From: Stigmatella erecta | GTDB lineage: Bacteria; Myxococcota; Myxococcia; Myxococcales; Myxococcaceae | Assembly (NCBI RefSeq): GCF_900111745.1 | Contig: NZ_FOIJ01000003.1 | Span: forward strand, 558,001-622,000 | Length of the DNA: 64,000 nt | Direction: 5' to 3' | Shown here: positions 1 through 64,000 of the stretch, piece after piece | Numbering within the stretch: the stretch's first letter is position 1 | Layout of the letters: every line of letters begins with the position of its first letter | Program-made: the position numbers and the translations under genes | The notes under the pieces: generated by a model | What the model was told of the DNA's origin: nothing | The model's input: only the letters and a program-made list of their open reading frames with translations | The model's database searches: none

Positions 1-378
1 CGCCAGAAGGCCGTCGCCCTGTCGTCATTGGCGAGCGAACCGTTCATCCTGTTTCCCCGGCACTCGGCTCCAGGCCTGCACGACACGATCACGAGCATGT
101 GTCTCGGCGCGGGCTTCTCGCCGCTCATCCGCCAGGAAGCCAGCTCTTGGCCCTCGGTCGTCGGCATGGTGCAAGCGGGACTCGGGATCACCATTGCCCC
201 GATGTCGGCTCAAGCCCTGCGGCCACAAGGGGTAGTATTCAGGGAGCTGAGCGGCGGCTCCGCCTGGGCGAAGCTGGCGGTTGCCTTCCGCGGTCCACAC
301 CTCATGCCTGCGGCGGCGCACTTCCGTGCGATCGCGCACGAAACCATCACGCTGGCCCAGGCCTCCCTCCCATTGTGA
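1..378 (+). CDS. LysR-family regulator, C-terminal part (5' end outside window)
   Basis: Only the last 125 codons are visible and the reading frame is already open at base 1. They look like the second half of a LysR substrate-binding domain: a segment with the VGMVQAGLGITIAP pattern typical of the effector-binding fold, then the usual C-terminal helix. The DNA-binding helix-turn-helix lies outside the window. LysR proteins are cytoplasmic regulators that normally act on a neighbouring gene. Here the nearest downstream genes are a 43-codon ORF and an NmrA-like oxidoreductase on the same strand, separated by a palindromic site. The ligand cannot be inferred. Confidence 0.75.
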   Translation, partial: RQKAVALSSLASEPFILFPRHSAPGLHDTITSMCLGAGFSPLIRQEASSWPSVVGMVQAGLGITIAPMSAQALRPQGVVFRELSGGSAWAKLAVAFRGPHLMPAAAHFRAIAHETITLAQASLPL

Positions 379-436
379 CGAACCAGTGAGCGATGCGTAC
401 TTGCCCAGTTGCGCTCCATCGTTACACCCCTTACTT

Positions 437-468
437 GTGACAACGGAACGCCACCGTTCCATCGTTAC
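437..468. promoter_or_regulatory. Imperfect 32-bp palindrome, candidate operator
   Basis: Two 14-base arms around a 4-base centre match at 11 of 14 positions, with a perfect GGAACG/CGTTCC core and GTxAC ends. The site lies just upstream of the small ORF at 483 and downstream of the LysR gene, where an operator for the 483-1459 transcription unit would be expected. Which protein binds it is unknown. Confidence 0.4.
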
Positions 469-482
469 CGGGAGGATGCGAG

Positions 483-614
483 ATGGACATCCAGAAGAAT
501 GCCGAGGCTCGCGCCTCCGCCGAGCACCTGTTCCGGCCGGGGTTCGCGGCGTTGCGCCAGGACATAAAGGACTTCGTGGAGCGCTGCATCGACTCGGAGG
601 AGGTGCGGTCATGA
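483..614 (+). CDS. Small 43-residue ORF translationally coupled to the oxidoreductase
   Basis: The ATG at 483 follows GGGAGG at a 7-base spacing, and its TGA at 612 overlaps the ATG of the next gene at 611 (ATGA). The product is a soluble helix-forming peptide rich in Ala, Glu and Arg, with one Cys and no recognisable domain. It could be a real small protein, a coupling leader for the downstream gene, or the shortened remnant of a longer gene. The strong ribosome-binding site and the exact stop/start overlap argue that it is translated. Confidence 0.5.
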   Translation: MDIQKNAEARASAEHLFRPGFAALRQDIKDFVERCIDSEEVRS

Positions 615-1459
615 ACAAGCCTCGGATTCTGGTGACGGGCGGTACGGGCAAGACGGGAGCGCGGCTGGTGCGGAGGCTGCGTGAATTGGATTGGCCGGTG
701 CGGCTCGCGAGCCGCTCGGGCAAGGCGCCCGAGGGGGTGGAGGCCGCGCGCTTCGACTGGCTGCGGCCGGAGGGCCATGACGCCGTCCTGGAGGGCGTGG
801 AGCGGGTCTACCTCGTCGCTCCCGAGGGAGTGCCCGATCCGGGCGCTCCCATGAAAGCCTTCATCGAGCGGGCGCTTGGGGCGGGGGTGCGCCGCTTCGT
901 GCTGCTCAGTTCCTCGGCGGTTCCCGAGGGGGGACCGTTCATGGGCGGACTGCATCGCTTCCTGCACGAGCGCGTGCCAGAGTGGGCGGTGCTGCGCCCC
1001 TCGTGGTTCATGCAAAACTTCTCCGAGGGCCCCGCCCGGGACTCCGTGCGCGACGAGGATGTCCTCTATTCAGCGGCGGGCGAGGGGCGCGTGCCCTTCA
1101 TCGACGCGGGAGACATCGCGGAGGTGGGCCTCCGGGCACTCATCGACCCGGCGGCGCACAATATCGATCACGTGCTCACCGGGCCCCGGACGCTGAGCTA
1201 CGCGGAGGTGGCCGACATCCTTGGCGCGGCGCGGGGCCGGGCCGTACGCCACGTATCCATGTCCGAACAACAGTTCACCGCGTATTGGATACGCCACGGA
1301 CTGCCGCCAGACTACGCCGCGCTGCTGTCGGCCTCGGATGTGGCCATCTCCAAGGGGACGGAGGACCGAACGACCGACGCCGTGGAGCGAGTGACGGGAC
1401 GGCCCCCACGGGATTTGGTGGACTTCGCCCGGGAGACCGCCGCAGTCTGGCGCGCCTGA
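611..1459 (+). CDS. NmrA-like / atypical SDR NAD(P)-binding oxidoreductase
   Basis: This 282-residue protein opens with a Rossmann glycine motif (ILVTGGTGKTGARLVRRL, residues about 5-22), the TGxTGxxG form used by atypical short-chain dehydrogenases of the NmrA/HSCARG and ergot-alkaloid-reductase-like group. The usual later elements are present: VRRFVLLSSSAV, then LRPSWFMQNF, the signature of NAD(P)H-sensing or quinone-reducing members. The start at 611 overlaps the stop of the preceding 43-codon ORF. Members bind NAD(P)H in the cytoplasm, and some reduce quinones or imines while others only sense redox state. The substrate cannot be told from sequence. Confidence 0.8.
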   Translation: MNKPRILVTGGTGKTGARLVRRLRELDWPVRLASRSGKAPEGVEAARFDWLRPEGHDAVLEGVERVYLVAPEGVPDPGAPMKAFIERALGAGVRRFVLLSSSAVPEGGPFMGGLHRFLHERVPEWAVLRPSWFMQNFSEGPARDSVRDEDVLYSAAGEGRVPFIDAGDIAEVGLRALIDPAAHNIDHVLTGPRTLSYAEVADILGAARGRAVRHVSMSEQQFTAYWIRHGLPPDYAALLSASDVAISKGTEDRTTDAVERVTGRPPRDLVDFARETAAVWRA

Positions 1460-1507
1460 GGTTGCCCCTGCCCGGCCGCGTCCGGTGGGACCTGCAGACC
1501 GCTCAGC

Positions 1508-1533
1508 GTGGGTTCGATTGCCGCCGCCTCCAC
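1508..1533 (+). repeat. tRNA/tmRNA 3'-end-like sequence, candidate attachment-site remnant (left)
   Basis: GTGGG-TTCGATT-GCCGC-CGCCTCC has the layout of a T-arm plus acceptor 3' strand, but no matching 5' half lies upstream and the T-stem has mismatches. A related copy is at 7967-7992 (21 of 24 bases identical over the core). The stop codon of a decayed integrase lies about 16 bp away. That is where a phage-type attachment site is expected, so this is read as an old att half-site. It is not a functional RNA gene. Confidence 0.45.
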
Positions 1534-1548
1534 ATTTTTACGCTGTGC

Positions 1549-1835
1549 TCACGGGTGGTTAGCGGTTCCTTCCGCCCGTGTTGCGTCAGTGTTGCGTGCC
1601 GACGCAAGAGGCAGGTCAAGAACACCGACCGCCTCCCGCCGGGTGCCAGCTCAGGTGGGCATAGCGCATCGTCATGTCGATCGTGGCGTGCCCCGTTAGC
1701 TCCTGAATGACCTTGAGCGGGACGCCCTTCATCGGAAGGTGGCTGCCGGAGGTGTGGCGCAGGTCGTGCCAGCCGATCCGCCCCTCCTCCCGGCCAATGT
1801 CCGTCCGGTTTGGTCGGGCTCAGCGTGAAGGTTGC
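1549..1835 (-). pseudogene. Decayed phage-type tyrosine recombinase (integrase), C-terminal part
   Basis: On the minus strand the catalytic C-terminus of a tyrosine recombinase can be read only by changing frame. One frame gives GRIGWHDLRHTSGSHL, with the R of the HxLRH box. It continues to ELTGHATIDMTMRYAHLS, with the second catalytic His and the nucleophile Tyr. A one-base shift is then needed to reach a tail RREAVGVLDLP and the stop at 1549. Upstream, a piece resembling SPTKPD lies in yet another frame. The N-terminal half is missing: the sequence runs straight into a phage polymerase fragment. The gene is dead. Confidence 0.75.
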
Positions 1836-1839
1836 CGCC

Positions 1840-2390
1840 GTTCGTGACGCCGCGTGCCTCCTCTTCCTGCTTGAAGAAGACGTCGATCGTGTGGCGCGCG
1901 TCGCGCTTCGGGTACTCGACCGCTTCGACCGGCCAGCACTCAACCGGGATGCCGTCGAGTTCCCCATAGCGTAGACGCCACGCCAGCGGGTTCTTTTTGT
2001 CCTCGCTGATGTTGAGGCACAAGTAACGCTTCATGAGCAGCGTGAGCGGATACCGAACGCCTTCGTCATCGTCGAGCTTCCCGCCAGTCGTTAGGTCGAC
2101 GCCGTGAAGCCCTTCGCAATATCAATCAGCGCTTCGCGGATGGCCACGTCATGAAAGCAGCCCGCGTCGAGCGCATCGACGATGGGATCAATCAGCCACG
2201 GGTTGCCAGCGGCCATTACCTCAAGCTCATAGGGGAGGTTCGCTCCGACAAGATGAACGTCACGGTTTCTGATTGCGTTTGGTGAAGAACTGGCGGGCCC
2301 GCTCTTTGTCTAGCAACCGTTCGCTTCCGAATTCACGAGTCGCAATGCTGCCGCACACGAACGGGGCAGAAACAAGCCCGGGCGCTTGTG
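1840..2390 (-). pseudogene. Decayed phage family-A DNA polymerase, 3'-5' exonuclease region
   Basis: Three minus-strand segments in different frames join into one recognisable region. They are a segment ending near ERARQFFTKRNQKP, a segment GANLPYELEVMAAGNPW followed by REALIDIAKG, and a segment with LMKRYLCLNISEDKKNP, RLRYGELDGIPV and DARHTIDVFFKQEEEAR. These match the layout of the exonuclease domain of phage-encoded DNA polymerase I-like proteins (HN/GAN-xPYE motif, later ExAxDAR motif). At least two frameshifts and the loss of the whole polymerase domain mark it as a pseudogene. It abuts the integrase remnant, which implies a deletion. The family assignment rests on remembered motif patterns. 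Confidence 0.6.
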
Positions 2391-2610
2391 ATGAGTCTCA
2401 GTATCAAACGACCAAATCTTCAAGGGGCGCCGTGCTTTCATTGTAGGGGAAACTGCTCGTTTCGTGAGCCACCCGCCGACAGTTCACGCCGTCAGTCGAC
2501 TTGGCGGGCACGTCAACGTCACGGGAGGCACAGTCGTGGCGACGCGGATGGGATAAATGTATACCAATCCACAGCCAGAACGCGATGTGTTGAGCTGGTG
2601 ACTGCTCAGT

Positions 2611-2639
2611 TTGACTTGCGAGATTTACTTCACTAAAGA
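2611..2639 (+). promoter_or_regulatory. Candidate sigma-70 promoter for the small secreted protein
   Basis: TTGACT and TAAAGA are separated by 17 bases. The predicted transcript start (about 2646) lies some 40 bases before the ATG at 2685, leaving room for the AAAGGAG ribosome-binding site. Confidence 0.5.
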
Positions 2640-2684
2640 GAAGGCGACGTCTAGCATTCGAGTCTCACCCAAAGGAGAGCCAAT

Positions 2685-2984
2685 ATGCTTAGTCATGCAC
2701 TCGCATCGTTCGCTGTTGCCGCCACACTGATGCTTCCGCTGGCTGGGCGGGCCGAGTGGCCAGCAGGCAAGAAGGGGGCATATATGGAGCAGTGCGTTCA
2801 TGTTGCTCAAGTGCAAGGTGTCGACGCGAGCACGGCCACTGCGCACTGCAAGTGCGGAGCGGATGCCATCGAAAAGAATTTCACGACTGCTGAAATCGAG
2901 GATCTCGACAGCAAAGACGGCGTGGATGCGAAACTGATGCAACGCGCGCAAGCTGCGGTCAAAAAAGCCTGCGCCCCGAAGTAA
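2685..2984 (+). CDS. Small secreted Cys-containing protein, unknown function
   Basis: This 99-residue protein has a clear signal peptide (residues 1-23: charged start, VAATLMLPLAG core, cleavage near GRA-EW). A hydrophilic mature part follows with three cysteines, one alone near residue 37 and a CKC pair near residue 57, plus a fourth at residue 96. It has an excellent AAAGGAG ribosome-binding site 7 bases before the ATG and a plausible promoter at 2611. Its base composition is visibly less GC-rich than the surrounding chromosome, which fits foreign origin. It is the one clearly intact gene among phage-gene wrecks. No family is recognised, and a periplasmic or extracellular location is likely. 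Confidence 0.7.
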   Translation: MLSHALASFAVAATLMLPLAGRAEWPAGKKGAYMEQCVHVAQVQGVDASTATAHCKCGADAIEKNFTTAEIEDLDSKDGVDAKLMQRAQAAVKKACAPK

Positions 2985-3202
2985 TGATGTAAGTGACAAG
3001 GTTTACACGTCAATGCAGGTGCGTTCCTAACGTCGTCGACGCGCTGGAGTGGGTGGTGCGGCGGATTTGCGCCTCACTCCCCTGCGTCAAGTCGGCCTCA
3101 GATCCACCGCTGCCTACTCTTCCCCCAAGAAAGCGCGTCGGCGAGCGCCAGGAGCCTTGCGCGCCTGCTCGACTTGGGCGAACTGCTCGTCGCTTTGAGA
3201 CT

Positions 3203-3271
3203 GTTTCGGTAGGGGGCATCCCTGGTAGGCTGCTCCTCAAGCGAGGAACTGGCGAGTCCACCTACCGAAAC
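3203..3271. repeat. 11-bp inverted repeat at the end of the helicase pseudogene
   Basis: GTTTCGGTAGG at 3203-3213 is repeated as its exact complement CCTACCGAAAC at 3261-3271, with 47 bases between. The right arm contains the helicase stop codon. It may form a long hairpin in RNA or mark an old recombination junction. No terminator T-run is present. Confidence 0.35.
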
Positions 3272-4110
3272 TGGCTCTTACGGAAGGCGTCAATCAGCTC
3301 GTCGGTGTGCTGGTACAGCTCGATCTCTCACTCGTCGGCAGCCTGGCCCTGACGGTGAATGCGGCCTATTGCCTGTTCCCAAGCGGCGCCGTCGGCGGGC
3401 GGATTCACGAAGAGCATCCGCGAGAACATCGAGCGCTTGCCGGTTTCACGAATGATGGTCGCTGACGCTTCCTTCCCGCCCCCGTAGATGGGCACGCCCA
3501 CCACCTTCGCGATGCGCTCGCCGAGTTCAAGGACTCCACCCAGATGATTCCCGGCTGGCCCTTGCGCGTTGCCCACTTCGAGGCATCGTTCACAATGAAG
3601 TCGGAGAGCCACACGCTTTCCGTGACGTGAACGACGCTCTTGTGGATCTCCTCCCACGACGGCCATGAGTCGGCGCGCCACGTTGGAAGCTCCCCATCGT
3701 AGGGCGGCACCTGATGGACACGGATGGCGGCGCGCACGAGCAGCCAGGAGGAGTCGAGATGCTCAGCGGGCCGCTTGAGCCGCTCGCGGTTGAACTCCTG
3801 ACGGCGCGCGAACCAACGAAGGCTCAGCTCGGGATCCTGGGGGGGCTCCGATGTCCGGGTAGTGCCAGCGATGAACGAAGTCACTGGCGAGTTGCCGGGC
3901 ACAGACGACCCTTTGAAGCTCGTCGACGAACTCCTCCCCGTCAGGGCGCTGCCCACCAAGCGCGGTAGCGATGTGCACGAGCAGCTCGGCCGGAACGGGC
4001 CCAAGAGGGGGAGTATCCGGAGGGAGCGCACCGCAGGCGGTTCGTTCGCGAGCATCTCGGGCGCACGGGCCACGGGCGCAGCACCTCCCTTGAGGCTCGG
4101 AGCATGGGAC
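3262..4110 (-). pseudogene. Decayed phage superfamily-2 (SNF2/DEAD-like) helicase
   Basis: Minus-strand pieces in several frames form one helicase. They are HIATALGGQRPDGEEF, then RLKRPAEHLDSSW, then a conserved region with DFIVNDASKWATRKGQPGI, then GERIAKVVGVPIYGGGKE and FSRMLFVNPPADGAAWEQ, ending in IGRIHRQGQ, the motif-VI arginine-finger box. Just after it an in-frame TGA interrupts a segment that resumes as EIELYQHTDELIDAFR and stops at 3262. At least two frameshifts plus this nonsense codon mark it as inactive. With the polymerase and integrase fragments it is the remains of a prophage replication module. Confidence 0.7.
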
Positions 4111-4689
4111 TTGTCATCAGAAAGCAGAGGACCGCTGAGACGCGCGCCCATGCGCGTGGGCTTGCCCCGATTGGGTGGCTCTCCCCGATGGCGGACGGGG
4201 CCCATCACCCAGGCCAGCCAGGTGCATTGGCTGCCCTGGGGCCAGCTTCACAAGGCGGTCCGCACGGGCCAGCCGATGACCCGGCGGGTGCTGGGAGCCG
4301 AGGGTTGGGTCAAGAACGTCCTCCATGACTGGGACGAAGAGGTCGCCCGCCTTCAGCGCGAGCTGGCCGAGACCGGGCAACCTCCTCCTGCCCCAGTTCC
4401 GCCCACGCTTGAGGGAACCAAGATGTCCACCGCCGTCGATGCGGAGCGCTACTCCTGGTGCAATGGCGCGGCGCTGACGGCGACGTGCATGAACGGCAGT
4501 GGTTCCCAGGTGCTGGCCACCGTGACGCCCCCCCGGTCGAGCTTTTCCGGAAGGACGGCCCACGCGCTCGTGCGTTCGGCGTCCCGGCGAAAGAACCCAC
4601 CGGCTAGGAACTGGGAGCTGACGTGATGGGTTCGATGCCTTCACGCAGGCGGGGAAACCTGGAGTGAGAATGTATGATGAAAATCGCTC
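4111..4689. other. 580-bp stretch without a confident gene
   Basis: A plus-strand frame stays open through most of this stretch. It contains two short patterns reminiscent of plant/bacterial O-methyltransferases (a W-x-x-L-x-x-AVRTGQP segment near 4225-4275 and KNVLHDWDEE near 4312-4341), but they are far too close together and lack the SAM-binding glycine motif between them. If related, this is a deletion remnant. No start with a ribosome-binding site or complete domain is visible. Confidence 0.3.
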
Positions 4690-4693
4690 ATGC

Positions 4694-4722
4694 TTGAGCT
4701 CGGTATTAGTGTCTGCTATAGG
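4694..4722 (+). promoter_or_regulatory. Candidate sigma-70 promoter for the VOC/dehalogenase-like operon
   Basis: TTGAGC and TATAGG are spaced 17 bases apart. The expected transcription start, six to eight bases after the -10 box, falls at or within a base or two of the ATG at 4729. This implies a leaderless mRNA and argues against translation from the ATG at 4690. Confidence 0.5.
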
Positions 4723-4728
4723 ACAAAC

Positions 4729-5337
4729 ATGTCCATCCAGCACATCGACCACATCACCTACGTAGCTGCGGCCGAGGACGAGAACAACTTCATCGCACGG
4801 TGGGGACTGCTTGGATTCAAGGAATATGTCCGGGTCCACACCCCACGATATCCTGCCGCGCATATCGCTTTGGCGAGTGGCGATGATCCCAACTTTCCCT
4901 GGGCGATGATGACAGGCCTCTCGGTCAGTGATGATCCGAAATCGCCCATCAACCTGTTTGTCCAGCGTTACGGCGCAGGACCGCAGCACGTGGCCTATAA
5001 CATCGGGCCTGGCGAAGACATGGAAGAGCTCCACCGCAAGCTGGTGGCCCGCGGTTGGCGCTTCATGACCGGGGTTCTCACTTACCGTGACAGCACCGGT
5101 GCTGGGATTCGCCAGATGTTCGTGGCGCCTCAGGTTCCGTATGGTCCCTTCTCCGAGCTCGTCCAGCGGATTCACGGTCCGTCGGGTCAGCCCTTTGACG
5201 GGTTCGATACCACCAATATCGACAATCTGTATGAGGCCTATTCCGACTACAGCGCTCACCTGGAGAATCGGAAGTCCACGCCGGTCTGGACCGGAGCGGC
5301 AACCCCTCCTGGCAACCGCGTGCTCACCCTCGAATAA
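4729..5337 (+). CDS. VOC-superfamily protein (glyoxalase / hydroxyphenylpyruvate-dioxygenase N-domain-like)
   Basis: This 202-residue protein starts SIQHIDHITYVA, the first beta-strand of vicinal-oxygen-chelate domains with the candidate metal-binding His. It continues with a GPQHVAYNI segment (second His) and later DSTGAGIRQMFVAPQ, which resembles the metal-ligand strand of 4-hydroxyphenylpyruvate dioxygenase relatives, although a clear third Glu ligand is not obvious. An in-frame ATG exists at 4690, but the promoter and homology favour 4729. It sits 11 bases before the dehalogenase-like SDR gene and both are probably one transcript, so a shared pathway is likely. A dioxygenase or isomerase role is inference. 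Confidence 0.7.
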   Translation: MSIQHIDHITYVAAAEDENNFIARWGLLGFKEYVRVHTPRYPAAHIALASGDDPNFPWAMMTGLSVSDDPKSPINLFVQRYGAGPQHVAYNIGPGEDMEELHRKLVARGWRFMTGVLTYRDSTGAGIRQMFVAPQVPYGPFSELVQRIHGPSGQPFDGFDTTNIDNLYEAYSDYSAHLENRKSTPVWTGAATPPGNRVLTLE

Positions 5338-5348
5338 GAAGGACTCAC

Positions 5349-6047
5349 ATGAACGGACGATTGCGTGGACGCCGGGTGCTTGTGACCAGCGCGGACCGGT
5401 ATGCAGGCCCGCCGGTCTGCGAACTCTTCACCAAGGAGGGGGCCGAGGTCATCGCCGACACGAGTAACTACCTCGATCCCAAGGCCCCCCAACGGGTCAT
5501 CGATGCAGCGGGACGGGTCGACGTGCTCGTGGCCAACTTTGCCGGGCCCCTGAGGATCACGCCCTACTCGAAGATGCTCGGAAAGGTCCAAGAGTTCGCC
5601 GACGAGGACTTCCAGGCCTACCTGGACGAGATCGTCTGGCCCATGGTCCGCTTCGTTCGCGCGGTGCTTCCGCAGATGATCGAGCGCCGCTCCGGAAAGA
5701 TCGTGGCCTTCACCAGCGCGGTTGCTGTCCGGGCCATTCCAGGGCTGGCGGTCTACTCCGCGGCACGGGGGGCTCAGAACGCCTTCGTTCTGGCCACCGG
5801 CGCGGAGGTGGCCCCGCACAACGTGCAGTTCAACGCCATTGCCCCGTCTTACTTGGAGAACGTCACCTACTTCACCCCGGCGATGCTCGCCGAGCCGGGA
5901 ATGCGCGCTTCGCTCGTGGCCAACATTCCGGCCGGCCGGACCGGCGAAGGGTATGAAGCCGCCGAGCTGGCCCTCTCGCTCGCCACCGAGGCCAGCAACT
6001 TCATGGCGGGACAGGTCATCTCGATGGCCGGAGGCTGGTGCACCTGA
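5349..6047 (+). CDS. Halohydrin-dehalogenase-like short-chain dehydrogenase family protein
   Basis: This 232-residue SDR-fold protein has neither the normal glycine-rich cofactor motif nor the YxxxK dyad. It carries T13-x4-Y18-x-G20 at the N-terminus and S123-x12-Y136-x3-R140. Those are the signatures known for halohydrin dehalogenases (T-x4-F-x-G halide loop; Ser-Tyr-Arg triad), except that the loop Phe is Tyr. The later NAIAPSYLENVTYF and MAGQVISMAGGW segments also resemble HheC around its halide pocket. Halohydrin dehalogenases convert vicinal haloalcohols to epoxides and reopen epoxides with small anions, without NAD(P). GAAGGA lies 5 bases before the ATG. True substrate unknown; an ordinary divergent SDR is the alternative. 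Confidence 0.7.
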   Translation: MNGRLRGRRVLVTSADRYAGPPVCELFTKEGAEVIADTSNYLDPKAPQRVIDAAGRVDVLVANFAGPLRITPYSKMLGKVQEFADEDFQAYLDEIVWPMVRFVRAVLPQMIERRSGKIVAFTSAVAVRAIPGLAVYSAARGAQNAFVLATGAEVAPHNVQFNAIAPSYLENVTYFTPAMLAEPGMRASLVANIPAGRTGEGYEAAELALSLATEASNFMAGQVISMAGGWCT

Positions 6048-6194
6048 GGGGGCTTACTCGCCCAGTTCCGAGTCCCACTCTGGCGGCAGCCCATGCGCCG
6101 CACCCCGGGCCGGCTCCGATCCCACCCGGGATTGGGGGTGACAGTGCCCAGGCGTTCACTGACACTCGCGCCGCTTTGTGCCACCGAGGATGAA

Positions 6195-7667
6195 ATGTCG
6201 GCGACGTCGAACGGCGATGTGACCCAGGCCCTGCTCGCGCTGTGCGGAGACAAGGCCCGCTGGAAGCACGAACTGACCGCGGAGGCCGTGAAGAAGGCCG
6301 TCGCCGAAGGCGCGGACCTGAAAGGGCGCGACCAGAATGGCCTGACGGCCCTGCATCTCGCGGTGCAGGGGCCCTCCGCGAAGAGCGATCCACTCCCCAG
6401 CGTCGACGTGGTGCGGGCGCTCATCGATGCGGGCGCGGATGTGAACGCGCGCGACAACTTCCAGCAGCCCCCGTTGCTGCACGCCGTTCCCTCGGAGACT
6501 TCCCAGGCCTACGAGGGCCAAGCCCTGAAAATCGTCCGCATGCTGCGCGAGGCCGGAGGCACGTTGCCCTCGGACGTGAAGGACGGGTTCAGCGGCGCGT
6601 TCAAGACGACGACCGAGGTGCTCTACCGGGAGATTCTCGACGCGGGCGCGGCCATCGACGCGAGGGACCCCCAGGGGAAGACGCCGCTCCACCGCTCGGC
6701 GGCCATCGGCTGGCCGGCCAGCGCCAGGTTGCTGCTCGAACGCGGAGCCGAGGTGAATGCGCTCGACGCGTTGGGCCGCACGCCGCTGGGCGTGGCGCTG
6801 CGCACGAAGGAGGAGCCCTGGGTCGCGCACAACAAGCGCACGCCCGGCTTCAACGCCGTCATCAGCGCGCTGGAGGCCGCCGGAGGCAAGGCGAGCATTC
6901 CCTTCCCGCACGACCCCACGGACCCGTTCGCGCCCTTCCCCATCGACGAGGCCACGCTGGCGAAGGCGCTCATGGGCAAGAAGCTCTCGTTCAAGCACGC
7001 GGTGAGCTCGGCGCAGGAAGTGGCCACGGGGTTGCACAGCTTCGGTGAGCCGAGTGCTGCGCTGGACAAGCTCAAAGCCTTGAGTGGCGCGCTCGAAGTG
7101 GAGGAGCGGAAGGTCCGGCTGAAGGGCCCGCTGACGCTGCAGCGCGCCTTCTTCCACCACGGCGATCTGGAGGTGGACGGCGACCTGACCATCCAGAAGC
7201 CGTTCGCGGTGACGGGGGATGTCATCGTGCACGGCGTGGTGTGGGACGCTGGAAATGACTCGCTCGTGAACATCCTGGGCGACCTGAAGTGCCATGCGCT
7301 CTTCACCGACGGAGAGTTCAGCGTCGGGGGTGGCATCGAGGCGCGCGACGTGGTGCTCGGCTACTACAACGACCACATCCTGAGTGCGGACACCATTCGG
7401 GCCAAGGTCGTCATCGAGGATGAACACGCCGTCGATGCCACCATCGAGGCCGAGCACCACTTCGACATCGACACGTACGCCCAGGGCCATGGCGAGGGCG
7501 TGGCCGAGGACCTCCGAGCCATCTTCGTCGACCAGGTGTTCGAGGACGCCGAAGAGCCGGATGAGCCGGAGTTGGGCGAAGAGGAAGAAGCGTCTTACCT
7601 CGACAAGGGCGCGCTCTTCGACCGCATCAGCAAGGGGCTACCCGTCTTCCGCAAGAACAAGAAGTAG
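6195..7667 (+). CDS. Ankyrin-repeat protein with C-terminal beta-helix-like region
   Basis: This 490-residue protein has at least three ankyrin repeats in the first 240 residues (GLTALHLAV...LIDAGADVNARD; EILDAGAAIDARDPQGKTPLH; LLLERGAEVNALDALGRTPL). A linker follows, then a region of about 150 residues of short strand-turn repeats (HHGDLEVDGDLTIQ, VTGDVIVHGVVW, LGDLKCHALFTDGEFSVGG) that looks like a right-handed beta-helix. The tail is acidic, then Lys-rich. No signal peptide is visible, so it is probably a cytoplasmic scaffold. The ATG at 6195 has GAGGA 4 bases upstream; an earlier in-frame ATG at 6093 lacks one. The function is unknown. Confidence 0.75.
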   Translation: MSATSNGDVTQALLALCGDKARWKHELTAEAVKKAVAEGADLKGRDQNGLTALHLAVQGPSAKSDPLPSVDVVRALIDAGADVNARDNFQQPPLLHAVPSETSQAYEGQALKIVRMLREAGGTLPSDVKDGFSGAFKTTTEVLYREILDAGAAIDARDPQGKTPLHRSAAIGWPASARLLLERGAEVNALDALGRTPLGVALRTKEEPWVAHNKRTPGFNAVISALEAAGGKASIPFPHDPTDPFAPFPIDEATLAKALMGKKLSFKHAVSSAQEVATGLHSFGEPSAALDKLKALSGALEVEERKVRLKGPLTLQRAFFHHGDLEVDGDLTIQKPFAVTGDVIVHGVVWDAGNDSLVNILGDLKCHALFTDGEFSVGGGIEARDVVLGYYNDHILSADTIRAKVVIEDEHAVDATIEAEHHFDIDTYAQGHGEGVAEDLRAIFVDQVFEDAEEPDEPELGEEEEASYLDKGALFDRISKGLPVFRKNKK

Positions 7668-7689
7668 TAGGAAGGACAGGAGCCCTATT

Positions 7690-7870
7690 GGGCGCGCGGA
7701 CAGAGCTCCTCTTTTCTCCAGCAGGCGCAGCATCCAATGACGCACCACCCGCAGCACTCTGCTTGCGTGGGCGGAGGCAACGGCTCGAAGCGCACACCGC
7801 CCTCTCACGGCACGAAGACGCCGTCCGGCACCAGCGAGTGAAAATGAGGCGTGACCTGCAAAGCTCTACA
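7690..7870 (-). pseudogene. IS91-family (Y2-type) transposase remnant
   Basis: Minus-strand translation gives VTPHFHSLVPDGVFVP, the highly characteristic HxHxLVPDGVF block around the metal-binding histidines of IS91-like transposases. It is followed directly by an in-frame TGA, then EGGVRFEPLPPPTQAE. After a one-base frameshift comes VLRVVRHWMLRLLEKRGAL. A stop, a frameshift and loss of both ends make it non-functional. It lies just inside the right-hand att-like repeat and no terminal inverted sequences can be made out. Confidence 0.7.
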
Positions 7871-7966
7871 CCCACTGCCTTGCCGTCACATGCACCCGCT
7901 TCACGTTGCAGAAGGGGCACACCCCTCGTCATTGGCTTGGATCGCTCTCGCCAGAAGCTCCGAGCG

Positions 7967-7992
7967 GCGGGTTCGATTCCCACCGCCTCCCA
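7967..7992 (+). repeat. tRNA/tmRNA 3'-end-like sequence, candidate attachment-site remnant (right)
   Basis: GCGGG-TTCGATT-CCCAC-CGCCTCC again resembles a T-arm plus acceptor end without any 5' half. It matches the copy at 1508 at 21 of 24 core positions. Its right edge touches the stop codon of the DUF5953-like gene. Together the two copies bracket the 6.4-kb accessory region. Confidence 0.45.
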
Positions 7993-7993
7993 C

Positions 7994-8752
7994 TCAGCCC
8001 GGAGTTACGCGCCCGCCAATCTCCGGGAAGCGCTTATACGCACGCAAGAGCGCCTCAAGATGCGCGGAGTTGTCGAGATCGAGCGGCGTCTCCGTGAGCC
8101 GAACGACCCATCCGCCCGTCGCAGTGCGCCGCGCCCGAGAGAGCAAGTCCGCATCGCGGACAGGGTCCGGGAACCTGATAGCTTGTGCAGCGGCTGCCGA
8201 CCAGTAATTCAGCCACCCTAGGTGATGGGGAATCGCTGGCGAGGGAATGTGCTGGGGGAGGTTGAGCGCTGGGAGCCCCCGGGGCGGGACATGCGGCTGA
8301 TCCATCGAGTGACGAATTTGTTTCGCCATCTCCGGAGCCACGCCGTTCGGCAACACGCGCCCCCAGAACGCGCGTGCGCCTTCCGCCACGCCTTCCAGCA
8401 CATCCGCCGCCGCCGCGATGCTGGCCGCATCCAGCGGCAGCTCTGCGTGGACTTCAAATTGTGACTGGCCGCCTGCGCTGAGGCCCGCAGGTCTTCCCCA
8501 CCCCGTCACCGTCACGGGGTAATTCTCGTCGCCGTTGCACAGCAGCGGGAATTTCCCGCGCGCGCTCGCCTCAGCGAGCCACCCATCACGTTGCGGCAAC
8601 GCGATAGGCCGTCCCGCCCGTGATAGCTCCCACTCCAAGCGCACACCGGGGAGTGCCCGTTCGATTCCGTGGGCGGCTGCGAGCGTGCGGCCGTCGTTGC
8701 TCACGAGCGCAGGCGCGTAGACGATGAGGATCAGGGAGCTCTGCTTGGTCAT
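7994..8752 (-). CDS. DUF5953-like protein, probable partner of the upstream toxin-like gene
   Basis: This 252-residue soluble protein has no signal peptide (start TKQSSLILIVYAPALV). It contains mid-protein motifs VTGWGRPAGLSAGG and HHLGWLNYWSAAAA that I associate with a Myxococcales-restricted uncharacterised family (DUF5953). The ATG at 8752 overlaps the stop of the preceding gene (ATGA), so the two are translationally coupled. Its place after a nuclease-toxin-like lipoprotein suggests an immunity or chaperone role, which is inference. The gene ends at the edge of the att-like repeat. The family name comes from memory of similar proteins. Confidence 0.6.
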   Translation of the reverse strand: MTKQSSLILIVYAPALVSNDGRTLAAAHGIERALPGVRLEWELSRAGRPIALPQRDGWLAEASARGKFPLLCNGDENYPVTVTGWGRPAGLSAGGQSQFEVHAELPLDAASIAAAADVLEGVAEGARAFWGRVLPNGVAPEMAKQIRHSMDQPHVPPRGLPALNLPQHIPSPAIPHHLGWLNYWSAAAAQAIRFPDPVRDADLLSRARRTATGGWVVRLTETPLDLDNSAHLEALLRAYKRFPEIGGRVTPG

Positions 8753-9459
8753 CGCTTGCACCCCGTAACGACAATGTTGAGGGTGAAATCCCGTTCGAGC
8801 AATGCGTCTTTGTGCTCTTGGGTGCTCACCCCAACGACGAAGCCATATCCACATGCCGTCGCGATGTCTCGCTCTTCCTGCAACAACGGCACTTGCCCCA
8901 GGATCGTCTGCCGCCGGATGAAGGCATTGTACGTGTCGAATTGATGGGTCTTGATCTCCCACAGTACACGCGTGCCGGCTTGCAGCGCATCAAAGCGCTT
9001 GCCTCCAACGAGCACGTCATTGCCGGGGTAGCGGTTCGGCGGAAACCTGTCAGCGCACGCGTTATGCGGGGCATCCTCGCCCGCGTGCGGCACCGGGATG
9101 GGCTCGCACTCAGGACTGCGCTCCGTCGTCACTGGGGCAGGCGGGGCCCTACTGTTTCCTCTGGACTTCTCTCGTGTGGGGTTCGCCTCCGGTTCCTGCG
9201 AGGCCCGAGGAGCGTCTCCGGCCCAAAGGCCCGGCTCCCGGGTGGGCGGCAACACGCGCTTGTGCGGGCTCCGCGGCAAGGGCTGTGAGCGAACCTGCCC
9301 TGGCTGCCCGCGGGTGGGGAGGCCCGTGCCGGGGACAACGGGTGGGCGCACAGGCGCCCAAGCGTAGGTCTCAGGCACCTCTTGAGAAGTGGCGCACCCA
9401 GCTACGACCACAGCAACGGCAACGGCTTGGCGGAGTGCGCTGCAAGTTCGGAAGTTCAT
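8749..9459 (-). CDS. DUF6310-like lipoprotein with PD-(D/E)XK nuclease-like C-terminus
   Basis: This 236-residue protein begins with a lipoprotein signal (VAVAVVVAGC lipobox, residues 12-21). A Pro/Arg-rich disordered linker follows. The C-terminal domain contains DVLVGGKRFDALQAG, then TRVLWEIKTHQFDTY, then RDIATACGYGFVVGV. The D...EIK arrangement is the PD-(D/E)XK core, and the segment strongly resembles restriction-endonuclease-fold toxin domains of polymorphic toxins. It may be a surface-anchored or exported nuclease, with the coupled downstream gene as partner. An alternative is a non-catalytic lipoprotein of the myxobacterial DUF6310 family. Enzyme activity is inferred only from the motif. 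Confidence 0.65.
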   Translation of the reverse strand: MNFRTCSALRQAVAVAVVVAGCATSQEVPETYAWAPVRPPVVPGTGLPTRGQPGQVRSQPLPRSPHKRVLPPTREPGLWAGDAPRASQEPEANPTREKSRGNSRAPPAPVTTERSPECEPIPVPHAGEDAPHNACADRFPPNRYPGNDVLVGGKRFDALQAGTRVLWEIKTHQFDTYNAFIRRQTILGQVPLLQEERDIATACGYGFVVGVSTQEHKDALLERDFTLNIVVTGCKR

Positions 9460-9800
9460 TCCACGTCCTTTCGGGGCACGGCGAACTGACGAAATCCATG
9501 AGGAGGGCCCGGCCCCCTGGGCCCACCCTCAACCAGCGTGGCCCCCTTTCGGCGCCCCTGCCAGCTTCCCCGTCCCAGGAGGCGAGGCACGCTGGGATGC
9601 TGGACCTGTGTTCACCGCTCCGCCTGGCGGTCGAAGCGCGGATCGTCCGGGTGCCGGGCCAGCTTGAGGGCCACCGGCGGCCCCTCTGTCTGCCCAGCCA
9701 AGCTCCTTGACGTCGGCTCCCCCCCATGAGGTTGTCCCGGCCGACCGCCTCGCACGAAAGGGCCCACACCGGCACGGCTGGTGGTATCACTGGCCCTGTC
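9460..9800. other. Divergent intergenic region between the DUF6310-like gene and ileS
   Basis: This 341-bp stretch separates two divergent genes and should hold both promoters. A TTGACG element is seen near 9707 but no convincing -10 box at the right distance. I see no T-box leader, RNA gene or repeat. Confidence 0.4.
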
Positions 9801-13541
<3,741 letters not shown>

Positions 13542-13548
13542 GCCGGCC

Positions 13549-15459
13549 TCACGGCTGGTAGTGGAGGATGGAGCCGCCCGCGCCGCCGATGCGCGGCTCC
13601 TTCCCCGCGCCCCACAGGGCGTTGAAGCGCCCGCCATAGGGCACGGTGGCGCCTGTCCAGGTCTTCCCGTCGTAGTGGTGCAGCTTGGTGAAGGCCTTGG
13701 GGATGCCCTGGATGAACTCCTCCCCCGCTTCGAGCACATAGATGTCCGAGGGCCCCGTGCCCCAGATGCCCACGAGCTCGCCCTTGGCGAAGGGCACCCA
13801 GGTCTCCCAGCGCTTGCCATCGAAGTGCCGGATGCTGCCCTGGGCGCCCACCACCCAGACATCGTCCGGCCCCGTGCCCCACACGTCCCGGAAGGCCTGC
13901 CGGGTGGGCTTCTCCCAGGAGACCACCTTCCAGGCGGTGCCCTCGTAGTGCAGGAGGGTGCCCAGCTCGCCCACGGCCCACACGTTCCGGGCGTCCGTTC
14001 CCCAGACCTGGGTCAGCGTCAGCGAGGTGGGGCTCTCGCGGACACTCCAGTCCTGGCCGTCATAATGAAGGATGCGCCCCTGCGTCCCCACGGCCCAGAT
14101 GTCCGCGGGGCCGGAGCCCCAGAGGCCCCGGAGCGTTGCCCCGCCGGGAACGTGCCGCCGGAGGGCCGCCGCCGTGCCATCGGAGCGGACAATCGTCTCC
14201 TCGTCGCCCACGGCCCAGACCTCTTCCGGGCTCGCGCCCCAGACGTCCTGCAGGGCCGCCCCCGTGCCGCTCGCCAGGGTGCTCCACTCCCCCTCGCGCC
14301 AGCGCAGCAGCATGCCCTGCTCCCCGCAGGACCAGGCCTCCGCCGCGCTCTGTTCCCAGCCGCCCAGGACGGTCTTGCTGGCTCCCTCGCGCATCGACAC
14401 CCAGCCGGTGTCCGTCTTGCGCACCACCTGGCCCGAGTCGCCCACCATCCAGAGCCCCGCCTCGCGCGAGGCCCACACGTGGGCGAGGTTCTCCGGCACG
14501 TCCAGGAAGTTCAGGGCAACGCCCTCGGGCCCAATGTGGAGGGCAGCCCCTTCCGGTCCAGCCACCCACGCTTCGTTCGCGCTCAGCGCGGCGATGCTGG
14601 TGAACCGCCGGCGCTCCTCGTGGACCACCTGCCATTCGCCCTTCTCGAAGCGGAGCACGCGCCAGATGCCCTCATCGACCTTCTCGTCCAGGGCCCACAG
14701 CACGCCCTCGGCGCCGCTCAGGCTCCAGACGCGATCGCTCGCGAAGCCCGGCTCGGGCACCCAGGCCTGGCCGTTCCAGCGCCACACGTTGCCCTCCGCG
14801 CTGATGACCCGGACATCGTCCGGCGCGAAGCCCCAGATGCCCGTGTAGTAGTGCGGCAGGGCATCCGGAGGCCGCGACCAGTCCGTGCCATTCCAGTGCA
14901 GCAGCGCCCCGCCGGAGCCCACCACCCAGATGTCCTCGGGACCGCTGCCCCAGACGGCCAGCAGCAGCTGCGTGAGCCCCGTGCCCACCGCCTGCCAGGC
15001 CTTGCCGTTCCAGCGCACCACGGCGCCCTCGCGGCCCACCGCCCAGACATCCTCCGGCCCCGTGCCGAACAGGGCCAGCAGCGACTGGTCCGTGGCCGAG
15101 CGGTGAATCTTCCAGTTCTGGCCGTCCCAGTGGGTCGCCATGCCCGGCGCCCCCACGGCCCAGACATCGTTGGGCGCGGAGGCCCACACGGCCCGGTAGT
15201 AGTGCGCGTGCGGGGTCGGGTTCTCCCAGCACCAGTTCTCGTCCAGGCAGAGAGTGGGCGCCACGGCCGGCGGCTGCTGGGACTGCTGGCAGGTGGCCCC
15301 GGGCTGAACGCACATCTGCGTCGCCTCGCAGCACGTCCACCCGTCCCCACAGGGACAGGACCGGTCGTCCAGGGACAGGGGGGCCACGCACGCGCCCAGG
15401 AGCAAGCCGAGCAGCGCGGCCAGGGAGACTTCGACACGGGGCGTCCACGCGGGGCTCAA
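13549..15459 (-). CDS. Repeat-rich lipoprotein (beta-propeller-like), last gene of the sigma/caspase operon
   Basis: This 636-residue protein starts at a TTG that overlaps the stop of the caspase gene (TTGA). A lipoprotein signal ends in the lipobox LLGAC near residue 24, followed by a Cys-rich stretch (SCPCGDGWTCCE). The rest is about 13 repeats of some 40 residues built on W-G-x-G-P-x-D-(V/I)-W-V-V-G...G...H-x-(D/N)-G-x-x-W. These resemble kelch/BNR/WD-like propeller blades and should form one or two propellers on the cell surface or in the periplasm. As the fourth gene of an overlapping operon it may be an interaction partner or target of the caspase; this is inference. Confidence 0.85.
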   Translation of the reverse strand: MSPAWTPRVEVSLAALLGLLLGACVAPLSLDDRSCPCGDGWTCCEATQMCVQPGATCQQSQQPPAVAPTLCLDENWCWENPTPHAHYYRAVWASAPNDVWAVGAPGMATHWDGQNWKIHRSATDQSLLALFGTGPEDVWAVGREGAVVRWNGKAWQAVGTGLTQLLLAVWGSGPEDIWVVGSGGALLHWNGTDWSRPPDALPHYYTGIWGFAPDDVRVISAEGNVWRWNGQAWVPEPGFASDRVWSLSGAEGVLWALDEKVDEGIWRVLRFEKGEWQVVHEERRRFTSIAALSANEAWVAGPEGAALHIGPEGVALNFLDVPENLAHVWASREAGLWMVGDSGQVVRKTDTGWVSMREGASKTVLGGWEQSAAEAWSCGEQGMLLRWREGEWSTLASGTGAALQDVWGASPEEVWAVGDEETIVRSDGTAAALRRHVPGGATLRGLWGSGPADIWAVGTQGRILHYDGQDWSVRESPTSLTLTQVWGTDARNVWAVGELGTLLHYEGTAWKVVSWEKPTRQAFRDVWGTGPDDVWVVGAQGSIRHFDGKRWETWVPFAKGELVGIWGTGPSDIYVLEAGEEFIQGIPKAFTKLHHYDGKTWTGATVPYGGRFNALWGAGKEPRIGGAGGSILHYQP

Positions 15460-16988
15460 AACCGTCCTCCCAGCTGCACCCCGGCCAGGTCCGGCCCGGC
15501 CACGGGGAGCGCCTCGGCCGGGGCCCCCGGCCACAAGAGCATTCCCAGCCCCGCCCCCGCCGCGAGGGCGCCCGCCACGTACAGGGTGGTGGAGCGGTGG
15601 TTGAGGGTGCGAATCCGCTGGTTCTGGCCCATGGCCTCGGCATGGGGCAGCGTGGCCCGGTTGCCGGAGCGGGCCTCCCGCGCGGACAGCGTCGTCCAGA
15701 GCCCTCCGCCCAGGCTCGCCCCCGCCAGCCCCAGCGCGCTCCAGCCCGCCACCCGGCGCCACGTGGGCCTCCGCCGGGAGGGCTCGGCCTCCAGGAGCAC
15801 CGGCGCCTGGAAGTCGTACGCGTCCACCGCCTGCCGGTCATACGGCAGCGAGAAGATGAGGCTGAACGCCTCGTGCTCCGCGCCGCGGTCCGCCGTCCGG
15901 GCCTGCTGCGGCGTGAGCGCGGCGAGCTGCACCACCTCCGGCATCGAGTCGATGCGGTACTCGCGGCCGTCCCCCATGCGCCGCAGGTAGAGCGGGCCGG
16001 TGCCAATGGGCCGCGCCAGCCACGTCCGCTGGCCGGAGGCATTGTGGAAGTCGGCCAGGCGCACCCCCCGGCTGTCCTCGAGCCGCAGGTGCTGGGCCTC
16101 CTGCCCATCCACCTCGATGCGGTGCTCCATCGCCTTGCCCAGCACCACCAGCCACGTCCCGTCCTTCGGCGGCCGGGCGTGGACCTGGGGGCGGAAGCGC
16201 TCGTTGGGAATGGCCGCATTCGCACGCTCCACGAAGGCGGCGATCTCCCGGTAGCTCACCCGTCCGTCGCCATCCACGTCCGCCGCGCCGTAGAGCCCCG
16301 AGCGGACCTCGTGGCTGAAGACGCCCGACTGGAAGGCCTCCCACTCGTGGCTGGCCCGCGCGCTGGAGGTCGACAGCAACAGCCCCACGCGCCCGTCTTC
16401 CGACAGCTGCGCCACCTCGCTGAACCCCTTCAGGGGCCGGCGCTGGCCGCCCGGGCCTCGCCCGTAGGCCAGGAAGTAAGAGGAGCACGCGTCCACGATG
16501 AGGTGGACCTGATCGGACTCCACGCGCTGGATGAGGCCCTTGGCCAGGTCCTCTCCGGTGAGCCGCCGGTCCTCCAGCGTCACGTAGCCCTGGCCGTTGT
16601 GCACGCTGCCGTGGCCCGCATAGATGAAGTAGACGACGGTGCCCAGGTTGCGCGCGCGCGCCTGGGCCACATCCCGCGTGAGCTGCTCCACCAGCCGCTG
16701 CCACTCGCCCCAGTTCGGCACGCTGGCTTCCGCCGCCGCCTGAGGGTGCAGCCGCTCCGTGTTCTGGTCCATGCGGGCCAGCAGGTACGTGCGCGCGCCG
16801 AGCAACCGGAACAGGTCCTGGTAGCGCGCGGCATCGTCGTCCGCGTAGCGCAGGGGAAGCTCGTCCGCGTCCACGCTCCGGTTCACCCCGACGATGAAGG
16901 CGAAGGTGGCCTGGGGGCGCTCCTCCGCCCCCGCGGCCCCCGCCACCAGCAGCACGGCAAGGCCCAGGGCCTCGCGCGTGAACCTCAC
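15456..16988 (-). CDS. Periplasmic/membrane caspase-family (C14) peptidase
   Basis: This 510-residue protein starts at a GTG overlapping the previous stop (GTGA). Residues 1-21 form a signal peptide (ALGLAVLLVAGAAGA). The caspase-fold domain begins FAFIVGVN, with the catalytic His at 126 in YFIYAGHGS and Cys at 168 in LIVDACSS, the expected dyad. A loop with DVDGDGRVSYRE (about residues 245-256) looks like an EF-hand calcium site. Two hydrophobic segments near the C-terminus (WSALGLAGASLGGGLW and LYVAGALAAGAGLGMLLW) could anchor it in the inner membrane. Its operon with a sigma factor and anti-sigma factor suggests signal-controlled proteolysis outside the cytoplasm. The substrate is unknown. 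Confidence 0.85.
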   Translation of the reverse strand: MRFTREALGLAVLLVAGAAGAEERPQATFAFIVGVNRSVDADELPLRYADDDAARYQDLFRLLGARTYLLARMDQNTERLHPQAAAEASVPNWGEWQRLVEQLTRDVAQARARNLGTVVYFIYAGHGSVHNGQGYVTLEDRRLTGEDLAKGLIQRVESDQVHLIVDACSSYFLAYGRGPGGQRRPLKGFSEVAQLSEDGRVGLLLSTSSARASHEWEAFQSGVFSHEVRSGLYGAADVDGDGRVSYREIAAFVERANAAIPNERFRPQVHARPPKDGTWLVVLGKAMEHRIEVDGQEAQHLRLEDSRGVRLADFHNASGQRTWLARPIGTGPLYLRRMGDGREYRIDSMPEVVQLAALTPQQARTADRGAEHEAFSLIFSLPYDRQAVDAYDFQAPVLLEAEPSRRRPTWRRVAGWSALGLAGASLGGGLWTTLSAREARSGNRATLPHAEAMGQNQRIRTLNHRSTTLYVAGALAAGAGLGMLLWPGAPAEALPVAGPDLAGVQLGGRF

Positions 16989-17752
16989 GGTTCCACCCGC
17001 ATGGGGAAGGAGGTGTTCTCCGCGCCCGGCAGGGGCAGCGGATCCGAAGGGGCGCGGCCCTCCATCAAGGCCTCGGCCTGCTTCACCGAGATCCGCTCGT
17101 CGGACAGCACGCCGTGGAGCACCAGCCGCTTTCCATCGAAGGTGTGCGAGATGGCCTCGGGCAGCTCGTGCAGCGCCATCCCCTCGAAGGCCTGCACTGC
17201 CAGCGGGTTCGTGTCCGGGTCGGACCAGCTCGGGTGGAACCAGTACACGTGGTTGTGCTCGTCCACCCCATAGATGAGGAGCCACTTCCGGGCGCGCGGG
17301 TTCTGATAGGCGAAGGCCAGCTCATCTCCCGGGCGAATCGCCTCGCCCACCGCTTCGGCGGCCAGGCCCGGCCGGACGCGGTAGACGCGCAGGGCCTCGG
17401 AGGAGGCCGTGGCGGCGCCTCCCCGCGCGGTGAACCCCTCCGTGTGGGCGAAGGGATCCGGCCGCGTCGCCATGACGCCCAGGACGAGCACGGCCAGCAC
17501 GCTGAACGCCGCGGCCGCGGGGGCCACCGGCAGGGGGGGCCGGACCAGTCCCAGGCCCTGCCCCAGGCGGTCCTGGTCTCCCCTGCTGGACTTCGGGTCC
17601 AGGCGCCGCAGCAGCAGGTGGCGCTCGTAGATGGACTTGCACGCGCCGCAGCCCGGCAGGTGCTCGCGCAGCGAGTGCTCTTCCCGAGGCTTCAGGCGGC
17701 GGGCAAAGTGGTTGTCGACGTGCCCGCGCATGGGGCAGCTCACGGTGTTCAT
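16985..17752 (-). CDS. Zinc-finger anti-sigma factor with DUF4384-like periplasmic domain
   Basis: This 255-residue protein begins CPMRGHVDNHFARRL and continues to HLPGCGACKSIYERH, the H-x3-C-x2-C pattern of zf-HC2 anti-sigma factors. One membrane segment follows (AAAAFSVLAVLVLGVMA, about residues 76-92). The C-terminal domain outside the cytoplasm has GDELAFAYQNPRARKWLLIYGVD and VYWFHPSW, resembling the DUF4384 domains that accompany caspase-like proteins. It would hold the neighbouring sigma factor inactive until an envelope signal arrives. Its ATG overlaps the sigma-factor stop and its stop overlaps the caspase GTG, so stoichiometric production is implied. Confidence 0.8.
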   Translation of the reverse strand: MNTVSCPMRGHVDNHFARRLKPREEHSLREHLPGCGACKSIYERHLLLRRLDPKSSRGDQDRLGQGLGLVRPPLPVAPAAAAFSVLAVLVLGVMATRPDPFAHTEGFTARGGAATASSEALRVYRVRPGLAAEAVGEAIRPGDELAFAYQNPRARKWLLIYGVDEHNHVYWFHPSWSDPDTNPLAVQAFEGMALHELPEAISHTFDGKRLVLHGVLSDERISVKQAEALMEGRAPSDPLPLPGAENTSFPMRVEP

Positions 17753-18345
17753 GGTGTGTCCCCTTCGCGCAGGAGAAAACGCTTGAGCAGCGCACGGATG
17801 CGCATCTCTTGATAGGCCAGCGTGGTCCGGTGGATGCCCAGCTCCCGGGCCGCATCTCGTTGAGGAAGTTGCCGCAGGAAGCGGACCTCGAAGACCCCGT
17901 GCCACTTGGCCGGCAGGCACTCGCGCTGGAAGCGCTCGATGAGCAGCCGCGCGTCGCTCTCCTCGGAGAACTCCCGCGTCTCGGTGGACTCCTGCATGCC
18001 GAGCCCTCCGGCCTGCTCCAGCGCGCCTTGCTCCCGCTGCTGGCGCCGCACGTAGTCGAGCGCGAGGTGGTAGGCCACCGTGGCCATCCAGGCCTTGAGG
18101 GAGCCGCCCCGGAAGCTGCGGCGCAGCTCCTCGCGGGAGATCAACCGGTAGAAGACCTCATGAATGACGGTCTCCTGGTCGGCCCCCGACAGCACCCGCC
18201 CCACGGCGCGCTGCACGGTGGGGTAGAGCTCCCGGTAACACCGCTCCAGCACCGGGCGGTTGCCGGCGTGGAACCCTGTCAGCCAGAGCTCCTCGCGTTC
18301 CGCGCCCAGGCCGGAATAGAGCGCATTGTCGGTTTCCACCCGCAC
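17749..18345 (-). CDS. ECF-type RNA polymerase sigma factor
   Basis: This 198-residue protein has a sigma-2 region (RCYRELYPTVQRAVG, then ETVIHEVFYRLI and SLKAWMATVAYHLALDYVRR) and a sigma-4 helix-turn-helix (LRQLPQRDAARELGIHRTTLAYQEMRIRALLKR). The GTG at 18345 is preceded by GGGGAGG at a suitable spacing; an in-frame ATG lies at 18411. It heads a four-gene unit in which every junction is a 4-bp stop/start overlap. It is expected to be held by the zinc-finger protein encoded next and to direct RNA polymerase to its own promoter and a small regulon. No clear promoter consensus was identified upstream. Confidence 0.8.
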   Translation of the reverse strand: MRVETDNALYSGLGAEREELWLTGFHAGNRPVLERCYRELYPTVQRAVGRVLSGADQETVIHEVFYRLISREELRRSFRGGSLKAWMATVAYHLALDYVRRQQREQGALEQAGGLGMQESTETREFSEESDARLLIERFQRECLPAKWHGVFEVRFLRQLPQRDAARELGIHRTTLAYQEMRIRALLKRFLLREGDTP

Positions 18346-18623
18346 GCCCACGCCTCCCCATGTTGCTTGCAAGGTGGGATTTAGGGGCGGCCCTCCGCAC
18401 GGCAACCCCACCCCTCCCCTCTTCCGGGAAAAAGGTGTTCAGCGCCGGACGCGAAGCGGCTGGCACGAAAAAGAAAAAAAGATTCGTCCAGGTTTCCCTA
18501 CCCGAGCGCTTCACCCCTGAAAGCCAAGCAAGGCAACCTCAGTGGGGGACATCGGTGAGAACGGCGGCGGCGGTGGGTGGGGCGGAGATGGGGCGGGGGT
18601 GGGGCGGGCGGAGCCAGGAGCGC

Positions 18624-20294
18624 ATGGTCTTCTGGATCGCGGTGGTGGGGACGGTGCTGCTGGGAGCCCTCGGCACCGGGTGTGGACAGGAGGAGGCCGG
18701 GGGGGCGCCGGCACCCGATCCGAAGAACGGGCAGTTCGCGTTCCCGGCGCTGCAGACGGAGGTTCCGCTCTATGAGCTGACCATCCCCGCCGAGACGATG
18801 GCGAAGTTCGAGGCCAACCCCTACGAGGACGAGCACCCGGCCACCTTCGTCTTCGAGGGCAAGAGCTACACGGTGGGGGTGCGGCTGCGCGGCTCCAGCT
18901 CCCGCTTCTTCCCGAAGAAGAGCTGGCGCATCGAGTTTCCCAAGGGCACGGAGTTCGACGGGCGGCGCAAACACAACCTGGTCGCGGAGTTCCAGGACCG
19001 GACGATGATGGCGGAGAAGCTCGCCTATGACTTGATGCTCGCCATGGGCCTGCCCGCGCCCGTCACGAAATACGTGCGGCTGTCCATCAACGGCCAGTAC
19101 CAGGGCGTCTACCTGGACATCGAGCGCGTGGACAACAGCTTCGCCAAGGCCCATGGCTTCGTGGATCCGGACCCCACCATCTACCGGTGCGGCGCCAAGG
19201 ACTGCGAGATGAAGCTGTGGCGCACCGACTACCAGCAGGACTGGCAGAAGGAGACGAACGAGGAGAAGGAGCCGGGCAAGAACGACATCCGCACGCTGAT
19301 GGCCGTCATCAACCGCGCGCCCGAGCCGGACTTCGCACAGATGCTGGGCGAGAACCTCGAGGTGGAGCGCTACCTGCGCACCCTGGCCGCCGAGGTGCTC
19401 ATCTCCAACAACATCACGGAGGACTCGCAGAGCTACCTCATCCACGACCGGACGACGTACAAGTGGACCTATGTGGCGTGGGACCTGAACAACGCCGATT
19501 CGCGCTGGTGGCCCACGTATGGCCTGGGCATGAAGCCGGTGGCCAACCACCCGCTGTTCCCCTTCAGCCTGGCGGACTCCTGGGTGGAGAAGATGTACCT
19601 GAAGCGCAACACGCGGCCGGACTTCCTGCCCACCTTCTCCAACCTCACCACGCGCATCCTCTACAACCCCGAGCTCCGGGAGCAGCTGTTCGCGGTGGTG
19701 GAGAAGAGCCTCGCCGAGCTGTTCGATCCCGCCGTCATCGAGCCCCGGCTGGACGCGATGCACCAGCTCATCGCCCCGTACATGGACGCCGACCCGTACC
19801 TGCTGCTCGATGACGTGGGCAAGCCGGACCCGGACGGGCTGGCGAAGTTCCGCGAGGGGCTGCCCTTCCTCAAGGCCTACGCGAAGCAGCGGACGGACTT
19901 CGTGCGCCGCGAGCTGGAGCGCTTCCGCGCCCCGCCGTCCACCCTGCGCCTCCAGGCCGTGAGCCCCAGCGAGGGCTGGGTGGAGCTGCACAACCCGGCC
20001 GGCCAGGCGCTCTCCACGGCGGGGCTCGTGCTGACCACGGACCTGCGGCGCACGATTCCCACGCTGCGCCAGCCCGGCACCAGCACCGTGCTGCCCGAGC
20101 GCCGGGTGCCCCCGAACGGCACCGTGCGCTTCTCTCGCGCGGAGCTGGGCTTCACCCTGCCGCCCGAGGGCGAGCTGGGCCTCTTCGACGGCGTCTCCGT
20201 GGTGGGCGTGAAGGACGTCTTCTTCTACGCGGCCCTCCCCTCGGGTGGCACCTACGCCCGCGGGAGTGACGGCTCCCACTGGGAAGCCCGCTGA
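18624..20294 (+). CDS. CotH-family lipoprotein with C-terminal lamin-tail-like domain
   Basis: This 556-residue protein has a lipoprotein signal (FWIAVVGTVLLGALGTGC, lipobox LGTGC). The CotH kinase-like domain is clear: VRLRGSSSRFFPKKSWRIEF, then DRTMMAEKLAYDLM, NGQYQGVYLDIERVDNSF and TYVAWDLNNADSRW, the DLN-type metal-binding block. The last 110 residues (LRLQAVSPSEGWVELHNPAG and onwards) look like a lamin-tail domain. CotH proteins are atypical kinases that phosphorylate secreted or surface proteins, so this one probably works in the periplasm or on the surface. ATG 18624 is chosen for the signal peptide; ATG 18588 is in frame. Its upstream region is shared with the divergent sigma-factor operon. 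Confidence 0.85.
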   Translation: MVFWIAVVGTVLLGALGTGCGQEEAGGAPAPDPKNGQFAFPALQTEVPLYELTIPAETMAKFEANPYEDEHPATFVFEGKSYTVGVRLRGSSSRFFPKKSWRIEFPKGTEFDGRRKHNLVAEFQDRTMMAEKLAYDLMLAMGLPAPVTKYVRLSINGQYQGVYLDIERVDNSFAKAHGFVDPDPTIYRCGAKDCEMKLWRTDYQQDWQKETNEEKEPGKNDIRTLMAVINRAPEPDFAQMLGENLEVERYLRTLAAEVLISNNITEDSQSYLIHDRTTYKWTYVAWDLNNADSRWWPTYGLGMKPVANHPLFPFSLADSWVEKMYLKRNTRPDFLPTFSNLTTRILYNPELREQLFAVVEKSLAELFDPAVIEPRLDAMHQLIAPYMDADPYLLLDDVGKPDPDGLAKFREGLPFLKAYAKQRTDFVRRELERFRAPPSTLRLQAVSPSEGWVELHNPAGQALSTAGLVLTTDLRRTIPTLRQPGTSTVLPERRVPPNGTVRFSRAELGFTLPPEGELGLFDGVSVVGVKDVFFYAALPSGGTYARGSDGSHWEAR

Positions 20295-20302
20295 GGGGAG
20301 GC

Positions 20303-20914
20303 TCAGCCCCCCGAACGCAGGGCCTTGAGGGCTTCGCGGAACAGGGCCTGGAAGGCGGCCTCGGGGCCGAGCCGCTCGCCGGCCAGCTCCGCGGCCTTCT
20401 CCGCCTGCGGGGCCTTGTAGCCCAGGTTGAGCAGCGCCGAGACGAGGTCCGCCTTCGGGCCCGCCGGCACGCTGGCCGAGGTGGCGCTCCGCGCCACCGT
20501 CTCCAGGTGAAGCTCCTTCACCTTCTCCCGGAGCTCCAGCACCAGCCGCTCGGCGGTCTTCTTCCCCACCCCGTGAATCTTGGTGAGCCGGGCCAGCTCG
20601 CCCTTGCCGAGCGCCACCGCCAGCTCCCCCACTTCCATGCCCGACAGCACGGTCAGCGCCAGGCGGGGGCCCACGTGGGACACGGAGGTGAGCAGGAGGA
20701 ACATCTCCTCCTCGGCCCGCGAGAGGAAGCCGAACAGCTCGAAGGCATCCTCGCGCACCACCGTGCGGACCCGCACGTGCACGGGCTGTCCCTCGGCGGG
20801 CAGCTTTCCCAGCGTCAGCGTGGAGAAGGCGACGCGGTAGCCCACGCCCCCCACGTCGATGATGGCCTCCTCCAGGTCCTTCTCCGCGACGGTGCCGCGC
20901 AGGGCCGCGATCAT
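20303..20914 (-). CDS. ruvA: Holliday junction branch-migration protein RuvA
   Basis: This 203-residue protein is a full-length RuvA. The OB-fold N-domain starts IAALRGTVAEKDLEEAIIDVGGVGYRV. It is followed by tandem helix-hairpin-helix elements (SVSHVGPRLALTVLSG; IHGVGKKTAERLVLELREK) that bind the four-way junction, then a flexible linker and the small C-terminal domain (LVSALLNLGYK) that contacts RuvB. The ATG at 20914 overlaps the ruvC stop. ruvB is not adjacent in the window. Confidence 0.97.
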   Translation of the reverse strand: MIAALRGTVAEKDLEEAIIDVGGVGYRVAFSTLTLGKLPAEGQPVHVRVRTVVREDAFELFGFLSRAEEEMFLLLTSVSHVGPRLALTVLSGMEVGELAVALGKGELARLTKIHGVGKKTAERLVLELREKVKELHLETVARSATSASVPAGPKADLVSALLNLGYKAPQAEKAAELAGERLGPEAAFQALFREALKALRSGG

Positions 20915-21483
20915 CGTGCCTCCGGGCGCCGGTAGGACGGACGGAGCCGGTCCGCGAGCAGCGCGGACGCGCCCTTCCGGGGCTTGGAACGGGACACCGC
21001 CGGGGCCAGCCCCGGCACGCGTCCCTGGTTGAGGTGGCAGAGCGCCACCGCGAGGGCGTCACTGGCGTCCGCCCGCTCGATGACATCGATCTTCAGCAGG
21101 GAGCAGACCATGCGCGCGATGGCATCCTTGGCGCTGGCGCCGCTGGCCCCCACGGCGCGCTTCACCCGGGCTGGGGCATACTCGTGCACGGGCAGTCCCG
21201 CCTGGGCCGCCGCCAGCAGGGCCACGCCCCGGGCATGGCCCAGCACCAGGGCACTGCGCGCGTTGCGGAAGGTGAACACGCCCTCCACCGCCACCGACTC
21301 GGGCCGGTACTTCTTCAACACGGCCGACAGCTCCACGTGCAGCACCATCAAGCGCTGGTGGAGCGGCGCATCCGGGTCCACCTTGATGACGCCATGGCCC
21401 AGGTGCACGAGCTGGCCCCGCCGCTCCTCCACGACGCCATAGCCCATGAACCGGCTGCCAGGATCGACCCCCAGGACACGCAA
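20911..21483 (-). CDS. ruvC: Crossover junction endodeoxyribonuclease RuvC
   Basis: This 190-residue resolvase cuts Holliday junctions made by recombination. The catalytic carboxylates are visible: Asp in LGVDPGSRFMGYG near residue 6, Glu in SVAVEGVFTFRN, and the C-terminal Asp pair in RADASDALAVALCHL. The start is a TTG at 21483, with GGGAG six bases upstream, where homologues begin (LRVLGVDPG). It is translationally coupled to ruvA and follows the YebC gene, a common bacterial arrangement. Confidence 0.95.
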   Translation of the reverse strand: MRVLGVDPGSRFMGYGVVEERRGQLVHLGHGVIKVDPDAPLHQRLMVLHVELSAVLKKYRPESVAVEGVFTFRNARSALVLGHARGVALLAAAQAGLPVHEYAPARVKRAVGASGASAKDAIARMVCSLLKIDVIERADASDALAVALCHLNQGRVPGLAPAVSRSKPRKGASALLADRLRPSYRRPEAR

Positions 21484-21566
21484 GTGGCTCTCCCTCAGGA
21501 CAACGAAACGGGTGTTCAGCCCTTGTAACGCGTGGGCGGGGCCGCTGTCGATTCCCCTGCCGGGGA

Positions 21567-22313
21567 CTACTGCAGCGACTCCATCAGCGCCTCGTCGATC
21601 TCGAAGTTCGCGTGGACGTTCTGCACGTCGTCGTTGTCCTCCAGCGTGTCCATCAGCTTGAGCATCTTCCGGGCGTTGTCCCCATCCAGCTTGACGGTGG
21701 TCTGCGGGAAGAAACTCCACTTCTGCTCGCCCAGGGGCAGCCCCGCGGACTCCAGGTGGGTGGCCACCGTGTGCAGGTCCACCGGCGCCGTGCGCACCTC
21801 GAAGCCGTCCGCGCCCTGAGGCACCACATCCTCGGCGCCGGCCTCGATGGCCTTCTCCATCACCTGATCCTCGGTCGGCCCGGGCTTCACGGTGATGACG
21901 CCCTTCTTGTGGAACATCCAGCCCACCGCCCCCTCGGTGCCCAGGTTTCCGCCGCCCTTGTTGAAGAGGATCCGGACGTCACTGGCGGTGCGGTTGCGGT
22001 TGTCCGTGAGGCACTCGACCATGACGGCGACACCGCCCGGCCCGTAGCCCTCGTACGTCACCTCTTCGTAGCTCTCGCCCTCCAGCTCGCCGGTGCCCTT
22101 CTTGACGGCGCGGGAGACGGTGTCGCTGGGCATGTTCGCCTCGCGGGCCGCGGCGATGGCGGCGCGCAGGCGGGCGTTGCCATCCGGATTGCCACCGCCC
22201 AGGCGCGCAGCGACGGTGATTTCCTTGATGACCTTCGTGTACAGCTTGCCCTTGCTCGCGCCCATGGCTGCCTTCTGGCGCTTGATCTTCGACCACCGAT
22301 TATGACCGGACAT
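21567..22313 (-). CDS. yebC: YebC/PmpR-family DNA-binding protein / translation factor
   Basis: This 248-residue protein shows the full family signature: SGHNRWSKIKRQKAAMGASKGK at the N-terminus, GGGNPDGNARLRAAI, then YEEVTYEGYGPGGVAVMVECLTDN, and GGNLGTEGAVGWMF. The family is described as transcription regulators and, for some members, ribosome-associated factors that relieve stalling. It commonly sits before ruvC, as here, on the same strand and 83 bases away. Confidence 0.95.
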   Translation of the reverse strand: MSGHNRWSKIKRQKAAMGASKGKLYTKVIKEITVAARLGGGNPDGNARLRAAIAAAREANMPSDTVSRAVKKGTGELEGESYEEVTYEGYGPGGVAVMVECLTDNRNRTASDVRILFNKGGGNLGTEGAVGWMFHKKGVITVKPGPTEDQVMEKAIEAGAEDVVPQGADGFEVRTAPVDLHTVATHLESAGLPLGEQKWSFFPQTTVKLDGDNARKMLKLMDTLEDNDDVQNVHANFEIDEALMESLQ

Positions 22314-22361
22314 GGGAGTGTCGCCCCTCGGGCGACTTCTCCCTTAACCCCACCTGCCGAG

Positions 22362-23693
22362 TCAAACTTTGTCGGACACGCGCGGGGAGGCCTGCTCCAG
22401 CGGCAACAGCCCGGCTTGCAGGGCCTCGGCCGCAGGGGCCCGGGGCCGCTTGGGGAAGTTCAGGATGAGCGGCGCGCTCCGCGGCGCGGCCTCCTCCGCG
22501 GCCTCCTCCTCATCCAGTGGCTCGCCGTCGATGGTCTCCTCGGCCTCTTCGCCGGTGGCCGCCGCGGCAGCCTCGTCCACGAAGATCGGCAACTCGTCCC
22601 CGCCGTCGTCGCCCGAGAGCATCATGTCCAGCGCATCCGCCGCCGTCAGGAAGAGGCTCGGGGCGGCCGGAGGACGCTCGCGCTCCTCCACGTGGCTCGC
22701 GGGCATGAGCACCCCCAGCGAGAACAGCTGGGTGATGGCCTCGTATGCGATGACCTCCGCGAAGCGGCACTCCAGCAGCACCGCGCGCACCACGCGCCGG
22801 CCGTCGAAGAGGCGCACCAGGGAGATGATGTCGTCCGGCAGCGAGGCGAGGTGCTCGGACAGCCGCGCGAAGTCCACCGTCAGCCGCGCGGCCAGCGGCA
22901 CGCCCACCTCGCGCAGCTTCTCGAACCGCTCCAGCGCGGGAAGCACCTGCTCGCTCAGGTAGGGCAGGTCCATCAGCAGCGAGCCCCGGTGCAGCTCGGG
23001 CCCGAAGGAGACCGCGTACACCCCGCTGCCAAAGCCCAGCAGGCGCCGGAACGCCGCCACCCCGCGCTCGCCCTGGAAGGCCGCATCCACCACGTAGCCG
23101 CCGCGGAACGCGAAGAAGCCCTCGTTGTCCTTGAGCACCACCCGGCCCGAGCGGGCCCCGGCCAGCAGCGCGCGCGCAATCTGCGTCAGCGGCAGCCGGG
23201 CCGCGTGGGCCTCATAGGCCATCTCCGAGGCACGGCGGCCGGCCTTCAGCCGCGCCAGGGCCACCACGTCCTGCACCCGCATGGGCTTGGGCAGGTAGTC
23301 GTCCGCGCCCACCGTGGCCGCGAGCTCCGGGTGGAACGGCTCGCGCTTGGAGCAGAGCAGCAGCACCGGCACCAGCGCCGTGCGCACCTCGGAGCGCAGC
23401 TTCTCGCAGAACAGAAAGCCGTCCAGCCCCTCCAGCATGGCCTCGGCCACGACGAGGTGCGGGGGCGCCGGGAGGGCCGCCAGTTCCTCCAGGGCCGCCT
23501 CGGCCGTGGAAACCACCGTCACCTCGAAGCCCGCCTCGGACAGGGCCGTTCCCAGCTGGGCTTGGAACGGCGCGTCAGGCTCCACCAGCATGACCCGCAG
23601 GGACTTGCCCTTCCGGGTACGAGGACTCAGCCCCGCGGCGGCCGGGCGGGAAGTAGGCTCGATAATGGCCGCGCGAGAGGAACGAGCGCCCAT
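22362..23693 (-). CDS. Pseudo-receiver / DUF4388 regulatory protein
   Basis: This 443-residue protein has a receiver-like domain at residues 31-150: acidic pair in LVEPD, the phosphorylation-site loop VVAEAMLEGLDGF with Glu84 where Asp is normal, and the conserved Lys136 in DDYLPKPMR. The middle (about 165-340) resembles the DUF4388/PATAN-type domain common in myxobacteria (GRVVLKDNEGFFAFRGGYVVDAAFQGERGVAAFRRLL). The C-terminus is acidic and low-complexity. Asp-to-Glu mimics a phosphorylated receiver, so it may be permanently active or work in protein interaction rather than phosphotransfer. Partner and output are unknown. ATG 23693 has GAGGAAA upstream. Confidence 0.75.
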   Translation of the reverse strand: MGARSSRAAIIEPTSRPAAAGLSPRTRKGKSLRVMLVEPDAPFQAQLGTALSEAGFEVTVVSTAEAALEELAALPAPPHLVVAEAMLEGLDGFLFCEKLRSEVRTALVPVLLLCSKREPFHPELAATVGADDYLPKPMRVQDVVALARLKAGRRASEMAYEAHAARLPLTQIARALLAGARSGRVVLKDNEGFFAFRGGYVVDAAFQGERGVAAFRRLLGFGSGVYAVSFGPELHRGSLLMDLPYLSEQVLPALERFEKLREVGVPLAARLTVDFARLSEHLASLPDDIISLVRLFDGRRVVRAVLLECRFAEVIAYEAITQLFSLGVLMPASHVEERERPPAAPSLFLTAADALDMMLSGDDGGDELPIFVDEAAAAATGEEAEETIDGEPLDEEEAAEEAAPRSAPLILNFPKRPRAPAAEALQAGLLPLEQASPRVSDKV

Positions 23694-23853
23694 GGGGTTT
23701 CCTCGGAAAAGTCTGCCCCCATTGTCCACGGAACTGCGCTTTCGAGGAAGCTCCCGAGACACTTTTTTAACCGGAAGTTCCCGTGTGTCGGGAATCAGGC
23801 GAGTCCCGATGGAAAGGTCGACGCGGGCGGTGTGCGGCGTATGGTGGGGCCGT

Positions 23854-24516
23854 ATGACGCGCCCCGCCTTCCGGCTTCTGCTCCTCCTGGTCCTGTCGAC
23901 TCCCGCCCTCGCTCAGGAACGGCCGCTCCCCCGCTCCGAGAAGTGGTCCTTCGGGGCCGTGGTGGCCCCCGTGACGATGCCCGAGGGGATGACCTCGCTG
24001 TACGGCTATGTGGGTGTCCCCGAAATGGGGGCAGGCTTCCGCCAGGGGCTGGAAGGCCTGGAGCTGGAGGCGAAGGCGAAGCTGGACTACTTCCGGCTGG
24101 CCGGCATCTTCGAGGTGGGCGCGCGCCGGGAGGTGCTGACCGGAGAGAAGGCGGCCCTGGCCCCCACGCTGAGCCTGGGGCTGGTGCTCAACTCGGGCAC
24201 CGACTACCTGGACGAGGAGAACTTCGGCGGCGTGCTGCTGCGGCTGTCCCCCGGCCTGGTGTCCGGGTGGCGCGCCGGGGAGACGGTGGTCCTGCTGGGG
24301 CTGGTGGACATGCCCGTCGACATCGGCCTGAGCCCCACGGGGGCCTGGCGCATCCAGACGCTGGTGGGCGGGGGGCCGGAAATCTACCTCGGCCAGGGCG
24401 TGACGCTGCTGCTCTCCGGGCAGATCGGCCTGGAGCACTTCCGGGAAGATCGCCACGACTGGAACACGCGCCTGGCCTACCAGATCCGGCTGGGCATCGG
24501 CTCGCGCATGTTCTGA
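23854..24516 (+). CDS. Secreted outer-membrane beta-barrel-like protein, unknown function
   Basis: This 220-residue protein has a signal peptide (FRLLLLLVLSTPALA, cleavage near residue 20). The mature part has alternating hydrophobic/polar strands rich in Gly and aromatic residues (LYGYVGVPEMGAGF, LEAKAKLDYFRLAGIFEVG, NTRLAYQIRLGIGSRMF) and ends in Phe, as outer-membrane barrels do. About eight strands fit. It stands alone, divergent from the receiver gene and convergent with the DUF4406-like gene. No specific family is recognised. Confidence 0.65.
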   Translation: MTRPAFRLLLLLVLSTPALAQERPLPRSEKWSFGAVVAPVTMPEGMTSLYGYVGVPEMGAGFRQGLEGLELEAKAKLDYFRLAGIFEVGARREVLTGEKAALAPTLSLGLVLNSGTDYLDEENFGGVLLRLSPGLVSGWRAGETVVLLGLVDMPVDIGLSPTGAWRIQTLVGGGPEIYLGQGVTLLLSGQIGLEHFREDRHDWNTRLAYQIRLGIGSRMF

Positions 24517-24527
24517 GCGCGGGCCGT

Positions 24528-24908
24528 TCAGCCACAGCCCGGCACGTCCTCCAGCCTCGAGAAGACCTGCTTGCCCAGGGCCCGCGCGGTCCGCACCATG
24601 TCGTCCGCGCCCTGCGAGGGGCCGCCGATGCGCAGGCACGCATCACACTTCGGCAGGAGCCGGTGCGCGATGGGGTGGAAGATCTCGTTGAAGATCTCAT
24701 CCCCGAGCCGCTGAGAGCCCGCCTCTTCCACCAGCGGCAGCGCGAACCACTCGCCCAGCACCGGCAGGTGGCCCGCCCGGTAGAGCGTCAGGGCCACCGC
24801 CGTCATCGCCTGGACGTTGGCGTGAATCTTCGCGGGCTCGTCGTTCGTGCCGGACCGGTAGGGGCCGGCGACGAGGATCATCAGCGGCGGGACAGAGGGC
24901 TTTTCCAT
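24528..24908 (-). CDS. DUF4406-like protein (nucleoside 2-deoxyribosyltransferase fold)
   Basis: This 126-residue protein reads PLMILVAGPYRSGT, then NVQAMTAVALTLYRAGHLPVLGEWFALPLV and CDACLRIGGPSQGADDMVRTAR. That is the GPYR...G and late SxGADxM pattern of the N-deoxyribosyltransferase-like family that includes DUF4406. Its ATG follows the stop of the transglutaminase gene with no gap (TAA-ATG), so it belongs to that operon. A nucleotide- or base-linked substrate is suggested by the fold only. Confidence 0.65.
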   Translation of the reverse strand: MEKPSVPPLMILVAGPYRSGTNDEPAKIHANVQAMTAVALTLYRAGHLPVLGEWFALPLVEEAGSQRLGDEIFNEIFHPIAHRLLPKCDACLRIGGPSQGADDMVRTARALGKQVFSRLEDVPGCG

Positions 24909-26675
24909 TTAGCGTGAACCTGGCTCCACGGGCTCGCAGCGCACGAAGACTTCCAGCCTCTCGCCCCCGCCGCCCAGGTAGATGGTGCCCCGGGTGGGCG
25001 TGGTGTCCGAGTACTGCCGGCCCACGGCGACCCGCACGTGGTCCGTCTGCGTGAGGATGCCGTTGGTGGGATCAAACCCCTTCCACCCCACCTCGGGCAG
25101 GTACACCTGCACCCACGCGTGCGAGGCCTCCGCCTGGATCGAGTTGGCGTGCTTGGGGCCGGTATAGATGTAGCCACACGTGTAGCGCGCGGGGACGCCC
25201 AGCAGCCGCGCCAGGCAGATGAAGACGTTGGCGAAGTCCTGGCACACGCCCGTGCGCGTCGAATACACGTCGAACGGGGTGGTGTTCAGCGTCGTGGAGC
25301 CCTGCAGGTAGCGGTACTCCTTGAAGATGCTGAAGTTGATGTCCAGCAGCGTGTCGAGCAGGTCGAAGTCATTGCGGCGCGCGAAGCTCATCGCGTACTC
25401 GAGCAGTTCCTCTAGCTGGGTGTCCGCCAGCTCGGGCGGCAGCAGGTAGGGCTGGAGCATGTTGGCCTGCCACGGCATCCACACCAGCGGCAGCGTGGAG
25501 CGCACGTGGAGCGGCCGGTAGCTCAGCGGATCCGTGTCCCGGAGCTCCACGCGGGAGCGCGCCTCGATGACGAGCTCCTGATAGGGCGTGTCCACCAGCA
25601 CCTTGCGGACCCGGTTGCCGAACACGTCCTCGTACTCGGCCTGCGTCACCCCCGAGGACATCGTCACCTCGTGCGCGAGCAGGGACTGCAGCCGGTCGTG
25701 CAGCGGGGTGAGCCGCAGCTTGTGGGCACTGCGCTCCACGGGCTGCGCGTACCGGTACACGGTGCGGTGGTGCACGTCCATCACCCGCACGGGGGCCACG
25801 GGCGGCCGGCGCAGGCGGCTGCGGGCCTCGAACTCGGCGGCCAGGGCGGGCTTGCCCCCGCCGGTGCCCAGGGACTTCGGCGGCAGCACCTCGGCGCGCA
25901 AGGCCCCCTGGCGCAGGATGACCAGGGAGCTGGGCGGCATCTGCTTCCACGTCGCCGGCACCTCGGTGCGCGACTCGATGGGGTGGGTGCTGATGATGAA
26001 GCCCTTGCGGCTCTTGGCCCCGCGCCGCGTCAGGTCCAGCTCCAGGTCCGCATCGCCCAGGATGAGCCGCTCATAGGGCGGGGACACCTGCCACAGCCAG
26101 CAGTTCGTGGCGCCCGTGCGGTCCGCGTAGATGCACAGGTCCTGCCCGTCCGACACGACGAGCGTCAGCGGCCCCAGGGTGTTGACCTCCTCCAGCCAGC
26201 CCCGCAGCCGGGGCGCGTCCACGTCCCCGAGGCTGCGCCAGCCCTGCTGGTGGATCCAATCCAGCAACCGGCAGAACAGCGCCTCCGAGTCCGTGGAGCC
26301 CACCGGCTCGAAGAGGGAGCCCTGAGGAATGTTCAGGCGCTGCTCGAGGCTGCCGCTGTGGGTCAGCAGCCAGTCGCGCCCCCAAGCGCTGCGGCAGAAG
26401 GGCTGGGTGTTGGCCTCGGTGAGGGGCCCCCACGCCGCCGTGCGCAGGTGCAGCAGGAAGATGGAGGACTCCAGCGGATCCCACGTCTTCATGAGCCCGC
26501 TGCGGTTGCTTCCCGGCTGGGGGGCGGCCTCCTTGACGAGGCTGGCCGCGAGCTCGCCCCCGGGGTAGTAGCCCACGCCCCAGCCGTCCGGCGGCTTGTG
26601 GCCGGGGGCCATGCAGTGCAGGTCCAGGCTGGGGGCGAGCTCTCCCTCGAAGGACAGCGCGAGCAGGTTGAGCAT
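24909..26675 (-). CDS. Fusion: class-II amidotransferase-like domain lacking its Cys + transglutaminase
   Basis: This 588-residue protein has two parts. Residues 1-250 match the Ntn-type class-II glutamine amidotransferase fold (PDGWGVGYYPGG, LLHLRTAAWG...NTQPF, LLTHSGSL, GSTDSEALF). The residue after Met1, normally the nucleophile Cys, is Leu, so glutaminase activity should be absent. Residues 297-588 form a bacterial transglutaminase with a complete triad: Cys478 in TRTGVCQDFANVF, His519 in ASHAWVQVYLP and Asp535 in GWKGFDPTNG. It lies in an operon with ATP-grasp and alpha-E genes, the set proposed in the literature to make or modify peptides by amide-bond formation. Cytoplasmic; substrate unknown. 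Confidence 0.85.
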   Translation of the reverse strand: MLNLLALSFEGELAPSLDLHCMAPGHKPPDGWGVGYYPGGELAASLVKEAAPQPGSNRSGLMKTWDPLESSIFLLHLRTAAWGPLTEANTQPFCRSAWGRDWLLTHSGSLEQRLNIPQGSLFEPVGSTDSEALFCRLLDWIHQQGWRSLGDVDAPRLRGWLEEVNTLGPLTLVVSDGQDLCIYADRTGATNCWLWQVSPPYERLILGDADLELDLTRRGAKSRKGFIISTHPIESRTEVPATWKQMPPSSLVILRQGALRAEVLPPKSLGTGGGKPALAAEFEARSRLRRPPVAPVRVMDVHHRTVYRYAQPVERSAHKLRLTPLHDRLQSLLAHEVTMSSGVTQAEYEDVFGNRVRKVLVDTPYQELVIEARSRVELRDTDPLSYRPLHVRSTLPLVWMPWQANMLQPYLLPPELADTQLEELLEYAMSFARRNDFDLLDTLLDINFSIFKEYRYLQGSTTLNTTPFDVYSTRTGVCQDFANVFICLARLLGVPARYTCGYIYTGPKHANSIQAEASHAWVQVYLPEVGWKGFDPTNGILTQTDHVRVAVGRQYSDTTPTRGTIYLGGGGERLEVFVRCEPVEPGSR

Positions 26676-26686
26676 GGCGCGCGACT

Positions 26687-27670
26687 CTACCCCTCCATCA
26701 CCTGGGTGCCCAGGGGAACGGCTTTCCCGAAGTACTCCCGCGCGATGAGCTGGCACAGGTCTGAGGTCCCCTCCACCATGCGCGTGAGCAGCCCGTGCAG
26801 CGTGGCCTCCGGCCCCGCCAGGGACTCGGGGCGCAGCTGCTCCAGCAGGGGCGCCAGCCGGGCCAGGCACTCCTGGCCCAGCCGGTCCTGGGATTCGGGC
26901 GAGGACAGCTGGTGCAGGTAGCGGTTCGCCGCCTCCAGACAGAAGCGCACCGAGCGGGGAAAGCGGCCCTCGAAGAGGAGGAAGGCCGCCACGGCATCCC
27001 CCGTCACCCGGCCGGAGTGGGTCTTCATGAAGGGCTCGAAGCCGGAGCCGGCGCGCAGCAGCGACAGCCAGAGCGCCGTCTGCACCACCAGGTGGCCGGA
27101 GTTCATCTGGGCGAAGACGTGGTGGTGCACGTCCAGGAGCCGCGCCGTCTGCCCGGCCCGCTCCAGCATCACCCCCAGCCGGATGAAGTCCAGGGGGGTG
27201 TCGTGCAGCATGGTGCTGTCGGACAGGCCCAGGCACAGCTGCACCATGCGGCGGATGTGCAGGTAGAAGGCGTAGCGGGAGTGGGTGTACTCGGCCTTGC
27301 CCATCTCCCCGCCGAGCCAGAGGTACAGCTCGTTGGTCACCTCCCAGCACTCGCGGCTCACCACCTCGCGGATGGAGCGGGCGTTGTCCCGGGCCGCGAA
27401 CAGGATGTTCACCAGGCTGGAGCCGTTGTCATCGTCCCAGGTGAGGAAGTTCTGCACCGCCTCGCCGTCGGCCTCGGCGGCGGCGCCATGCCGCAGGGCG
27501 AAGGCGGCCCTCTCCCCGAAGATGGCCAGGGCGGGCATCCAGCACTGCTCGGGGGGAAGCTCCGCGTCCAGGGCGAGCTGACCGGTCATCTGGAGCACGC
27601 GCGCGGTGCTCTCCGCCCGCTCCAGATAGCGCCCCAGCCAGAAACAGTGCTCGGCGATCCGGGCGATCAT
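26687..27670 (-). CDS. Alpha-E domain protein
   Basis: This 327-residue all-helical protein starts IARIAEHCFWLGRYLERAE, the diagnostic N-terminus of the alpha-E family. It continues with NARSIREVVSRECWEVTNELY and LDFIRLGVMLERAGQTARLLD. These proteins almost always accompany circularly permuted ATP-grasp enzymes and transglutaminases, and are thought to support a peptide-modifying reaction. The ATG overlaps the ATP-grasp stop (ATGA) and the stop lies 11 bases before the transglutaminase ATG. Biochemical role unproven. Confidence 0.9.
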   Translation of the reverse strand: MIARIAEHCFWLGRYLERAESTARVLQMTGQLALDAELPPEQCWMPALAIFGERAAFALRHGAAAEADGEAVQNFLTWDDDNGSSLVNILFAARDNARSIREVVSRECWEVTNELYLWLGGEMGKAEYTHSRYAFYLHIRRMVQLCLGLSDSTMLHDTPLDFIRLGVMLERAGQTARLLDVHHHVFAQMNSGHLVVQTALWLSLLRAGSGFEPFMKTHSGRVTGDAVAAFLLFEGRFPRSVRFCLEAANRYLHQLSSPESQDRLGQECLARLAPLLEQLRPESLAGPEATLHGLLTRMVEGTSDLCQLIAREYFGKAVPLGTQVMEG

Positions 27671-29139
27671 GCCGTCTCCTTCTGCACCCAGGTGTCCTTG
27701 GAGCCGCCGCCCTGGCTGGAGTTGACGACATACGAGCCCGCGCGCAGCGCCACCCGGCTCAACCCCCCCGGCAGCACCCACGAACCCTGGGGGCCGGTGA
27801 GGATGTAAGGCCGCAGGTCCACCCGGCGGGACACCACCTGGCGCGAGGCCGCGTCCCATGTCGGGCAGGTGGACAGCTCGATGCGGGGCTGGGCGATGTA
27901 GCGCCGGGGCTCGGCGAGGATGCGCTGGCGGAAGTCCTCGCGCTCCTCCCGGGTCGACTGGGGGCCCATCAGCATGCCGTACCCGCCGGCCTCATCCACC
28001 GTCTTCACCACCAGCTGCTCCAGGTGCTCCAGCACATAGCGGCGATCCTCCTCGCGGGCGCACACGTACGTGGGCACCTGCGCCAGCATGGGCTCCTCGC
28101 CCAGGTAGTAGCGGATGAAGTCCGGCACGAAGGCGTACACGGCCTTGTCGTCCGCCACCCCGTTGCCCGGGGCGTTGGCCAGCGTCACATGGCCCGCCGC
28201 CCAGGCCTTCATCAGCCCCCGGACGCCCAGCAGGCTGTCCGGCCGGAAGGTGTCCGGATCCAGGAAGGCATCGTCGATGCGCCGGTAGATGACGTGCACC
28301 CGGCGCGGCCCCCGGGTGGTGCGCGCGAAGACCCGCTCGTTCTCCACGTAGAGGTCCGCGGCGTGCACCAGCTCCACGCCCATGGTGCGCGCCAGAAAGC
28401 TGTGCTCGAAATAGGCGGAGTTGTACGGCCCCGGGGTGAGCACCACCACGGTGGCTCGGTCCGGATCCTCCGGCGAGGTGGCCCGGAGCGTCTCGGCCAG
28501 CTTCGCAGGGTAGTGGTCCACGCGGCGCACCTTCGCCAGCTCCAGCACCTCGGGCAGGACGCGCTTGGAGAGGATGCGGCTCTCCATGACGTACGAGACG
28601 CCCGAGGGGGTGCGCAGGTTGTCCTCCAGCACCTGGAAGGTGCCCTGGCCGTCGCGGATCAGATCGATGCCCGCGATGTGGATGCGCACGCCCCCCGGCG
28701 GCCGCACGCCCCGCAGCATCGGCAGGTAGAGCGAGGTGCCCAGAATGATCTCTTTCAGCTCGGGCTGCTCGGCCAGCAGCCGCTGCTCTCCATAGATGTC
28801 ATCCAGGAACGCGCTGAGGGCGCGCACGCGCTGCTCCAGCCCGCGCTCCAGCTGCGCCCAGTCCCGGGCGGACACCAGGCGGGGAATGAGACAGAAGGGG
28901 AAGATGCGCTCCGTGCCGCGCCGGTCCGAGTACACCGAGAAGGTGACGCCCTGGTTCAACAGGGCCCGCTCCGCCAGCGCCTGGATGCGGGTGAACTCCT
29001 CCGGAGACCGGGAGCCCAGCACCTCCAGCAAGCGCACGAAGTCGGGCCGGGGCTCGCCTTGAGGACCGATCAGCTCGTCGAAAGCCCCAGGAATGATGCC
29101 GTAACCTTTGAACAGTCCCGGATCCTGCGAAAGCCTCAT
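27667..29139 (-). CDS. Circularly permuted ATP-grasp protein
   Basis: This 490-residue protein belongs to the circularly permuted type-2 ATP-grasp family. Hallmarks are the N-terminal GVTFSVYSDRRGTERIFPF, the RIHIAGIDLIRDGQGTFQVLEDNLRTPSGVSYV block, the NAPGNGVADDKAVYAF loop and a late KTVDEAGGYGMLMGP segment, typical of ATP and metal binding. ATP-grasp enzymes activate a carboxylate as acyl phosphate and join it to an amine. It is the first gene of a four-gene operon with alpha-E, transglutaminase and DUF4406-like genes. The peptide or small-molecule substrate is unknown. Confidence 0.92.
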   Translation of the reverse strand: MRLSQDPGLFKGYGIIPGAFDELIGPQGEPRPDFVRLLEVLGSRSPEEFTRIQALAERALLNQGVTFSVYSDRRGTERIFPFCLIPRLVSARDWAQLERGLEQRVRALSAFLDDIYGEQRLLAEQPELKEIILGTSLYLPMLRGVRPPGGVRIHIAGIDLIRDGQGTFQVLEDNLRTPSGVSYVMESRILSKRVLPEVLELAKVRRVDHYPAKLAETLRATSPEDPDRATVVVLTPGPYNSAYFEHSFLARTMGVELVHAADLYVENERVFARTTRGPRRVHVIYRRIDDAFLDPDTFRPDSLLGVRGLMKAWAAGHVTLANAPGNGVADDKAVYAFVPDFIRYYLGEEPMLAQVPTYVCAREEDRRYVLEHLEQLVVKTVDEAGGYGMLMGPQSTREEREDFRQRILAEPRRYIAQPRIELSTCPTWDAASRQVVSRRVDLRPYILTGPQGSWVLPGGLSRVALRAGSYVVNSSQGGGSKDTWVQKETA

Positions 29140-29247
29140 CGGTGCCTACCTGTCTGCCCGGGAGCGCATGCGCCCAGGCCGCGCGACGCTGTGCGTCAAG
29201 GCGGAGTGTAACGGGGGCGCCACAGCAGGTACAGGGCGTTACGTCCG

Positions 29248-31203
29248 CTAAGGACGCGGTGGGGGCTGTGTCGGGCGCGCGAGGAAGGCAAGTGCCGTGT
29301 GGCGGACATCCCCGTTGGGATCATTCTGGCCCGCCCACGACAGCAAGGGCCCGGCGCTGGGCACATTCAGGAGGTTCGAGCCCAGCAGGCGCACCACCTC
29401 GATGCGCACCGCGCCCACGGTGTCGGTGCGCAAGGTGCGCTCCAGGGCGGGCATCAGGGGCGGCAGGGGCCGGAAGCTGCTGGCGAAGATGGCTGCGCGG
29501 CGCACCTCGGGCACGGGGTCCCCCAGCATGCTCGCGGCCAGCATCTGATCGGCGGCGGGGCCCGGAATGAGACGCAGCGCCTCCACGGCAGCCTCGCGCA
29601 CCACGGCGGAGGCGTCCCTCAGCGCCTCCTGGATGGTGGGCAGCGCGAGCGGGTGCGCGCTGTTGGCCAGGGCCCGGAGCTGGAGGGCCCGCGCCTCGGG
29701 GGTGGGCGCGGTGGCCACCGCGTCCTTCAGCTCGCGCAGCAGCGCGTCCGCCGAGGGGTCCTTCTGGGTCTCCAGGTTCCGCGCGGCATTGCCCAGCGCG
29801 AGCGTGGCCGTGCTCCGCAAGTCCTCCTCACCGCTCTGGGCGAGCTGGCGCAGCGCCGTGAGCCCCTCCTGCGTGGGTTTCTCCACCACGCCCAGCCCCG
29901 CCGCGGCATCCACCCGGACCGCGGTGGGAAGCTGCGCATCCAGCACCACTTGCCCCAGGGCCTGCACGGCCTCCGGCGTGCTGGCCGCGGAGAGCGAGCC
30001 GATGAGGCTGCTGTACGTGTTGCGGTCCTTCTCGCCCCGCAGGAGCGCGGGCACCTGGGCGGCCACGCCGGGCTCCAGCGTGAAGAGGGCCCGCATCCGG
30101 TTCATGAGCTGAGAGGTTGCCTGCCCCCGCTCGTTCTCGCCCGGGGGCAGCTTGCGCAGGTCCCCGACGAGGTCCGCCAACTGCGCGCCGCCCACGAGGC
30201 GCCGCAGCTCCGCCTGGGGGTCCTCGGGCGCAAACACCTGGGTGCCCAGCGAGGCGGTGGCCAGTTGCTGCCGCCGCGCCTCCAGCGAGCCAATGAGCAG
30301 CGGCACACTGCGCACCGCCGTCCGGGTGAGCTGCACCTGCCCCTCGCCCCGCACCGTGGGCAGCCCTTCGCCGGAGCTGACCGACACCTGCTCCCGGCTC
30401 GAGACCGACTCGGGCCAGCCCTCCTCGCCCAGGAGGAACGAGGCCGAGGCGTCCACGGTGATGCGCACACTGGGGTCCAGGTTCTGCAGCCCGCTGGGCG
30501 ACGTCATCCGGAGGTAGCGCTCCTTGGTCTTTTCGTACTTCCGCGCCCCCGGCACCTGCCGGTACTGGGCCGCGTACAGCCCGGTGACATCCAGCTCCTG
30601 CGCCGGCCACGCCTCCTTGGGCACGTTGGGCGTGACGAACTGGGTGGAGGCCACCAGCGTGCGCAGGAAGTTCTGCGTCACCGGATCCAGCCCCCGCTCG
30701 GAGTGCACCAGCAGCGCCGCCCCCTGGCGGTTGAACGTCACATAGAAGGGCGCTTGCAGGTGGGCCTGCATCAACGGACGCGACTTCGCGTCGAGCGCAT
30801 CCTGACCCTCCGCCTCGAAGGTGAGCCGGTTCGAGTGAATCTGGAACTGCACGTCCAGACGGTCCCCCTGGCCGCCCACCACCGCCATGGACAGCTCTCC
30901 GTCCAGCGCGAGGTGCAGCGAGGGCGAGGTGCTCGCGCCTTGCTGGCCGAAGGTGACCTTCTGCACGGCCGAGAGCGTGTAGACAAACTGGGTGCCCGCG
31001 GACCAGGTCCGGGCACGCCCCTCGCTGGGGACGGCCCCAGCCCCCTGCCGCGCCGGAGCGGCCGGGGGCGCAGTCACCGCGGCCGGAGCGGCCTGCTGCC
31101 CCGCGGGCGCGGGGGCGGACTCCTTCGCCAGAGTCCAGTAGACACCGGAGCCCAGGAGCAGGATGGCGGAGAGGGAGGGCACGAGCCAGCGGCGGTGGAA
31201 CAC
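29248..31203 (-). CDS. Exported HEAT-repeat protein resembling the vitellogenin/LLTP N-terminal region
   Basis: This 651-residue protein has an N-terminal membrane anchor or signal (WLVPSLSAILLLGSGVYW) and a Pro/Ala-rich linker. A beta-rich region begins WSAGTQFVYTLSAVQKVTF and LDGELSMAVVGG. A long helical HEAT array follows (STPEAVQALGQVVLD, AAGLGVVEKPTQEGLTALRQLAQ, PEVRRAAIFASSFRPLP). A beta-domain opening with a G-x-(Y/F)-x-Y strand, followed by a helical superhelix, is the order in large lipid-transfer proteins, so lipid or lipoprotein handling in the periplasm is a reasonable guess. The GTG at 31203 fits the signal segment; ATG 31269 is an in-frame alternative. Confidence 0.65.
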   Translation of the reverse strand: MFHRRWLVPSLSAILLLGSGVYWTLAKESAPAPAGQQAAPAAVTAPPAAPARQGAGAVPSEGRARTWSAGTQFVYTLSAVQKVTFGQQGASTSPSLHLALDGELSMAVVGGQGDRLDVQFQIHSNRLTFEAEGQDALDAKSRPLMQAHLQAPFYVTFNRQGAALLVHSERGLDPVTQNFLRTLVASTQFVTPNVPKEAWPAQELDVTGLYAAQYRQVPGARKYEKTKERYLRMTSPSGLQNLDPSVRITVDASASFLLGEEGWPESVSSREQVSVSSGEGLPTVRGEGQVQLTRTAVRSVPLLIGSLEARRQQLATASLGTQVFAPEDPQAELRRLVGGAQLADLVGDLRKLPPGENERGQATSQLMNRMRALFTLEPGVAAQVPALLRGEKDRNTYSSLIGSLSAASTPEAVQALGQVVLDAQLPTAVRVDAAAGLGVVEKPTQEGLTALRQLAQSGEEDLRSTATLALGNAARNLETQKDPSADALLRELKDAVATAPTPEARALQLRALANSAHPLALPTIQEALRDASAVVREAAVEALRLIPGPAADQMLAASMLGDPVPEVRRAAIFASSFRPLPPLMPALERTLRTDTVGAVRIEVVRLLGSNLLNVPSAGPLLSWAGQNDPNGDVRHTALAFLARPTQPPPRP

Positions 31204-31276
31204 GAAAGAACCTCGGAACTCCGAAAGGAAGACCACGGTGGCGGAAGCCCTCCCGCCACCGTGAAGCACCTACCGC

Positions 31277-32575
31277 CTACTCCATCTGGCAAGGCATATC
31301 GGGCAGATAGTAGAGGCTGTCCACGCTGTGGTCCGTGGGGGCCCGCAGGCAGCTTCCCCCACCCCCACCCCAGCCGCCGCCACCACCACCGCCGCCACCG
31401 CCGCCCGTGTCTCCCCCACCGCCCGTGCCATCCAGCGTGCCCGTGCCGCCCACCGGAGCACCGTACGAGCAGGTGAAGTTGAGCGGCACCGCGCTGGTGG
31501 CGTTGTAGAGCGTCCAGCTCTTCGTGATGCCGCTCCACTTGGCGATGGTGAGCGAGAACTTCTTCTTGATGAACAGGAGCTTGATCTTGATGAACGCCTT
31601 CAAGCTGCCGGACAGGGTGTTGACGGTGAAGTCCGACTTGAGGTTCCAGTCCATGGTGCTGCAGCCGGTGGACACCAGCTGCGCGGTGACCGGCAAGCTC
31701 GCGCCGATGAGCGTCAGGTTGCCCTCCACGCCCAGGCTCGCCACGGAAATGCCCACCGCCGCGCTCGCGGCCACGTAGACGTTGCCCTTGGGGGTGGCGA
31801 TGAGCTTCGCCACGGTGGGGGCCATGGAGCCGGTGACCTTGATGCCCGCGTTGCCGTTGAGCGACGCCGTCACCGTCACCGGGATGAACATGATGGGGAA
31901 GCTCTTGCTCGCCGACTTGAACGTGCGGTTGAAGAGCTGGTCCTCATACAACGTGCCCGAGAGCAGATCCTTCGAGTAGATCTGCGAGCCCATCACGTAC
32001 ACTTTGACATTGGCGCCCACGAAGGCGTTCTGCTGGGCGGTGCCCGAGGCCCGGGCGCGCAAGAGCTCCGTCTGCCCGGAGCCGAACACCTTGCCCCAGA
32101 CCTTGCCCTCGGCCACCGCGTCGAGCTTCGCGCCCGCGCTGGCCGTGGCCGGCAGGCCGTTGAGGGACGCGTCGATGACGTAGCCCGCGCCGAACGTGCT
32201 GTTGCCGAAGCCGTCATCCTTGTGGAACGCCTTGCTGAACGGCTGGTCGCCGGGGCTGCTCGCGTTGGGGTCCACCTGGACGCCCGGAGGCTCCGTGGCG
32301 AGGTCCGCATCCGGCGTCTGTCCCTCGTCGTTGAAGACGTGCGGATCCGGATCTCCGGACTCCATGCCCGTGGTGCAGACGCCGATACAGTCTTGATACA
32401 GCGCCTGATTCATCTCGTTGTTGATCTGCACCACGGTGTACGGATCCCCGTACACGCTGGTGCCGTCATCCATGACGATTTCTCGCTCATAGACGATGCG
32501 CGCCTGCGCCGGGCCGGACAGGCCCAGCGACGCCATCGTTCCGATCAATGCAACCTTGGGGGATAGACGGGACAT
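31277..32575 (-). CDS. Secreted protein with Gly-rich linker, unknown function
   Basis: This 432-residue protein has a signal peptide (KVALIGTMASLGLSGPAQA, cleavage before RIVYE). The long beta-rich body has repeated strands about Lys/Val/Ala content (TVTASLNGNAGIKVTGSMAP, KGNVYVAASAAVGISVASLGVEGN). Near the C-terminus lies a glycine tract (about residues 383-408, almost all Gly with single Trp/Asp/Thr), then a short tail. Few cysteines. It is upstream of, and on the same strand as, the HEAT protein with about 73 bases between, so joint transcription is possible. Family not recognised. Confidence 0.7.
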   Translation of the reverse strand: MSRLSPKVALIGTMASLGLSGPAQARIVYEREIVMDDGTSVYGDPYTVVQINNEMNQALYQDCIGVCTTGMESGDPDPHVFNDEGQTPDADLATEPPGVQVDPNASSPGDQPFSKAFHKDDGFGNSTFGAGYVIDASLNGLPATASAGAKLDAVAEGKVWGKVFGSGQTELLRARASGTAQQNAFVGANVKVYVMGSQIYSKDLLSGTLYEDQLFNRTFKSASKSFPIMFIPVTVTASLNGNAGIKVTGSMAPTVAKLIATPKGNVYVAASAAVGISVASLGVEGNLTLIGASLPVTAQLVSTGCSTMDWNLKSDFTVNTLSGSLKAFIKIKLLFIKKKFSLTIAKWSGITKSWTLYNATSAVPLNFTCSYGAPVGGTGTLDGTGGGGDTGGGGGGGGGGGWGGGGGSCLRAPTDHSVDSLYYLPDMPCQME

Positions 32576-32877
32576 GAGGTGGGGGACCCCTCTTTGGGTG
32601 GTTTCCTGGGATGGCAGGTGGGTGTGGGTAGGCCCTGACTGCGGGCCTTCCGGCGCCAACCCGGAAGCGTATGAAACCTCAGAATTACAAAAATAAGCAA
32701 CATTTCTATTATCCCTGCTAACCCCGTGCCCTCATGCGCCGATAAGCCTACAGAGGCGCACACCTTTCGGGTGATGGACGGAGCGGCGGTTCTTGCCTGG
32801 AACTGGACACCCCCTCACCCGCGCCTCGGGGCGCCTGGAAGCCCTGGGCCATGCTCCCGCGCCAAAGGAGAGCCCTG
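32576..32877. other. Divergent promoter region with an AT-rich patch
   Basis: This 302-bp gap lies between the divergent Gly-rich secreted protein and the sorbosone-dehydrogenase-like gene. Bases 32665-32720 are markedly AT-rich against the GC-rich background, as expected for promoter melting regions. Apart from the candidate promoter listed at 32684 nothing else is recognised. Confidence 0.4.
32684..32712 (+). promoter_or_regulatory. Candidate promoter for the sorbosone-dehydrogenase-like gene
   Basis: ATTACA and TATTAT are spaced 17 bases apart within an AT-rich patch (4 of 6 and 5 of 6 matches to the vegetative consensus). The transcript start would be near 32719, leaving a 160-base leader. 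Confidence 0.35.
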
Positions 32878-34182
<1,305 letters not shown>

Positions 34183-34189
34183 GCGCCCC

Positions 34190-34432
34190 TCACTCCGGCA
34201 GCGGGGCCTGCCGGGGCGTGCCCATCAGCGCCAGCGTGCGCGCCGCGACCCGCACGAGCAGCCCGGCGCACGGCTCACACAGCCCGCCACAACAGCCGGG
34301 CCAGCGGCCCTCCGGCTCTCGCAACAACGGGCGGACGCACGCCCAGTAATGGCTGGGGAGTTGAAGCTCCCCACACGCCCGGGCAAGTGCGGCATCGAGG
34401 GAGAGCGGGGGGACAGCGGACACGTCCGCCAC
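34190..34432 (-). CDS. Small Cys-rich protein, unknown function
   Basis: This frame of about 80 residues contains LDAALARACGELQLPSHYWACVRPLL, then GRWPGCCGGLCEPCAGLLVRVAARTLALMGTP. The six or seven clustered cysteines (CCGGLCEPC) suggest a metal-binding or disulfide-rich domain. It is convergent with the sorbosone-dehydrogenase-like gene. The reading frame stays open far upstream, but the protein-like part begins near a GTG at 34432 (or 34423). There is no strong ribosome-binding site, so the start is uncertain. The residue pattern looks like a real protein rather than a shadow. Confidence 0.4.
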   Translation of the reverse strand: MADVSAVPPLSLDAALARACGELQLPSHYWACVRPLLREPEGRWPGCCGGLCEPCAGLLVRVAARTLALMGTPRQAPLPE

Positions 34433-34758
34433 CCTACCCCGTGTCCCCGGCCGGGACGATGGGAAGGGCTCCCGCCCCCAGGAAAGGAGATGGCTTGGAG
34501 ACCCCGTGCGAGCCCGAGGGAGCAAGTCATGCGGTCCCCCCGGTGTTCGCAGGGACCCAGGGTTTTTCCCCTGGGTGGTGACAGCCGTCATCAGGGTGAT
34601 GGCTGCGGTCATCACCTCGGAGGGCTTTTCACCCAGGAACACGGTAAAAACATGAACTCCGCTGAAAAACAGGAAGCGGCACACGAATTGCTTTCGGCGC
34701 GCACCGGGAAAGGGGTGGGCAAGCCCCCCTCTCATCACCCCATCGTCAGGAGAAAATC
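34433..34758. other. Upstream region of the ricin-thaumatin lipoprotein with a perfect hairpin
   Basis: This 326-bp stretch has no convincing gene. At 34555-34576 ACCCAGGG and CCCTGGGT form a perfect 8-bp stem with a 6-base loop. The CGTCATCA and GGTCATCA words near 34585-34615 are direct repeats. These may be regulatory, but no promoter boxes are clear. Confidence 0.4.
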
Positions 34759-35937
34759 GTGTCGAAAATGAGTGTGTCCCGTGGTCTGTGCCTGCTGGGT
34801 GCTCTGGCGGGAATGAGTGGCTGCAGCACCAGTGAGCTGGAGACCACCGAGGAGACCGGACAGCTTCAGGGCGAGGCCATCGTGTCGAGCATCACGGAGG
34901 GCGACTATGTCATCCGCTCCGCGATGACTGGCAAGTGTATCGACATCGCCGCGTCGGGCACCGCGGACGGAACCAAGGTGCAGCAGTGGGATTGCAACGG
35001 CACCAACGCCCAGAAGTTCCGCATCTCCCCGACGTCGGGCGGGTACTGGAAGATCATCAACGTCAACAGCGGCAAGGGGCTCGACGTCAAGGATGGGAGC
35101 ACCGCGCTGAACGCCGAGATCCACCAGTGGTCCTACGTCGGCGCCAACAACCAGCAGTTCAAGTTCGTGGACCGCGGCAGCAGCCGGTTCAGCATCCACG
35201 CGCGCCACACGGACATGGTCGTCGACCTGTACTGGGGCAAGCCCGACAACGGGACGGGCTACGTGCAGTACCCCTTCACCGCCGGCCAGAACAACCAGCT
35301 CTTCACCTTCGACAAGGTGAGCGGCGGCACCACGCCTCCCCCCACGGGCAACTGCGCCGTCTCGGGTGACGGGAAGACCACGCTGCGCTTCATCAACCAG
35401 TGCTCCTTCGAGGTCAACTTCGCCGGCAACAACATCACCGGAGGGCTGCTGGGCGCGGGCAAGGAAGAGTGCCGGACCATCGGCTCCACCACGGAGATGA
35501 TGCTGACCAAGCGCTACTGGGGCTTCCGCAAGGGCGAGGACCCGGGCTTCGAGAAGCACTCGCTGGCGGAGTTCGGCTTCAACGAGGTGTTCTACGAGCA
35601 CAAGAGCTGGGACTGGTTCAACCTCAGCCACGTGGATGCCCACAACCTCCCCCTGAAGATCGTCCCCTACAACCTGCCGGGTGGAACGACCTGCGCGGGC
35701 CAGACGCGCAGCTGCCCCATGGACATGCTCGCGAACTGCCCCCCCGAGGGCCAGTTCCGCAACGCCGCCGGCAAGGTCATCTCCTGCGTGAGCCGCGACC
35801 GCGACAACCCCAACAGCGTGGTGGCCCGGTACTTCGACGCGGCCTGCTCGCAGTCCTACTCGTGGTCCGGCGATGACTCGGTCATGGCCGCGTGCAACGG
35901 CGAGGACTTCGACATCGTCTTCTGCCCGCAGAACTAA
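34759..35937 (+). CDS. Lipoprotein with ricin-type lectin domain and thaumatin-like domain
   Basis: This 392-residue protein starts at a GTG six bases after AGGAG. The lipobox is LAGMSGC (near residue 21). Residues 45-185 form a ricin-B-type trefoil with the repeated Q-x-W-type motifs ([44 protein letters not shown]). Residues about 200-392 match a thaumatin-like fold ([60 protein letters not shown]), with paired cysteines for disulfides. The lectin probably binds polysaccharide, and the thaumatin-like part may act on or bind beta-glucans. A role in predation or cell-surface adhesion is inferred. Confidence 0.85.
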
Positions 35938-35951
35938 GCAGACACAGCCTC

Positions 35952-35999
35952 GCGGGGCCTGCCTGGCCGTCCCCTCCCCGGGACTGCGGGCAGCCCCGC
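35952..35999 (+). terminator. GC-rich hairpin after the ricin-thaumatin gene
   Basis: GCGGGGC at 35952 pairs with GCCCCGC ending at 35999, and an inner TGCC/GGCA pairing extends the stem. It lies 15 bases after the stop codon, but no T-run follows, so termination may be weak or the hairpin may only stabilise the 3' end. Confidence 0.35.
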
Positions 36000-36116
36000 G
36001 CAGGTTTGCTCTCCCATACGCGGAATACGTCTCCCCCCCGCGGCGCTTCTTACGGGGCCCAGCCATGGGTCCGCCCGCGGTCCCGGGGCGAAACGGTGCG
36101 CGGAGGGAGACGGCGC

Positions 36117-37826
36117 GTGACGCAGCAGGTCGGCAAGTATCAGCTCATCCGGAAGCTCGCCACGGGGGGCATGGCCGAGGTGTACTTGGCCAAGGCCGCG
36201 GGCCCCCGGGGGTTCGAGAAAACCCTGGTGGTGAAGTGCATCCTGCCGCACCTGGCCCAGGAGCCCTCCTTCGTGGAGATGTTCCTCTCCGAGGCCATGC
36301 TGGCCGCCCAGCTCTCCCACACGCACATCGTTCAGATCTTCGACTTCGGTGAGGCCGACGGCGCGTACTTCCTGGCCATGGAGTACATCGACGGTCCCAG
36401 CCTCCGCACGCTCATCAAGCGCGCCGCGGCCCAGAATCTGTCCCTGGACCCGCTGGTGTGCGCGCGGCTCGTCTCCCAGGCCTGTGAAGGGCTGGCGTTC
36501 GCCCACGACTTCGTGGACCCCGCGACCGAGCAGCCCCTGGCGCTCATCCACCGGGACGTCAGCCCCGACAACCTGCTGCTGTCGCGCCAGGGCTCGGTGA
36601 AGGTGGTGGACTTCGGCATCGCCAAGGCGACGGGCCAGACGCACAAGACCGAGAGCGGCGTCATCAAGGGCAAGCTCTCGTACATGCCGCCCGAGCAGCT
36701 GCGCGCCAAGAACCTGGACCGGCGGGTGGATGTGTATGCGCTGGGGGTGGTGCTCTACGAGCTGCTCACGTTCCGCAAACCCTACGTCGCGGCCTCGGAC
36801 GTGGCGCTGATGCACGCCATCCTCTACGAGCTTCCCACGCCCGCGGTTCACTACCGGCCGGACCTGCCCGTGGCCCTGCAGCGCATCCTCGCCCGGGCGA
36901 TCGACAAGGACCGGGACCAGCGGTATCCAGACTGCCACGCGTTCCAGGCGGACCTGGAAGACTTTATCCTCTCCGGGGGCCGGCCCGTGACGGGCCAGCA
37001 GGTCGCCCAGCTCATCCAGCGCGCCACCTCCGGCACCGGCTTTCCCGCGCTGAACCTCTCGCCCGCGGCCCTCCCCAGCCCCGCCCCCCTGCCGGCCCGG
37101 GAACGCACCCCCTTGGGCACGCACGCCAAGCCCCAGCCGCCCTCGGAGGGCGCAACCACCCGGCAGGAGCGCGCGACCTTTCCCGAGCACACGCCGACGA
37201 CCCAGGAGCTGTCCCTCACCCATCCGTCTTCAGGCACCGGCCTGACCGAGCCCCATGACCGGTCCCGGGCGCGTCCGAGGTGGAGCCTCCCCGCCTGGAA
37301 GCTGCCTGCCCTGGTGGGCGGCGTCCTGCTCGCGGCAGGGTTCGGACTGGTGCGCTTCCAGCAGGACGCGCCTGAACCAGACACCGCCTCCCCACCGATG
37401 GTGGCCGCCGGGGGCACCCCAGCCGCGGAGCCGATCATCCCTCCTCCTCCGCAGCCGCTGACCCAAGCCCCTCCGGTGGCGGCGCCCCTGGCGGAAGACC
37501 CCGCTCCCGCCGCGGAGCCCGCGCCTTCCGAGCCCCCGGCATCGCCCCTCGCCATGGCCTCACCGCCCGCCCGGAAGCGCATCGCGCGCCCCGCCAAGGC
37601 CAAGCGGCCCGCGGCGGGAATGGGGACCCTGGAGGTGCGCTCCCAGCCCTACGCCATCGTTTACGTGGACGGGAAGGAGCACGGCCCGACGCCCCTGGAC
37701 CAGGACCTCGAATTGCCGGCCGGCTCCTACACCATGCGGCTCGTCATCCCTGATCTGGCGAAGACGGTGACCCAGCAGGTCAAGATCGAGCCCGGGAAGA
37801 AAACCAACATCAACTTCTCGCCGTAG
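36117..37826 (+). CDS. Ser/Thr protein kinase with transmembrane segment and PEGA tail
   Basis: This 569-residue protein has a Hanks-type kinase domain at residues 1-280: glycine loop [10 protein letters not shown], Lys40 in LVVKCI, catalytic HRDVSPDN near residue 147, DFGIAKATG, and a [12 protein letters not shown] activation segment. A Pro-rich juxtamembrane stretch follows, then one membrane helix ([17 protein letters not shown], near residue 402), a Pro/Ala-rich spacer and a C-terminal PEGA domain ([25 protein letters not shown]). The GTG at 36117 has GGAGGGA 7-8 bases upstream. It would sense an envelope signal through the PEGA domain and phosphorylate cytoplasmic targets. Such kinases are numerous in myxobacteria; this target is unknown. 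Confidence 0.93.
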
Positions 37827-37834
37827 GCCCGGAA

Positions 37835-37863
37835 GCGAGGGCCTCCTTCACGGAGGCGCTCGC
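37835..37863. terminator. Hairpin between the convergent kinase and RCC1 genes
   Basis: GCGAG-GG-CCTCC and GGAGG-CG-CTCGC form a 10-pair stem with one internal mismatch bubble and a 5-base loop, in the 43-bp gap between convergent genes. There is no T-run, so bidirectional termination is plausible but not certain. Confidence 0.4.
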
Positions 37864-37869
37864 CTTGAA

Positions 37870-39117
37870 TCACTGGCGGCAGGCCCGGCTGAGTGGCAAG
37901 GGATAGGGAATGATTTCCGCCGCCAGCCCCGGCATGAAGCCCGCGAAGAACAGCACGTCTCCAGGGATGCCGAGCCGGTCATCCTTGTTGCTTCCCCAGG
38001 CGAATAAGCAGCCATTGCCGAGCACCGCCAGCGCGTGGGAATGACCCGCGGAGATGGAGACGGCGTCGGTCAAGAAGGAGGTCTTCACTGGACTGAGTTC
38101 GTCGTCTATCTCCTCGTTTCCCAGCTGTCCCGCGGAGTTGTTGCCCCAGGCCCTCACGTCATTGTTTTGGGTCAGTGCCAGGGAGAAGCTCGTCCCCGCC
38201 GCCAGTTCCTTGATGGCGCTCAAGCCCGGCACTGGCCCCGGCTGGGTCCGTGGACCGGCCGTGCTTCCATCCCCCAGCTGGCCATGGTCATTGTCTCCCC
38301 AGCTCCACACCTTGCCGGTCCTGTCCAGCGCCAGTGAATGAAGCGCACCCGCGGCAACGAAGTCGATCGCCGGCAAGGTGTCCACCTTCACGGGCACACT
38401 GCGACTCTCCAGGCTGCCATTGCCCAGCTGCCCCTTGCTGTTGTTTCCCCAGGCCCAGACGGCGCCGTCGACATCCAGCGCCAGGGCATGAGCGCCCCCC
38501 ACGGCGATGGCTTTGATGCGCGGCAACCCTTCCACGGCCGTGGGCGAATCCGTGGCGAGGCCCGCGCCATCGGTGCCCCAGGCCCAGACCGAGCCCGACG
38601 GGTCCAGCGCCAACGAGTAGTCATCGCCCGCGGCGATATGGGTGATGCCGCTCAAGCCCGGGAGCTCACGGGGCGTCTTCTGGAGGCCGCCGGAGACGGT
38701 CTTTCCCCAACTCCAGACCTTTCCTTCCTGCAGCGCGAGCGAATGGCCATAGCCCGCGGCCACACTTTTGACACCCCTCAGCCCGGCGACCTTCTTGGGC
38801 AGCGAGCTGTTCTGAGTCGTTCCATCTCCCAATTGAGCGGTGCCATTGTGCCCCCACGCCCAGACCGAGCCATCGCTTCCGAGCACCAGCGTGTGCTGTC
38901 CTCTTGAAGAGGCCTGCGAGAAAGGGCCGGGCTCGGACTCGGGCTCGGACTCGGGCGCCTCCGGATTGTCGGGGGCCGTCTCGGGACAGACGGACGGATG
39001 GCGCTTGCAATACCCTTGTTCCTCCTTGTCGAAGTCCGCGCATCCCCAGGACAGGAGGAGCCCCGACAGGGTCAGCAGCACAGCGCGTCCGCGGGAGCCC
39101 CCGCGCTCGCGCTTCAA
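37870..39117 (-). CDS. RCC1-repeat lipoprotein
   Basis: This 415-residue protein has a lipoprotein signal (VLLTLSGLLLSWGC) and an acidic Pro/Glu spacer. Seven or so RCC1-type blades follow, each built on GxxHxLAL...GxVWxWGxNxxGQLG (for example SVWAWGHNGTAQLGDGT, GAVWAWGNNSKGQLGNG, KVWSWGDNDHGQLGDGS). RCC1 propellers bind proteins; in myxobacteria many are secreted or surface lipoproteins of unknown partner. The TTG at 39117 has GGGAGG 5 bases upstream and overlaps the previous stop (TTGA); a GTG at 39123 is the alternative start. Confidence 0.85.
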   Translation of the reverse strand: MKRERGGSRGRAVLLTLSGLLLSWGCADFDKEEQGYCKRHPSVCPETAPDNPEAPESEPESEPGPFSQASSRGQHTLVLGSDGSVWAWGHNGTAQLGDGTTQNSSLPKKVAGLRGVKSVAAGYGHSLALQEGKVWSWGKTVSGGLQKTPRELPGLSGITHIAAGDDYSLALDPSGSVWAWGTDGAGLATDSPTAVEGLPRIKAIAVGGAHALALDVDGAVWAWGNNSKGQLGNGSLESRSVPVKVDTLPAIDFVAAGALHSLALDRTGKVWSWGDNDHGQLGDGSTAGPRTQPGPVPGLSAIKELAAGTSFSLALTQNNDVRAWGNNSAGQLGNEEIDDELSPVKTSFLTDAVSISAGHSHALAVLGNGCLFAWGSNKDDRLGIPGDVLFFAGFMPGLAAEIIPYPLPLSRACRQ

Positions 39118-39947
39118 GGCCACCTCCCCGACACGAACGCGGCGGCCGCGCCGTTCGGGCCCACGCCCAGGGACACCGCCGGGCGCCCCGAATCTCCGAG
39201 CAAATACATGGTGGCCGCCGTGGCCAGGCCCGCGGCGCCCACGCCCAGCAAGCTGACCCCCACCGTCTGGAGGTTCCGGCCGCGCTTTCCCGTGGCGCGG
39301 ACATCCTCCGGGCTCGTGAGGCCCGAATCGTCATCGCGCAGCTTGTTCAGCTCCGAGCGGGAAATTCCCCAGGTGATGCCCCCCGCCACCACCAGGGCAC
39401 CTCCCGCGACGGCGGGAATCCACGCGCGTTGGCGAAGCCGGGAGGGTGAGGTGCTTTCCAGCGAGGGGCTGTCGCTCAGCGAGTCCTGGAGGGGGGGAGC
39501 CGCGGGCGAGGGGGCCTTCTGAGGACTTGCCTCCTCCGGAGGAGGCGGGGGGCTGGGCATGGCCTTCAGCTCGGCCTCGGCCTGCGTGCGGGCCGCTTCG
39601 GCCTCCTGCTGAATCTTGGGTGACACCGGCACCGGCAACTCCGCCTGGGGCCTGAGCAAGAAGCCCCTGCGGAAGGCCGCCTTGCCCTCGTCCCTCCGGC
39701 GCAGCTCGTACAGAAGAATCCCCTCATAGAGCGAGAGCGTGACGTCCTCATCGGTGCCATGAGGTTCCTGGCGCGCCACCTGGACGAGATCGAGTGCCCG
39801 TTCGTAGTCGGTGTTGACCAGGGACTGCTTGATCAAGACAAGGTGATTGCGGATGTTGCCCTTCGCCGCGAGGGCCCATCCCGGAAGCGCCATCATCCAC
39901 ACCACCACCAACCAGCCCCCAGCTCGATGCTTCAGTAGGCGTCTCAC
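39114..39947 (-). CDS. Exported membrane protein with TPR-like N-terminus
   Basis: This 277-residue protein begins with a signal sequence (WLVVVWMMALPGWALA, cleavage before AKGNI). A helical TPR-like stretch follows (DYERALDLVQVARQEPHGTDEDVTLSLYEGILLYELRRRDEGKAAFRRGFLLRP), then a coiled Ala/Glu-rich segment, a Pro-rich linker and two hydrophobic segments (WIPAVAGGALVVAGGITWG and VSLLGVGAAGLATAATMYLL). This plan is common among myxobacterial proteins encoded near kinases and PEGA proteins. The start GTG at 39947 has only a weak ribosome-binding site. Coupled to the RCC1 gene by overlap. Confidence 0.7.
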   Translation of the reverse strand: MRRLLKHRAGGWLVVVWMMALPGWALAAKGNIRNHLVLIKQSLVNTDYERALDLVQVARQEPHGTDEDVTLSLYEGILLYELRRRDEGKAAFRRGFLLRPQAELPVPVSPKIQQEAEAARTQAEAELKAMPSPPPPPEEASPQKAPSPAAPPLQDSLSDSPSLESTSPSRLRQRAWIPAVAGGALVVAGGITWGISRSELNKLRDDDSGLTSPEDVRATGKRGRNLQTVGVSLLGVGAAGLATAATMYLLGDSGRPAVSLGVGPNGAAAAFVSGRWP

Positions 39948-40121
39948 GGACGGATGACCCCATGCGCGGCGCTGATGAGCGCAGCATCCACGTTTCAATG
40001 AGGAAAAATATGTTGCCTCGGAGTGCGAGGAGCCACGCCCTGCGGTCCACCTTCGTTGAGGAGCCGACGCCATGTCAGGGTGGCATGTTGAACAGCGGGC
40101 GGTCCGCCGGGAGGCCATTTC

Positions 40122-40682
40122 ATGCCTGCTGAAAAGCCCCTTCCCCGATGCCCCTGGGCCGAAAGCGACCCCCTGATGAGCGCCTACCACGATCAGGAGT
40201 GGGGCGTGCCCGTGCGCGATAGCCGGGAGCTGTGGGAGACCCTCATGCTGGAGGGATTCCAGGCAGGGCTCTCCTGGGCCATCATCCTCCGGCGGCGAGA
40301 GGCGTTCCGGGAGGCCTTCCGGGGGTTCGACCCGAAGGCCGTCGCCCGCTTCACCGAGGCGGACGTCGCGCGGCTCCTCGAAAACCCCGGCATCATCCGC
40401 TCCCGGGCGAAAATCGAGGCGACGATTGGCGGCGCCCGGGCCTACCTGGCGATGAAGGACGCGGGAGAGGACTTCTCCGCCTTCGCCTGGTCCTTCGTGG
40501 ACGGCAAACCCTTGCGGAACACGACGGGAAAGGTCCTCGCCAAGACCCCGCTCTCCGAGAAGCTCTCCGCCGCGCTCAAGAAGCGCGGCTTCAAGTTCGT
40601 GGGCCCGGTGATTGTCTATGCCTGGATGCAGGCGGTGGGGCTCGTCGATGACCACGGGGCTGGCTGCTTCAAGCACCCCTAG
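40122..40682 (+). CDS. tag: DNA-3-methyladenine glycosylase I
   Basis: This 186-residue enzyme removes 3-methyladenine from alkylated DNA, starting base-excision repair. The zinc-snap residues of Tag are all present: Cys10 in PRCPW, His23 in YHDQEWG, and His178/Cys182 in DDHGAGCF. The core has LWETLMLEGFQAGLSWAIIL and AWSFVDGKP. GGGAGG lies 7-8 bases before the ATG. It is convergent with rtcA, and the two stop codons share the bases CTAG. Confidence 0.96.
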   Translation: MPAEKPLPRCPWAESDPLMSAYHDQEWGVPVRDSRELWETLMLEGFQAGLSWAIILRRREAFREAFRGFDPKAVARFTEADVARLLENPGIIRSRAKIEATIGGARAYLAMKDAGEDFSAFAWSFVDGKPLRNTTGKVLAKTPLSEKLSAALKKRGFKFVGPVIVYAWMQAVGLVDDHGAGCFKHP

Positions 40683-41695
40683 CCACGGACTTCCACCTCA
40701 CACACCTCGGCGGACACCTCGCTCACCTTCACCTTCACGTCCAGGAAGTGCGCGAAGGTCTCCAGCTGGGTCTGGGAGTGCCCATCGAGTGGCAGGGTCC
40801 GGAAGGTGCCGCCCTTGGCCAGGGCGAGCAGCAACAACAGCTGGTCGCACAGGTGCTCGCCCACCGGCACCTTGGCCTCCAGGTAGCGCTTGGCGGCCTC
40901 CGCCGCCTGGCCGGCCACGGTCTCCGCCCGGACGCCCCGCTCCGCGAAGCCCGAGAACACCTCCGTCACGTGCTCGCTCTCCACCTCCAGCATCAGCGCG
41001 TTTCCAGGCCCATGGGAGCGCTTCAGCTCCTCCACGCGCAGCTCGTCCGGCCTCCACCCCAGCACCTGCTCCACCGTGGCCAGCTCCCGCTGCACCACGT
41101 TGAACGGAAGCTGTGAGAAGAGCGCCGTGGCTTGCCGCCGCTTCACGGGCCCCCGCTCCAGCAGGGTCAGCGGCTGGAGCGGCGCGGGGTGGACGTTCAC
41201 CCGGAACTTGCCGCCCCCGGCCGGGAAGAAGCCGTGCCGCTCCAGCACCGCCTCCACCCGGGGCCCCATGCGCCGCACCAGGGGCAGGTACGCCTTCTCC
41301 AGGAAGTCGAACGGGGGCGCCGCCGGGTTGTGCGTTCCTCCCTCCAGCATCAGGGTGGAAGGCCCGCTGGCCAGCATCAGCGCGGGCAGCACCGTTTGCA
41401 GCACCAGCGTGGCGCTGCCCGCCGTGCCCACCGCGAAAAAGTAATTGCCCGGCGTCAGGGCCCGCGGCTTGAACGTCAGCTCCATCGAGCCCAGTTCGGC
41501 CCCCGCCACCTCCGCCGCCCCCACCTCCGCCGCCGCCTTCACCGCCGTCAGGTGCTGGCGCAGCAGCCCCGGCTTGGCGCGCTTCGCCCGCACGTTCACC
41601 ATCTGGAACGGGGCTCCCGTCACCAGCGCCAGCGCCAGCGACGTGCGCAGCACCTGCCCTCCCCCTTCCCCGTTTGAACCGTCGATCCGAATCAT
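40679..41695 (-). CDS. rtcA: RNA 3'-terminal phosphate cyclase
   Basis: This 338-residue enzyme converts RNA 3'-phosphate ends to 2',3'-cyclic phosphates using ATP through an adenylyl-histidine. Family blocks are clear: IRIDGSNGEGGGQVLRTSLALALVTG at the start, RAKPGLLRQHLTAVKAA, GTAGSATLVLQTVLPALM, and the C-terminal catalytic VGEHLCDQLLLLLALA with its His. It follows rtcB by 127 bases on the same strand and is presumably driven by the sigma-54 promoter upstream of rtcB. Confidence 0.96.
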   Translation of the reverse strand: MIRIDGSNGEGGGQVLRTSLALALVTGAPFQMVNVRAKRAKPGLLRQHLTAVKAAAEVGAAEVAGAELGSMELTFKPRALTPGNYFFAVGTAGSATLVLQTVLPALMLASGPSTLMLEGGTHNPAAPPFDFLEKAYLPLVRRMGPRVEAVLERHGFFPAGGGKFRVNVHPAPLQPLTLLERGPVKRRQATALFSQLPFNVVQRELATVEQVLGWRPDELRVEELKRSHGPGNALMLEVESEHVTEVFSGFAERGVRAETVAGQAAEAAKRYLEAKVPVGEHLCDQLLLLLALAKGGTFRTLPLDGHSQTQLETFAHFLDVKVKVSEVSAEVCEVEVRG

Positions 41696-41822
41696 CTGAA
41701 CACCCCTCCCACGCACACCACGTAGCGGCACCTGCTCCCCCATCCTAGCGACCGAAGTCTCGGGGGGAGCAGGCGCCTCGGCTGTCGTTATCCCGGCATG
41801 GTCACCTCGCGACACCTTCGGG

Positions 41823-43049
41823 TCATCCCTTCACACACACCACCTGCCGCAGCGTGTGCACCACCTCCACCAGCTCCGCCTGCGCCGCCATCACCGCGTC
41901 GATGGGCTTGTAGGCCCCCGGCGTCTCGTCGATGACGTCCTCGTCCTTCCGGCATTCGATTCCCTCCGTCGCCCGGGCATGGTCCTCCACCGAGAAGTGC
42001 CGCTTGGCCTCGGCGCGGGACATCACCCGCCCCGCCCCGTGGCTGCACGAGTGGAAGCTCTCCGCGTTTCCCTTTCCCCGGACGATGAAGGACCGCGCCC
42101 CCATGCTGCCGGGGATGATGCCCAGGTCGCCCTCGCGCGCCCGCACCGCCCCCTTGCGCGTCACGAAGCAGTTGCGCCCGTAGTGGTGCTCCCGCGCCAC
42201 GTAGTTGTGGTGGCAGTTCACCGCCGCGTCCGTCAGCCCGAAGGACGGCAGCAGCCCCGGGGCCCCCAGGGCCCGCACCACCGACTCCAGCATCAGCCGC
42301 CGGTTGGTGGCCGCGTACTCCTGCGCCCACTCCACCGCCTGCACGTAGTCCTGGAAGTGCACCGTCCCCTCCGGCAGGTACGCCAGGTCCGCGTCCGGCA
42401 GGTGGATGAAGAAGCGGCGCATCTCCTCCTTCGCCAGCTCGATGAAGTGGCTGCCGATGCGGTTTCCCACCCCACGCGAGCCGCTGTGCAGCATCACCCA
42501 CACGGCCCCGGCCTCATCCAGGCACAGCTCGATGAAGTGGTTGCCCGTCCCCAGCGTTCCCAGGTGCCCCAGCTCCGGGCCCCGGCCCAGGCGCGGGTGC
42601 TTCGCCACGAGGGCGTCATAGCCGGGCTTCAGGTGCGCCCAGGCCTCGCGGTGCGCCGCGGGCGCGTCCTGCCAGGCGCCCCGGTCATTGCGGCCCCCGT
42701 TGTCCGTGCGGCCATGCGGCACCGCGGCCTCGATGGCCGAGCGCACCGCCGCCAGGGAGTCCGGCAGCTGCTCCGCGCGCAGCGTGGTGCGCACGGCGAT
42801 CATCCCACAGCCGATGTCCACCCCCACCGCCGCCGGGATGACCGCGCCCACCGTGGGCACCACGGAGCCCACCGTCGCGCCGAACCCCCGGTGCACGTCC
42901 GGCATCGCGGCCACCCACTTGTGGATGAAGGGCAGGCCCGCGAGGTTCTTCAGCTGCTGCTTCGCCTCCTCCTCGAAGGGCACCCCCACCGTCCACGCCT
43001 TGATGGGGTTCTTCCCGTTCTCCGACAGCACCTCGTAGCCGCGATCCAT
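41823..43049 (-). CDS. rtcB: RNA-splicing ligase RtcB
   Basis: This 408-residue ligase joins 2',3'-cyclic phosphate or 3'-phosphate ends to 5'-OH RNA using GTP and Mn2+. Metal-binding and catalytic blocks are intact: MPDVHRGFGATVGSV, GVDIGCGM with the metal Cys, LGTLGTGNHFIEL, HSGSRGVGNRIG, NCHHNYV, and SFHSCSHGAGR with the guanylylated His. The length equals that of E. coli RtcB. The ATG at 43049 has no close strong ribosome-binding site but matches homologues. Likely controlled by divergently encoded RtcR. Confidence 0.97.
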   Translation of the reverse strand: MDRGYEVLSENGKNPIKAWTVGVPFEEEAKQQLKNLAGLPFIHKWVAAMPDVHRGFGATVGSVVPTVGAVIPAAVGVDIGCGMIAVRTTLRAEQLPDSLAAVRSAIEAAVPHGRTDNGGRNDRGAWQDAPAAHREAWAHLKPGYDALVAKHPRLGRGPELGHLGTLGTGNHFIELCLDEAGAVWVMLHSGSRGVGNRIGSHFIELAKEEMRRFFIHLPDADLAYLPEGTVHFQDYVQAVEWAQEYAATNRRLMLESVVRALGAPGLLPSFGLTDAAVNCHHNYVAREHHYGRNCFVTRKGAVRAREGDLGIIPGSMGARSFIVRGKGNAESFHSCSHGAGRVMSRAEAKRHFSVEDHARATEGIECRKDEDVIDETPGAYKPIDAVMAAQAELVEVVHTLRQVVCVKG

Positions 43050-43103
43050 GGTCTTGCCTTCCGCTGTTCGCCCGCGCCAGGTGGCGGGCACGGGAAGCGG
43101 TAA

Positions 43104-43119
43104 AGCAGCGCGCGTGCCA
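43104..43119 (-). promoter_or_regulatory. Sigma-54 promoter for rtcBA
   Basis: On the minus strand TGGCAC-GCGCG-CTGCT matches the -24/-12 consensus TGGCAC-N5-TTGCA, with GG and GC exactly 10 bases apart. Transcription would start near 43093, about 44 bases before the rtcB ATG. The divergent gene encodes RtcR, the cognate sigma-54 activator. Confidence 0.75.
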
Positions 43120-43162
43120 ACCCGCTCCCCGAGGGAGGGCGCCTCCTGGCCCCCCTTTTCCC

Positions 43163-43176
43163 TATCCCCTGGGATA
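43163..43176. promoter_or_regulatory. Perfect inverted repeat TATCCC-CT-GGGATA in front of rtcR
   Basis: A 6-bp inverted repeat with a 2-base centre ends 13 bases before the rtcR ATG, and the half-site TATCCC recurs at 43183-43188. It could be an RtcR upstream-activator site serving the divergent rtcB promoter about 60 bases away, or an autoregulatory operator. The protein is not identified. Confidence 0.45.
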
Positions 43177-43189
43177 AAGTCCTATCCCC

Positions 43190-44815
43190 ATGGCGAAGAC
43201 GCGGGCGCGCAAGACGGTGGTTCTCGGGATGCTCGGGACGATGCTCGACGGGGGCCAGGGGCCCCGGCGGTGGGACCGGTGGCGTCCCACCGTGTCGCTG
43301 TGCCAGCAGGAGGACCTGCTCGTGGACCGGCTGGAGCTGCTCCACGCCCCGAGTGCCGGGGTGCTCGCCGCCACGGTGACGGAGGACATCCTCCAGGTGT
43401 CCCCGGACACGCAGGTGCGCGGCGTGGAGGTGGACATCCAGGACCCCTGGGACCTGGAGGAGGTGTACGGGGCCCTGCTCGACTACGCCCGGAGCTACCC
43501 CTTCCAGCCCGAGCAGGAGGACTACCTCGTCCACATCACCACCGGGACGCACATCGTGCAGATCTGCATGTTCCTCCTGGTGGAGAGCCGCCACCTCCCC
43601 GCGCGGCTGATTCAGACCGCGCCCCCCGCGGGCCGGGACCGGGGGCCCGGCGGGCACAGCATCATCGACCTGGACCTGTCCAAGCACGACCGGCTGGCCA
43701 CGCGCTTCCAGCAGGAGCAGCGCGAGGGGCTGTCCTTCCTCAAGGCGGGCATCGACACGCGCAACGCCGCGTTCAACCAGCTCATCGAGCGCATCGAGCA
43801 GGTGGCCATCCGCTCCCGGGCGCCGCTGCTCATCACCGGCCCCACCGGGGCGGGCAAGTCCCAGCTCGCGCGGCGCATCTACGCGCTGAAGAAGGCCCGG
43901 CGGCAGGTGAGCGGCCCCTTCGTGGACCTCAACTGCGCCACGCTCCGGGGCGATGCGGCCATGTCGGCCCTCTTCGGCCACGTGAAGGGGGCCTTCACGG
44001 GCGCGCTGAGCGACCGGCCCGGGCTGCTGCGCCAGGCGAACGGGGGCATCCTCTTCCTGGATGAGATTGGCGAGCTGGGCGCGGACGAGCAGGCCATGCT
44101 CCTGCGCGCCGTGGAGGAGCAGCACTTCCTGCCCGTGGGCTCGGACAAGGAGGTGGAGAGCCGCTTCCAGCTCATCGCCGGGACGAACCGGGACCTCCAG
44201 GCCGAGGTGGCCCGGGGGCGCTTCCGGGAGGACCTGCTGGCGCGCATCAACCTGTGGACGTTCCGCCTGCCCGCCCTGCGCGAGCGTCCCGAGGACATTC
44301 CCCCCAACCTCCTCTACGAGCTGGACCAGGCCTCGCAGACGCTGGACACCCGGGTGACGATGAACCGCGAGGCCCAGGAGCACTTCCTGCGCTTCGCCAC
44401 CTCCCCCGAGGCCCGGTGGAGCGGCAACTTCCGCGACCTGAACGCGGCGGTGCTGCGCATGGCCACCCTGGCGTCCGGCGGCCGCATCACCCGGGAGAAC
44501 GTGGACGAGGAGCTGGAGCGGCTCCGGGCCCACTGGCGCCAGGGCCCCGCAGGCCCGGGGGCCCCGGAGGACCTGGTCCAGGAGGTGCTCGGGGCGGGCC
44601 TGGCGGCGGAGCTCGACCGGTTCGACCGGGTGCAGCTCGCGGATGTCCTCGCCGTGTGCCGTCAGTCCCGCTCGATGTCCGAGGCGGGACGGGGCCTGTT
44701 CGCGTGCTCCCGCGAACGCAAGCAGAGCCCCAACGACGCGGACCGGCTGCGCAAGTACCTGGCCCGCTTCGGGCTGAGCTGGGGGGACGTGAGCCGGAGC
44801 GGCCCCCCCGCCTGA
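43190..44815 (+). CDS. rtcR: Sigma-54-dependent activator RtcR
   Basis: This 541-residue activator has an N-terminal CARF-like sensor (residues 1-180: KTVVLGMLGTMLDGG, VHITTGTHIVQICMFLLVES) thought to bind RNA ends carrying 2',3'-cyclic phosphate. The AAA+ domain follows: Walker A GPTGAGKS, sigma-54 contact loop GAFTGA, Walker B GGILFLDEIGE, and arginine fingers in FREDLLARINLW. The C-terminal helix-turn-helix differs from the Fis type and ends KYLARFGLSWGD. It is divergent from rtcBA and should activate the sigma-54 promoter at 43104. Its own start lacks a clear ribosome-binding site. Confidence 0.95.
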   Translation: MAKTRARKTVVLGMLGTMLDGGQGPRRWDRWRPTVSLCQQEDLLVDRLELLHAPSAGVLAATVTEDILQVSPDTQVRGVEVDIQDPWDLEEVYGALLDYARSYPFQPEQEDYLVHITTGTHIVQICMFLLVESRHLPARLIQTAPPAGRDRGPGGHSIIDLDLSKHDRLATRFQQEQREGLSFLKAGIDTRNAAFNQLIERIEQVAIRSRAPLLITGPTGAGKSQLARRIYALKKARRQVSGPFVDLNCATLRGDAAMSALFGHVKGAFTGALSDRPGLLRQANGGILFLDEIGELGADEQAMLLRAVEEQHFLPVGSDKEVESRFQLIAGTNRDLQAEVARGRFREDLLARINLWTFRLPALRERPEDIPPNLLYELDQASQTLDTRVTMNREAQEHFLRFATSPEARWSGNFRDLNAAVLRMATLASGGRITRENVDEELERLRAHWRQGPAGPGAPEDLVQEVLGAGLAAELDRFDRVQLADVLAVCRQSRSMSEAGRGLFACSRERKQSPNDADRLRKYLARFGLSWGDVSRSGPPA

Positions 44816-44816
44816 G

Positions 44817-45311
44817 TCACGGCGGGCACAGCTCCGCCACCGAGGTGAGCGCGCGCGCCAGCCGGTGCAGCTCGTGGCTCTTGAAGGGCTTCTTCAGCTC
44901 CATGAGCGGCGGGCTCTCCTCCGCGAAGTTGCGGACCAGCTCCTCCCACGAGTAGTCGGCGTAGGCCGAGCAGAGCACCACGGGCAGCGAGGGGGCCACC
45001 CGGCGCAGGTGCTTCAGCGTCTCGAAGCCGTTCCATCCCGGCGGCATGCGGTAGTCCAGGAAGGCCAGGGCATACGGGTGGCCCTCGGCCAGGGCCGCCT
45101 TCACCTTGGCCACCCCCTCCTCGCCCTGGAACGCCGAGTCCACCTCGAACAGGTCCACCAGGTTCTCCTGCGCGGAGGAGGCGCCAAAGAGCGTCTCTTC
45201 CATCTGCGCCAGCGCATCCCAACATTCCGCGGGCGCCGGGCAGAGCACCCGCTGGAAGTCCCGGTGAATGCTCTCCGAGTCGTCGATGATGAGGATCCGC
45301 TTCTTAGGCAT
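44817..45311 (-). CDS. Response regulator receiver protein
   Basis: This 164-residue single-domain receiver has the acidic pair in ILIIDDSESIH, the phospho-acceptor Asp in LAFLDYRMPPGWNGFE, Thr/Ser-type switch residue in VVLCSAYAD and the conserved Lys in ELKKPF. No output domain is attached, so it relays a signal by protein contact. The long alpha1-beta2 region (about 45 residues) is larger than usual for a receiver. Its start overlaps the end of the histidine-kinase gene by 8 bases, so the two form a cognate pair. Confidence 0.85.
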   Translation of the reverse strand: MPKKRILIIDDSESIHRDFQRVLCPAPAECWDALAQMEETLFGASSAQENLVDLFEVDSAFQGEEGVAKVKAALAEGHPYALAFLDYRMPPGWNGFETLKHLRRVAPSLPVVLCSAYADYSWEELVRNFAEESPPLMELKKPFKSHELHRLARALTSVAELCPP

Positions 45312-47577
45312 GTGGTTGGCCCCCCTGAGGCTCGGCACCAGCCGGTAGCTCCAGTATGAAGGAGGCTCCTTGTCCAGGTCCATTGCTATGGACCCGCAGG
45401 GAGCCGCCCAGCTCCTGAGCCGCCAGGGCACTGGAGTGCAGCCCGAAGCCGTGCCCCTCCTGGCGGGTGGTGAAGCCGTGCTGGAAGATGCGGGTGAGCA
45501 GCTCCGGCGCGATGCCCACACCGTTGTCCTTCACCTCGATGTGAACCTGCCCCCCGGGCAGCTGCTGTTCGATTCGCACGATCAACCGCCGCTCCTCCTC
45601 CGGCACCGCGTCCAGCGCATACTTGGCGTTGCTGATCAGGTTGACGAGGATCAACAGCACCTTGTGCTTCTCGGTCAGCACCGAGGGAATGTCCGAGAGG
45701 ATGCGCTCCACCTTGACCCGGTGCCGGCCGAGCGCGGCCTGGTTGATGCGCAGCGCGTCATCCACCAGCGCCCGGAGATCCACCTGCTCGTTCAGGTGGT
45801 GGGAGGTCCGCGCGTAGCGCTGCTGCAGGTTGACGATGGCGCCGATGTGCTCGGTGTGCCGGGTGACGTCGTTGAGGAGCAGCTGAATCTCCTTGCGCTC
45901 GCTCTGCAGGTTCTTGCCCAGCTGGATCAGGAAGGGCAGCGCCGTCTGCCCGCGCCGGTCGCCCCGGATGAAGGCGGAGAGGTCCGCCTGGTGCTCCTCC
46001 AGCAGGGCCGCCACCCGCTCCACGTTGTCGAGCTTCAGCCCCGTGAGCCGCTCCTTGGCCAGCATGACCGAGATGAGGACGCTGCTCAGCACGTTGCCCA
46101 CGTTGTGCAGGACGTTGGTGGCGATCTCGGCCCGGCCCACCTGCAGCGCGGTCTCCACCAGCTTGCGGTGCGCCTCCTTGAGCTCCCGCGTGCGCTCCTC
46201 CACCCGCTGCTCCAGCCCCTCGTTGGCCTGCCGGAGCGCCTCCTCGCGGCGTTGAATCTCCCCGGCCATCTGGTGGAAGGCGCGCGCCAGCTGCCCCAGT
46301 TCATCCTCGCGCCAGATGTCCAGCGTGACATCGAAGTCACCCTGCTCCAGCTTGCGCGAGGCCTGGGTAAAGGTGAGCAGTGGCCGGGTGATTTGCAGCC
46401 GCAAGACCCAGGACATGATGCCCAGCTCGAGCAGCAGCGACACCAGGCCAAACAGCAGAACGTAGCGGGAGGCCTCGATGGCGGCCGAGGCCACGATGTG
46501 CTCGGGCAGCACCGTGACGAACGTCCACCCCGGGCCCCTCAACCGCTCCATGGCGATGTACTCGCCGAACTCCGGCAGCTCCAGCACGCGCTGGCCGGGC
46601 TGCCGGGACTTCACCCGCTCGAAGATGCCGCTCAGGTGGGCCCGCTGCGCGGGGGTGCCCTCCTTGGCGGCCACCCCCTCGGGCATGCCCAGGACGGCCG
46701 GGATGGTGTAGGGCCCCATGCCGCTCTCCATCTTCACGGTGGGGTGGGCGATGAGCTGGCCATCGTCCCGGACGAGGAAGTTGTAGGCCCCGGGCAGGTG
46801 GTCATCGATGGTCCGGTGCATCAGCTCATCGAGCAGCACGTCGTGGGTGAGGGTCGCGGCATGCTGCCCATCCACGTCCAGCGGCGTGGCGAGGGTCACC
46901 ATCCAGGTCTTGCTGGTCGTGTCCTCGAAGATGCCCGTCCATACCGGCACCCGCTGGGGGTTGTTCTCCGGCAGGGAGAGCGTCAGATACTCCATGGGGA
47001 GAAACGAGAAGGAGGCCTCGACGTCCTGGAACCACGTGGCCCCTTCGGGCCAGTAGCCCACCAGCACGCCCTCGGGCAGGAGGACGCCGGTGTTGGTGAA
47101 CCGGACCTCGAAGGCGGGCCCGTACTGGGACACCACCTCGTAGGCGGCGAGGATCCGGCGGCGCACGCTGTCGGTGAGCGTCACGTCCCGGGGGACGATG
47201 ACCCCGGGCACCTTCGTGCCGTCGAACCCCTGGGGAATGTTGCGGGTGCTTCCATCCGGCAGCCGCACGAACAGGCTGTCGAAGCGGGGAGCGGGATCCT
47301 GCGTGTTCCAGAAGCGGATCCGCTCCTCCAGGGCCTTCTTGAGAACCGCGTGGTTGTCCTGCGCCAGCAGGAAGATGGCCTGCTCGCGCTGGCTGCGCTC
47401 GTGCACGCTCTGCTCCATCTGCAACAGGGCTTCCTTGCGGAAGGAGTTGAAGATGTGCAGGTAGCTGAAGAGCGTGGACAGGGCGATGATGACCGCGATG
47501 CGCACGCCCATGCGGATGAGCGTCGAGCGAGCCAGGGAGGTGCGTTCAGGAAGAACTAAGCCGCGCGGGATGGCCAT
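45304..47577 (-). CDS. Membrane sensor histidine kinase (dCache-HAMP-coiled-coil-HATPase)
   Basis: This 757-residue protein has a first membrane helix near residues 24-44 (VRIAVIIALSTLFSYLHIF), a large periplasmic sensing region (about 45-365) of double-Cache type, and a second helix (YVLLFGLVSLLLELGIMSWVL). A HAMP segment follows (RPLLTFTQASRKLEQGDFDV), then a coiled coil (ERTRELKEAHRKLVETALQVG). The phospho-acceptor region ATNVLHNVGNVLSSV puts His in an atypical HxxGN context. The ATP-binding domain has N-box NLISNAKYALD, G1 DNGVGIAP and G2 GHGFGLHSS. It probably detects a small extracellular ligand and phosphorylates the receiver encoded next. Confidence 0.9.
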   Translation of the reverse strand: MAIPRGLVLPERTSLARSTLIRMGVRIAVIIALSTLFSYLHIFNSFRKEALLQMEQSVHERSQREQAIFLLAQDNHAVLKKALEERIRFWNTQDPAPRFDSLFVRLPDGSTRNIPQGFDGTKVPGVIVPRDVTLTDSVRRRILAAYEVVSQYGPAFEVRFTNTGVLLPEGVLVGYWPEGATWFQDVEASFSFLPMEYLTLSLPENNPQRVPVWTGIFEDTTSKTWMVTLATPLDVDGQHAATLTHDVLLDELMHRTIDDHLPGAYNFLVRDDGQLIAHPTVKMESGMGPYTIPAVLGMPEGVAAKEGTPAQRAHLSGIFERVKSRQPGQRVLELPEFGEYIAMERLRGPGWTFVTVLPEHIVASAAIEASRYVLLFGLVSLLLELGIMSWVLRLQITRPLLTFTQASRKLEQGDFDVTLDIWREDELGQLARAFHQMAGEIQRREEALRQANEGLEQRVEERTRELKEAHRKLVETALQVGRAEIATNVLHNVGNVLSSVLISVMLAKERLTGLKLDNVERVAALLEEHQADLSAFIRGDRRGQTALPFLIQLGKNLQSERKEIQLLLNDVTRHTEHIGAIVNLQQRYARTSHHLNEQVDLRALVDDALRINQAALGRHRVKVERILSDIPSVLTEKHKVLLILVNLISNAKYALDAVPEEERRLIVRIEQQLPGGQVHIEVKDNGVGIAPELLTRIFQHGFTTRQEGHGFGLHSSALAAQELGGSLRVHSNGPGQGASFILELPAGAEPQGGQPHA

Positions 47578-47597
47578 AGTGTAGCGGGAGAGCCCTC

Positions 47598-50387
47598 TCA
47601 GGGGTGGCTGTGCGGATCCGCGGGGTTGCTCCCCGCCATCCGCTCATCCCCGTCCCAGAACCCATCGAGATCGCGATCAATGCCGATGCGGATGCCCGAG
47701 CCCGGGGGCGTGCACGTGTAGGTCATGAACCCGCCTCCGGCGGCGGTGAGCCAGCGCAGGGCCTCGCTGGACACCGGAGGCAGGGCCGCCCGGTCGCCCT
47801 GGAACAGACCGTCACCCTGGTAGACGAAGCCCACCTCGAGCTGCGCCACGCGCCCCTGGGCCACCAGGTCGCACTCCCCCACGTCCGCACGCTCCCGGAA
47901 GAGCTGGAGGCGGGGGGCCACCGTGGCGGTGTTGAGCGCCGTGTGCGTCACCTGCTGGCCCACGATGGGCGCCAGGTTGCTGTCGAAGGCCAGCATGTAC
48001 TGCTCCATGTTGCGCTTCGCGGTCCGGCCCTCGGGCGAGTCCGGAATCCCCACGGGGTTCTCGGGAATCACGTCGAAGCCGCTGTTGAAGCGGAACATGT
48101 CGGGGATGGCCCCGTCGCTGTTGAAACCGAAGCCTCGCACCTGGTCACCCAGGAATGGATCCGGCGGTTGCAGGCCGAAGGCAAAACCCGCGCCGAACAT
48201 TCCTACCTTTTGATACATGTTACGCAGGTGGGGAACCTTGGGGAAGAGCGGTTCGGCGTCGAAGGACGAGCGGCCATCCGTCCCGAAGAAGCCCTTGAAG
48301 GGCCCCTCCCCGGGGTTGGCGTTGGGATCGATGCGGTGGCAGGCCTCGCACGAGCCATGGAAAAAGCTCGTGGTGTTGACGAAGAAGTCGCGCCCCGCCT
48401 GCTGCGCCGGGGTGAGCGAGTTGTCGAGGTTGCGCACCGGGTTGGGCGGGTAGGTGACCTGGAGGATGAAGTTGGAGAACTGCTGCATCTGCGCGGGGGT
48501 GAGCTGCGCGGAGCGCCCCAGCAGGTCCACGAAGGCGGGGTTGAACTGCCGGAAGGCCTCGGCCTCGTCGAAGGCGCCCTGGTTCGGCTGGACGCTCGGC
48601 GCGGTGTAGGCGCCCGTCCGGTCCCCGCGCCAGTGCATGGGGCCGTGGTTGGCCATGCCGCGCAGGCTCTGGGTGGCCAGGGGCCCCTTGAGCGGATGGA
48701 AGTCCGTGTTCTGGCCGAACGTCGGATCCGGTCCGAACTCCGGCAGCACCGGGACGACGGGGTTGGCGTTCGCCCTCACCCCGCCATCCGGGTTGCCGAG
48801 ATCCCAGGAGAGGCTGTCGAAGTCCCCGAAGATGTGACAGCTCGCGCAGGAGGAGTCGCCGTGGCTGGAGCTGTTGCGCGCGTCGTACAGGAAGACCCGG
48901 CCCTTCACCACGCTCGGCGGCTCGGGGGTATACATGGGCAGGTGGGCCAGCTCCTGCTTCGTGGCCGTGTTGACGATGGAGATGGCGTTGTCGAAGCGCG
49001 TGAGGACGTACATGCGCTGGGCCCGCTCATCCAGCACCATGCCGGTGGGCCCGCCCCCGCTGAGGGCAATCTGGTTGGCGGCGCTGGGCACGAAGGTATT
49101 GGCCTCGAGCGCGGCGGCCGGGAAGACGCCAACCTTCGAGGAGCCGAACGCGGCCACGTAGAGCGTGGCGCCATTGGCCGTCACCGCCATGCCCAGCGGC
49201 TGCGCGAGGCTCCGCTCACTCTCCGCGTTGGGCAGCGGGGCACAGCAGACGCCATAGTCGATGTGCTTGTTGAGGTGGCGCGGCATGACGCCCGTGGGGC
49301 TTAGCACGGTGATGCGGCTCTCGTGCAGGTGCCCCTGGAGGCTGGGCCGCGTGGGCGTGGCCCGCCCCTCGAAGCGCAGGTCATTCCGGGCCTCGGTGTT
49401 GCTGACGTAGACCTTGCCGCTCACCGGGTTGACGGCCATGTTGAACAGGATGGTGCCCACCCCGGTGAAGAAGCCCGCGGAGCCCGGGAGCTGCCGGGGC
49501 GGCGTCGCGAGCGCATCCAGGACGAACACGTCCTTGTCCGGCAGGGAGAAGCGCATCTTGTCCGTCCACGGGCGATGGAGGGCATCGAACCAGTTCTGGC
49601 CATCGAACCGGACCAGGACGCTGACCTCGGTGCCCTGCACGCCGTTGGCGAAGTTGGGGGCAGGCACGCCGCCCACCGCCTGGCCCCCGTTGGGGACCAG
49701 GGATTCGTGCACCACGGAGGACCGGTTGCCGGAGTGGAACGCCGCCGCGTAGACGCGCGCGCCATCCGGCGTCACCGCGAGCGCGCGCGGCGTGTCGCTG
49801 AAGAGGCTCACGAGGGTGAGCGGCGTGCCCCCCAGCGAGGTGCCCAGGTTGTTGGCGTCGAAGACCCACACATCCGCGCGGCCAATTCCGGGCGTGGTGA
49901 ACCGCGGATCAAACGGGACGTTCTGCCCCCGGTGCGCCGCCGTGATGAAGGCCCGGCTCTTTCCCGGGCCCGCGAAGACAATGTCCCGCGGCTCATCCCC
50001 CACGAGCAGGGTGCGCACCACGGTGCCGCTCCGGCCATCGGCCCCCAGCCGCACGACGCTGAGGCTGTCCGACAGGTGGTTGACGACCCAGACCTCCTCG
50101 TTGCTCCGCGCCGCGACCGCCACGGGCTCGAGCCCCACGGGCACCGAGGTGAGGTGGGTGAGCCCCTGGGGCTTCACCTGGAACACCTCCAGGCGGTTGT
50201 CCGGGGTGTTGACCGCGAAGAGGAGCCGCCCATTCGGCGAGAGCGCGAGGGGCCGGACCTGACCGCTCTCGAAGAGCGTATACGGCGCGGCGTCCGCCCC
50301 CTGGGCCCACCCCATCCATGCGACACAAAACAAAGCGAGAATCCCTCTCGGAATCCTCCGGAAACACATCCTGCATCCGGTTGTCAT
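47598..50387 (-). CDS. Secreted propeller protein with two c-type haem motifs (cytochrome-peroxidase-like)
   Basis: This 929-residue protein has a signal peptide (GILALFCVAWMGWAQGADA). Residues about 40-500 are YncE-like propeller blades (PLALSPNGRLLFAVNTPDNRLEVFQV, DTPRALAVTPDGARVYAAAF, GMAVTANGATLYVAAFGSSKVGVF). Residues 520-850 carry two CxxCH haem motifs, CASCH and CEACH, with nearby sequence like di-haem peroxidase/MauG relatives (GPLATQSLRGMANHGPMHWRGD; VPHLRNMYQKVGMFG). The tail has a Ca-type DRDLDGFWDGDE motif. It is probably a periplasmic or secreted oxidoreductase. A perfect 17-bp palindrome lies 33 bases upstream. The substrate is unknown. Confidence 0.85.
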   Translation of the reverse strand: MTTGCRMCFRRIPRGILALFCVAWMGWAQGADAAPYTLFESGQVRPLALSPNGRLLFAVNTPDNRLEVFQVKPQGLTHLTSVPVGLEPVAVAARSNEEVWVVNHLSDSLSVVRLGADGRSGTVVRTLLVGDEPRDIVFAGPGKSRAFITAAHRGQNVPFDPRFTTPGIGRADVWVFDANNLGTSLGGTPLTLVSLFSDTPRALAVTPDGARVYAAAFHSGNRSSVVHESLVPNGGQAVGGVPAPNFANGVQGTEVSVLVRFDGQNWFDALHRPWTDKMRFSLPDKDVFVLDALATPPRQLPGSAGFFTGVGTILFNMAVNPVSGKVYVSNTEARNDLRFEGRATPTRPSLQGHLHESRITVLSPTGVMPRHLNKHIDYGVCCAPLPNAESERSLAQPLGMAVTANGATLYVAAFGSSKVGVFPAAALEANTFVPSAANQIALSGGGPTGMVLDERAQRMYVLTRFDNAISIVNTATKQELAHLPMYTPEPPSVVKGRVFLYDARNSSSHGDSSCASCHIFGDFDSLSWDLGNPDGGVRANANPVVPVLPEFGPDPTFGQNTDFHPLKGPLATQSLRGMANHGPMHWRGDRTGAYTAPSVQPNQGAFDEAEAFRQFNPAFVDLLGRSAQLTPAQMQQFSNFILQVTYPPNPVRNLDNSLTPAQQAGRDFFVNTTSFFHGSCEACHRIDPNANPGEGPFKGFFGTDGRSSFDAEPLFPKVPHLRNMYQKVGMFGAGFAFGLQPPDPFLGDQVRGFGFNSDGAIPDMFRFNSGFDVIPENPVGIPDSPEGRTAKRNMEQYMLAFDSNLAPIVGQQVTHTALNTATVAPRLQLFRERADVGECDLVAQGRVAQLEVGFVYQGDGLFQGDRAALPPVSSEALRWLTAAGGGFMTYTCTPPGSGIRIGIDRDLDGFWDGDERMAGSNPADPHSHP

Positions 50388-50419
50388 GAGCCCCTCCCCG
50401 TGAGGAGGCCATCCATACC

Positions 50420-50436
50420 ATGAAACACTGTTTCAT
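50420..50436. promoter_or_regulatory. Perfect 17-bp palindrome ATGAAACA-C-TGTTTCAT, likely repressor operator
   Basis: Eight-base arms are perfectly complementary around one base, as in TetR-family operators. It lies 33 bases upstream of the haem-protein ATG on the minus strand, where a bound repressor would cover the promoter. No TetR gene is in the window. Confidence 0.6.
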
Positions 50437-50535
50437 CACGATGGCGCCCCCCCGGAGACAGGCACCCGCGCGGGTCCGGCAGGGGCCCCTCCCCCCCGAG
50501 GGCATGACGCGATTGGCCAGACATGGTTTTATCAG

Positions 50536-50549
50536 ACAGGATTTCCTGT
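50536..50549. promoter_or_regulatory. Inverted repeat ACAGGA-TT-TCCTGT
   Basis: Perfect 6-bp arms with a 2-base centre in the intergenic region upstream of both divergent genes. It may be an operator or activator site. Confidence 0.35.
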
Positions 50550-50779
50550 ATTCATGACGTGCATGTATGGGAATGACTGGATGTCAGGGATGGAGACACG
50601 CCGGTGTCCGGGCGGCCGGGGCCCCATGGGCCACGGGCCCTGATACCCTGAACCACCCATGACTACATGGAGGGGACTACCAATTGCGGGCACTTCCTGA
50701 ATCCCGTGCCTCGCCGATTGCACGTGTCCACAGGGGGACATTCTTGATAAGACGGCGTCAGCCCTCTCCACCTCGCCGT

Positions 50780-51337
50780 ATGCCCTCCCCTTCCGACAGC
50801 CGCGACTACCGCGTCCTCTTCTTCTGCCCCGCCTCCCTCGCGCAAGCCGAGCGCATCGAGGTGCCCGTGGGCCGGCTGCTCTCCCGCATCCAGGCGCCCC
50901 CCGCGGAGCTGGCCCCGCTGGAGGAGGCGGGCACGCTGAGCGAGGCGGGCTGGAAGGTCTACATGGTGCGCTCGCTGTCCGAGCGCTCCGCGGCCCATGC
51001 CCTGGCCGCCTACGTGAGCGAGGCCACCTGCACGCTCGCGGCGGAGCTGGAGGCGGAGGTGCTCGGGCTCTACGTGGATGTCTCGGGGGACTCGGCGCGC
51101 GTGTGCCGGTGTGAGCCGGACCAGGGCCCGGAGACCTTCGCGGGCCGCCGCCACGTGGCGCTGGGCCGCACCGCGGAGTGGCTCGAGGTCGCCCCGGCCA
51201 CCCTCGCCGCGCTCTTCCAGCTGGAGGCGCCCGATGACTACGAGCCGGATGCCGAGGACCGCTTCGTCGAGGAGAAGCTCCAGCAGGCCCGGACGTTGAT
51301 GGAGCAGTACCGGCGTCACGCCAAAATCAGCACATGA
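50780..51337 (+). CDS. Hypothetical protein co-transcribed with a DTW-domain gene
   Basis: This 185-residue soluble protein (YRVLFFCPASLAQAERIEVPVGRLLSRI at the start, then APDDYEPDAEDRFVEEKLQQARTLMEQY at the end) has no known domain that I recognise. It is acidic, with a mid-protein segment VYMVRSLSERSAAHALAAYVSE. Its TGA overlaps the ATG of the DTW gene, so the two are coupled. The ATG at 50780 lacks a strong ribosome-binding site; an in-frame ATG at 50684 would add 32 residues rich in Arg and Pro. Confidence 0.6.
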   Translation: MPSPSDSRDYRVLFFCPASLAQAERIEVPVGRLLSRIQAPPAELAPLEEAGTLSEAGWKVYMVRSLSERSAAHALAAYVSEATCTLAAELEAEVLGLYVDVSGDSARVCRCEPDQGPETFAGRRHVALGRTAEWLEVAPATLAALFQLEAPDDYEPDAEDRFVEEKLQQARTLMEQYRRHAKIST

Positions 51338-51963
51338 GGTCCAGGACCCCGGAGGATCTCTCCGGCCGCTGCCCCCGGTGCTACCTGCCCACCCGGCTGT
51401 GCCTGTGCGCGGACATTCCGCGCATCGACACGCGCACCGAGTTCCTCGTCATCCGCCACAACAAGGAGAAGGAGAAGTCCACCAACACGGCGCGCATGGC
51501 GGCGCTGGCGCTGGCGCGCTGCCAGGTGCTCACCTACGGGGCGCCGGGCGCGCCGTTCGATGCGTCGGTGCTGGAGGCGCCCGGCACGTGGGTGTTGTTT
51601 CCGGACGCGCCCCCGCCGGCCCCGGAGGCCCCGCTGCCCCAGCGGCTGGTGGTGCTCGATGGGAACTGGAGCCAGGCGCGCCGCATGATGCAGCGCGTGC
51701 CCGCCCTGCGGCGGCTGCCCGGGCTGTCCCTGCCCCCGCCCCCCGCCCATACCCGCCGCCTGCGCCGGCCGCCCCACCCCGAGGGCATGTCCACGCTGGA
51801 GGCCATGGCGGGCGCGCTGGCGCTCCTGGAGGGCCCCGCGCAGGCCGGGCGGCTCTACGCGCTGCACGAGCGGATGATCGACCGGGTGCTGGAGAGCCGC
51901 GGGCGGCTCGGGCCGGATGCCCCGGGCTCAGCGGACCTTCTTGAGCTCGGAGACGAACGGTGA
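51334..51963 (+). CDS. DTW-domain protein (tRNA-uridine aminocarboxypropyltransferase)
   Basis: This 209-residue protein has an N-terminal cysteine cluster CPRCYLPTRLCLC typical of DTW/TapT proteins, LVIRHNKEKEKSTNTARMA in the SAM-binding region, and VVLDGNWSQARRMMQRVPAL, the DxxW box for which the domain is named (here DGNW). The family transfers the aminocarboxypropyl group of SAM to uridine 47 of tRNA. Its last 36 bases overlap, convergently, the 3' end of the thiol-reductase gene. The assignment to tRNA rests on family knowledge. Confidence 0.85.
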   Translation: MRSRTPEDLSGRCPRCYLPTRLCLCADIPRIDTRTEFLVIRHNKEKEKSTNTARMAALALARCQVLTYGAPGAPFDASVLEAPGTWVLFPDAPPPAPEAPLPQRLVVLDGNWSQARRMMQRVPALRRLPGLSLPPPPAHTRRLRRPPHPEGMSTLEAMAGALALLEGPAQAGRLYALHERMIDRVLESRGRLGPDAPGSADLLELGDER

Positions 51964-53337
51964 GGGCGGCAGGAAGCCGGTGACGCGGGGGGCCGCCAGG
52001 GGCTCGCCATTGGAGGCGATGAACGCCACGGTGGGCAGCCCCTCCACGCCGAAGCGCTCCATGAGCTCGTCCAGCGCATCCTCGCTGTTCGTCGCGTCGA
52101 TCTTGATGTTGAGGAAGCGCGAGGACTCCGCGATGACCTCGGACGAGGGATAGGTCTCCCGGTCCAGCTCCTTGCAGGCCGCGCACCAGTCCGCGAAGAA
52201 GTCGATCATCACCGGGCGGCCCTCGGCGCGCGCGCGGGTGAGGACCTCCTCGAAGGCGGCGGGCGAGAAGGTGGCCTCCTTGGCCGGCATCACGTGGTGC
52301 CACTGGAAGGTGGGCGCCTGGGGAGGCGCGGCCCAGCCCAGCTGGACCCACAAGGCCCCAGTGGGCGCCGCATCCAGCGCGCTCACGCGCCCCACGAGGG
52401 CCAGCACCACCAGCGTCACGCCCACGCCCTTGAGGGCGAACTGCCGGGCATCCGACTTGAAGGAGCGGTGGATGGCGCCCACGAGCACCCCCACGGCCGC
52501 GAGCGCCGCGGCGATGAAGGCACCGGGAGCACGCCCCAGCTCCTGGGCCATGCCCTTCACCGCCGAGCCCACCGCGGGAAACGCGTCCTTCACGTAGTTG
52601 AAGGCCAGCGCCACCAGGACGATGCCCAGCACGCTCTTCACCCACTCCATCCACACGCCGCCGCGCGGCAGCCGCACGGTGAAGACGCCGATGAGGAAGA
52701 AGGGCACGCCAATGCCCAGCGCGTAGATGAAGAGCAGCCCCGCCCCCAGGGTGGTGTTGGCCGTCTTGGCCACGAACGCGAGCAGGCCCGTGAGCACCGG
52801 CCCCGTGCAGGGCGCCGCCAGAAAGCCCGAGACGCTGCCCATGAGGAAAGCGCCCGCCACGCCCGCGCCGCCCACCGTGCTGAGCCGCGTCTGCACGCTG
52901 GAGGGCAGCTCCAGCTCGAAGGCCCCGAACATGGAGGTGGCCAGCGCCAGCAGGAACACCGCCAGCCCCAGCACCACCCCCGGATGGCCCAGCAAGGACC
53001 CGAAGGCCTGCCCCGTCTTGGCCGCCAGCACCCCCAGCCCGCTGAACACCACCCCCATGCCGAGGATGTACGAGGACGTCAGCAGCAGGGCCTTGCCTCG
53101 CCCCTCGGCCTTCCGGGCGCCGAAGATGGACACGGTGATGGGAATCAGGGGGTAGACGCACGGGGTGAGCGCCGTGAGGAGCCCCCCGGCGAAGACGATG
53201 GCCGCGCCCATGGCCAGGCTGCCCGTCTCCAGGAACTGGGAAGCATCCAGCCCAGCGCTGGGGCCCGTGGGCAGCAGCCACGGGATGAAGAGCACGGCGA
53301 GGCCGCACACCGCGGCGAGAATCCCGACCTTCTTCAA
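51928..53337 (-). CDS. DsbD-like thiol:disulfide interchange protein
   Basis: This 469-residue inner-membrane protein has eight or so hydrophobic segments in its first 300 residues. The two membrane cysteines are in TALTPCVYPLIPITVSIFG and LAAPCTGPVLTG, as in the DsbD/CcdA beta domain. The C-terminal thioredoxin domain has DFFADWCAACKELD with the CxxC pair. The N-terminal periplasmic alpha domain of DsbD is absent, although one helix precedes the core. It moves electrons from cytoplasmic thioredoxin to the periplasm, serving cytochrome c maturation or disulfide isomerisation. The TTG start has a textbook AGGAGG 7 bases upstream. Confidence 0.9.
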   Translation of the reverse strand: MKKVGILAAVCGLAVLFIPWLLPTGPSAGLDASQFLETGSLAMGAAIVFAGGLLTALTPCVYPLIPITVSIFGARKAEGRGKALLLTSSYILGMGVVFSGLGVLAAKTGQAFGSLLGHPGVVLGLAVFLLALATSMFGAFELELPSSVQTRLSTVGGAGVAGAFLMGSVSGFLAAPCTGPVLTGLLAFVAKTANTTLGAGLLFIYALGIGVPFFLIGVFTVRLPRGGVWMEWVKSVLGIVLVALAFNYVKDAFPAVGSAVKGMAQELGRAPGAFIAAALAAVGVLVGAIHRSFKSDARQFALKGVGVTLVVLALVGRVSALDAAPTGALWVQLGWAAPPQAPTFQWHHVMPAKEATFSPAAFEEVLTRARAEGRPVMIDFFADWCAACKELDRETYPSSEVIAESSRFLNIKIDATNSEDALDELMERFGVEGLPTVAFIASNGEPLAAPRVTGFLPPSPFVSELKKVR

Positions 53338-53540
53338 CGGACAACCTCCTGAGCCACCCGGCCCTCCTTATATATGCCAGCCCCCGGGCGGCCGTGGGGC
53401 CCGTCCACGGCTTTCCTTGGTATTTCAAGCACTTGGGGGACGGGAATGCCCCCGGGCGGCCATGAACCCCACCGATGCGGTTCCATAAGGGCGATACCGA
53501 GGGAGCAGGCCGTGGAAGGGCCCGTGAACCTTATGTTCGC

Positions 53541-53568
53541 TTGACCAGCAGGGACCCAATTTTATAAT
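53541..53568 (+). promoter_or_regulatory. Sigma-70 promoter of the isc operon
   Basis: TTGACC and a perfect TATAAT lie 16 bases apart, with a predicted start near 53575, some 97 bases before the chosen iscS ATG. Confidence 0.65.
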
Positions 53569-53584
53569 TGACCATCTTGGTCCA
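53568..53584. promoter_or_regulatory. Candidate operator TTGACCA-TCT-TGGTCCA at the isc start site
   Basis: Seven-base arms match with one mismatch around a 3-base centre, directly on the transcription start region. The same TTGACCA word also forms the -35 box at 53541. An iron-sulfur-responsive repressor (IscR-like) is the natural guess, but no iscR gene is in this cluster and the sequence is not a clear IscR consensus. Confidence 0.45.
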
Positions 53585-53671
53585 CATTGGTGAACCCGCC
53601 CGATGTCCCGCCTTGGTTTCCGGGGTGTTGGACATCCGATGCTCCGGGTGGGCACCGGAAGGTTTTTCGAG

Positions 53672-55036
<1,365 letters not shown>

Positions 55037-55138
55037 CGCCCTCCAGGACGGCCCCGGCTTCGGGAGGCGGACAAGCGCCTGCCGGGGGGGCTGTTGCCGG
55101 AACACCCGGCCGGTTAGAAACGTTTTGAAGGAGCACCC

Positions 55139-55543
55139 ATGGCCTACAGCGACAAAGTCATCGAGCACTACGAGAACCCCCGCAACGTCGGCACCCTGGA
55201 CAAGGCGGATCCGAACGTGGGCACCGGCCTGGTGGGAGCCCCCGCGTGCGGCGACGTGATGCGCCTGCAGCTGCGCATCACCGACGAGGGCGTCATCGAG
55301 GACGCCAAGTTCAAGACCTTCGGCTGCGGCTCGGCCATCGCCTCCAGCTCGCTCGTCACCGAGTGGGTGAAGGGCAAGACGGTGGACCAGGCGATGACCA
55401 TCTCCAACAAGGACGTGGCGCGCGAGCTGTCGCTGCCCCCGGTGAAGATCCACTGCTCGGTGCTGGCCGAGGACGCCATCAAGGCCGCCATCGAGGATTT
55501 CAAGAAGAAGCGCCAGGAGCGCGCCCCCCAGAAGAGCGCGTAG
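55139..55543 (+). CDS. iscU: Fe-S cluster scaffold protein IscU
   Basis: This 134-residue scaffold accepts sulfur from IscS and holds the nascent cluster. The three ligand cysteines are C37 in GAPACGDV, C63 in KTFGCGSAIASS and C106 in KIHCSVLAEDA, at exactly the E. coli positions; Asp39 is also kept. The HscA recognition motif LPPVK is at residues 99-103. GAAGGAG precedes the ATG by 5 bases. Confidence 0.97.
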   Translation: MAYSDKVIEHYENPRNVGTLDKADPNVGTGLVGAPACGDVMRLQLRITDEGVIEDAKFKTFGCGSAIASSSLVTEWVKGKTVDQAMTISNKDVARELSLPPVKIHCSVLAEDAIKAAIEDFKKKRQERAPQKSA

Positions 55544-55558
55544 GACGAGGACTTCGGC

Positions 55559-55963
55559 ATGAGCGAGCAGGCAACGTCCCAGATTCAGCCGTCCCAGGCG
55601 GTGCCCGCCTCCGCGCCCACCGGCAAGCCGGCCGGCAAGGGCATTCTCCTGAGCGACAGCGCCGTGAGCCGGCTCCAGCTCCTGCTGGCCGAGCGGCAGA
55701 CGCCCGAGGCGGGCCTTCGCCTCGCCGTGAAGGGCGGCGGCTGCTCCGGGCTCCAGTACGCCATGGAGTGGGCCGAGAAGGCCCGTGAGCGCGACAAGGT
55801 GTTCGAGCGCGACGGCGTGCGCGTCTTCGTGGACCCCAAGAGCTACCTGTACCTGATGGGCACGGAGCTGGTGTACGAGGAGACCCTGATGGCCTCGGGG
55901 TTCAAGCTCCAGAACCCGAACGTGAAGGCCGCGTGCGGCTGCGGCGAGAGCTTCACCATCTGA
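55559..55963 (+). CDS. iscA: Iron-sulfur assembly/carrier protein IscA
   Basis: This 134-residue A-type carrier has the three conserved cysteines: one in GGGCSGLQYAM and two in ACGCGESF at the C-terminus. It has a Pro/Ala-rich N-terminal extension of about 25 residues before the core ILLSDSAVSRLQLLL. It probably transfers clusters from IscU to apoproteins. A strong hairpin follows the gene. Confidence 0.95.
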   Translation: MSEQATSQIQPSQAVPASAPTGKPAGKGILLSDSAVSRLQLLLAERQTPEAGLRLAVKGGGCSGLQYAMEWAEKARERDKVFERDGVRVFVDPKSYLYLMGTELVYEETLMASGFKLQNPNVKAACGCGESFTI

Positions 55964-56013
55964 GCCAGACGGTCTCTTCCCCTTCTGGAAGAGGCCTCAA
56001 CGGGAAGCCCGTG

Positions 56014-56046
56014 GGGCCCGGCGCGTCGCCCGGGCCCTTTTCATTT
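56014..56046 (+). terminator. Intrinsic terminator/attenuator between iscA and hscB
   Basis: GGGCCCGG (56014-56021) and CCGGGCCC (56030-56037) form a perfect 8-bp GC stem with an 8-base loop, followed at once by TTTTCATTTTC. As the operon continues only 23 bases further on, it may partly terminate transcription so that iscSUA is made in excess over hscBA-fdx. Confidence 0.7.
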
Positions 56047-56068
56047 TCGTCCGCGAGGAGTGGAAACC

Positions 56069-56698
56069 GTGAAGTGCTGGAATTGCGATAAGGACACGGC
56101 CGGGCGCCCCTTCTGCCCCGCCTGCGGAAAGCTCGCGGCCCGGCCCCCCGGCGCCACGCTCTTCGACATGTTCGAGCTGACGCCCACCTATGACGTGGAC
56201 GTGCCCAAGCTGGAGCGGCAGTTCCGGGATTTGTCCCTCCAGCTGCACCCGGACCGCTTTGCCCAGGCGGATCCCAAGGAGCGGCGCCTGTCGCTGGAGC
56301 AGACCACCACCCTCAACGAGGCCTACAAGACGCTCAAGGACCCGGCCCGCCGGGCCTTCTACCTGCTCAAGCTGTACGGCGTGGACCTGGAGCGGGACGA
56401 CGCGAGCGCCCAGAAGCGCATGCCCCAGGCATTCCTGGAGGAGGTGCTGGAGCTGCGCGAGGAGCTGGAGCTGGCCGTGAAGGCGCGCGACTTGACGCGC
56501 GCCCAGGCCATGGCGGTGGACGTGACAGCCCGCCAGCGCGAGGCCCAGGCCGAGGCGGCTGGCGCCCTGCGCGCCCTGACGAACACCCCCGCCGATGCGG
56601 AGCAGGTGAAAAAGGCTTCGCATGCGCTGGGACGGGTGCGGTACTTCACGCGCTTTCTCGAAGAGGTCGAAGCGTTCGAGGAGGAGGTGTCGGCGTGA
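56069..56698 (+). CDS. hscB: Fe-S co-chaperone HscB with N-terminal zinc ribbon
   Basis: This 209-residue J-protein delivers IscU to HscA. It starts with a CxxC...CxxC ribbon ([20 protein letters not shown], cysteines 3, 6, 16, 19), found in eukaryotic HSC20 and few bacteria. The J-domain has [22 protein letters not shown] and the essential HPD in [11 protein letters not shown]. The C-terminal three-helix domain ([15 protein letters not shown]) binds IscU. GTG 56069 has AGGAG 8 bases upstream; GTG 56060 is in frame but overlaps that site. The stop overlaps the hscA start. Confidence 0.93.
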
Positions 56699-58542
56699 GC
56701 AAGAACGGCTACCTGCAGATCCATGATCCCCTCAAGCCCAAGGGGCATGCGGTGGGAATCGATCTGGGCACTACCAACTCGCTGGTGGCCAGCGTCGTCC
56801 AGGGCAAGCCCCGGTGCCTGCCCGCGGACGAGGGCGAGGCGATGCTCCTGCCCTCCGTGGTGCACTACGCGAAGGACGGCGGCGTGGTGGTGGGCGCCCG
56901 CGCGCGGAAGCTCGCCCCCGAGCACCCCACCGACACCCTCGTCTCCGTGAAGCGCTTCATGGGCCGCAGCCCCGAGGACCCGGAGACGCGCAAGCTGGGG
57001 CACTACAAGTTCGCCGAGGGGCCGGGCCGGGTGGTCCGCTTCGAGGTGGCCGGCGGCCAGCCCGTCACCCCCATCGAGGTGTCCGGGGAGATTCTCCGCA
57101 CGCTCAAGCGGCGCGCCGAGTCCCACTTCGCCGGCAAGGTGGAGCAGGCCGTCATCACCGTGCCCGCCTACTTCGACGAGGCCCAGCGCCAGGCCACCAA
57201 GGACGCCGGCCGGCTCGCGGGGCTGGAGGTGCTCCGGCTGCTCAACGAGCCCACCGCCGCGGCGCTCGCCTACGGCCTGGACAAGGGCAGCCAGGGCACC
57301 TTCGCGGTGTACGACCTGGGCGGCGGCACCTTCGACGTCTCCGTGCTCAAGCTGGTGGAGGGCATCTTCGAGGTGAAGTCCACCGGCGGGGACTCGGCGC
57401 TCGGCGGGGATGACTTCGACCGGGCCATTGCCCAGCACGTGTTCCAGGCCCTGGGGCAGACCTCCCCCTCCCCCGCCCAGGTGGCGGAGATGCTCGCCGC
57501 GGCCCGGAAGACCAAGGAGGCCCTCACGGACGCCCCCGAGGCGGAGCTCACCGTGAGCGGCCACCGGCAGATCGTGCGGCGCGAGGCGTTCGAGGCGTGG
57601 ATCCAGCCGCTCGTCCAGAAGACGGGCATCGTCTGCCGGCGGGCCCTCAAGGACGCGGGGATTGCCGCGGCGGAGCTGGATGGCGTGATTCTGGTGGGCG
57701 GGGCCACGCGCGTGCCCGCCGTGCGCCGGTACGTGGCGGAGCTGTTCGGCCGCGAGCCGCTGGGGGACATCGACCCGGATCAGGTGGTGGCCCTGGGCGC
57801 GGCGGTGCAGGCGGACCTGCTCACCAACGAGGACCGTCAGGACGAGGTGCTGCTGCTGGACGTCATCCCCCTGTCCCTGGGGCTGGAGACGATGGGCGGC
57901 ATCGTCGAGAAGCTCATCCCGCGCAACTCCACCATCCCCATCGCCGCCGCCCAGGTCTTCACCACCTTCAAGGATGGGCAGACGGGCCTGGACATCCACG
58001 TGCTCCAGGGCGAGCGCGAGGCGGTGGAGGACTGCCGCAGCCTCTCGCGCTTCCGCCTGTCGGGGATTCCCCCGATGGCGGCGGGCATGGCCCGGATGGA
58101 GGTCCGCTTCCAGGTGGATGCCGACGGCATCCTCTCCGTCACCGCCCGGGAGCAGAGCACCGGCATCACCCAGACCATCACCGTGAAGCCCAGCCACGGG
58201 CTCACGGATGAGGAGGTGGAGCGCATGCTGCTCGACTCCATCGATCACGCCGAGGACGACATCCAGCTGCGCCAGATGCGCGAGCAGCGGGTGGAGGCCG
58301 AGCGGGTGCTCATGGACGCCACCAAGCAGCTCTCCGAGCACGGCGCCCTCCTCCAGGACGGCGAGCGGGCCTCCATCGAGGCGGCCCTGGCGCGCATCCG
58401 GGAGCTGGCCCAGGGCCAGGATTCCCATGCCCTGAAGGAGGCCATCCACGCGGTGGACGAGGCGTCGCGGGCGTTCGTGGAGCGCATCATGAACCAGGCC
58501 ATCAGCAAGGTGGTGGCTGGCCGTTCCGTCGAGGAGTACTGA
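56695..58542 (+). CDS. hscA: Hsp70-type Fe-S chaperone HscA
   Basis: This 615-residue ATPase releases clusters from IscU. The nucleotide-binding domain shows [66 protein letters not shown] and [16 protein letters not shown]. The substrate domain starts [14 protein letters not shown], the HscA/DnaK boundary. The GTG overlaps the hscB stop (GTGA). It is shorter at the C-terminus than DnaK, as HscA proteins are. Confidence 0.96.
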
Positions 58543-58543
58543 C

Positions 58544-58921
58544 GTGCCGAAGGTTCACTTCAAGAGCCCCCTGCAGGAGCTCACCATCGAGGTCCGCCCC
58601 GGAACCACCCTCCTGGACGCCGCCGAGCAGGGCGGCGCTCAGGTCGGCCACAGCTGCGGCGGGGTGTGCGGGTGCAGCACGTGCCACGTGTGGATCCGCA
58701 AGGGGCTGGACTCCCTCTCCGAGCAGGAGGACGCGGAGATGGACCGGCTGGACATGGGCTTCGACGTGCGGCCCTACTCCCGGCTGAGCTGCCAGACGGC
58801 CGTGGGCGTGGAGGACGTCCTGGTGGAGATCACCGAGGAGTCCCTGACGGCCTTCATGGACGAGAACCCCGCCCTCCGGCACCAGCTGGAGGCCGAGGGA
58901 AAGTGGCCGCTGAAGAAGTGA
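58544..58921 (+). CDS. fdx: Adrenodoxin-type [2Fe-2S] ferredoxin (ISC type)
   Basis: This 125-residue ferredoxin supplies electrons for cluster assembly. Ligands follow C-x5-C-x2-C...C: C38, C44 and C47 in HSCGGVCGCSTCHVW, and a fourth Cys in RLSCQTAVG. An extra Cys42 sits inside the loop. The acidic SEQEDAEMDRLDM helix is the partner-binding region of ISC ferredoxins. The GTG start begins one base after the hscA stop. It is the last gene of the isc operon. Confidence 0.95.
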   Translation: MPKVHFKSPLQELTIEVRPGTTLLDAAEQGGAQVGHSCGGVCGCSTCHVWIRKGLDSLSEQEDAEMDRLDMGFDVRPYSRLSCQTAVGVEDVLVEITEESLTAFMDENPALRHQLEAEGKWPLKK

Positions 58922-58941
58922 AGGGGTGACGTCGGTTGTTC

Positions 58942-58970
58942 TTGACGGAGGCGCGGCGGTTCCCTATATG
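58942..58970 (+). promoter_or_regulatory. Promoter of tRNA-Leu
   Basis: TTGACG and TATATG are spaced exactly 17 bases apart. The predicted start near 58977 gives a 20-base leader before the mature tRNA. Confidence 0.75.
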
Positions 58971-58996
58971 TCCGCACCCACAGCGGCACCCCACCT

Positions 58997-59080
58997 GCCC
59001 AGGTGGTGGAATTGGTAGACACACTAGATTCAGGGTCTAGCGCCTGCAAGGGCATGGAGGTTCGAGTCCTCTCCTGGGCA
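58997..59080 (+). tRNA. tRNA-Leu (anticodon CAG)
   Basis: The 84-base gene starts GCCCAGG and ends CCTGGGC-A, giving a perfect 7-bp acceptor stem. The D-loop sequence is TGGAATTGGTAGACAC. The anticodon stem CTAGA/TCTAG encloses the loop TTCAGGG, so the anticodon is CAG. A long variable arm is present, as expected for leucine tRNA, then the T-loop TTCGAGT. The CCA end is not encoded. Confidence 0.97.
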
Positions 59081-59088
59081 CTGAAGAA

Positions 59089-59126
59089 GGGCCCCGGCTT
59101 TCAAAGCCGGGGCCCTTTTTCTTTTC
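59089..59126 (+). terminator. Strong intrinsic terminator after tRNA-Leu
   Basis: GGGCCCCGGCTTT and AAAGCCGGGGCCC (59089-59101 and 59103-59115) are perfect complements with minimal loop, followed by TTTTTCTTTT. It may also serve the minus-strand gene ending at 59131. Confidence 0.92.
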
Positions 59127-59130
59127 TGGC

Positions 59131-60228
59131 TCACGGCGCCACGGGCTCCACCGCCTCGTGGGCCACGTGCTGCGTGGCCTGCCGGGCCAAGCTGCCGCCC
59201 CGCCGCAAATCCTTCAGGCGCAGCTTGCGCCGGTGGACGGAGAAGGCCCCCACGGAGGCCTGGCTGAGCACCGTGCCCAGGTGGGTGAGCGTGGAGAAGG
59301 CCGCCGCGTCCGCCTCCGAGGCCCCCAGGCTCCGGGCCGCCCAGCTGGTGACGAAGTAGTAGATGCCCATGCCCGCCGGCACCCCCGGCAGCGACTGGCC
59401 CAGGGCGATGGCCCCCAGCACCACCGCCCCGGCGAACACGCCCCCGGGAATCTTCAGCCCCTGCAGGGCAAGCCCATACGCCAGCGCGGGGGCCAGCACG
59501 GGCCCCACGGAGAACACGAGCGCCACCGCCATGCCCCGGAAGCTGCGAGCGGTGCCTAGCCCGTCGGCCACGTGCTGGAGGAAATTCTGGACGCGCGGCA
59601 TCCGGTGGCGCCGGTGCAGCATCTGGGCGAGCGGCAGGGCGTAGTGGGCCAGCAGCACCACGAGTGCGACCAGGCCAATACACAGAGAGACGGCCACCTT
59701 CAGGGCCTTCTCGAAGTGGACCATCGTCTCGGCGAAGGGGCCGAGGAAGGACAGGGCCACCAGCCCCATGAGCGCGGTGAACTCCAACAGCTTGCACACC
59801 GCCACCGAGCCCAGGCACTGCAGGAAGGGCAGCCGCTGGGTGCGGGACATCAGGAAGGAGCGGATGAAGTCCCCCAGCTTCCCCGGCAGCGCGTTGTGCG
59901 TGAAGGCGCCGATGGCCACCAGGTGGTAGCGCTCCAGGAAGGGCACCGGCTTCTGGAGCGTGCGCTGCCACTGAATGGCGCGCAGGGGGATGATGGCCGC
60001 GGACAGCAGCAGGAACGGGATGAGCCACGGCAGGTGGCCCGGCAGCTCGGTGAAGAACTCCCGGAGGGGGAAGCGCGGCGTGAGCCACGGCCCCGGCTTG
60101 CTCAGGTTCCAGCGGAAGAAGGCCGTGGAGATGAGGGCGGCGGACAGCACCAGCCCCACCCCGCCCATGAGGACCTTCAGGAGCGTCCGGCCCCAGGGCT
60201 TGCCCGGGCGTTCTTTCCGTTCAGTCAA
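59131..60228 (-). CDS. Flippase-like / lysylphosphatidylglycerol-synthase-type membrane protein
   Basis: This 365-residue protein has about eight hydrophobic segments and motifs of the UPF0104/AglD-like family: PLRAIQWQRTL, ERYHLVAIGAFTHNALPGKLGDFIRSFLMSR, and LGQSLPGVPAGMGIYYF. Relatives move lipid-linked molecules across the inner membrane or form the membrane domain of lysyl-phosphatidylglycerol synthases; the soluble synthase domain is absent here. The TTG at 60228 has GGAGG 6 bases upstream and overlaps the end of the phosphodiesterase gene by 8 bases, which suggests joint work in envelope-lipid metabolism. Confidence 0.8.
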   Translation of the reverse strand: MTERKERPGKPWGRTLLKVLMGGVGLVLSAALISTAFFRWNLSKPGPWLTPRFPLREFFTELPGHLPWLIPFLLLSAAIIPLRAIQWQRTLQKPVPFLERYHLVAIGAFTHNALPGKLGDFIRSFLMSRTQRLPFLQCLGSVAVCKLLEFTALMGLVALSFLGPFAETMVHFEKALKVAVSLCIGLVALVVLLAHYALPLAQMLHRRHRMPRVQNFLQHVADGLGTARSFRGMAVALVFSVGPVLAPALAYGLALQGLKIPGGVFAGAVVLGAIALGQSLPGVPAGMGIYYFVTSWAARSLGASEADAAAFSTLTHLGTVLSQASVGAFSVHRRKLRLKDLRRGGSLARQATQHVAHEAVEPVAP

Positions 60229-61774
60229 GGTAGGCCTCCGCGAGCCGCTGGTGCAGGTTCACGCAATGGGTCAGCCCCGAGAGCGCCACGGGCCCCTCCG
60301 CAGACCAGCACACCGTGCTGCAGGTCTCCGTGCGCGTCAGCCCCCCGTGGGAGCCAAACTCCCAGGCGAAGCCCACCGTGGCCCCCGGCCGCACCGCCTC
60401 GCCGAAGAGCACCAGGTCTCCCGCGGTGGGCATGAAGGGCAGCTCGCGCAGGTAGTCCGCGACGGCCCGGCGGCTGAACTCCCCCGCCAGCGGGGCCTGC
60501 TCGAGCTCCTCCGCGCGGTAGACCTGGCCCTTCACCAGCGCCACCGCCGAGTCCCCGCGCCGCAGGGCCACCAGGCCGATGTCCGGGTGACGCGCGGCGC
60601 GCGCCAGGACCTCCGGGTGATGCGCCACGAGGGCCCGCGCCTCCAGCGGCTGGCGCCCCTGGGTGAGATAGACGTGGGCGAAGTTGCCTGACTCGATGAC
60701 CACCGGCGCCTCCGGGGCGGGACGCGCCGTGGGGGGGAGCGGCGCACGTCCGTCGAGCAGCCCCCCGCTCACGGCCTCCGGCAGCGCGGCCGGAGCCCCT
60801 CGCAGGAGCATGTCCTCCAGCCGCTGGCCCTGGCGCTGCTCGAAGGGAAGGCTCTCCACGTGGCCGTGGTCGGTGAGAAAGACGACGTCATAGGGGTGCT
60901 CGACGGTGCGGGCCATCGCGTACAGCTCCGCGAGGTACCCATCCACCCGCTCCAGCTCCGCGACCGCCTGCTCCGAGCGCGGCCCCCGGCGGTGCGCCAC
61001 CTCGTCGTAATTGCCGAACACGAGGTAGACACTGGGCACGCCCCGCACCATGTCTACCAGCGCCTTGGTATGAGCGAAGCTCCACCCGAGTTGCTGCAGC
61101 AGTACCCGGCTGATCAGGAAGTCCCCCTCGTGGCGGAAGTCCCCGAGCGCCCTTCCCCAGCGCCAGATCTCCCGCAGCGCGCGCCAGCTCTCCCTTCCCA
61201 GCGAGCCCAGGTACCGGAACGGATGGCGCGTGCGCGCCGCCAGGAGCCCTTCCATCTCCGGGGACAGCGCGCGCGCCATCCCCTTCAGGCTCGACAGGGT
61301 GCTCATGCAGATCTGGTTGCGTGCGCCTCCCCGGAACAGGGTGAAGTAGGTGTGCCCCCCTTCGGCGAAGAGCTGCGGGGCCTGCGTCCGTCCCAGCCGC
61401 TGCTCAATGTCGAGCGCGTCCTGGGGGGTGTTCATCCGCACCCGGCGCCCCAGCTCGCGGTCGAACCACGCGTAGGCAGGCAAGTTCGGGTGCGGGATTC
61501 CATACAGGAGCCCCGCCTGGAAGCAGGGCGTGGAGGCAGGAGAGCCCCAGAAAGCCTCCTCCAGGTGGTAGGCCCCCGAGCGCACCAGGGAGGACAGGAA
61601 GGGCATCCGTCCCGTACGCACCGCCGCGTCCAGCAGCGCCTTGGGAACCCCGTCCAGGTGGACGAGCAGCAGGCGCCGCCGTCGCGTGGCGGGCACGGGC
61701 GGCACCTCCCGGCCAATGCGCCCTGCAAGGCCACGCGCCCAGGCGTGCATGTCCGAGGTGAGTAGGCTGCTCAC
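60221..61774 (-). CDS. Alkaline-phosphatase-superfamily phosphodiesterase-like protein
   Basis: This 517-residue protein has the metal-binding pattern of type-I phosphodiesterases/phosphatases: LLLVHLDGVPKALLDAAV, SPASTPCFQAGLLYG with the likely Thr nucleophile, VFGNYDEVAHRRGP, and VVFLTDHGHVES. No signal peptide is evident. It is coupled to the downstream flippase-like gene, so the substrate may be a phospholipid head group or lipid-linked phosphate. GTG 61774 has GGGGAG 9 bases upstream; ATG 61750 (HAWARGLAG) is an alternative. Confidence 0.75.
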   Translation of the reverse strand: MSSLLTSDMHAWARGLAGRIGREVPPVPATRRRRLLLVHLDGVPKALLDAAVRTGRMPFLSSLVRSGAYHLEEAFWGSPASTPCFQAGLLYGIPHPNLPAYAWFDRELGRRVRMNTPQDALDIEQRLGRTQAPQLFAEGGHTYFTLFRGGARNQICMSTLSSLKGMARALSPEMEGLLAARTRHPFRYLGSLGRESWRALREIWRWGRALGDFRHEGDFLISRVLLQQLGWSFAHTKALVDMVRGVPSVYLVFGNYDEVAHRRGPRSEQAVAELERVDGYLAELYAMARTVEHPYDVVFLTDHGHVESLPFEQRQGQRLEDMLLRGAPAALPEAVSGGLLDGRAPLPPTARPAPEAPVVIESGNFAHVYLTQGRQPLEARALVAHHPEVLARAARHPDIGLVALRRGDSAVALVKGQVYRAEELEQAPLAGEFSRRAVADYLRELPFMPTAGDLVLFGEAVRPGATVGFAWEFGSHGGLTRTETCSTVCWSAEGPVALSGLTHCVNLHQRLAEAYLD

Positions 61775-61888
61775 GGTGATTGGCTCCCCGCTCCAGCGAG
61801 CGAAAGTGCGCACTCGCCGTCAGGGCAGCCATCAGGGCTCGCTGGGCACCTCGCAGAGCAGCCAGGCAGGCGCCCACGCGGGAGTGGC

Positions 61889-62968
61889 TCAGGCGTGCGC
61901 GTCCAGCCAGGCCCGCAGCCGCGCATCCGGCTGCGCTTCGCCCCGGAGCCCGGGGTCCACCTCGAGGGCCATCGTGTGGAAGCCGCGCGCTTCCAGGCCC
62001 TTCATCAGCTCGGCGCGCACCTCCGGGCCCGGCGCGAAGAGGATGCACCCATCTCCGCCCCCCGCCCCGGACTGCTTGCCCGCGCACCCGTAGGAGCCCA
62101 CGATGGCCAGCACCCGGCGCATGCCCTCCGTCTCGGTGGGCCCCAGCTCCTGCAACAGCGCTTGCTGCGCCGTCACGGCCTCCGAGAACGCCCGGAAGTC
62201 CCCGCCGCCCAGCCCCTCCTCGATCGCGTGCCCCAGCGCATCCGAGCGCTCCACGAAGGCCTGGCGCCCCGCCTCGGCCAGCCGGGCCTCGACCTGGTTG
62301 ATGAGCACGCGCGTCGAGGCGCTCTCCCCCGTGAAGGCGTACGCCATCGCCAGCTTCGGCGTGGGCAACCGCCACAGGTCCACGGCAGGGGCCTCCAGCA
62401 GCGTTGCCCGGAAGCCTCCCGCGCTGGAGGCCGCCATCAGCGCCGAGGTGTCATAGCGCCGGTAGCGCAGCAGGCCGCCCGCGAAGCTCGCCGCCACATC
62501 TCCGCCGCTCCCCTTGCCGCCCTGGCCCAGCGCGTGCGCCACCAGCGACAGCTTCAGCGTGTCGAAGCGCTCCTCCAGGATGAAGCGCGCCGCGTCCGCC
62601 GCCAGCACCGTCGCGCATGCGCTGCCGCCCATGCCCAGCTTCAGCCCACCCGGGCCCACCGCGGATGGGGCAATCGCCAGCTCGAAGCCCACGCTCTGCC
62701 GGCCGTGCGCCCGCAGCGCCTCGTCCAGCGTGCGCGCCACGAAGGAGAACCCCGCGGGCACCTCGCGCTCCCACCGCACGCCCTTGGGCGTGGCACTGCC
62801 CGCGAGCAGCCCCTCCTCCAGGCACACGTGGACCCGCGCATCCGCGCGCCGGCGCACGAGCGCCGCCGTGCGCGGCGCCACCGCCGCCACCCGGGACATG
62901 CCGCCCCACAGCACGGCGTACTCCCCGGAGACGAACAGCTTCCCGGGCGCGGAGAGGGCGCGTTCCAT
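61889..62968 (-). CDS. mvaK2: Phosphomevalonate kinase
   Basis: This 359-residue GHMP kinase phosphorylates 5-phosphomevalonate in the mevalonate route to isopentenyl diphosphate. It starts ALSAPGKLFVSGEYAVLWGG, the phosphomevalonate-kinase form of motif 1 (GEYAV rather than the GEHAV of mevalonate kinase). Motif 2 reads LKLGMGGSACATVLAADAAR, and the C-terminal motif CAGKQSGAGGGDGCILFAPG is intact. The ATG shares one base with the mvaD stop (TGATG). A mevalonate-kinase identity is the alternative, but the N-terminal motif argues against it. Confidence 0.85.
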   Translation of the reverse strand: MERALSAPGKLFVSGEYAVLWGGMSRVAAVAPRTAALVRRRADARVHVCLEEGLLAGSATPKGVRWEREVPAGFSFVARTLDEALRAHGRQSVGFELAIAPSAVGPGGLKLGMGGSACATVLAADAARFILEERFDTLKLSLVAHALGQGGKGSGGDVAASFAGGLLRYRRYDTSALMAASSAGGFRATLLEAPAVDLWRLPTPKLAMAYAFTGESASTRVLINQVEARLAEAGRQAFVERSDALGHAIEEGLGGGDFRAFSEAVTAQQALLQELGPTETEGMRRVLAIVGSYGCAGKQSGAGGGDGCILFAPGPEVRAELMKGLEARGFHTMALEVDPGLRGEAQPDARLRAWLDAHA

Positions 62969-63954
62969 CAGAACAGGTGCTCGCTCTTGAGCACCGCGTC
63001 CCCGCCCGGCACGCACCGCACCACGTCCACCGCCCCGCAGGCGCGCGCCAGCGCCTCGGCCGCCACCTCGTGGGCCGCGTCCGTGAGCAGCACCGGGTTC
63101 GGCCCCGCGTCCAGCGTGAACCACACCGGCGTGCCCTTCTTGCGCTGCTCGCGCAGGTGCTCGATGAGCCCCAGCGTGGCCGGGTGCATGTAGCTGAGCG
63201 GCGGATCCGCCGCGAACGCCGTGGCGTGCATGCGCCAGGCGTTGCGCTCGCTCAGCGCCCCCAGCCCCTGCAAGTCCTTGCGCTGGATGAGCTCCACGGC
63301 CCGCGGCAGCTCCGCCTCCGCGTCCTTCGCCCACGCGGCGTAGTACGGGCTCGTCTCCACGGTGAGCTTCATCCCATCCCGCGACTTCACCTCTTTCTCG
63401 TCACGGTTGAGGATGGCCACCACCATGCGCAGCTCCGGCCAGTGCGCCTCGGAGAAGCGCTGCACCGCGAAGCTGTCCGCCCCGTCCGCGCGCTCCCCTT
63501 TGCGCCACTCGCAGAAGCCGCCCTGGATGCTGCGGCACGCCGAGCCGCTGCCCAGCCGCGCCAGCACGCTCGCCGCCCGGGGCTCGGGCGCCAGGCCCGC
63601 CGCCGCCCGGGCCGCCACCGCCAGCGCCGCGAAGCCCGCCGCGCTGCTGGCCAGGCCCGCCGCCGCCGGGAAGTCGCCGCGCGACACCATCCGCGCGGGC
63701 CCCAGCTTGCCGCCCGCCTCCGCCCGCACCGCCTCCAGCACGCGCAGGACGCGGTCCCGCTCGCTGCCCTTGGCGGTGTGGCCGTTGATCTCCACCTGGT
63801 CCGTGTCCGCGCCGAACTCCACCGTCGTGGTGACGGACATGGGCGAGAGCGTCAGGGACAGACTCGATTGATGGGGCAGGATGAGCGCGTCATCCCGCTT
63901 TCCCCAGTACTTCACCAAGGCGATGTTGGGATGCGCCAGGGCAGTCGCTTTCAT
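62968..63954 (-). CDS. mvaD: Diphosphomevalonate decarboxylase
   Basis: This 328-residue enzyme makes isopentenyl diphosphate from mevalonate diphosphate with ATP. Family motifs are present: HPNIALVKYWGKRD, LPHQSSLSLTLSPMSVTTTV, DFPAAAGLASSAAGFAAL, and SGSACRSIQGGFCEW with the catalytic Arg, plus FTLDAGPNPVLL with the catalytic Asp. ATG 63954 matches homologues; ATG 63966 is four codons earlier. Tightly linked to mvaK2. Confidence 0.95.
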   Translation of the reverse strand: MKATALAHPNIALVKYWGKRDDALILPHQSSLSLTLSPMSVTTTVEFGADTDQVEINGHTAKGSERDRVLRVLEAVRAEAGGKLGPARMVSRGDFPAAAGLASSAAGFAALAVAARAAAGLAPEPRAASVLARLGSGSACRSIQGGFCEWRKGERADGADSFAVQRFSEAHWPELRMVVAILNRDEKEVKSRDGMKLTVETSPYYAAWAKDAEAELPRAVELIQRKDLQGLGALSERNAWRMHATAFAADPPLSYMHPATLGLIEHLREQRKKGTPVWFTLDAGPNPVLLTDAAHEVAAEALARACGAVDVVRCVPGGDAVLKSEHLF

Positions 63955-63962
63955 GGAAGCCC

Positions 63963-64000
63963 TCACAGCGCCCGCGGTCCCGCGAGCTGGCTGCTGAAAC
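63963..64000 (-). CDS. 3' end of an upstream gene (possibly mevalonate kinase)
   Basis: Only the last 11 codons and a TGA at 63963-63965 are visible (tail FSSQLAGPRAL), 8 bases before the mvaD ATG. The position in a mevalonate operon suggests mevalonate kinase, but nothing in these few residues proves it. Confidence 0.35.
   Translation of the reverse strand, partial: FSSQLAGPRAL

Follow-up and report, generated by a model that had tools for sequence, protein, structure and literature searches.

The locus raises two questions: whether the second of two adjacent genes in the genome of Stigmatella erecta encodes a halohydrin dehalogenase (HHDH), and what the metalloprotein encoded by the first gene contributes beside it. 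HHDHs interconvert halogenated alcohols and epoxides; they are valued and industrially used biocatalysts, and their role in nature is largely open. We suggest that the two genes probably form a self-contained cassette for the detoxification or catabolism of a halohydrin or epoxide, which is the most likely of the readings weighed here. In what follows, the window is the whole stretch of DNA that was analysed (64,000 nucleotides), and the features that bear on the argument are these:

4424 to 4542, plus strand: remnant (119 bp) of a propeller-like gene, 86.6% identical to the gene at the lactonase-pfkB site
4659 to 6054, plus strand: relocating two-gene unit, given as the block shared with other carriers; left edge at 4659 with genome G003 and at ~4691 with G004 and G034
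4693 to 4724, plus strand: candidate promoter, TTGAGC-17 nt-TATAGG, ~6 nt before the ATG, as for a putative leaderless-type start
4729 to 5337, plus strand: first gene, VOC metalloprotein with a single domain that is similar to the C-terminal half of 4-hydroxyphenylpyruvate dioxygenase (HPPD); 202 aa, with H8, H87 and E143
5338 to 5348, plus strand: intergenic gap of 11 nt with a Shine-Dalgarno-like AGAAGGA ahead of the second gene
5349 to 6047, plus strand: second gene of the pair, HHDH by sequence; 232 aa, SDR fold, on a branch next to types B and D
6051 to 6072, minus strand: possible remnant (22 bp) of the end of a pfkB-type gene, 95% identical to the sequence after the G003 cassette; a weak match

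The two open reading frames (ORFs) lie on the same strand. For the VOC ORF, an alternative upstream start is available at ATG 4690; however, 4729 is the likely start because the orthologues also have a start codon at the equivalent place, right behind the promoter-like pair. In the alignment with three orthologous loci, this pair reads TTGAGC, TTGAGC and TTGACC followed by TATAGG, TATAAG and TATCGG, with the spacing constantly at 17 nt, while a strict sigma-70 scan gives no score to the pair before the VOC start. The GC content of the unit is 62% compared with 69% for the window.

Assignment of the second gene to the halohydrin dehalogenases

The preliminary description had read the second gene as HHDH-like based on the spacings S123-x12-Y136-x3-R140 and T13-x4-Y18-x-G20 and on the loss of YxxxK and of the glycine cofactor loop. 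Both sequence and phylogeny support this reading. Using the published motif definitions (T-X4-F/Y-X-G and S-X12-Y-X3-R; PMC4989007), a regular-expression scan of the ORF finds each motif exactly and only once, motif 1 as T13-SADR-Y18-A-G20 (TSADRYAG) and motif 2 as SAVAVRAIPGLAVYSAAR, and the S123/Y136/R140 triad is kept in all orthologues. The classical SDR signatures TGxxxGxG and YxxxK are absent, with S14, Y18 and R140 standing in place of G14, G18 and K140. The description had named a place deep within ordinary SDRs with an intact NAD(P) pocket as evidence against its own reading; in the sequence, the nucleophile-pocket motif of HHDHs stands where SDRs have the NAD(P) loop.

In a homology set drawn from 84,980 species genomes, both motifs are present in 20 of the 22 relatives of the B and D types, the remaining two being a fragment and a sequence gapped at the motif-1 site, while they occur together in none of the ~58 ordinary SDRs of the same set. 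Their co-occurrence is, therefore, not a matter of chance. Nineteen enzymes chosen by the HHDH motifs proved active (PMC4989007). Among solved structures, the top relatives are HheD2, HheD8 and HheB (43-46% identity over the full length, E ~1e-50); all of the best PDB matches are HHDHs, and ordinary SDRs match at E ~1e-20. The AlphaFold2 model of the enzyme (pLDDT 81; of low certainty for the inserted loop 71-78, residues 127-130 and the C-terminal residues 228-232) has HheD2, HheB and HheD8 as its top nine Foldseek matches, and its VIA Z is 27-27.6 against HHDHs compared with 25.2 for the best SDR. The residues of the Gly-rich loop are replaced as in HHDHs, and loops 71-78 and 127-130 are modelled too poorly to define the shape of the pocket.

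In an ML tree that took in, besides SDRs, the window enzyme with its orthologues, L030, the B and D types, HheC and 6a41, all HHDHs split from the SDRs (support 100/99), and the window enzyme is not among the ordinary SDRs. With its three orthologues it forms a clade of its own (100/100) that is sister to the group of L030, a relative from the Dehalococcoidia, and the B and D types (98/86); it lies outside both the HheB and the HheD clades. HheC and 6a41 are on a separate branch and have 26-33% identity to the window enzyme. Identity to the B types is 42-50% and to the D types 39-47% (mean 44%), whereas B and D types have a mean mutual identity of 52%. Because its identity to both is lower than this mean, the window enzyme is neither a B nor a D type. 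A 7-residue loop insert at about residues 73-79 is peculiar to the window clade; P166 and T122 stand where the B and D types have Gln and Gly, respectively, and motif 1 has Tyr (Y18). As judged from sequence comparison, this separate HHDH branch next to the B and D types is part of the novelty of the locus.

A common fold and ~30% identity are shared by all SDRs and would also fit an ordinary SDR in which drift removed the lysine and the cofactor loop and convergence produced the likeness to HHDHs. However, the tree places the enzyme inside the HHDHs with a fully supported split, both HHDH motifs are exact, N171 and Y174 are invariant residues also found in the B and D types, and dN/dS is ~0.1; we consider such an origin highly improbable. 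Motifs, phylogeny and predicted fold together place the second gene in the cofactor-independent HHDH family, and HHDH activity is the predicted function of its product.

A VOC protein related to the C-terminal domain of HPPD

The VOC metal-protein partner in the preliminary description is borne out and can be specified further. In an alignment with full-length HPPDs of related genomes, to which a homologue with two domains was added from another phylum, the VOC protein aligns over the whole C-terminal domain of HPPD. The HPPD motifs DH, QH, Q, E(IV)QR and GF...N are kept, and H8, H87 and E143 align with the HPPD metal ligands as a 2-His-1-Glu triad. By contrast, the NEP motif, the insertion between the QH and LLQIF segments and the N-terminal half are absent. 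The alignment establishes the VOC protein as one of the HPPD C-terminal-domain type with the three predicted metal ligands retained, and the intact triad implies that it is probably catalytic. It is not an HPPD proper, covering only the C-terminal half and reaching 24 bits (E 2e-5, model positions 156-276) against a cut-off of 277 for TIGR01263; the match to PF13669 (E 2.5e-5) is slightly below the cut-off. Since a complete, separate HPPD is encoded elsewhere in the genome, the VOC protein is not the housekeeping enzyme. An HMM-HMM comparison with HPPD gives a short stretch only because the VOC alignment is nearly without diversity. The structure model, computed from a single sequence with few relatives, has a pLDDT of 36, and the putative active site is taken from the alignment alone.

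Kinship to HPPD makes a possible oxygenase no less plausible than an enzyme that opens epoxides, and for this reason we keep an oxygenase-first reading as the main rival. Here, an aryl- or alkyl-keto acid would be turned into an epoxide or a hydroxylated compound by the VOC protein, working as an Fe(II) oxygenase. The HHDH would use chloride, cyanide or nitrite to open the epoxide, and the end product would be a small halohydrin or hydroxynitrile. Such a synthetic direction is consistent with the HPPD catalytic domain being covered, including the metal triad, the substrate-side Gln and GF...N, with the VOC gene being the first of the unit, and with the opening of epoxides by HHDHs with many anions (PMC4989007). 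It is at odds with the three HPPD elements that the protein lacks, and the surroundings of the intact loci examined revealed no further biosynthetic gene, carrier protein or exporter. We regard it as unlikely, and prefer the reading as a detoxification or catabolic cassette.

Joint inheritance and relocation of the pair

The VOC pairing, whose recurrence the preliminary description had named as a check, is recurrent yet lineage-bound: it recurs in every carrier of either gene in the phylum but is not general to HHDHs. The HHDH and VOC genes are found in the same five of 195 genomes of the phylum and are always adjacent; four carriers belong to the window's own genus and one to another genus of the family, and neither gene is found alone in any of the 195 (Fisher P 4e-10 for co-occurrence, a statistic that ignores kinship). 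The pair is intact in four carriers, and in the fifth, G005, internal deletions have shortened both genes. By contrast, whole-genome searches with the VOC query that recovers the known copies in the phylum gave no VOC gene in any of the 22 genomes with other B/D-type HHDHs. Similarly, no VOC gene was detected near other HHDHs in 80 loci with flanks of up to 8 kb (tblastn and profile search), and no conserved neighbour gene was found for the other B/D-type HHDHs. VOC relatives were absent from viral contigs and, at E 1e-6, from 398 genomes of the phylum to which the Polaromonas locus belongs, while a search of 301 genomes in the phylum that includes the Dehalococcoidia locus gave one two-domain HPPD-like relative. 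Within the genomes searched, the pairing is confined to one bacterial family. Of two-domain proteins, the one closest to the VOC protein is L132:1486-2580 in G322, which is HPPD-like but divergent and falls far short of the HPPD cut-off (30 bits against 277). A match in a Vibrio NRPS cluster (27%) was rejected as a relative because it is only a general VOC protein.

The unit has not stayed in one place. When positions 1-20000 of the window are compared with the G003 and G034 loci, the unit is the sole nucleotide match (88-94% identity over ~1.4 kb), and the comparison with G004 gives the unit and one short unrelated match. It is flanked by lactonase and pfkB genes in G003, by a kinase gene and Gmx_para in G004, and by pectate-lyase-like and astacin genes in G034; G004 and G005 share their surroundings, including a kinase gene that has the cassette on one side in G004 and on the other side in G005. 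As the flanks differ, the unit occupies four distinct genome sites. With unrelated flanks, no metabolic partners nearby and a promoter-like element of its own, the unit seems independent of its neighbours. The remnant in G005 (L028:8700-9410) lies across the kinase gene from the intact copy of G004 (L027), as by local relocation or differential loss.

In the window's genome, the site corresponding to that of G003 (contig C25) is without the cassette and reads lactonase, propeller-like gene, pfkB. A complete, secreted propeller-like gene (L134:2287-3384) sits where G003 has the cassette. The propeller-like remnant beside the window's cassette, perhaps together with the 22-bp pfkB-end match (E 7e-4 in a small search), suggests that the cassette originated from such a site. 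The unit showed no recognisable transposase, integrase or terminal repeat, and no integron-type ends or repeats were seen by eye at the cassette edges in the boundary alignments. Window positions 1-4700 hold few convincing genes besides that of an NmrA-like NAD-binding protein (281-1459); this region contains gene remnants and looks remodelled. Elsewhere in the window are a gene for a DUF6310 protein with an N-terminal extension (8749-9459, on the opposite strand upstream of ileS; PF19829, E 3e-56) and one for a CotH kinase-domain protein (18360-20294; PF08757) in a myxobacterial-type genome.

With IleRS as the one comparator gene, HHDH dS within the genus is ~2 to 2.6 times that of IleRS (0.19 vs 0.07 for G000-G003 and 0.32 vs 0.15 for G000-G004), whereas toward the other genus it is no higher than that of IleRS (0.27 vs 0.29, 0.20 vs 0.30 and 0.21 vs 0.32). 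This pattern is as expected if copies crossed between genera. Thus, the compact unit has changed place and probably also host.

Both genes are under purifying selection, with dN/dS of 0.07-0.17 for HHDH and 0.10-0.19 for VOC. The pair has been inherited, relocated and lost together. Because the shared block spans only ~1.4 kb, some linkage on relocation is expected in any case, and drug-binding resistance proteins exist among VOC-fold proteins. The two products might, therefore, share a transcript and nothing else, the VOC protein being a binding or resistance protein that catalyses no connected step and is co-inherited through the small size of the fragment. The absence of either gene alone from the 195 genomes, the similar purifying selection on both genes, their joint decay in G005 and the intact metal triad all argue against this, and we rate it as slightly less likely again than the synthetic direction.

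Proposed role and relation to known systems

In the detoxification or catabolic cassette that we favour, the HHDH would interconvert a vicinal halohydrin and its epoxide according to the mechanism of the family (PMC4989007), with S123 holding the hydroxyl, Y136 acting as acid/base and R140 lowering the pKa of the Tyr. The pocket formed by T13, Y18 and G20 together with the P166-S167-Y168-L169 loop would bind the anion, which is a halide or, when the epoxide is opened, may also be cyanide, nitrite or azide. With less confidence, the VOC protein, carrying Fe(II) or another divalent metal, may catalyse the step that directly precedes or follows that of the HHDH on the same compound; most likely, it would clear a reactive product, as the epoxide hydrolase does beside HheC. 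We infer this shared compound from the strict linkage of the two genes, taking the operon of HheC and its epoxide hydrolase as the model (PMC11976700). Overall, the cassette would serve to detoxify one particular halohydrin or epoxide from soil, or to consume it. No halogenase, transporter or regulator gene was seen near it.

More tentatively, the enzyme may represent a new functional HHDH subtype that shares a two-step pathway with a single-domain HPPD-type metalloenzyme of a new class, in a unit that is mobile between genera and serves detoxification or biosynthesis; we hold this wider proposal to be possible rather than probable. If this is correct, the VOC protein would be the first genetically fixed partner of an HHDH that is not an epoxide hydrolase, and the natural substrate of the enzyme could be found. 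A paired and selected unit of only two genes with an apparent promoter of its own offers a short route to this substrate, and the search is aided by closely related strains that carry or lack the unit and by one decaying copy. The loop insert and the altered pocket residues also provide a distinct scaffold for enzyme discovery.

Among known HHDHs, HheD2 (PDB 7b73) and HheD8 (PDB 8xxb) resemble the window enzyme in full-length alignment, motifs and fold. However, the HheD types lack the insert at 73-79, have Q, G and F instead of P166, T122 and Y18, fall on a separate branch and have no conserved partner gene. HheB (PDB 4zd6 / 5b12) is 44% identical, shares the motif-1 Tyr and has the highest structural Z, but lacks the loop insert and groups with L031, L033 and L034 apart from the window clade. 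The closest enzyme outside the cassette-carrying family is L030 (Dehalococcoidia MAG, Chloroflexota, PQAO01000024.1; 55-57% identity), in which TS precedes the triad, a feature shared with the window enzyme. It differs in lacking the insert and in having Q at 166; its neighbours are acyl-CoA dehydrogenase, beta-lactamase-fold and SIR2 genes, and VOC is present neither nearby nor in its genome.

The VOC protein shares the pattern DH...QH...Q...E...GF..N and the metal triad with the HPPD C-terminal domain, whereas HPPD has in addition an N-terminal domain, the NEP motif and the internal insertion. A literature search for HHDHs in Myxococcus or clustered with a glyoxalase-type protein gave nothing relevant, and a VOC-type HHDH partner is of a kind without report in the literature searched. 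As of 2016, only two HHDH genes were known in an operon with an epoxide hydrolase (PMC4989007). On the conjugative plasmid pSA2 of Novosphingobium resinovorum (L114), a 43%-identical HHDH relative annotated as 'SDR family oxidoreductase' directly adjoins an epoxide hydrolase gene amid many catabolic genes and is a further such pair. A parallel to the arrangement described here is HheC of Agrobacterium radiobacter AD1, which is 26% identical to the window enzyme and is likewise an HHDH in a two-enzyme unit, with an epoxide hydrolase instead of a VOC protein as its partner and a predicted role in detoxification (PMC11976700).

Follow-up and report, generated by a model that had tools for sequence, protein, structure and literature searches.

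To our knowledge, the substrates of bacterial caspases are largely unknown, and these proteins are often discussed as agents of cell death. Several described systems place a caspase-like protein beside a sigma factor. Four of the five metacaspases of M. xanthus share an operon with a sigma-70 gene, and sigma-70/metacaspase operons also occur in Anaeromyxobacter, Haliangium, Sorangium, Ralstonia and Fibrobacter (Asplund-Samuelsson et al., 2012, PMC3501461). That survey filed the operons under DNA interaction and transcription, and its discussion favours cell death. In the type III-E CRISPR system, Csx30 is cleaved by Csx29, a CHAT protease of the caspase-like kind, and an ECF sigma factor, CASP-sigma, is thereby freed from inhibition (PMC10028731), while conserved genes for CHAT proteins, which carry a caspase-like domain, lie near ECF54 sigma factors (PMC8999054). 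The RseA/sigma-E and RsiW/sigma-W pairs rely on membrane anti-sigma factors with an N-terminal anti-sigma domain and a presumed order of site-1 and then site-2 cleavage, the site-1 protease being DegS, a serine protease, or another enzyme.

The locus considered here lies within a 64,000-nucleotide stretch of the Stigmatella erecta genome (the window) and shares features with each of these systems; it comprises four consecutive genes on the minus strand. An ECF-like sigma factor gene (17749..18345; 198 aa, GTG start, with an upstream GTG at 18351 as a possible alternative start) is followed by genes for a membrane anti-sigma factor (16985..17752; 255 aa), an extracytoplasmic caspase (15456..16988; 510 aa) and a propeller lipoprotein (13549..15459; 636 aa, TTG start), and the operon is adjoined by ileS and a CotH gene. 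The four reading frames and the three 4-bp overlaps between them (ATGA, GTGA and TTGA) were correctly placed by a first-pass annotation of this DNA, which had read the overlaps as the sign of a single machine and had named beforehand two results that would speak against its proposal, a lack of synteny and a caspase dyad that varies among homologues; neither was observed. When 96 genomes of the family were searched and genes were called in the recovered regions, the sigma/anti-sigma/caspase trio proved syntenic in 20 Myxococcaceae genomes from five genera, the window's genome included. The sigma/anti-sigma overlap is kept in 19 of these 20 orthologous loci and the anti-sigma/caspase overlap in all 20, which is more than chance. 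The coupling of the lipoprotein gene is lineage-specific, its overlap with the caspase gene being confined to seven loci, which belong to the genus of the window and to a single neighbouring one. Universal coupling of the fourth gene by overlap was rejected: elsewhere it starts downstream of the caspase gene, mostly behind its own promoter element. Synteny and conservation of the catalytic dyad strongly support a single machine made of the sigma factor, the membrane anti-sigma and the extracytoplasmic caspase.

Like the operons of the 2012 survey, the operon in the window joins caspase and sigma-70 genes. The main text of that survey contains no occurrence of the term anti-sigma and gives neither a cleavage site, a promoter, a lipoprotein family nor a mechanism (PMC3501461); the sigma/metacaspase operons are already known from it, and the anti-sigma, the proposed cleavage motif, the promoter and the lipoprotein are additions to it. 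The likeness to the Csx29 system consists of a co-encoded caspase-fold protease, sigma inhibitor and sigma factor, with inhibition lifted by proteolysis. However, Csx29 is a CHAT-TPR protein that is cytoplasmic, RNA-activated and CRISPR-linked, whereas the protease in the window is of the C14 type, exported and membrane-anchored, and its anti-sigma spans the membrane and is of an unrelated type. No match to a TPR or CHAT family was found in the protease, and its neighbourhood holds ileS and CotH rather than type III-E Cas7-11. The first-pass annotation had seen no gasdermin gene nearby and no obvious bGSDM system; PADLOC gave no match for any of the four operon proteins, and the genes next to the operon are ileS and CotH. 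The relation to RseA and RsiW lies in the anti-sigma, and the difference lies in the site-1 protease, for which we propose the caspase encoded in the operon. In a literature search that left most subscription papers and all bioRxiv preprints outside its reach, the only relevant work joining caspases to anti-sigma factors was related to CRISPR or CHAT, and the likely novelty is anti-sigma proteolysis in which an exported C14 caspase would serve as the site-1 protease.

Our main reading, to which we assign a probability of roughly 0.6, is that the caspase acts as the site-1 protease of its own anti-sigma within a self-contained switch leading from the cell surface to gene expression. The sigma factor itself was assigned to the ECF group, as the first-pass annotation had it, by matches above the cut-offs of Pfam Sigma70_r2 (30.7 bits; cut-off 24) and NCBIfam sigma70-ECF (47.9 bits; cut-off 42.9). 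Region 4 falls below the Pfam threshold on its own, and the combination of regions 2 and 4 in one short protein that characterizes ECF sigma factors is provided by the sigma70-ECF match, which spans residues 33-190.

The anti-sigma consists of an HxxxCxxC domain, one transmembrane (TM) helix (approximately residues 76-96), a disordered linker and a periplasmic DUF4384-like beta-sandwich (residues 121-253; 16994..17392, minus strand). It had been described as a zf-HC2 protein with a DUF4384-like domain. The zf-HC2 match is below threshold (14.1 bits against a Pfam cut-off of 22.2), but the HxxxCxxC signature is present, H31, C35 and C38 are invariant among orthologues, and residues 9-66 are helical in a structure model. 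A helical N-terminal domain, often with an Hx3Cx2C motif, characterizes the class I anti-sigma domains (ASDI; PMC7406223), and both features are found here. The likeness to DUF4384 was upheld by a profile comparison with DUF4384-type anti-sigmas, a set chosen around Pfam DUF4384 hits (E = 2.3e-18), in which the region of R110-G111 aligned on the KG of those proteins. Structural matches to the periplasmic domain were weak. In the model, pLDDT exceeds 90 over residues 121-253 and falls below 50 over residues 102-117.

The caspase carries a signal peptide, recognized by eye, followed by a C14 domain, an EF-hand loop, a beta domain and a C-terminal hairpin of two helices. Its Peptidase_C14 score (21.7 bits) is barely above the Pfam cut-off of 21.4, and when the caspase profile was run against the sequences of solved structures it matched EF-hand proteins alone and no caspase domain, so that a fold search was needed. 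The model, whose core has a pLDDT above 90, matched legumain, plant and yeast metacaspases and MALT1 with Z scores of 17-19. Both the caspase fold and the His-Cys dyad that mark a C14 peptidase are, thus, present, as had been claimed; His126 (codon 16611..16613, minus strand) and Cys168 (codon 16485..16487, minus strand) occupy invariant columns in an alignment of 30 relatives, and the dyad never changes among homologues. D50-D52 and D166, the latter two residues ahead of the catalytic Cys, are also invariant. Metacaspases and MALT1 are specific for Arg/Lys, and, in the light of MALT1 and metacaspase structures, these acidic residues probably form the S1 pocket responsible; their invariance is consistent with a basic-specific pocket in this family. 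The EF-hand-type calcium loop (residues 237-248, DVDGDGRVSYRE; 16245..16280, minus strand) is below the Pfam EF-hand threshold, and its residues D237, Y246 and E248 are invariant. The C-terminal hairpin (residues 409-485; 15534..15764, minus strand), recognized from hydrophobicity and from helices modelled at residues 409-441 and 449-485, is a probable inner-membrane anchor. Four paralogous caspases (L056, L057, L058 and L072) seem, by eye, to end instead in an outer-membrane beta-barrel, which Pfam does not confirm.

The evidence that ties the caspase to the anti-sigma lies in the linker that connects the TM helix to the periplasmic domain. This linker is variable among orthologues except for F107, T108, R110 and G111, of which F107 and R110 are invariant in 16 orthologues. 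The FTARG motif thus formed (residues 107-111; 17420..17434, minus strand) sits in the TM-proximal linker, which is disordered in the model (pLDDT below 50), ahead of a domain modelled at above 90; regulated intramembrane proteolysis (RIP) calls for an exposed site-1 cleavage site in the extracytoplasmic linker, and the conserved basic residue in this disordered stretch is a candidate for such a site. In an alignment of 16 highly divergent caspase-linked anti-sigmas, the Gly is the sole invariant column and is always preceded by Arg or Lys. Orthocaspases cut after basic residues (Arg/Lys; PMC6426788), and for this reason the R110/G111 bond looks like a caspase cleavage site. An [RK]G pair occurs 5-35 residues past the TM helix in 28 of 29 caspase-linked TM proteins (a non-redundant set clustered at 50% identity), compared with none of 14 anti-sigma families lacking a caspase, sampled from Myxococcaceae genomes including the window's own, and 21 of 78 generic single-TM proteins. 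The corresponding Fisher p values are approximately 2e-10 and 2e-11, and they overstate the strength of the association because the motif was discovered and counted in overlapping data. The lone exception (L141) does not resemble an anti-sigma. Furthermore, the basic site recurs (EWQAR, FQARG) in sigma/anti-sigma pairs that lie beside other caspases and are transcribed divergently, although in this subfamily the Arg is frequently followed by Ser, Ala or Lys instead of Gly.

Conservation of this kind might also arise if [RK]G were structural, marking the start of the periplasmic domain, with the caspase signalling as a sensor or scaffold that leaves the anti-sigma uncut. Several Lys-type proteins do have KG one to three residues ahead of the first beta-strand, but 7-17 residues separate motif and strand in the window and in many others, the linker is disordered in the model and the catalytic dyad is invariant, and we consider this explanation very unlikely. 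The distance of the motif varies with respect to both the TM helix and the first strand, spanning about 1-17 residues in the latter case, and the notion that [RK]G is simply where the DUF4384 fold begins was, thus, set aside.

The identity of the basic residue at the proposed P1 position follows the caspase tree, being Lys in 10 of 11 rows of one large clade and Arg in 35 of 40 rows of the other, with five changes on the tree as against 13.2 in shuffles. This clustering could also reflect co-inheritance: as the genes for the anti-sigma and the caspase are passed on jointly, the motif type would track the caspase tree whether or not one protein is the substrate of the other. Another periplasmic protease could also use the same linker site. 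A specific version of this alternative holds that an HtrA- or DegS-type enzyme performs the site-1 cut and that the caspase is an output under sigma control, for example shedding a surface lipoprotein. The caspase gene does lie inside the sigma-controlled operon, and cleavage of the DegS type is the standard textbook pathway for anti-sigmas like RseA (cited in PMC10028731). Against this, every motif-bearing anti-sigma that was found adjoins a caspase, the 14 other anti-sigma families sampled from Myxococcaceae lack the motif, and each of the seven DUF4384 hits located in a sigma module has an adjoining caspase. We regard cleavage by such an enzyme as unlikely, while giving it some weight.

With the caspase as site-1 protease, the switch might operate as follows. 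The anti-sigma would tether the sigma factor to the inner membrane. The caspase, exported to the periplasm through its signal peptide and anchored to the same membrane by the C-terminal hairpin, would for this reason be able to reach the disordered linker. Its activation may depend on calcium bound by the EF-hand loop or, alternatively, on a signal that the lipoprotein conveys or that the beta-sandwich of the anti-sigma detects. Once active, it would cut the anti-sigma on the C-terminal side of the conserved basic residue (R110 in FTARG), and a site-2 protease would complete the cleavage and free the sigma factor; genes for M50 site-2 proteases are present in the genome (best E = 3e-68). The freed sigma would then activate genes for surface lipoproteins as well as its own operon through TTCGTCCA-N16-CG(T/C)T. 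In the first-pass annotation, a sensor had released both the sigma factor and the caspase; the order of events is probably different, as nothing suggests that the caspase is released as an effector, and the Arg/Lys-Gly site in the linker points to the caspase as the upstream component.

The promoter element was found by aligning the sequences upstream of the sigma gene. In loci designated Myxococcus-type and Archangium-type (inferred genus labels), TTCGTCCA-N16-CGTT occurs exactly before the sigma gene in 12 of 12 and before the lipoprotein gene in 11 of 12, and the spacer sequences of the two sites are unrelated to each other. The sigma encoded here would be the one that reads the TTCGTCCA element. 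Pattern scans of whole genomes were used to search for a regulon: in eight of nine Myxococcus-type genomes (9-13 Mb), the exact element has two copies, both at this locus, and the ninth has three, one of them elsewhere, as compared with zero to two occurrences per genome of a reversed control pattern. The genus of the window and one neighbour keep TTCGTCCA with a weaker -10, and there it faces the CotH gene, not the sigma operon; with this orientation, self-activation is hypothetical in the genus of the window. The predicted site in the window (TTCGTCCA-N16-CGCT; 18483..18510, plus strand) faces the divergent gene for a CotH-kinase-like lipoprotein (18624..20294, plus strand; Pfam CotH, 228.6 bits), which is a candidate target and is the divergent neighbour in seven genomes. 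Of two more copies conserved in the genus, one precedes the gene for a lipoprotein with propeller repeats (C1:554824), and the other that for a methyltransferase (C12:182016).

These targets bear on the proposal, made in the first-pass annotation, of an envelope-stress or programmed-death switch, in one form of which the sigma factor would raise caspase levels and the caspase would kill the cell or its neighbour from the periplasm. Lysis is part of development in the myxobacteria, which are predatory soil bacteria, and death or fratricide was the role preferred in the 2012 metacaspase survey (PMC3501461). However, no death effector was found adjoining the module, the few promoter sites indicate genes for lipoproteins and a methyltransferase as targets rather than lytic genes, and all five caspases found in the S. 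erecta genome belong to sigma/anti-sigma modules, which fits signalling better. A role in death was, therefore, not supported, and we consider it distinctly unlikely.

The lipoprotein would be the component of the switch that faces the surroundings. In the window it has the lipobox LGAC, a Cys-rich N-terminus (CPCxxGWTCC) and, in keeping with the roughly 13 repeats first described, 13-14 propeller repeats when counted by eye, of which a simple pattern detects seven; 13-14 repeats are consistent with two seven-bladed propellers. The N-terminus (lipobox, then CPCxxGWTCC...C) is common to the readable orthologous loci with one W-to-F change, the comparison covering all but one genome (L049), in which the fourth gene was unreadable. 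The ectodomain, on the other hand, differs by lineage: the window's genus has WD-like propeller repeats, Myxococcus-type loci have four fn3 domains with FG-GAP repeats, and Archangium-type loci have Big_6 Ig domains. As judged from this pattern, the constant N-terminus may be a docking element and the variable ectodomain the piece facing the environment. Because most orthologues outside the window's genus have their own sigma-type promoter, the lipoprotein probably serves as an output of the switch in the majority of lineages, with a possible further role as a sensor.

The module belongs to a wider family. The S. erecta genome contains additional sigma/anti-sigma/caspase modules on contigs C1, C3 and C6 and a divergent version on C12. 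A sigma gene lies upstream of 27 of 28 non-redundant caspase-linked membrane genes from 62 further loci and the paralogous loci, and such modules account for seven of the eight Pfam DUF4384 hits in four genomes. Myxobacterial caspases as a class might be dedicated extracytoplasmic activators of sigma factors, each paired with one anti-sigma carrying its cleavage site, a generalization that we put at slightly under even odds. In the four-gene version, a nearly private sigma would drive its own operon together with an exchangeable surface lipoprotein of the propeller or Ig type.

The operon offers a bacterial caspase a candidate substrate, a candidate bond (R110/G111) and a readout (the TTCGTCCA promoter), and thus a signalling role that is directly testable. 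If the proposed cleavage takes place, it would define a caspase-type branch of anti-sigma proteolysis, parallel to the CRISPR-linked Csx29 system and located outside the cytoplasm. A sigma promoter that is nearly private could make the module a compact and portable gene switch. If the pairing extends to myxobacterial caspases in general, these bacterial caspases would be signalling proteases rather than death proteases.

In the caspase domain, a basic, poorly ordered loop, GRGPGGQRRPLKG (residues 174-190; 16419-16469), lies between one half and the other; R177 within it is nearly invariant, and this loop is a possible autoprocessing site. The C-terminus of the protein (window 15456-15500) is closed by a short GxxLxGxF/W-type motif with a terminal aromatic residue, which is kept across the caspase orthologues and several paralogues (L035-L053, L060, L063, L073, L109) and resembles an outer-membrane beta-signal.

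Paralogous sigma/anti-sigma/caspase modules are present at three loci of the S. erecta genome itself (L056, L057, and L058) and at L072. As judged by eye, a C-terminal outer-membrane barrel seems to replace the helical hairpin in the caspases of these four modules; Pfam provided no confirmation of such a barrel in them. A rearranged module on another S. erecta contig (L055:805-5507, contig C12) has its sigma and anti-sigma genes transcribed away from the caspase gene and carries EWQAR as the anti-sigma motif corresponding to FTARG. Downstream of its caspase gene come genes for a small protein that has a two-TM segment at its C-terminus and for a protein with Ig domains. Among the retrieved loci, the contig BNCN01000017.1 (L132), whose title is Comamonas sp. 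KCTC 72670, is a near gene-for-gene match to a Myxococcus xanthus locus (L131); its record probably bears the wrong name or contains contaminating sequence.

Two genus-conserved predicted sigma sites elsewhere in the S. erecta genome lie upstream of a propeller-repeat lipoprotein gene (G000:C1:554824, L225) and a class I methyltransferase gene (G000:C12:182016, L246). Within the window, the divergent neighbor of the sigma operon encodes a CotH-kinase-like lipoprotein (18624-20294, plus strand), and a copy of this predicted sigma-type element on the plus strand (18483-18510) is located approximately 114 bp upstream of its predicted start. In this genus, the CotH-kinase-like lipoprotein gene may be a target of the operon's sigma factor.

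Follow-up and report, generated by a model that had tools for sequence, protein, structure and literature searches.

A candidate split relative of the large lipid-transfer proteins, encoded by two adjacent genes in Stigmatella erecta

The large lipid-transfer proteins (LLTPs) of animals are presented in PMC1783640 as one superfamily derived from a common ancestral lipid-transfer molecule. For this family, studied in animals as vitellogenin, apolipoprotein B (ApoB), and MTP, which load and carry fat, a bacterial form in two pieces seems to exist. PMC9219001 describes MTP as a single chain that pairs with PDI, and the domain boundaries quoted in PMC3337244 place a barrel at residues 22-297, helices at 298-603, and a C-terminal lipid-binding and transfer sheet at 604-894. 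In literature on LLTPs or vitellogenin together with bacteria or evolution, no bacterial LLTP appeared in the titles or abstract openings among the matches listed; subscription journals and preprints lay outside the scope of this search, which is no proof of novelty.

The window (the whole stretch of DNA analysed here, 64,000 nt) comes from the soil bacterium S. erecta (GCF_900111745.1, NZ_FOIJ01000003.1, positions 558,001 to 622,000, forward strand). It contains gene A, which starts with GTG at 31203 and stops at 29248 on the minus strand, and gene B, which lies directly upstream of A on the same strand. The features of the two genes, in window positions, are as follows.

29248..31203, minus strand: gene A, 651 aa, resembling the N-terminal half of an LLTP (beta domain plus helical superhelix), from the ORF, profiles, and AlphaFold2 model
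31129..31194, minus strand: hydrophobic segment of A, approximately residues 4-25, with RR before it, from a crude hydrophobicity scan and a low-confidence model helix at 8-19
30223..31020, minus strand: predicted beta domain of A, residues 62-327, with helix 174-187 between strands, from the model and its match to the ApoB/LLTP N-terminal beta-barrel
29278..30219, minus strand: predicted helical superhelix of A, residues 329-642, 19 helices, with Vitellogenin_N at 391-551, from Pfam, a PDB profile search, and the model
31233..31264, minus strand: hairpin of 14 pairs between the B stop and the A start, terminator- or attenuator-like, from folding
31277..32575, minus strand: gene B, 432 aa, beta-rich putative partner linked to A family-wide, from the ORF, profiles, and linkage
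32501..32575, minus strand: probable Sec signal peptide of B, residues 1-25, ending PAQA (hydrophobicity 1.37, threshold 1.6; A-x-A present)
31484..32239, minus strand: predicted all-beta core of B, residues 113-364, 14 strands, several of them amphipathic, conserved, from the model aligned to the MTP lipid-binding sheets (611-877)

Protein A, which has no cysteine in the window, begins with a short charged N terminus followed by the hydrophobic segment, a proline/alanine-rich linker, the beta domain, and the helical domain. A plus-strand ORF (29299-31476) overlaps gene A and is presumed to reflect the high GC content of that gene, as its antisense shadow. Immediately downstream of A, at positions 24909-29139 and likewise on the minus strand, is a CP_ATPgrasp / Alpha-E / class-II amidotransferase-transglutaminase cluster. 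Two A and two B genes, forming two A-B pairs, were found in the S. erecta genome.

Pfam detected two families in A, HEAT_2 (4.1e-20) and Vitellogenin_N (4.3e-12), the latter at residues 391-551 within the helical part. The Vitellogenin_N score of 45.9 bits, against a cut-off of 24, answers the profile search that the initial annotation had proposed as a check of its vitellogenin-like reading of this gene. Fifty-seven related rows were aligned along A, most of them covering nearly all of the family profile; at E <= 0.01, 55/57 matched Vitellogenin_N and 57/57 also matched HEAT_2. Ten HEAT-repeat proteins from outside the A family, hand-picked from 16 such ORFs and including two that also carry other domains (M56, T2SSE), were used as controls. 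None of the ten exceeded the Vitellogenin_N cut-off, and one is listed at 17.7 bits. The 57-row alignment and the contrast of 55/57 members with 0/10 controls indicate that A is a real gene and that its relationship to Vitellogenin_N is more than chance; A-type proteins are already recognised by Pfam under this family. Within the Myxococcota sample, Vitellogenin_N was matched in 59 of 193 genomes at E <= 0.001 (53 over the cut-off), and there was no match in 14 control genomes. Some places over the cut-off (G092:C133 and G082:C599) match only the last helical part of the family and may be plain HEAT proteins, which shows that the cut-off lacks full specificity. A single-protein pattern scan of contigs confirmed one relative.

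Family profile A1 matched lipovitellin (4.8e-15) and MTP (~1e-7) among PDB sequences, the MTP alignment (149-548 vs 104-498) spanning both the beta domain and the helices. Designed HEAT proteins outscored the LLTPs in this search, up to 3e-59. When residues beyond 500 were omitted (profile A5), one designed HEAT protein ranked first (1e-6) and MTP second (0.0011), and the MTP alignment was co-linear from profile position 87, inside the beta domain, to 426, in the helices. The beta domain alone (profile A3) retrieved no LLTP from PDB sequences up to E 10. Searched against Pfam, the beta-domain rows gave Vitellogenin_N weakly in 4/57 (best 0.0011) and an unrelated thioredoxin-like family in 5/57 (best 0.0064). 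The higher score of HEAT_2 than of Vitellogenin_N, the lead of designed HEAT proteins, and the lack of an LLTP sequence match in PDB for the beta part are consistent with A being an ordinary HEAT scaffold joined to an unrelated beta domain, with convergence of repeat helices and a generic barrel producing the LLTP likeness. The co-linear alignment of A5 and MTP, which begins inside the beta domain, and the failure of ten other HEAT-repeat proteins to reach the Vitellogenin_N cut-off, argue against such convergence, as do the structural comparisons that follow.

The AlphaFold2 model of A, built on the 57-row alignment, has a mean pLDDT of 86.9 and a pTM of 0.56, with residues 1-62 mostly below 50. 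The model contains strands from 71 to 299, with helix 174-187 among them, followed by 19 helices that span 329-642; the sequence WSAGTQFVYTLS (residues 67-78) lies where the first strand (71-86) begins. In a Foldseek search of PDB, ranks 1-9 were all LLTP chains (MTP 8.5e-18, lipovitellin 3.9e-15, ApoB 2.5e-11, bee vitellogenin 2.8e-11, rank 9 at 1e-8), and the first HEAT-only structure scored 1.2e-6. VIA listed three designed HEAT proteins at Z 20.8 to 20.0, MTP at 19.8 (model 64-636 on chain 25-615), and lipovitellin at 19.7, and among the 50 matches listed the beta domain was reached by LLTP rows only. The ApoB barrel alone (9bd8_A) covers model residues 62-327 with Z 18.9 (rmsd 5.0, 247 residues, 8% identity). 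Whole-chain superposition of A on LLTPs was poor (rmsd 18-21 A, TM ~0.3), indicating that the curvature or domain orientation of A differs or is mispredicted. An assignment of A as a HEAT protein only was set aside: the repeats are present, but the beta domain, with its fold match to the ApoB barrel, is left unexplained. Since nine LLTP chains precede any HEAT-only structure in Foldseek and the isolated ApoB barrel matches A, even though designed HEAT proteins lead the VIA list as well as the sequence list, we regard the convergence explanation as very improbable.

These comparisons suggest that A very probably has the LLTP N-terminal fold, and the match of its predicted beta domain to a barrel of the LLTP N-terminal type is well supported. 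The initial annotation had described a beta-rich opening and a later helical HEAT part in 29248-31203, and both are confirmed by the strands, the subsequent helices, and the HEAT_2 match. Its vitellogenin-like domain order also held in profile and model, with a beta domain at the N terminus that matches the barrel of LLTPs and then a helical superhelix, and the comparison with lipovitellin and MTP that it called for returned LLTP chains as the nine best Foldseek matches. Its expectation of a lipid-cavity beta-barrel fits the gene in part: the barrel corresponds to the LLTP N-terminal barrel and not to the cavity. The sheets that line the cavity are absent from A and, judging by the models, seem to be encoded by B.

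Pfam and NCBIfam returned no family for B of the window. Among PDB sequences, B profile A2 retrieved six weak, unrelated matches and no LLTP, and B profile A4 retrieved none up to E 10. Vit_open_b-sht (PF09172) was found weakly in 4 of 43 B cores (best 0.0039); an unrelated Pfam family did better in one B-core row (0.00025). Across 193 genomes, PF09172 exceeded its cut-off in none. Sub-cut-off places in genome G094 fall inside B, and those in five other genomes (G106, G088, G136, G063, and G014) were rejected as candidates, the stretches fetched there containing neither A nor B. In three loci (L086:2531-4993, L099:3935-6643, and L104:7929-10754), B is a protein of 821-942 aa in which a long additional region precedes the conserved beta core.

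The model of B is of low confidence (mean pLDDT 62.7, about 66-90 in blocks of the core, pTM 0.49), with a core at 113-364 made of 14 strands. Foldseek nevertheless placed LLTP chains at ranks 1-5 (MTP 1.3e-5 and 2.0e-5, lipovitellin 1.7e-4, MTP 1.6e-3, bee vitellogenin 3.1e-3); the next rank scored 0.023 with probability 0.13, and all non-LLTP structures among the 50 listed had probabilities of at most 0.25. In VIA, B 113-362 aligned to MTP 613-877 of 8eoj (Z 7.1, 216 residues, 5.1 A), and B also aligned to MTP 611-877 of 6i7s (Z 6.4, 232 residues, 5.4 A), Z values that lie within the stated background. Three unrelated beta proteins scored above MTP (BtuB 8.9, LptD 8.4, OpcA 7.7), so that on VIA by itself LLTPs would not stand out as the match for B. 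The strand residues of B alternate in hydrophobicity overall, to a degree reached in 0/5000 shuffles for the row mean and 5/5000 for the window alone, and at least 4 of the 14 strands do not alternate (113-124, 209-228, 307-333, and 350-364). Porin strands alternate in hydrophobicity too.

Such data could also describe an A with the LLTP fold that serves as periplasmic assembly or delivery partner for a B that is an outer-membrane beta-barrel or another beta protein. The N terminus of B resembles a signal peptide and its strands are amphipathic, BtuB, LptD, and OpcA precede MTP in VIA, and porins do occur in the Foldseek list, after the LLTPs. Whether B forms a closed transmembrane barrel is judged here from a low-confidence model, for which LLTPs come first in Foldseek and BtuB, LptD, and OpcA come first in VIA. 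Against an outer-membrane B, Foldseek separates LLTPs (1.3e-5) from porins (0.09 and weaker), the strands of B align to MTP over 216-232 residues at 5.1-5.4 A, and the MTP region they match is exactly what A lacks. We therefore consider an outer-membrane or otherwise unrelated B unlikely. The fold match of B to LLTPs is moderately supported, and B is quite likely to be the other half of an LLTP.

The two matches are complementary. A covers residues 25-615 of MTP and B residues 611-877, with the joint at the MTP domain border (603/604), and the two models were built from separate alignments. The B-MTP coverage fit is possibly a coincidence, the B model being poor; the linkage of A and B, which is conserved, and their co-divergence make coincidence less likely.

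Linkage was examined in 40 wide loci chosen for holding A or a Vitellogenin_N match. By profile, 34/40 have both A and B, five have only A (L090, L093, L095, L097, and L103), and L094 is the sole B-only locus, in which a single-protein search does detect A. One A subfamily adjoins dnaA (L086:8564-10468, L085:9215-11182, L090, L095, and L097; DnaA identified by Pfam in L086 and L090), and there is no B nearby in the dnaA-side loci L090, L095, and L097. A separate B profile gave 135 B places in 74 of 195 genomes, which were set against 105 Vitellogenin_N places. B lies within 5 kb of 77 of these 105 places, with none within 5 kb for the other 28, and conversely 74/135 B places have a Vitellogenin_N place within 5 kb. 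Fewer than one linked pair is expected by chance (a rough estimate). In 70 of the 77 linked pairs the two places share a strand, B lying upstream in 46 of these pairs and downstream in the other 24; the remaining 7 pairs are divided between the strands. Among the 61 B places that have no Vitellogenin_N neighbor, 15 have A nearby: 10 with an A place within 5 kb and 5 with a family-A gene in fetched loci (L118, L120-L123). No A was found in the fetched stretches of L117 and L119, in both of which B is near a contig end, and the other 44/61 are outside this count.

A and B also diverge together. Over 37 pairs, A and B distances were correlated with a Mantel r of 0.962 (0/5000 permutations), and with 0.947 for distant pairs, a correlation due in part to shared species history. 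No fused A-B ORF was found: in the searched loci, none of the 49 ORFs of type A is also among the 48 of type B. No third conserved gene was common to all loci by crude ORF clustering with antisense ORFs included, and tblastn gave no B match in plasmids. Many genomes have more than one A or B copy; whole-genome searches were confined to Myxococcota, with bacteria outside hardly covered. Variation around the pair includes two tandem B matches in front of a single A in a distant family of Myxococcota (L102:79-3838) and a thermolysin-type M4 metallopeptidase with PPC domains adjoining an A-B pair (L099:1608-3863). A 942-aa protein with SBBP repeats and VWD (6.2e-17) is encoded about 5 kb from the second A-B pair of this genome (L065:3020-5845, G000:C23). 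VWD, which animal vitellogenins also contain, was considered as a third vitellogenin module and rejected as a general part: 52 VWD places in 33/189 genomes were compared with the typed A/B subset on shared contigs, and 5/52 lie within 6 kb of A (G000, G003, G004, G005, and G020).

The fold match of both halves (that of B on a weak model), their complementary coverage, their linkage, and their co-divergence are results of computation. On this basis, A and B are likely the two halves of a bacterial LLTP, split between adjacent genes, that would move lipid in the periplasm. We infer a physical A-B complex, its membrane topology, lipid binding, and a direction and cargo; for lipid transfer by the pair itself, our opinion leans toward yes. 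The periplasmic lipid carrier named in the initial annotation is likewise something that we infer.

Export signals were scored by hydrophobicity (threshold 1.6) and A-x-A on ORFs that mostly run from stop to stop. A hydrophobic N-terminal segment is present in 55/57 A rows, with A-x-A in 20, and in 31/37 B rows, with A-x-A in 25. The A segment, often followed by tryptophans, is probably a signal anchor or signal peptide, and we lean toward a membrane anchor. A would then be an LLTP N-terminal module that this segment holds, probably in the inner membrane, while most of the protein lies in the periplasm, and B would supply the C-terminal amphipathic sheets after export via its signal peptide. 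B could dock within the curved arch that the helices of A make, the two enclosing a hydrophobic cavity, which would take lipid from the inner membrane and carry this lipid through the periplasm or export it from the cell. Since B would be soluble and a chain of its own, it may depart from A with its load. A strong hairpin also lies between B and A in 5/5 folded relatives that have B upstream, some differing in sequence, a comparison of the window with five B-first relatives that carries no shuffled controls. A terminator scan did not rise above shuffles (2 found, shuffle mean 1.5). The hairpin might keep the level of A below that of B, which would fit a role of B as the mobile carrier.

Homology to LLTPs need not mean lipid movement, and A-B could instead be secreted to serve in adhesion, in a matrix, or in a clotting-like process, roles that some LLTPs of animals have; the crustacean clotting protein is listed as an LLTP in PMC1783640. 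Consistent with such a role, many genomes have several copies, some of them near SBBP-repeat or M4-protease genes. However, Pfam recognised no adhesive domain in A or B of the window, where VWD was absent at E up to 10, and the overall alternation of hydrophobicity in the B strands also speaks against it. An adhesive, matrix, or clotting-like role is improbable.

In the A tree, built without animal LLTP sequences, there are deep paralogues, and other families of the order and phylum appear on long branches; several deep joins are flagged unsafe. This pattern suggests that the A module is old in the phylum or has spread within it. Myxobacteria may carry an old and diversified two-subunit LLTP family, in which an anchored A and a detachable lipid-cavity B together correspond to MTP and with which animal LLTPs share ancestry, a proposal that we make tentatively and rate at somewhat below an even chance. 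If it is true, the LLTPs of yolk and blood lipoproteins would be related to a periplasmic bacterial lipid-transfer machine, either by transfer from bacteria followed by gene fusion or by transfer in the opposite direction followed by splitting. For the ApoB/MTP family, a bacterial form in two genes would serve as an outgroup. It would also reveal where the chain tolerates a break and provide a small system with separable parts in which to study lipid loading of the cavity. According to PMC4048283, developing myxobacteria convert membrane lipid into triacylglyceride bodies, and A-B would add a candidate lipid mover in these bacteria.

Because A and B are in separate ORFs, the pair is termed a split relative and is not filed as MTP or vitellogenin. 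Compared with bacterial HEAT-repeat proteins, A shares HEAT_2 repeats in its C-terminal half, whereas the ten such proteins tested fall short of the Vitellogenin_N cut-off. A resembles the N-terminal region of ApoB in the barrel matched by 9bd8_A, but at 8% identity, and A stops after the helical domain. Like vitellogenin and lipovitellin, A exceeds the Vitellogenin_N cut-off and has a beta domain followed by helices; unlike vitellogenin, it has no VWD or open-sheet domain recognised by Pfam, and the sheet part is seemingly a separate gene, with Vit_open_b-sht weakly matched in relatives. The MTP large subunit is like A-B in having the barrel, helical superhelix, and C-terminal sheets in order (A on 25-615, B on 611-877). 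MTP differs in being one chain, whereas in the bacterial form two genes divide the chain at the helical/sheet border and the A subunit has a probable membrane anchor.
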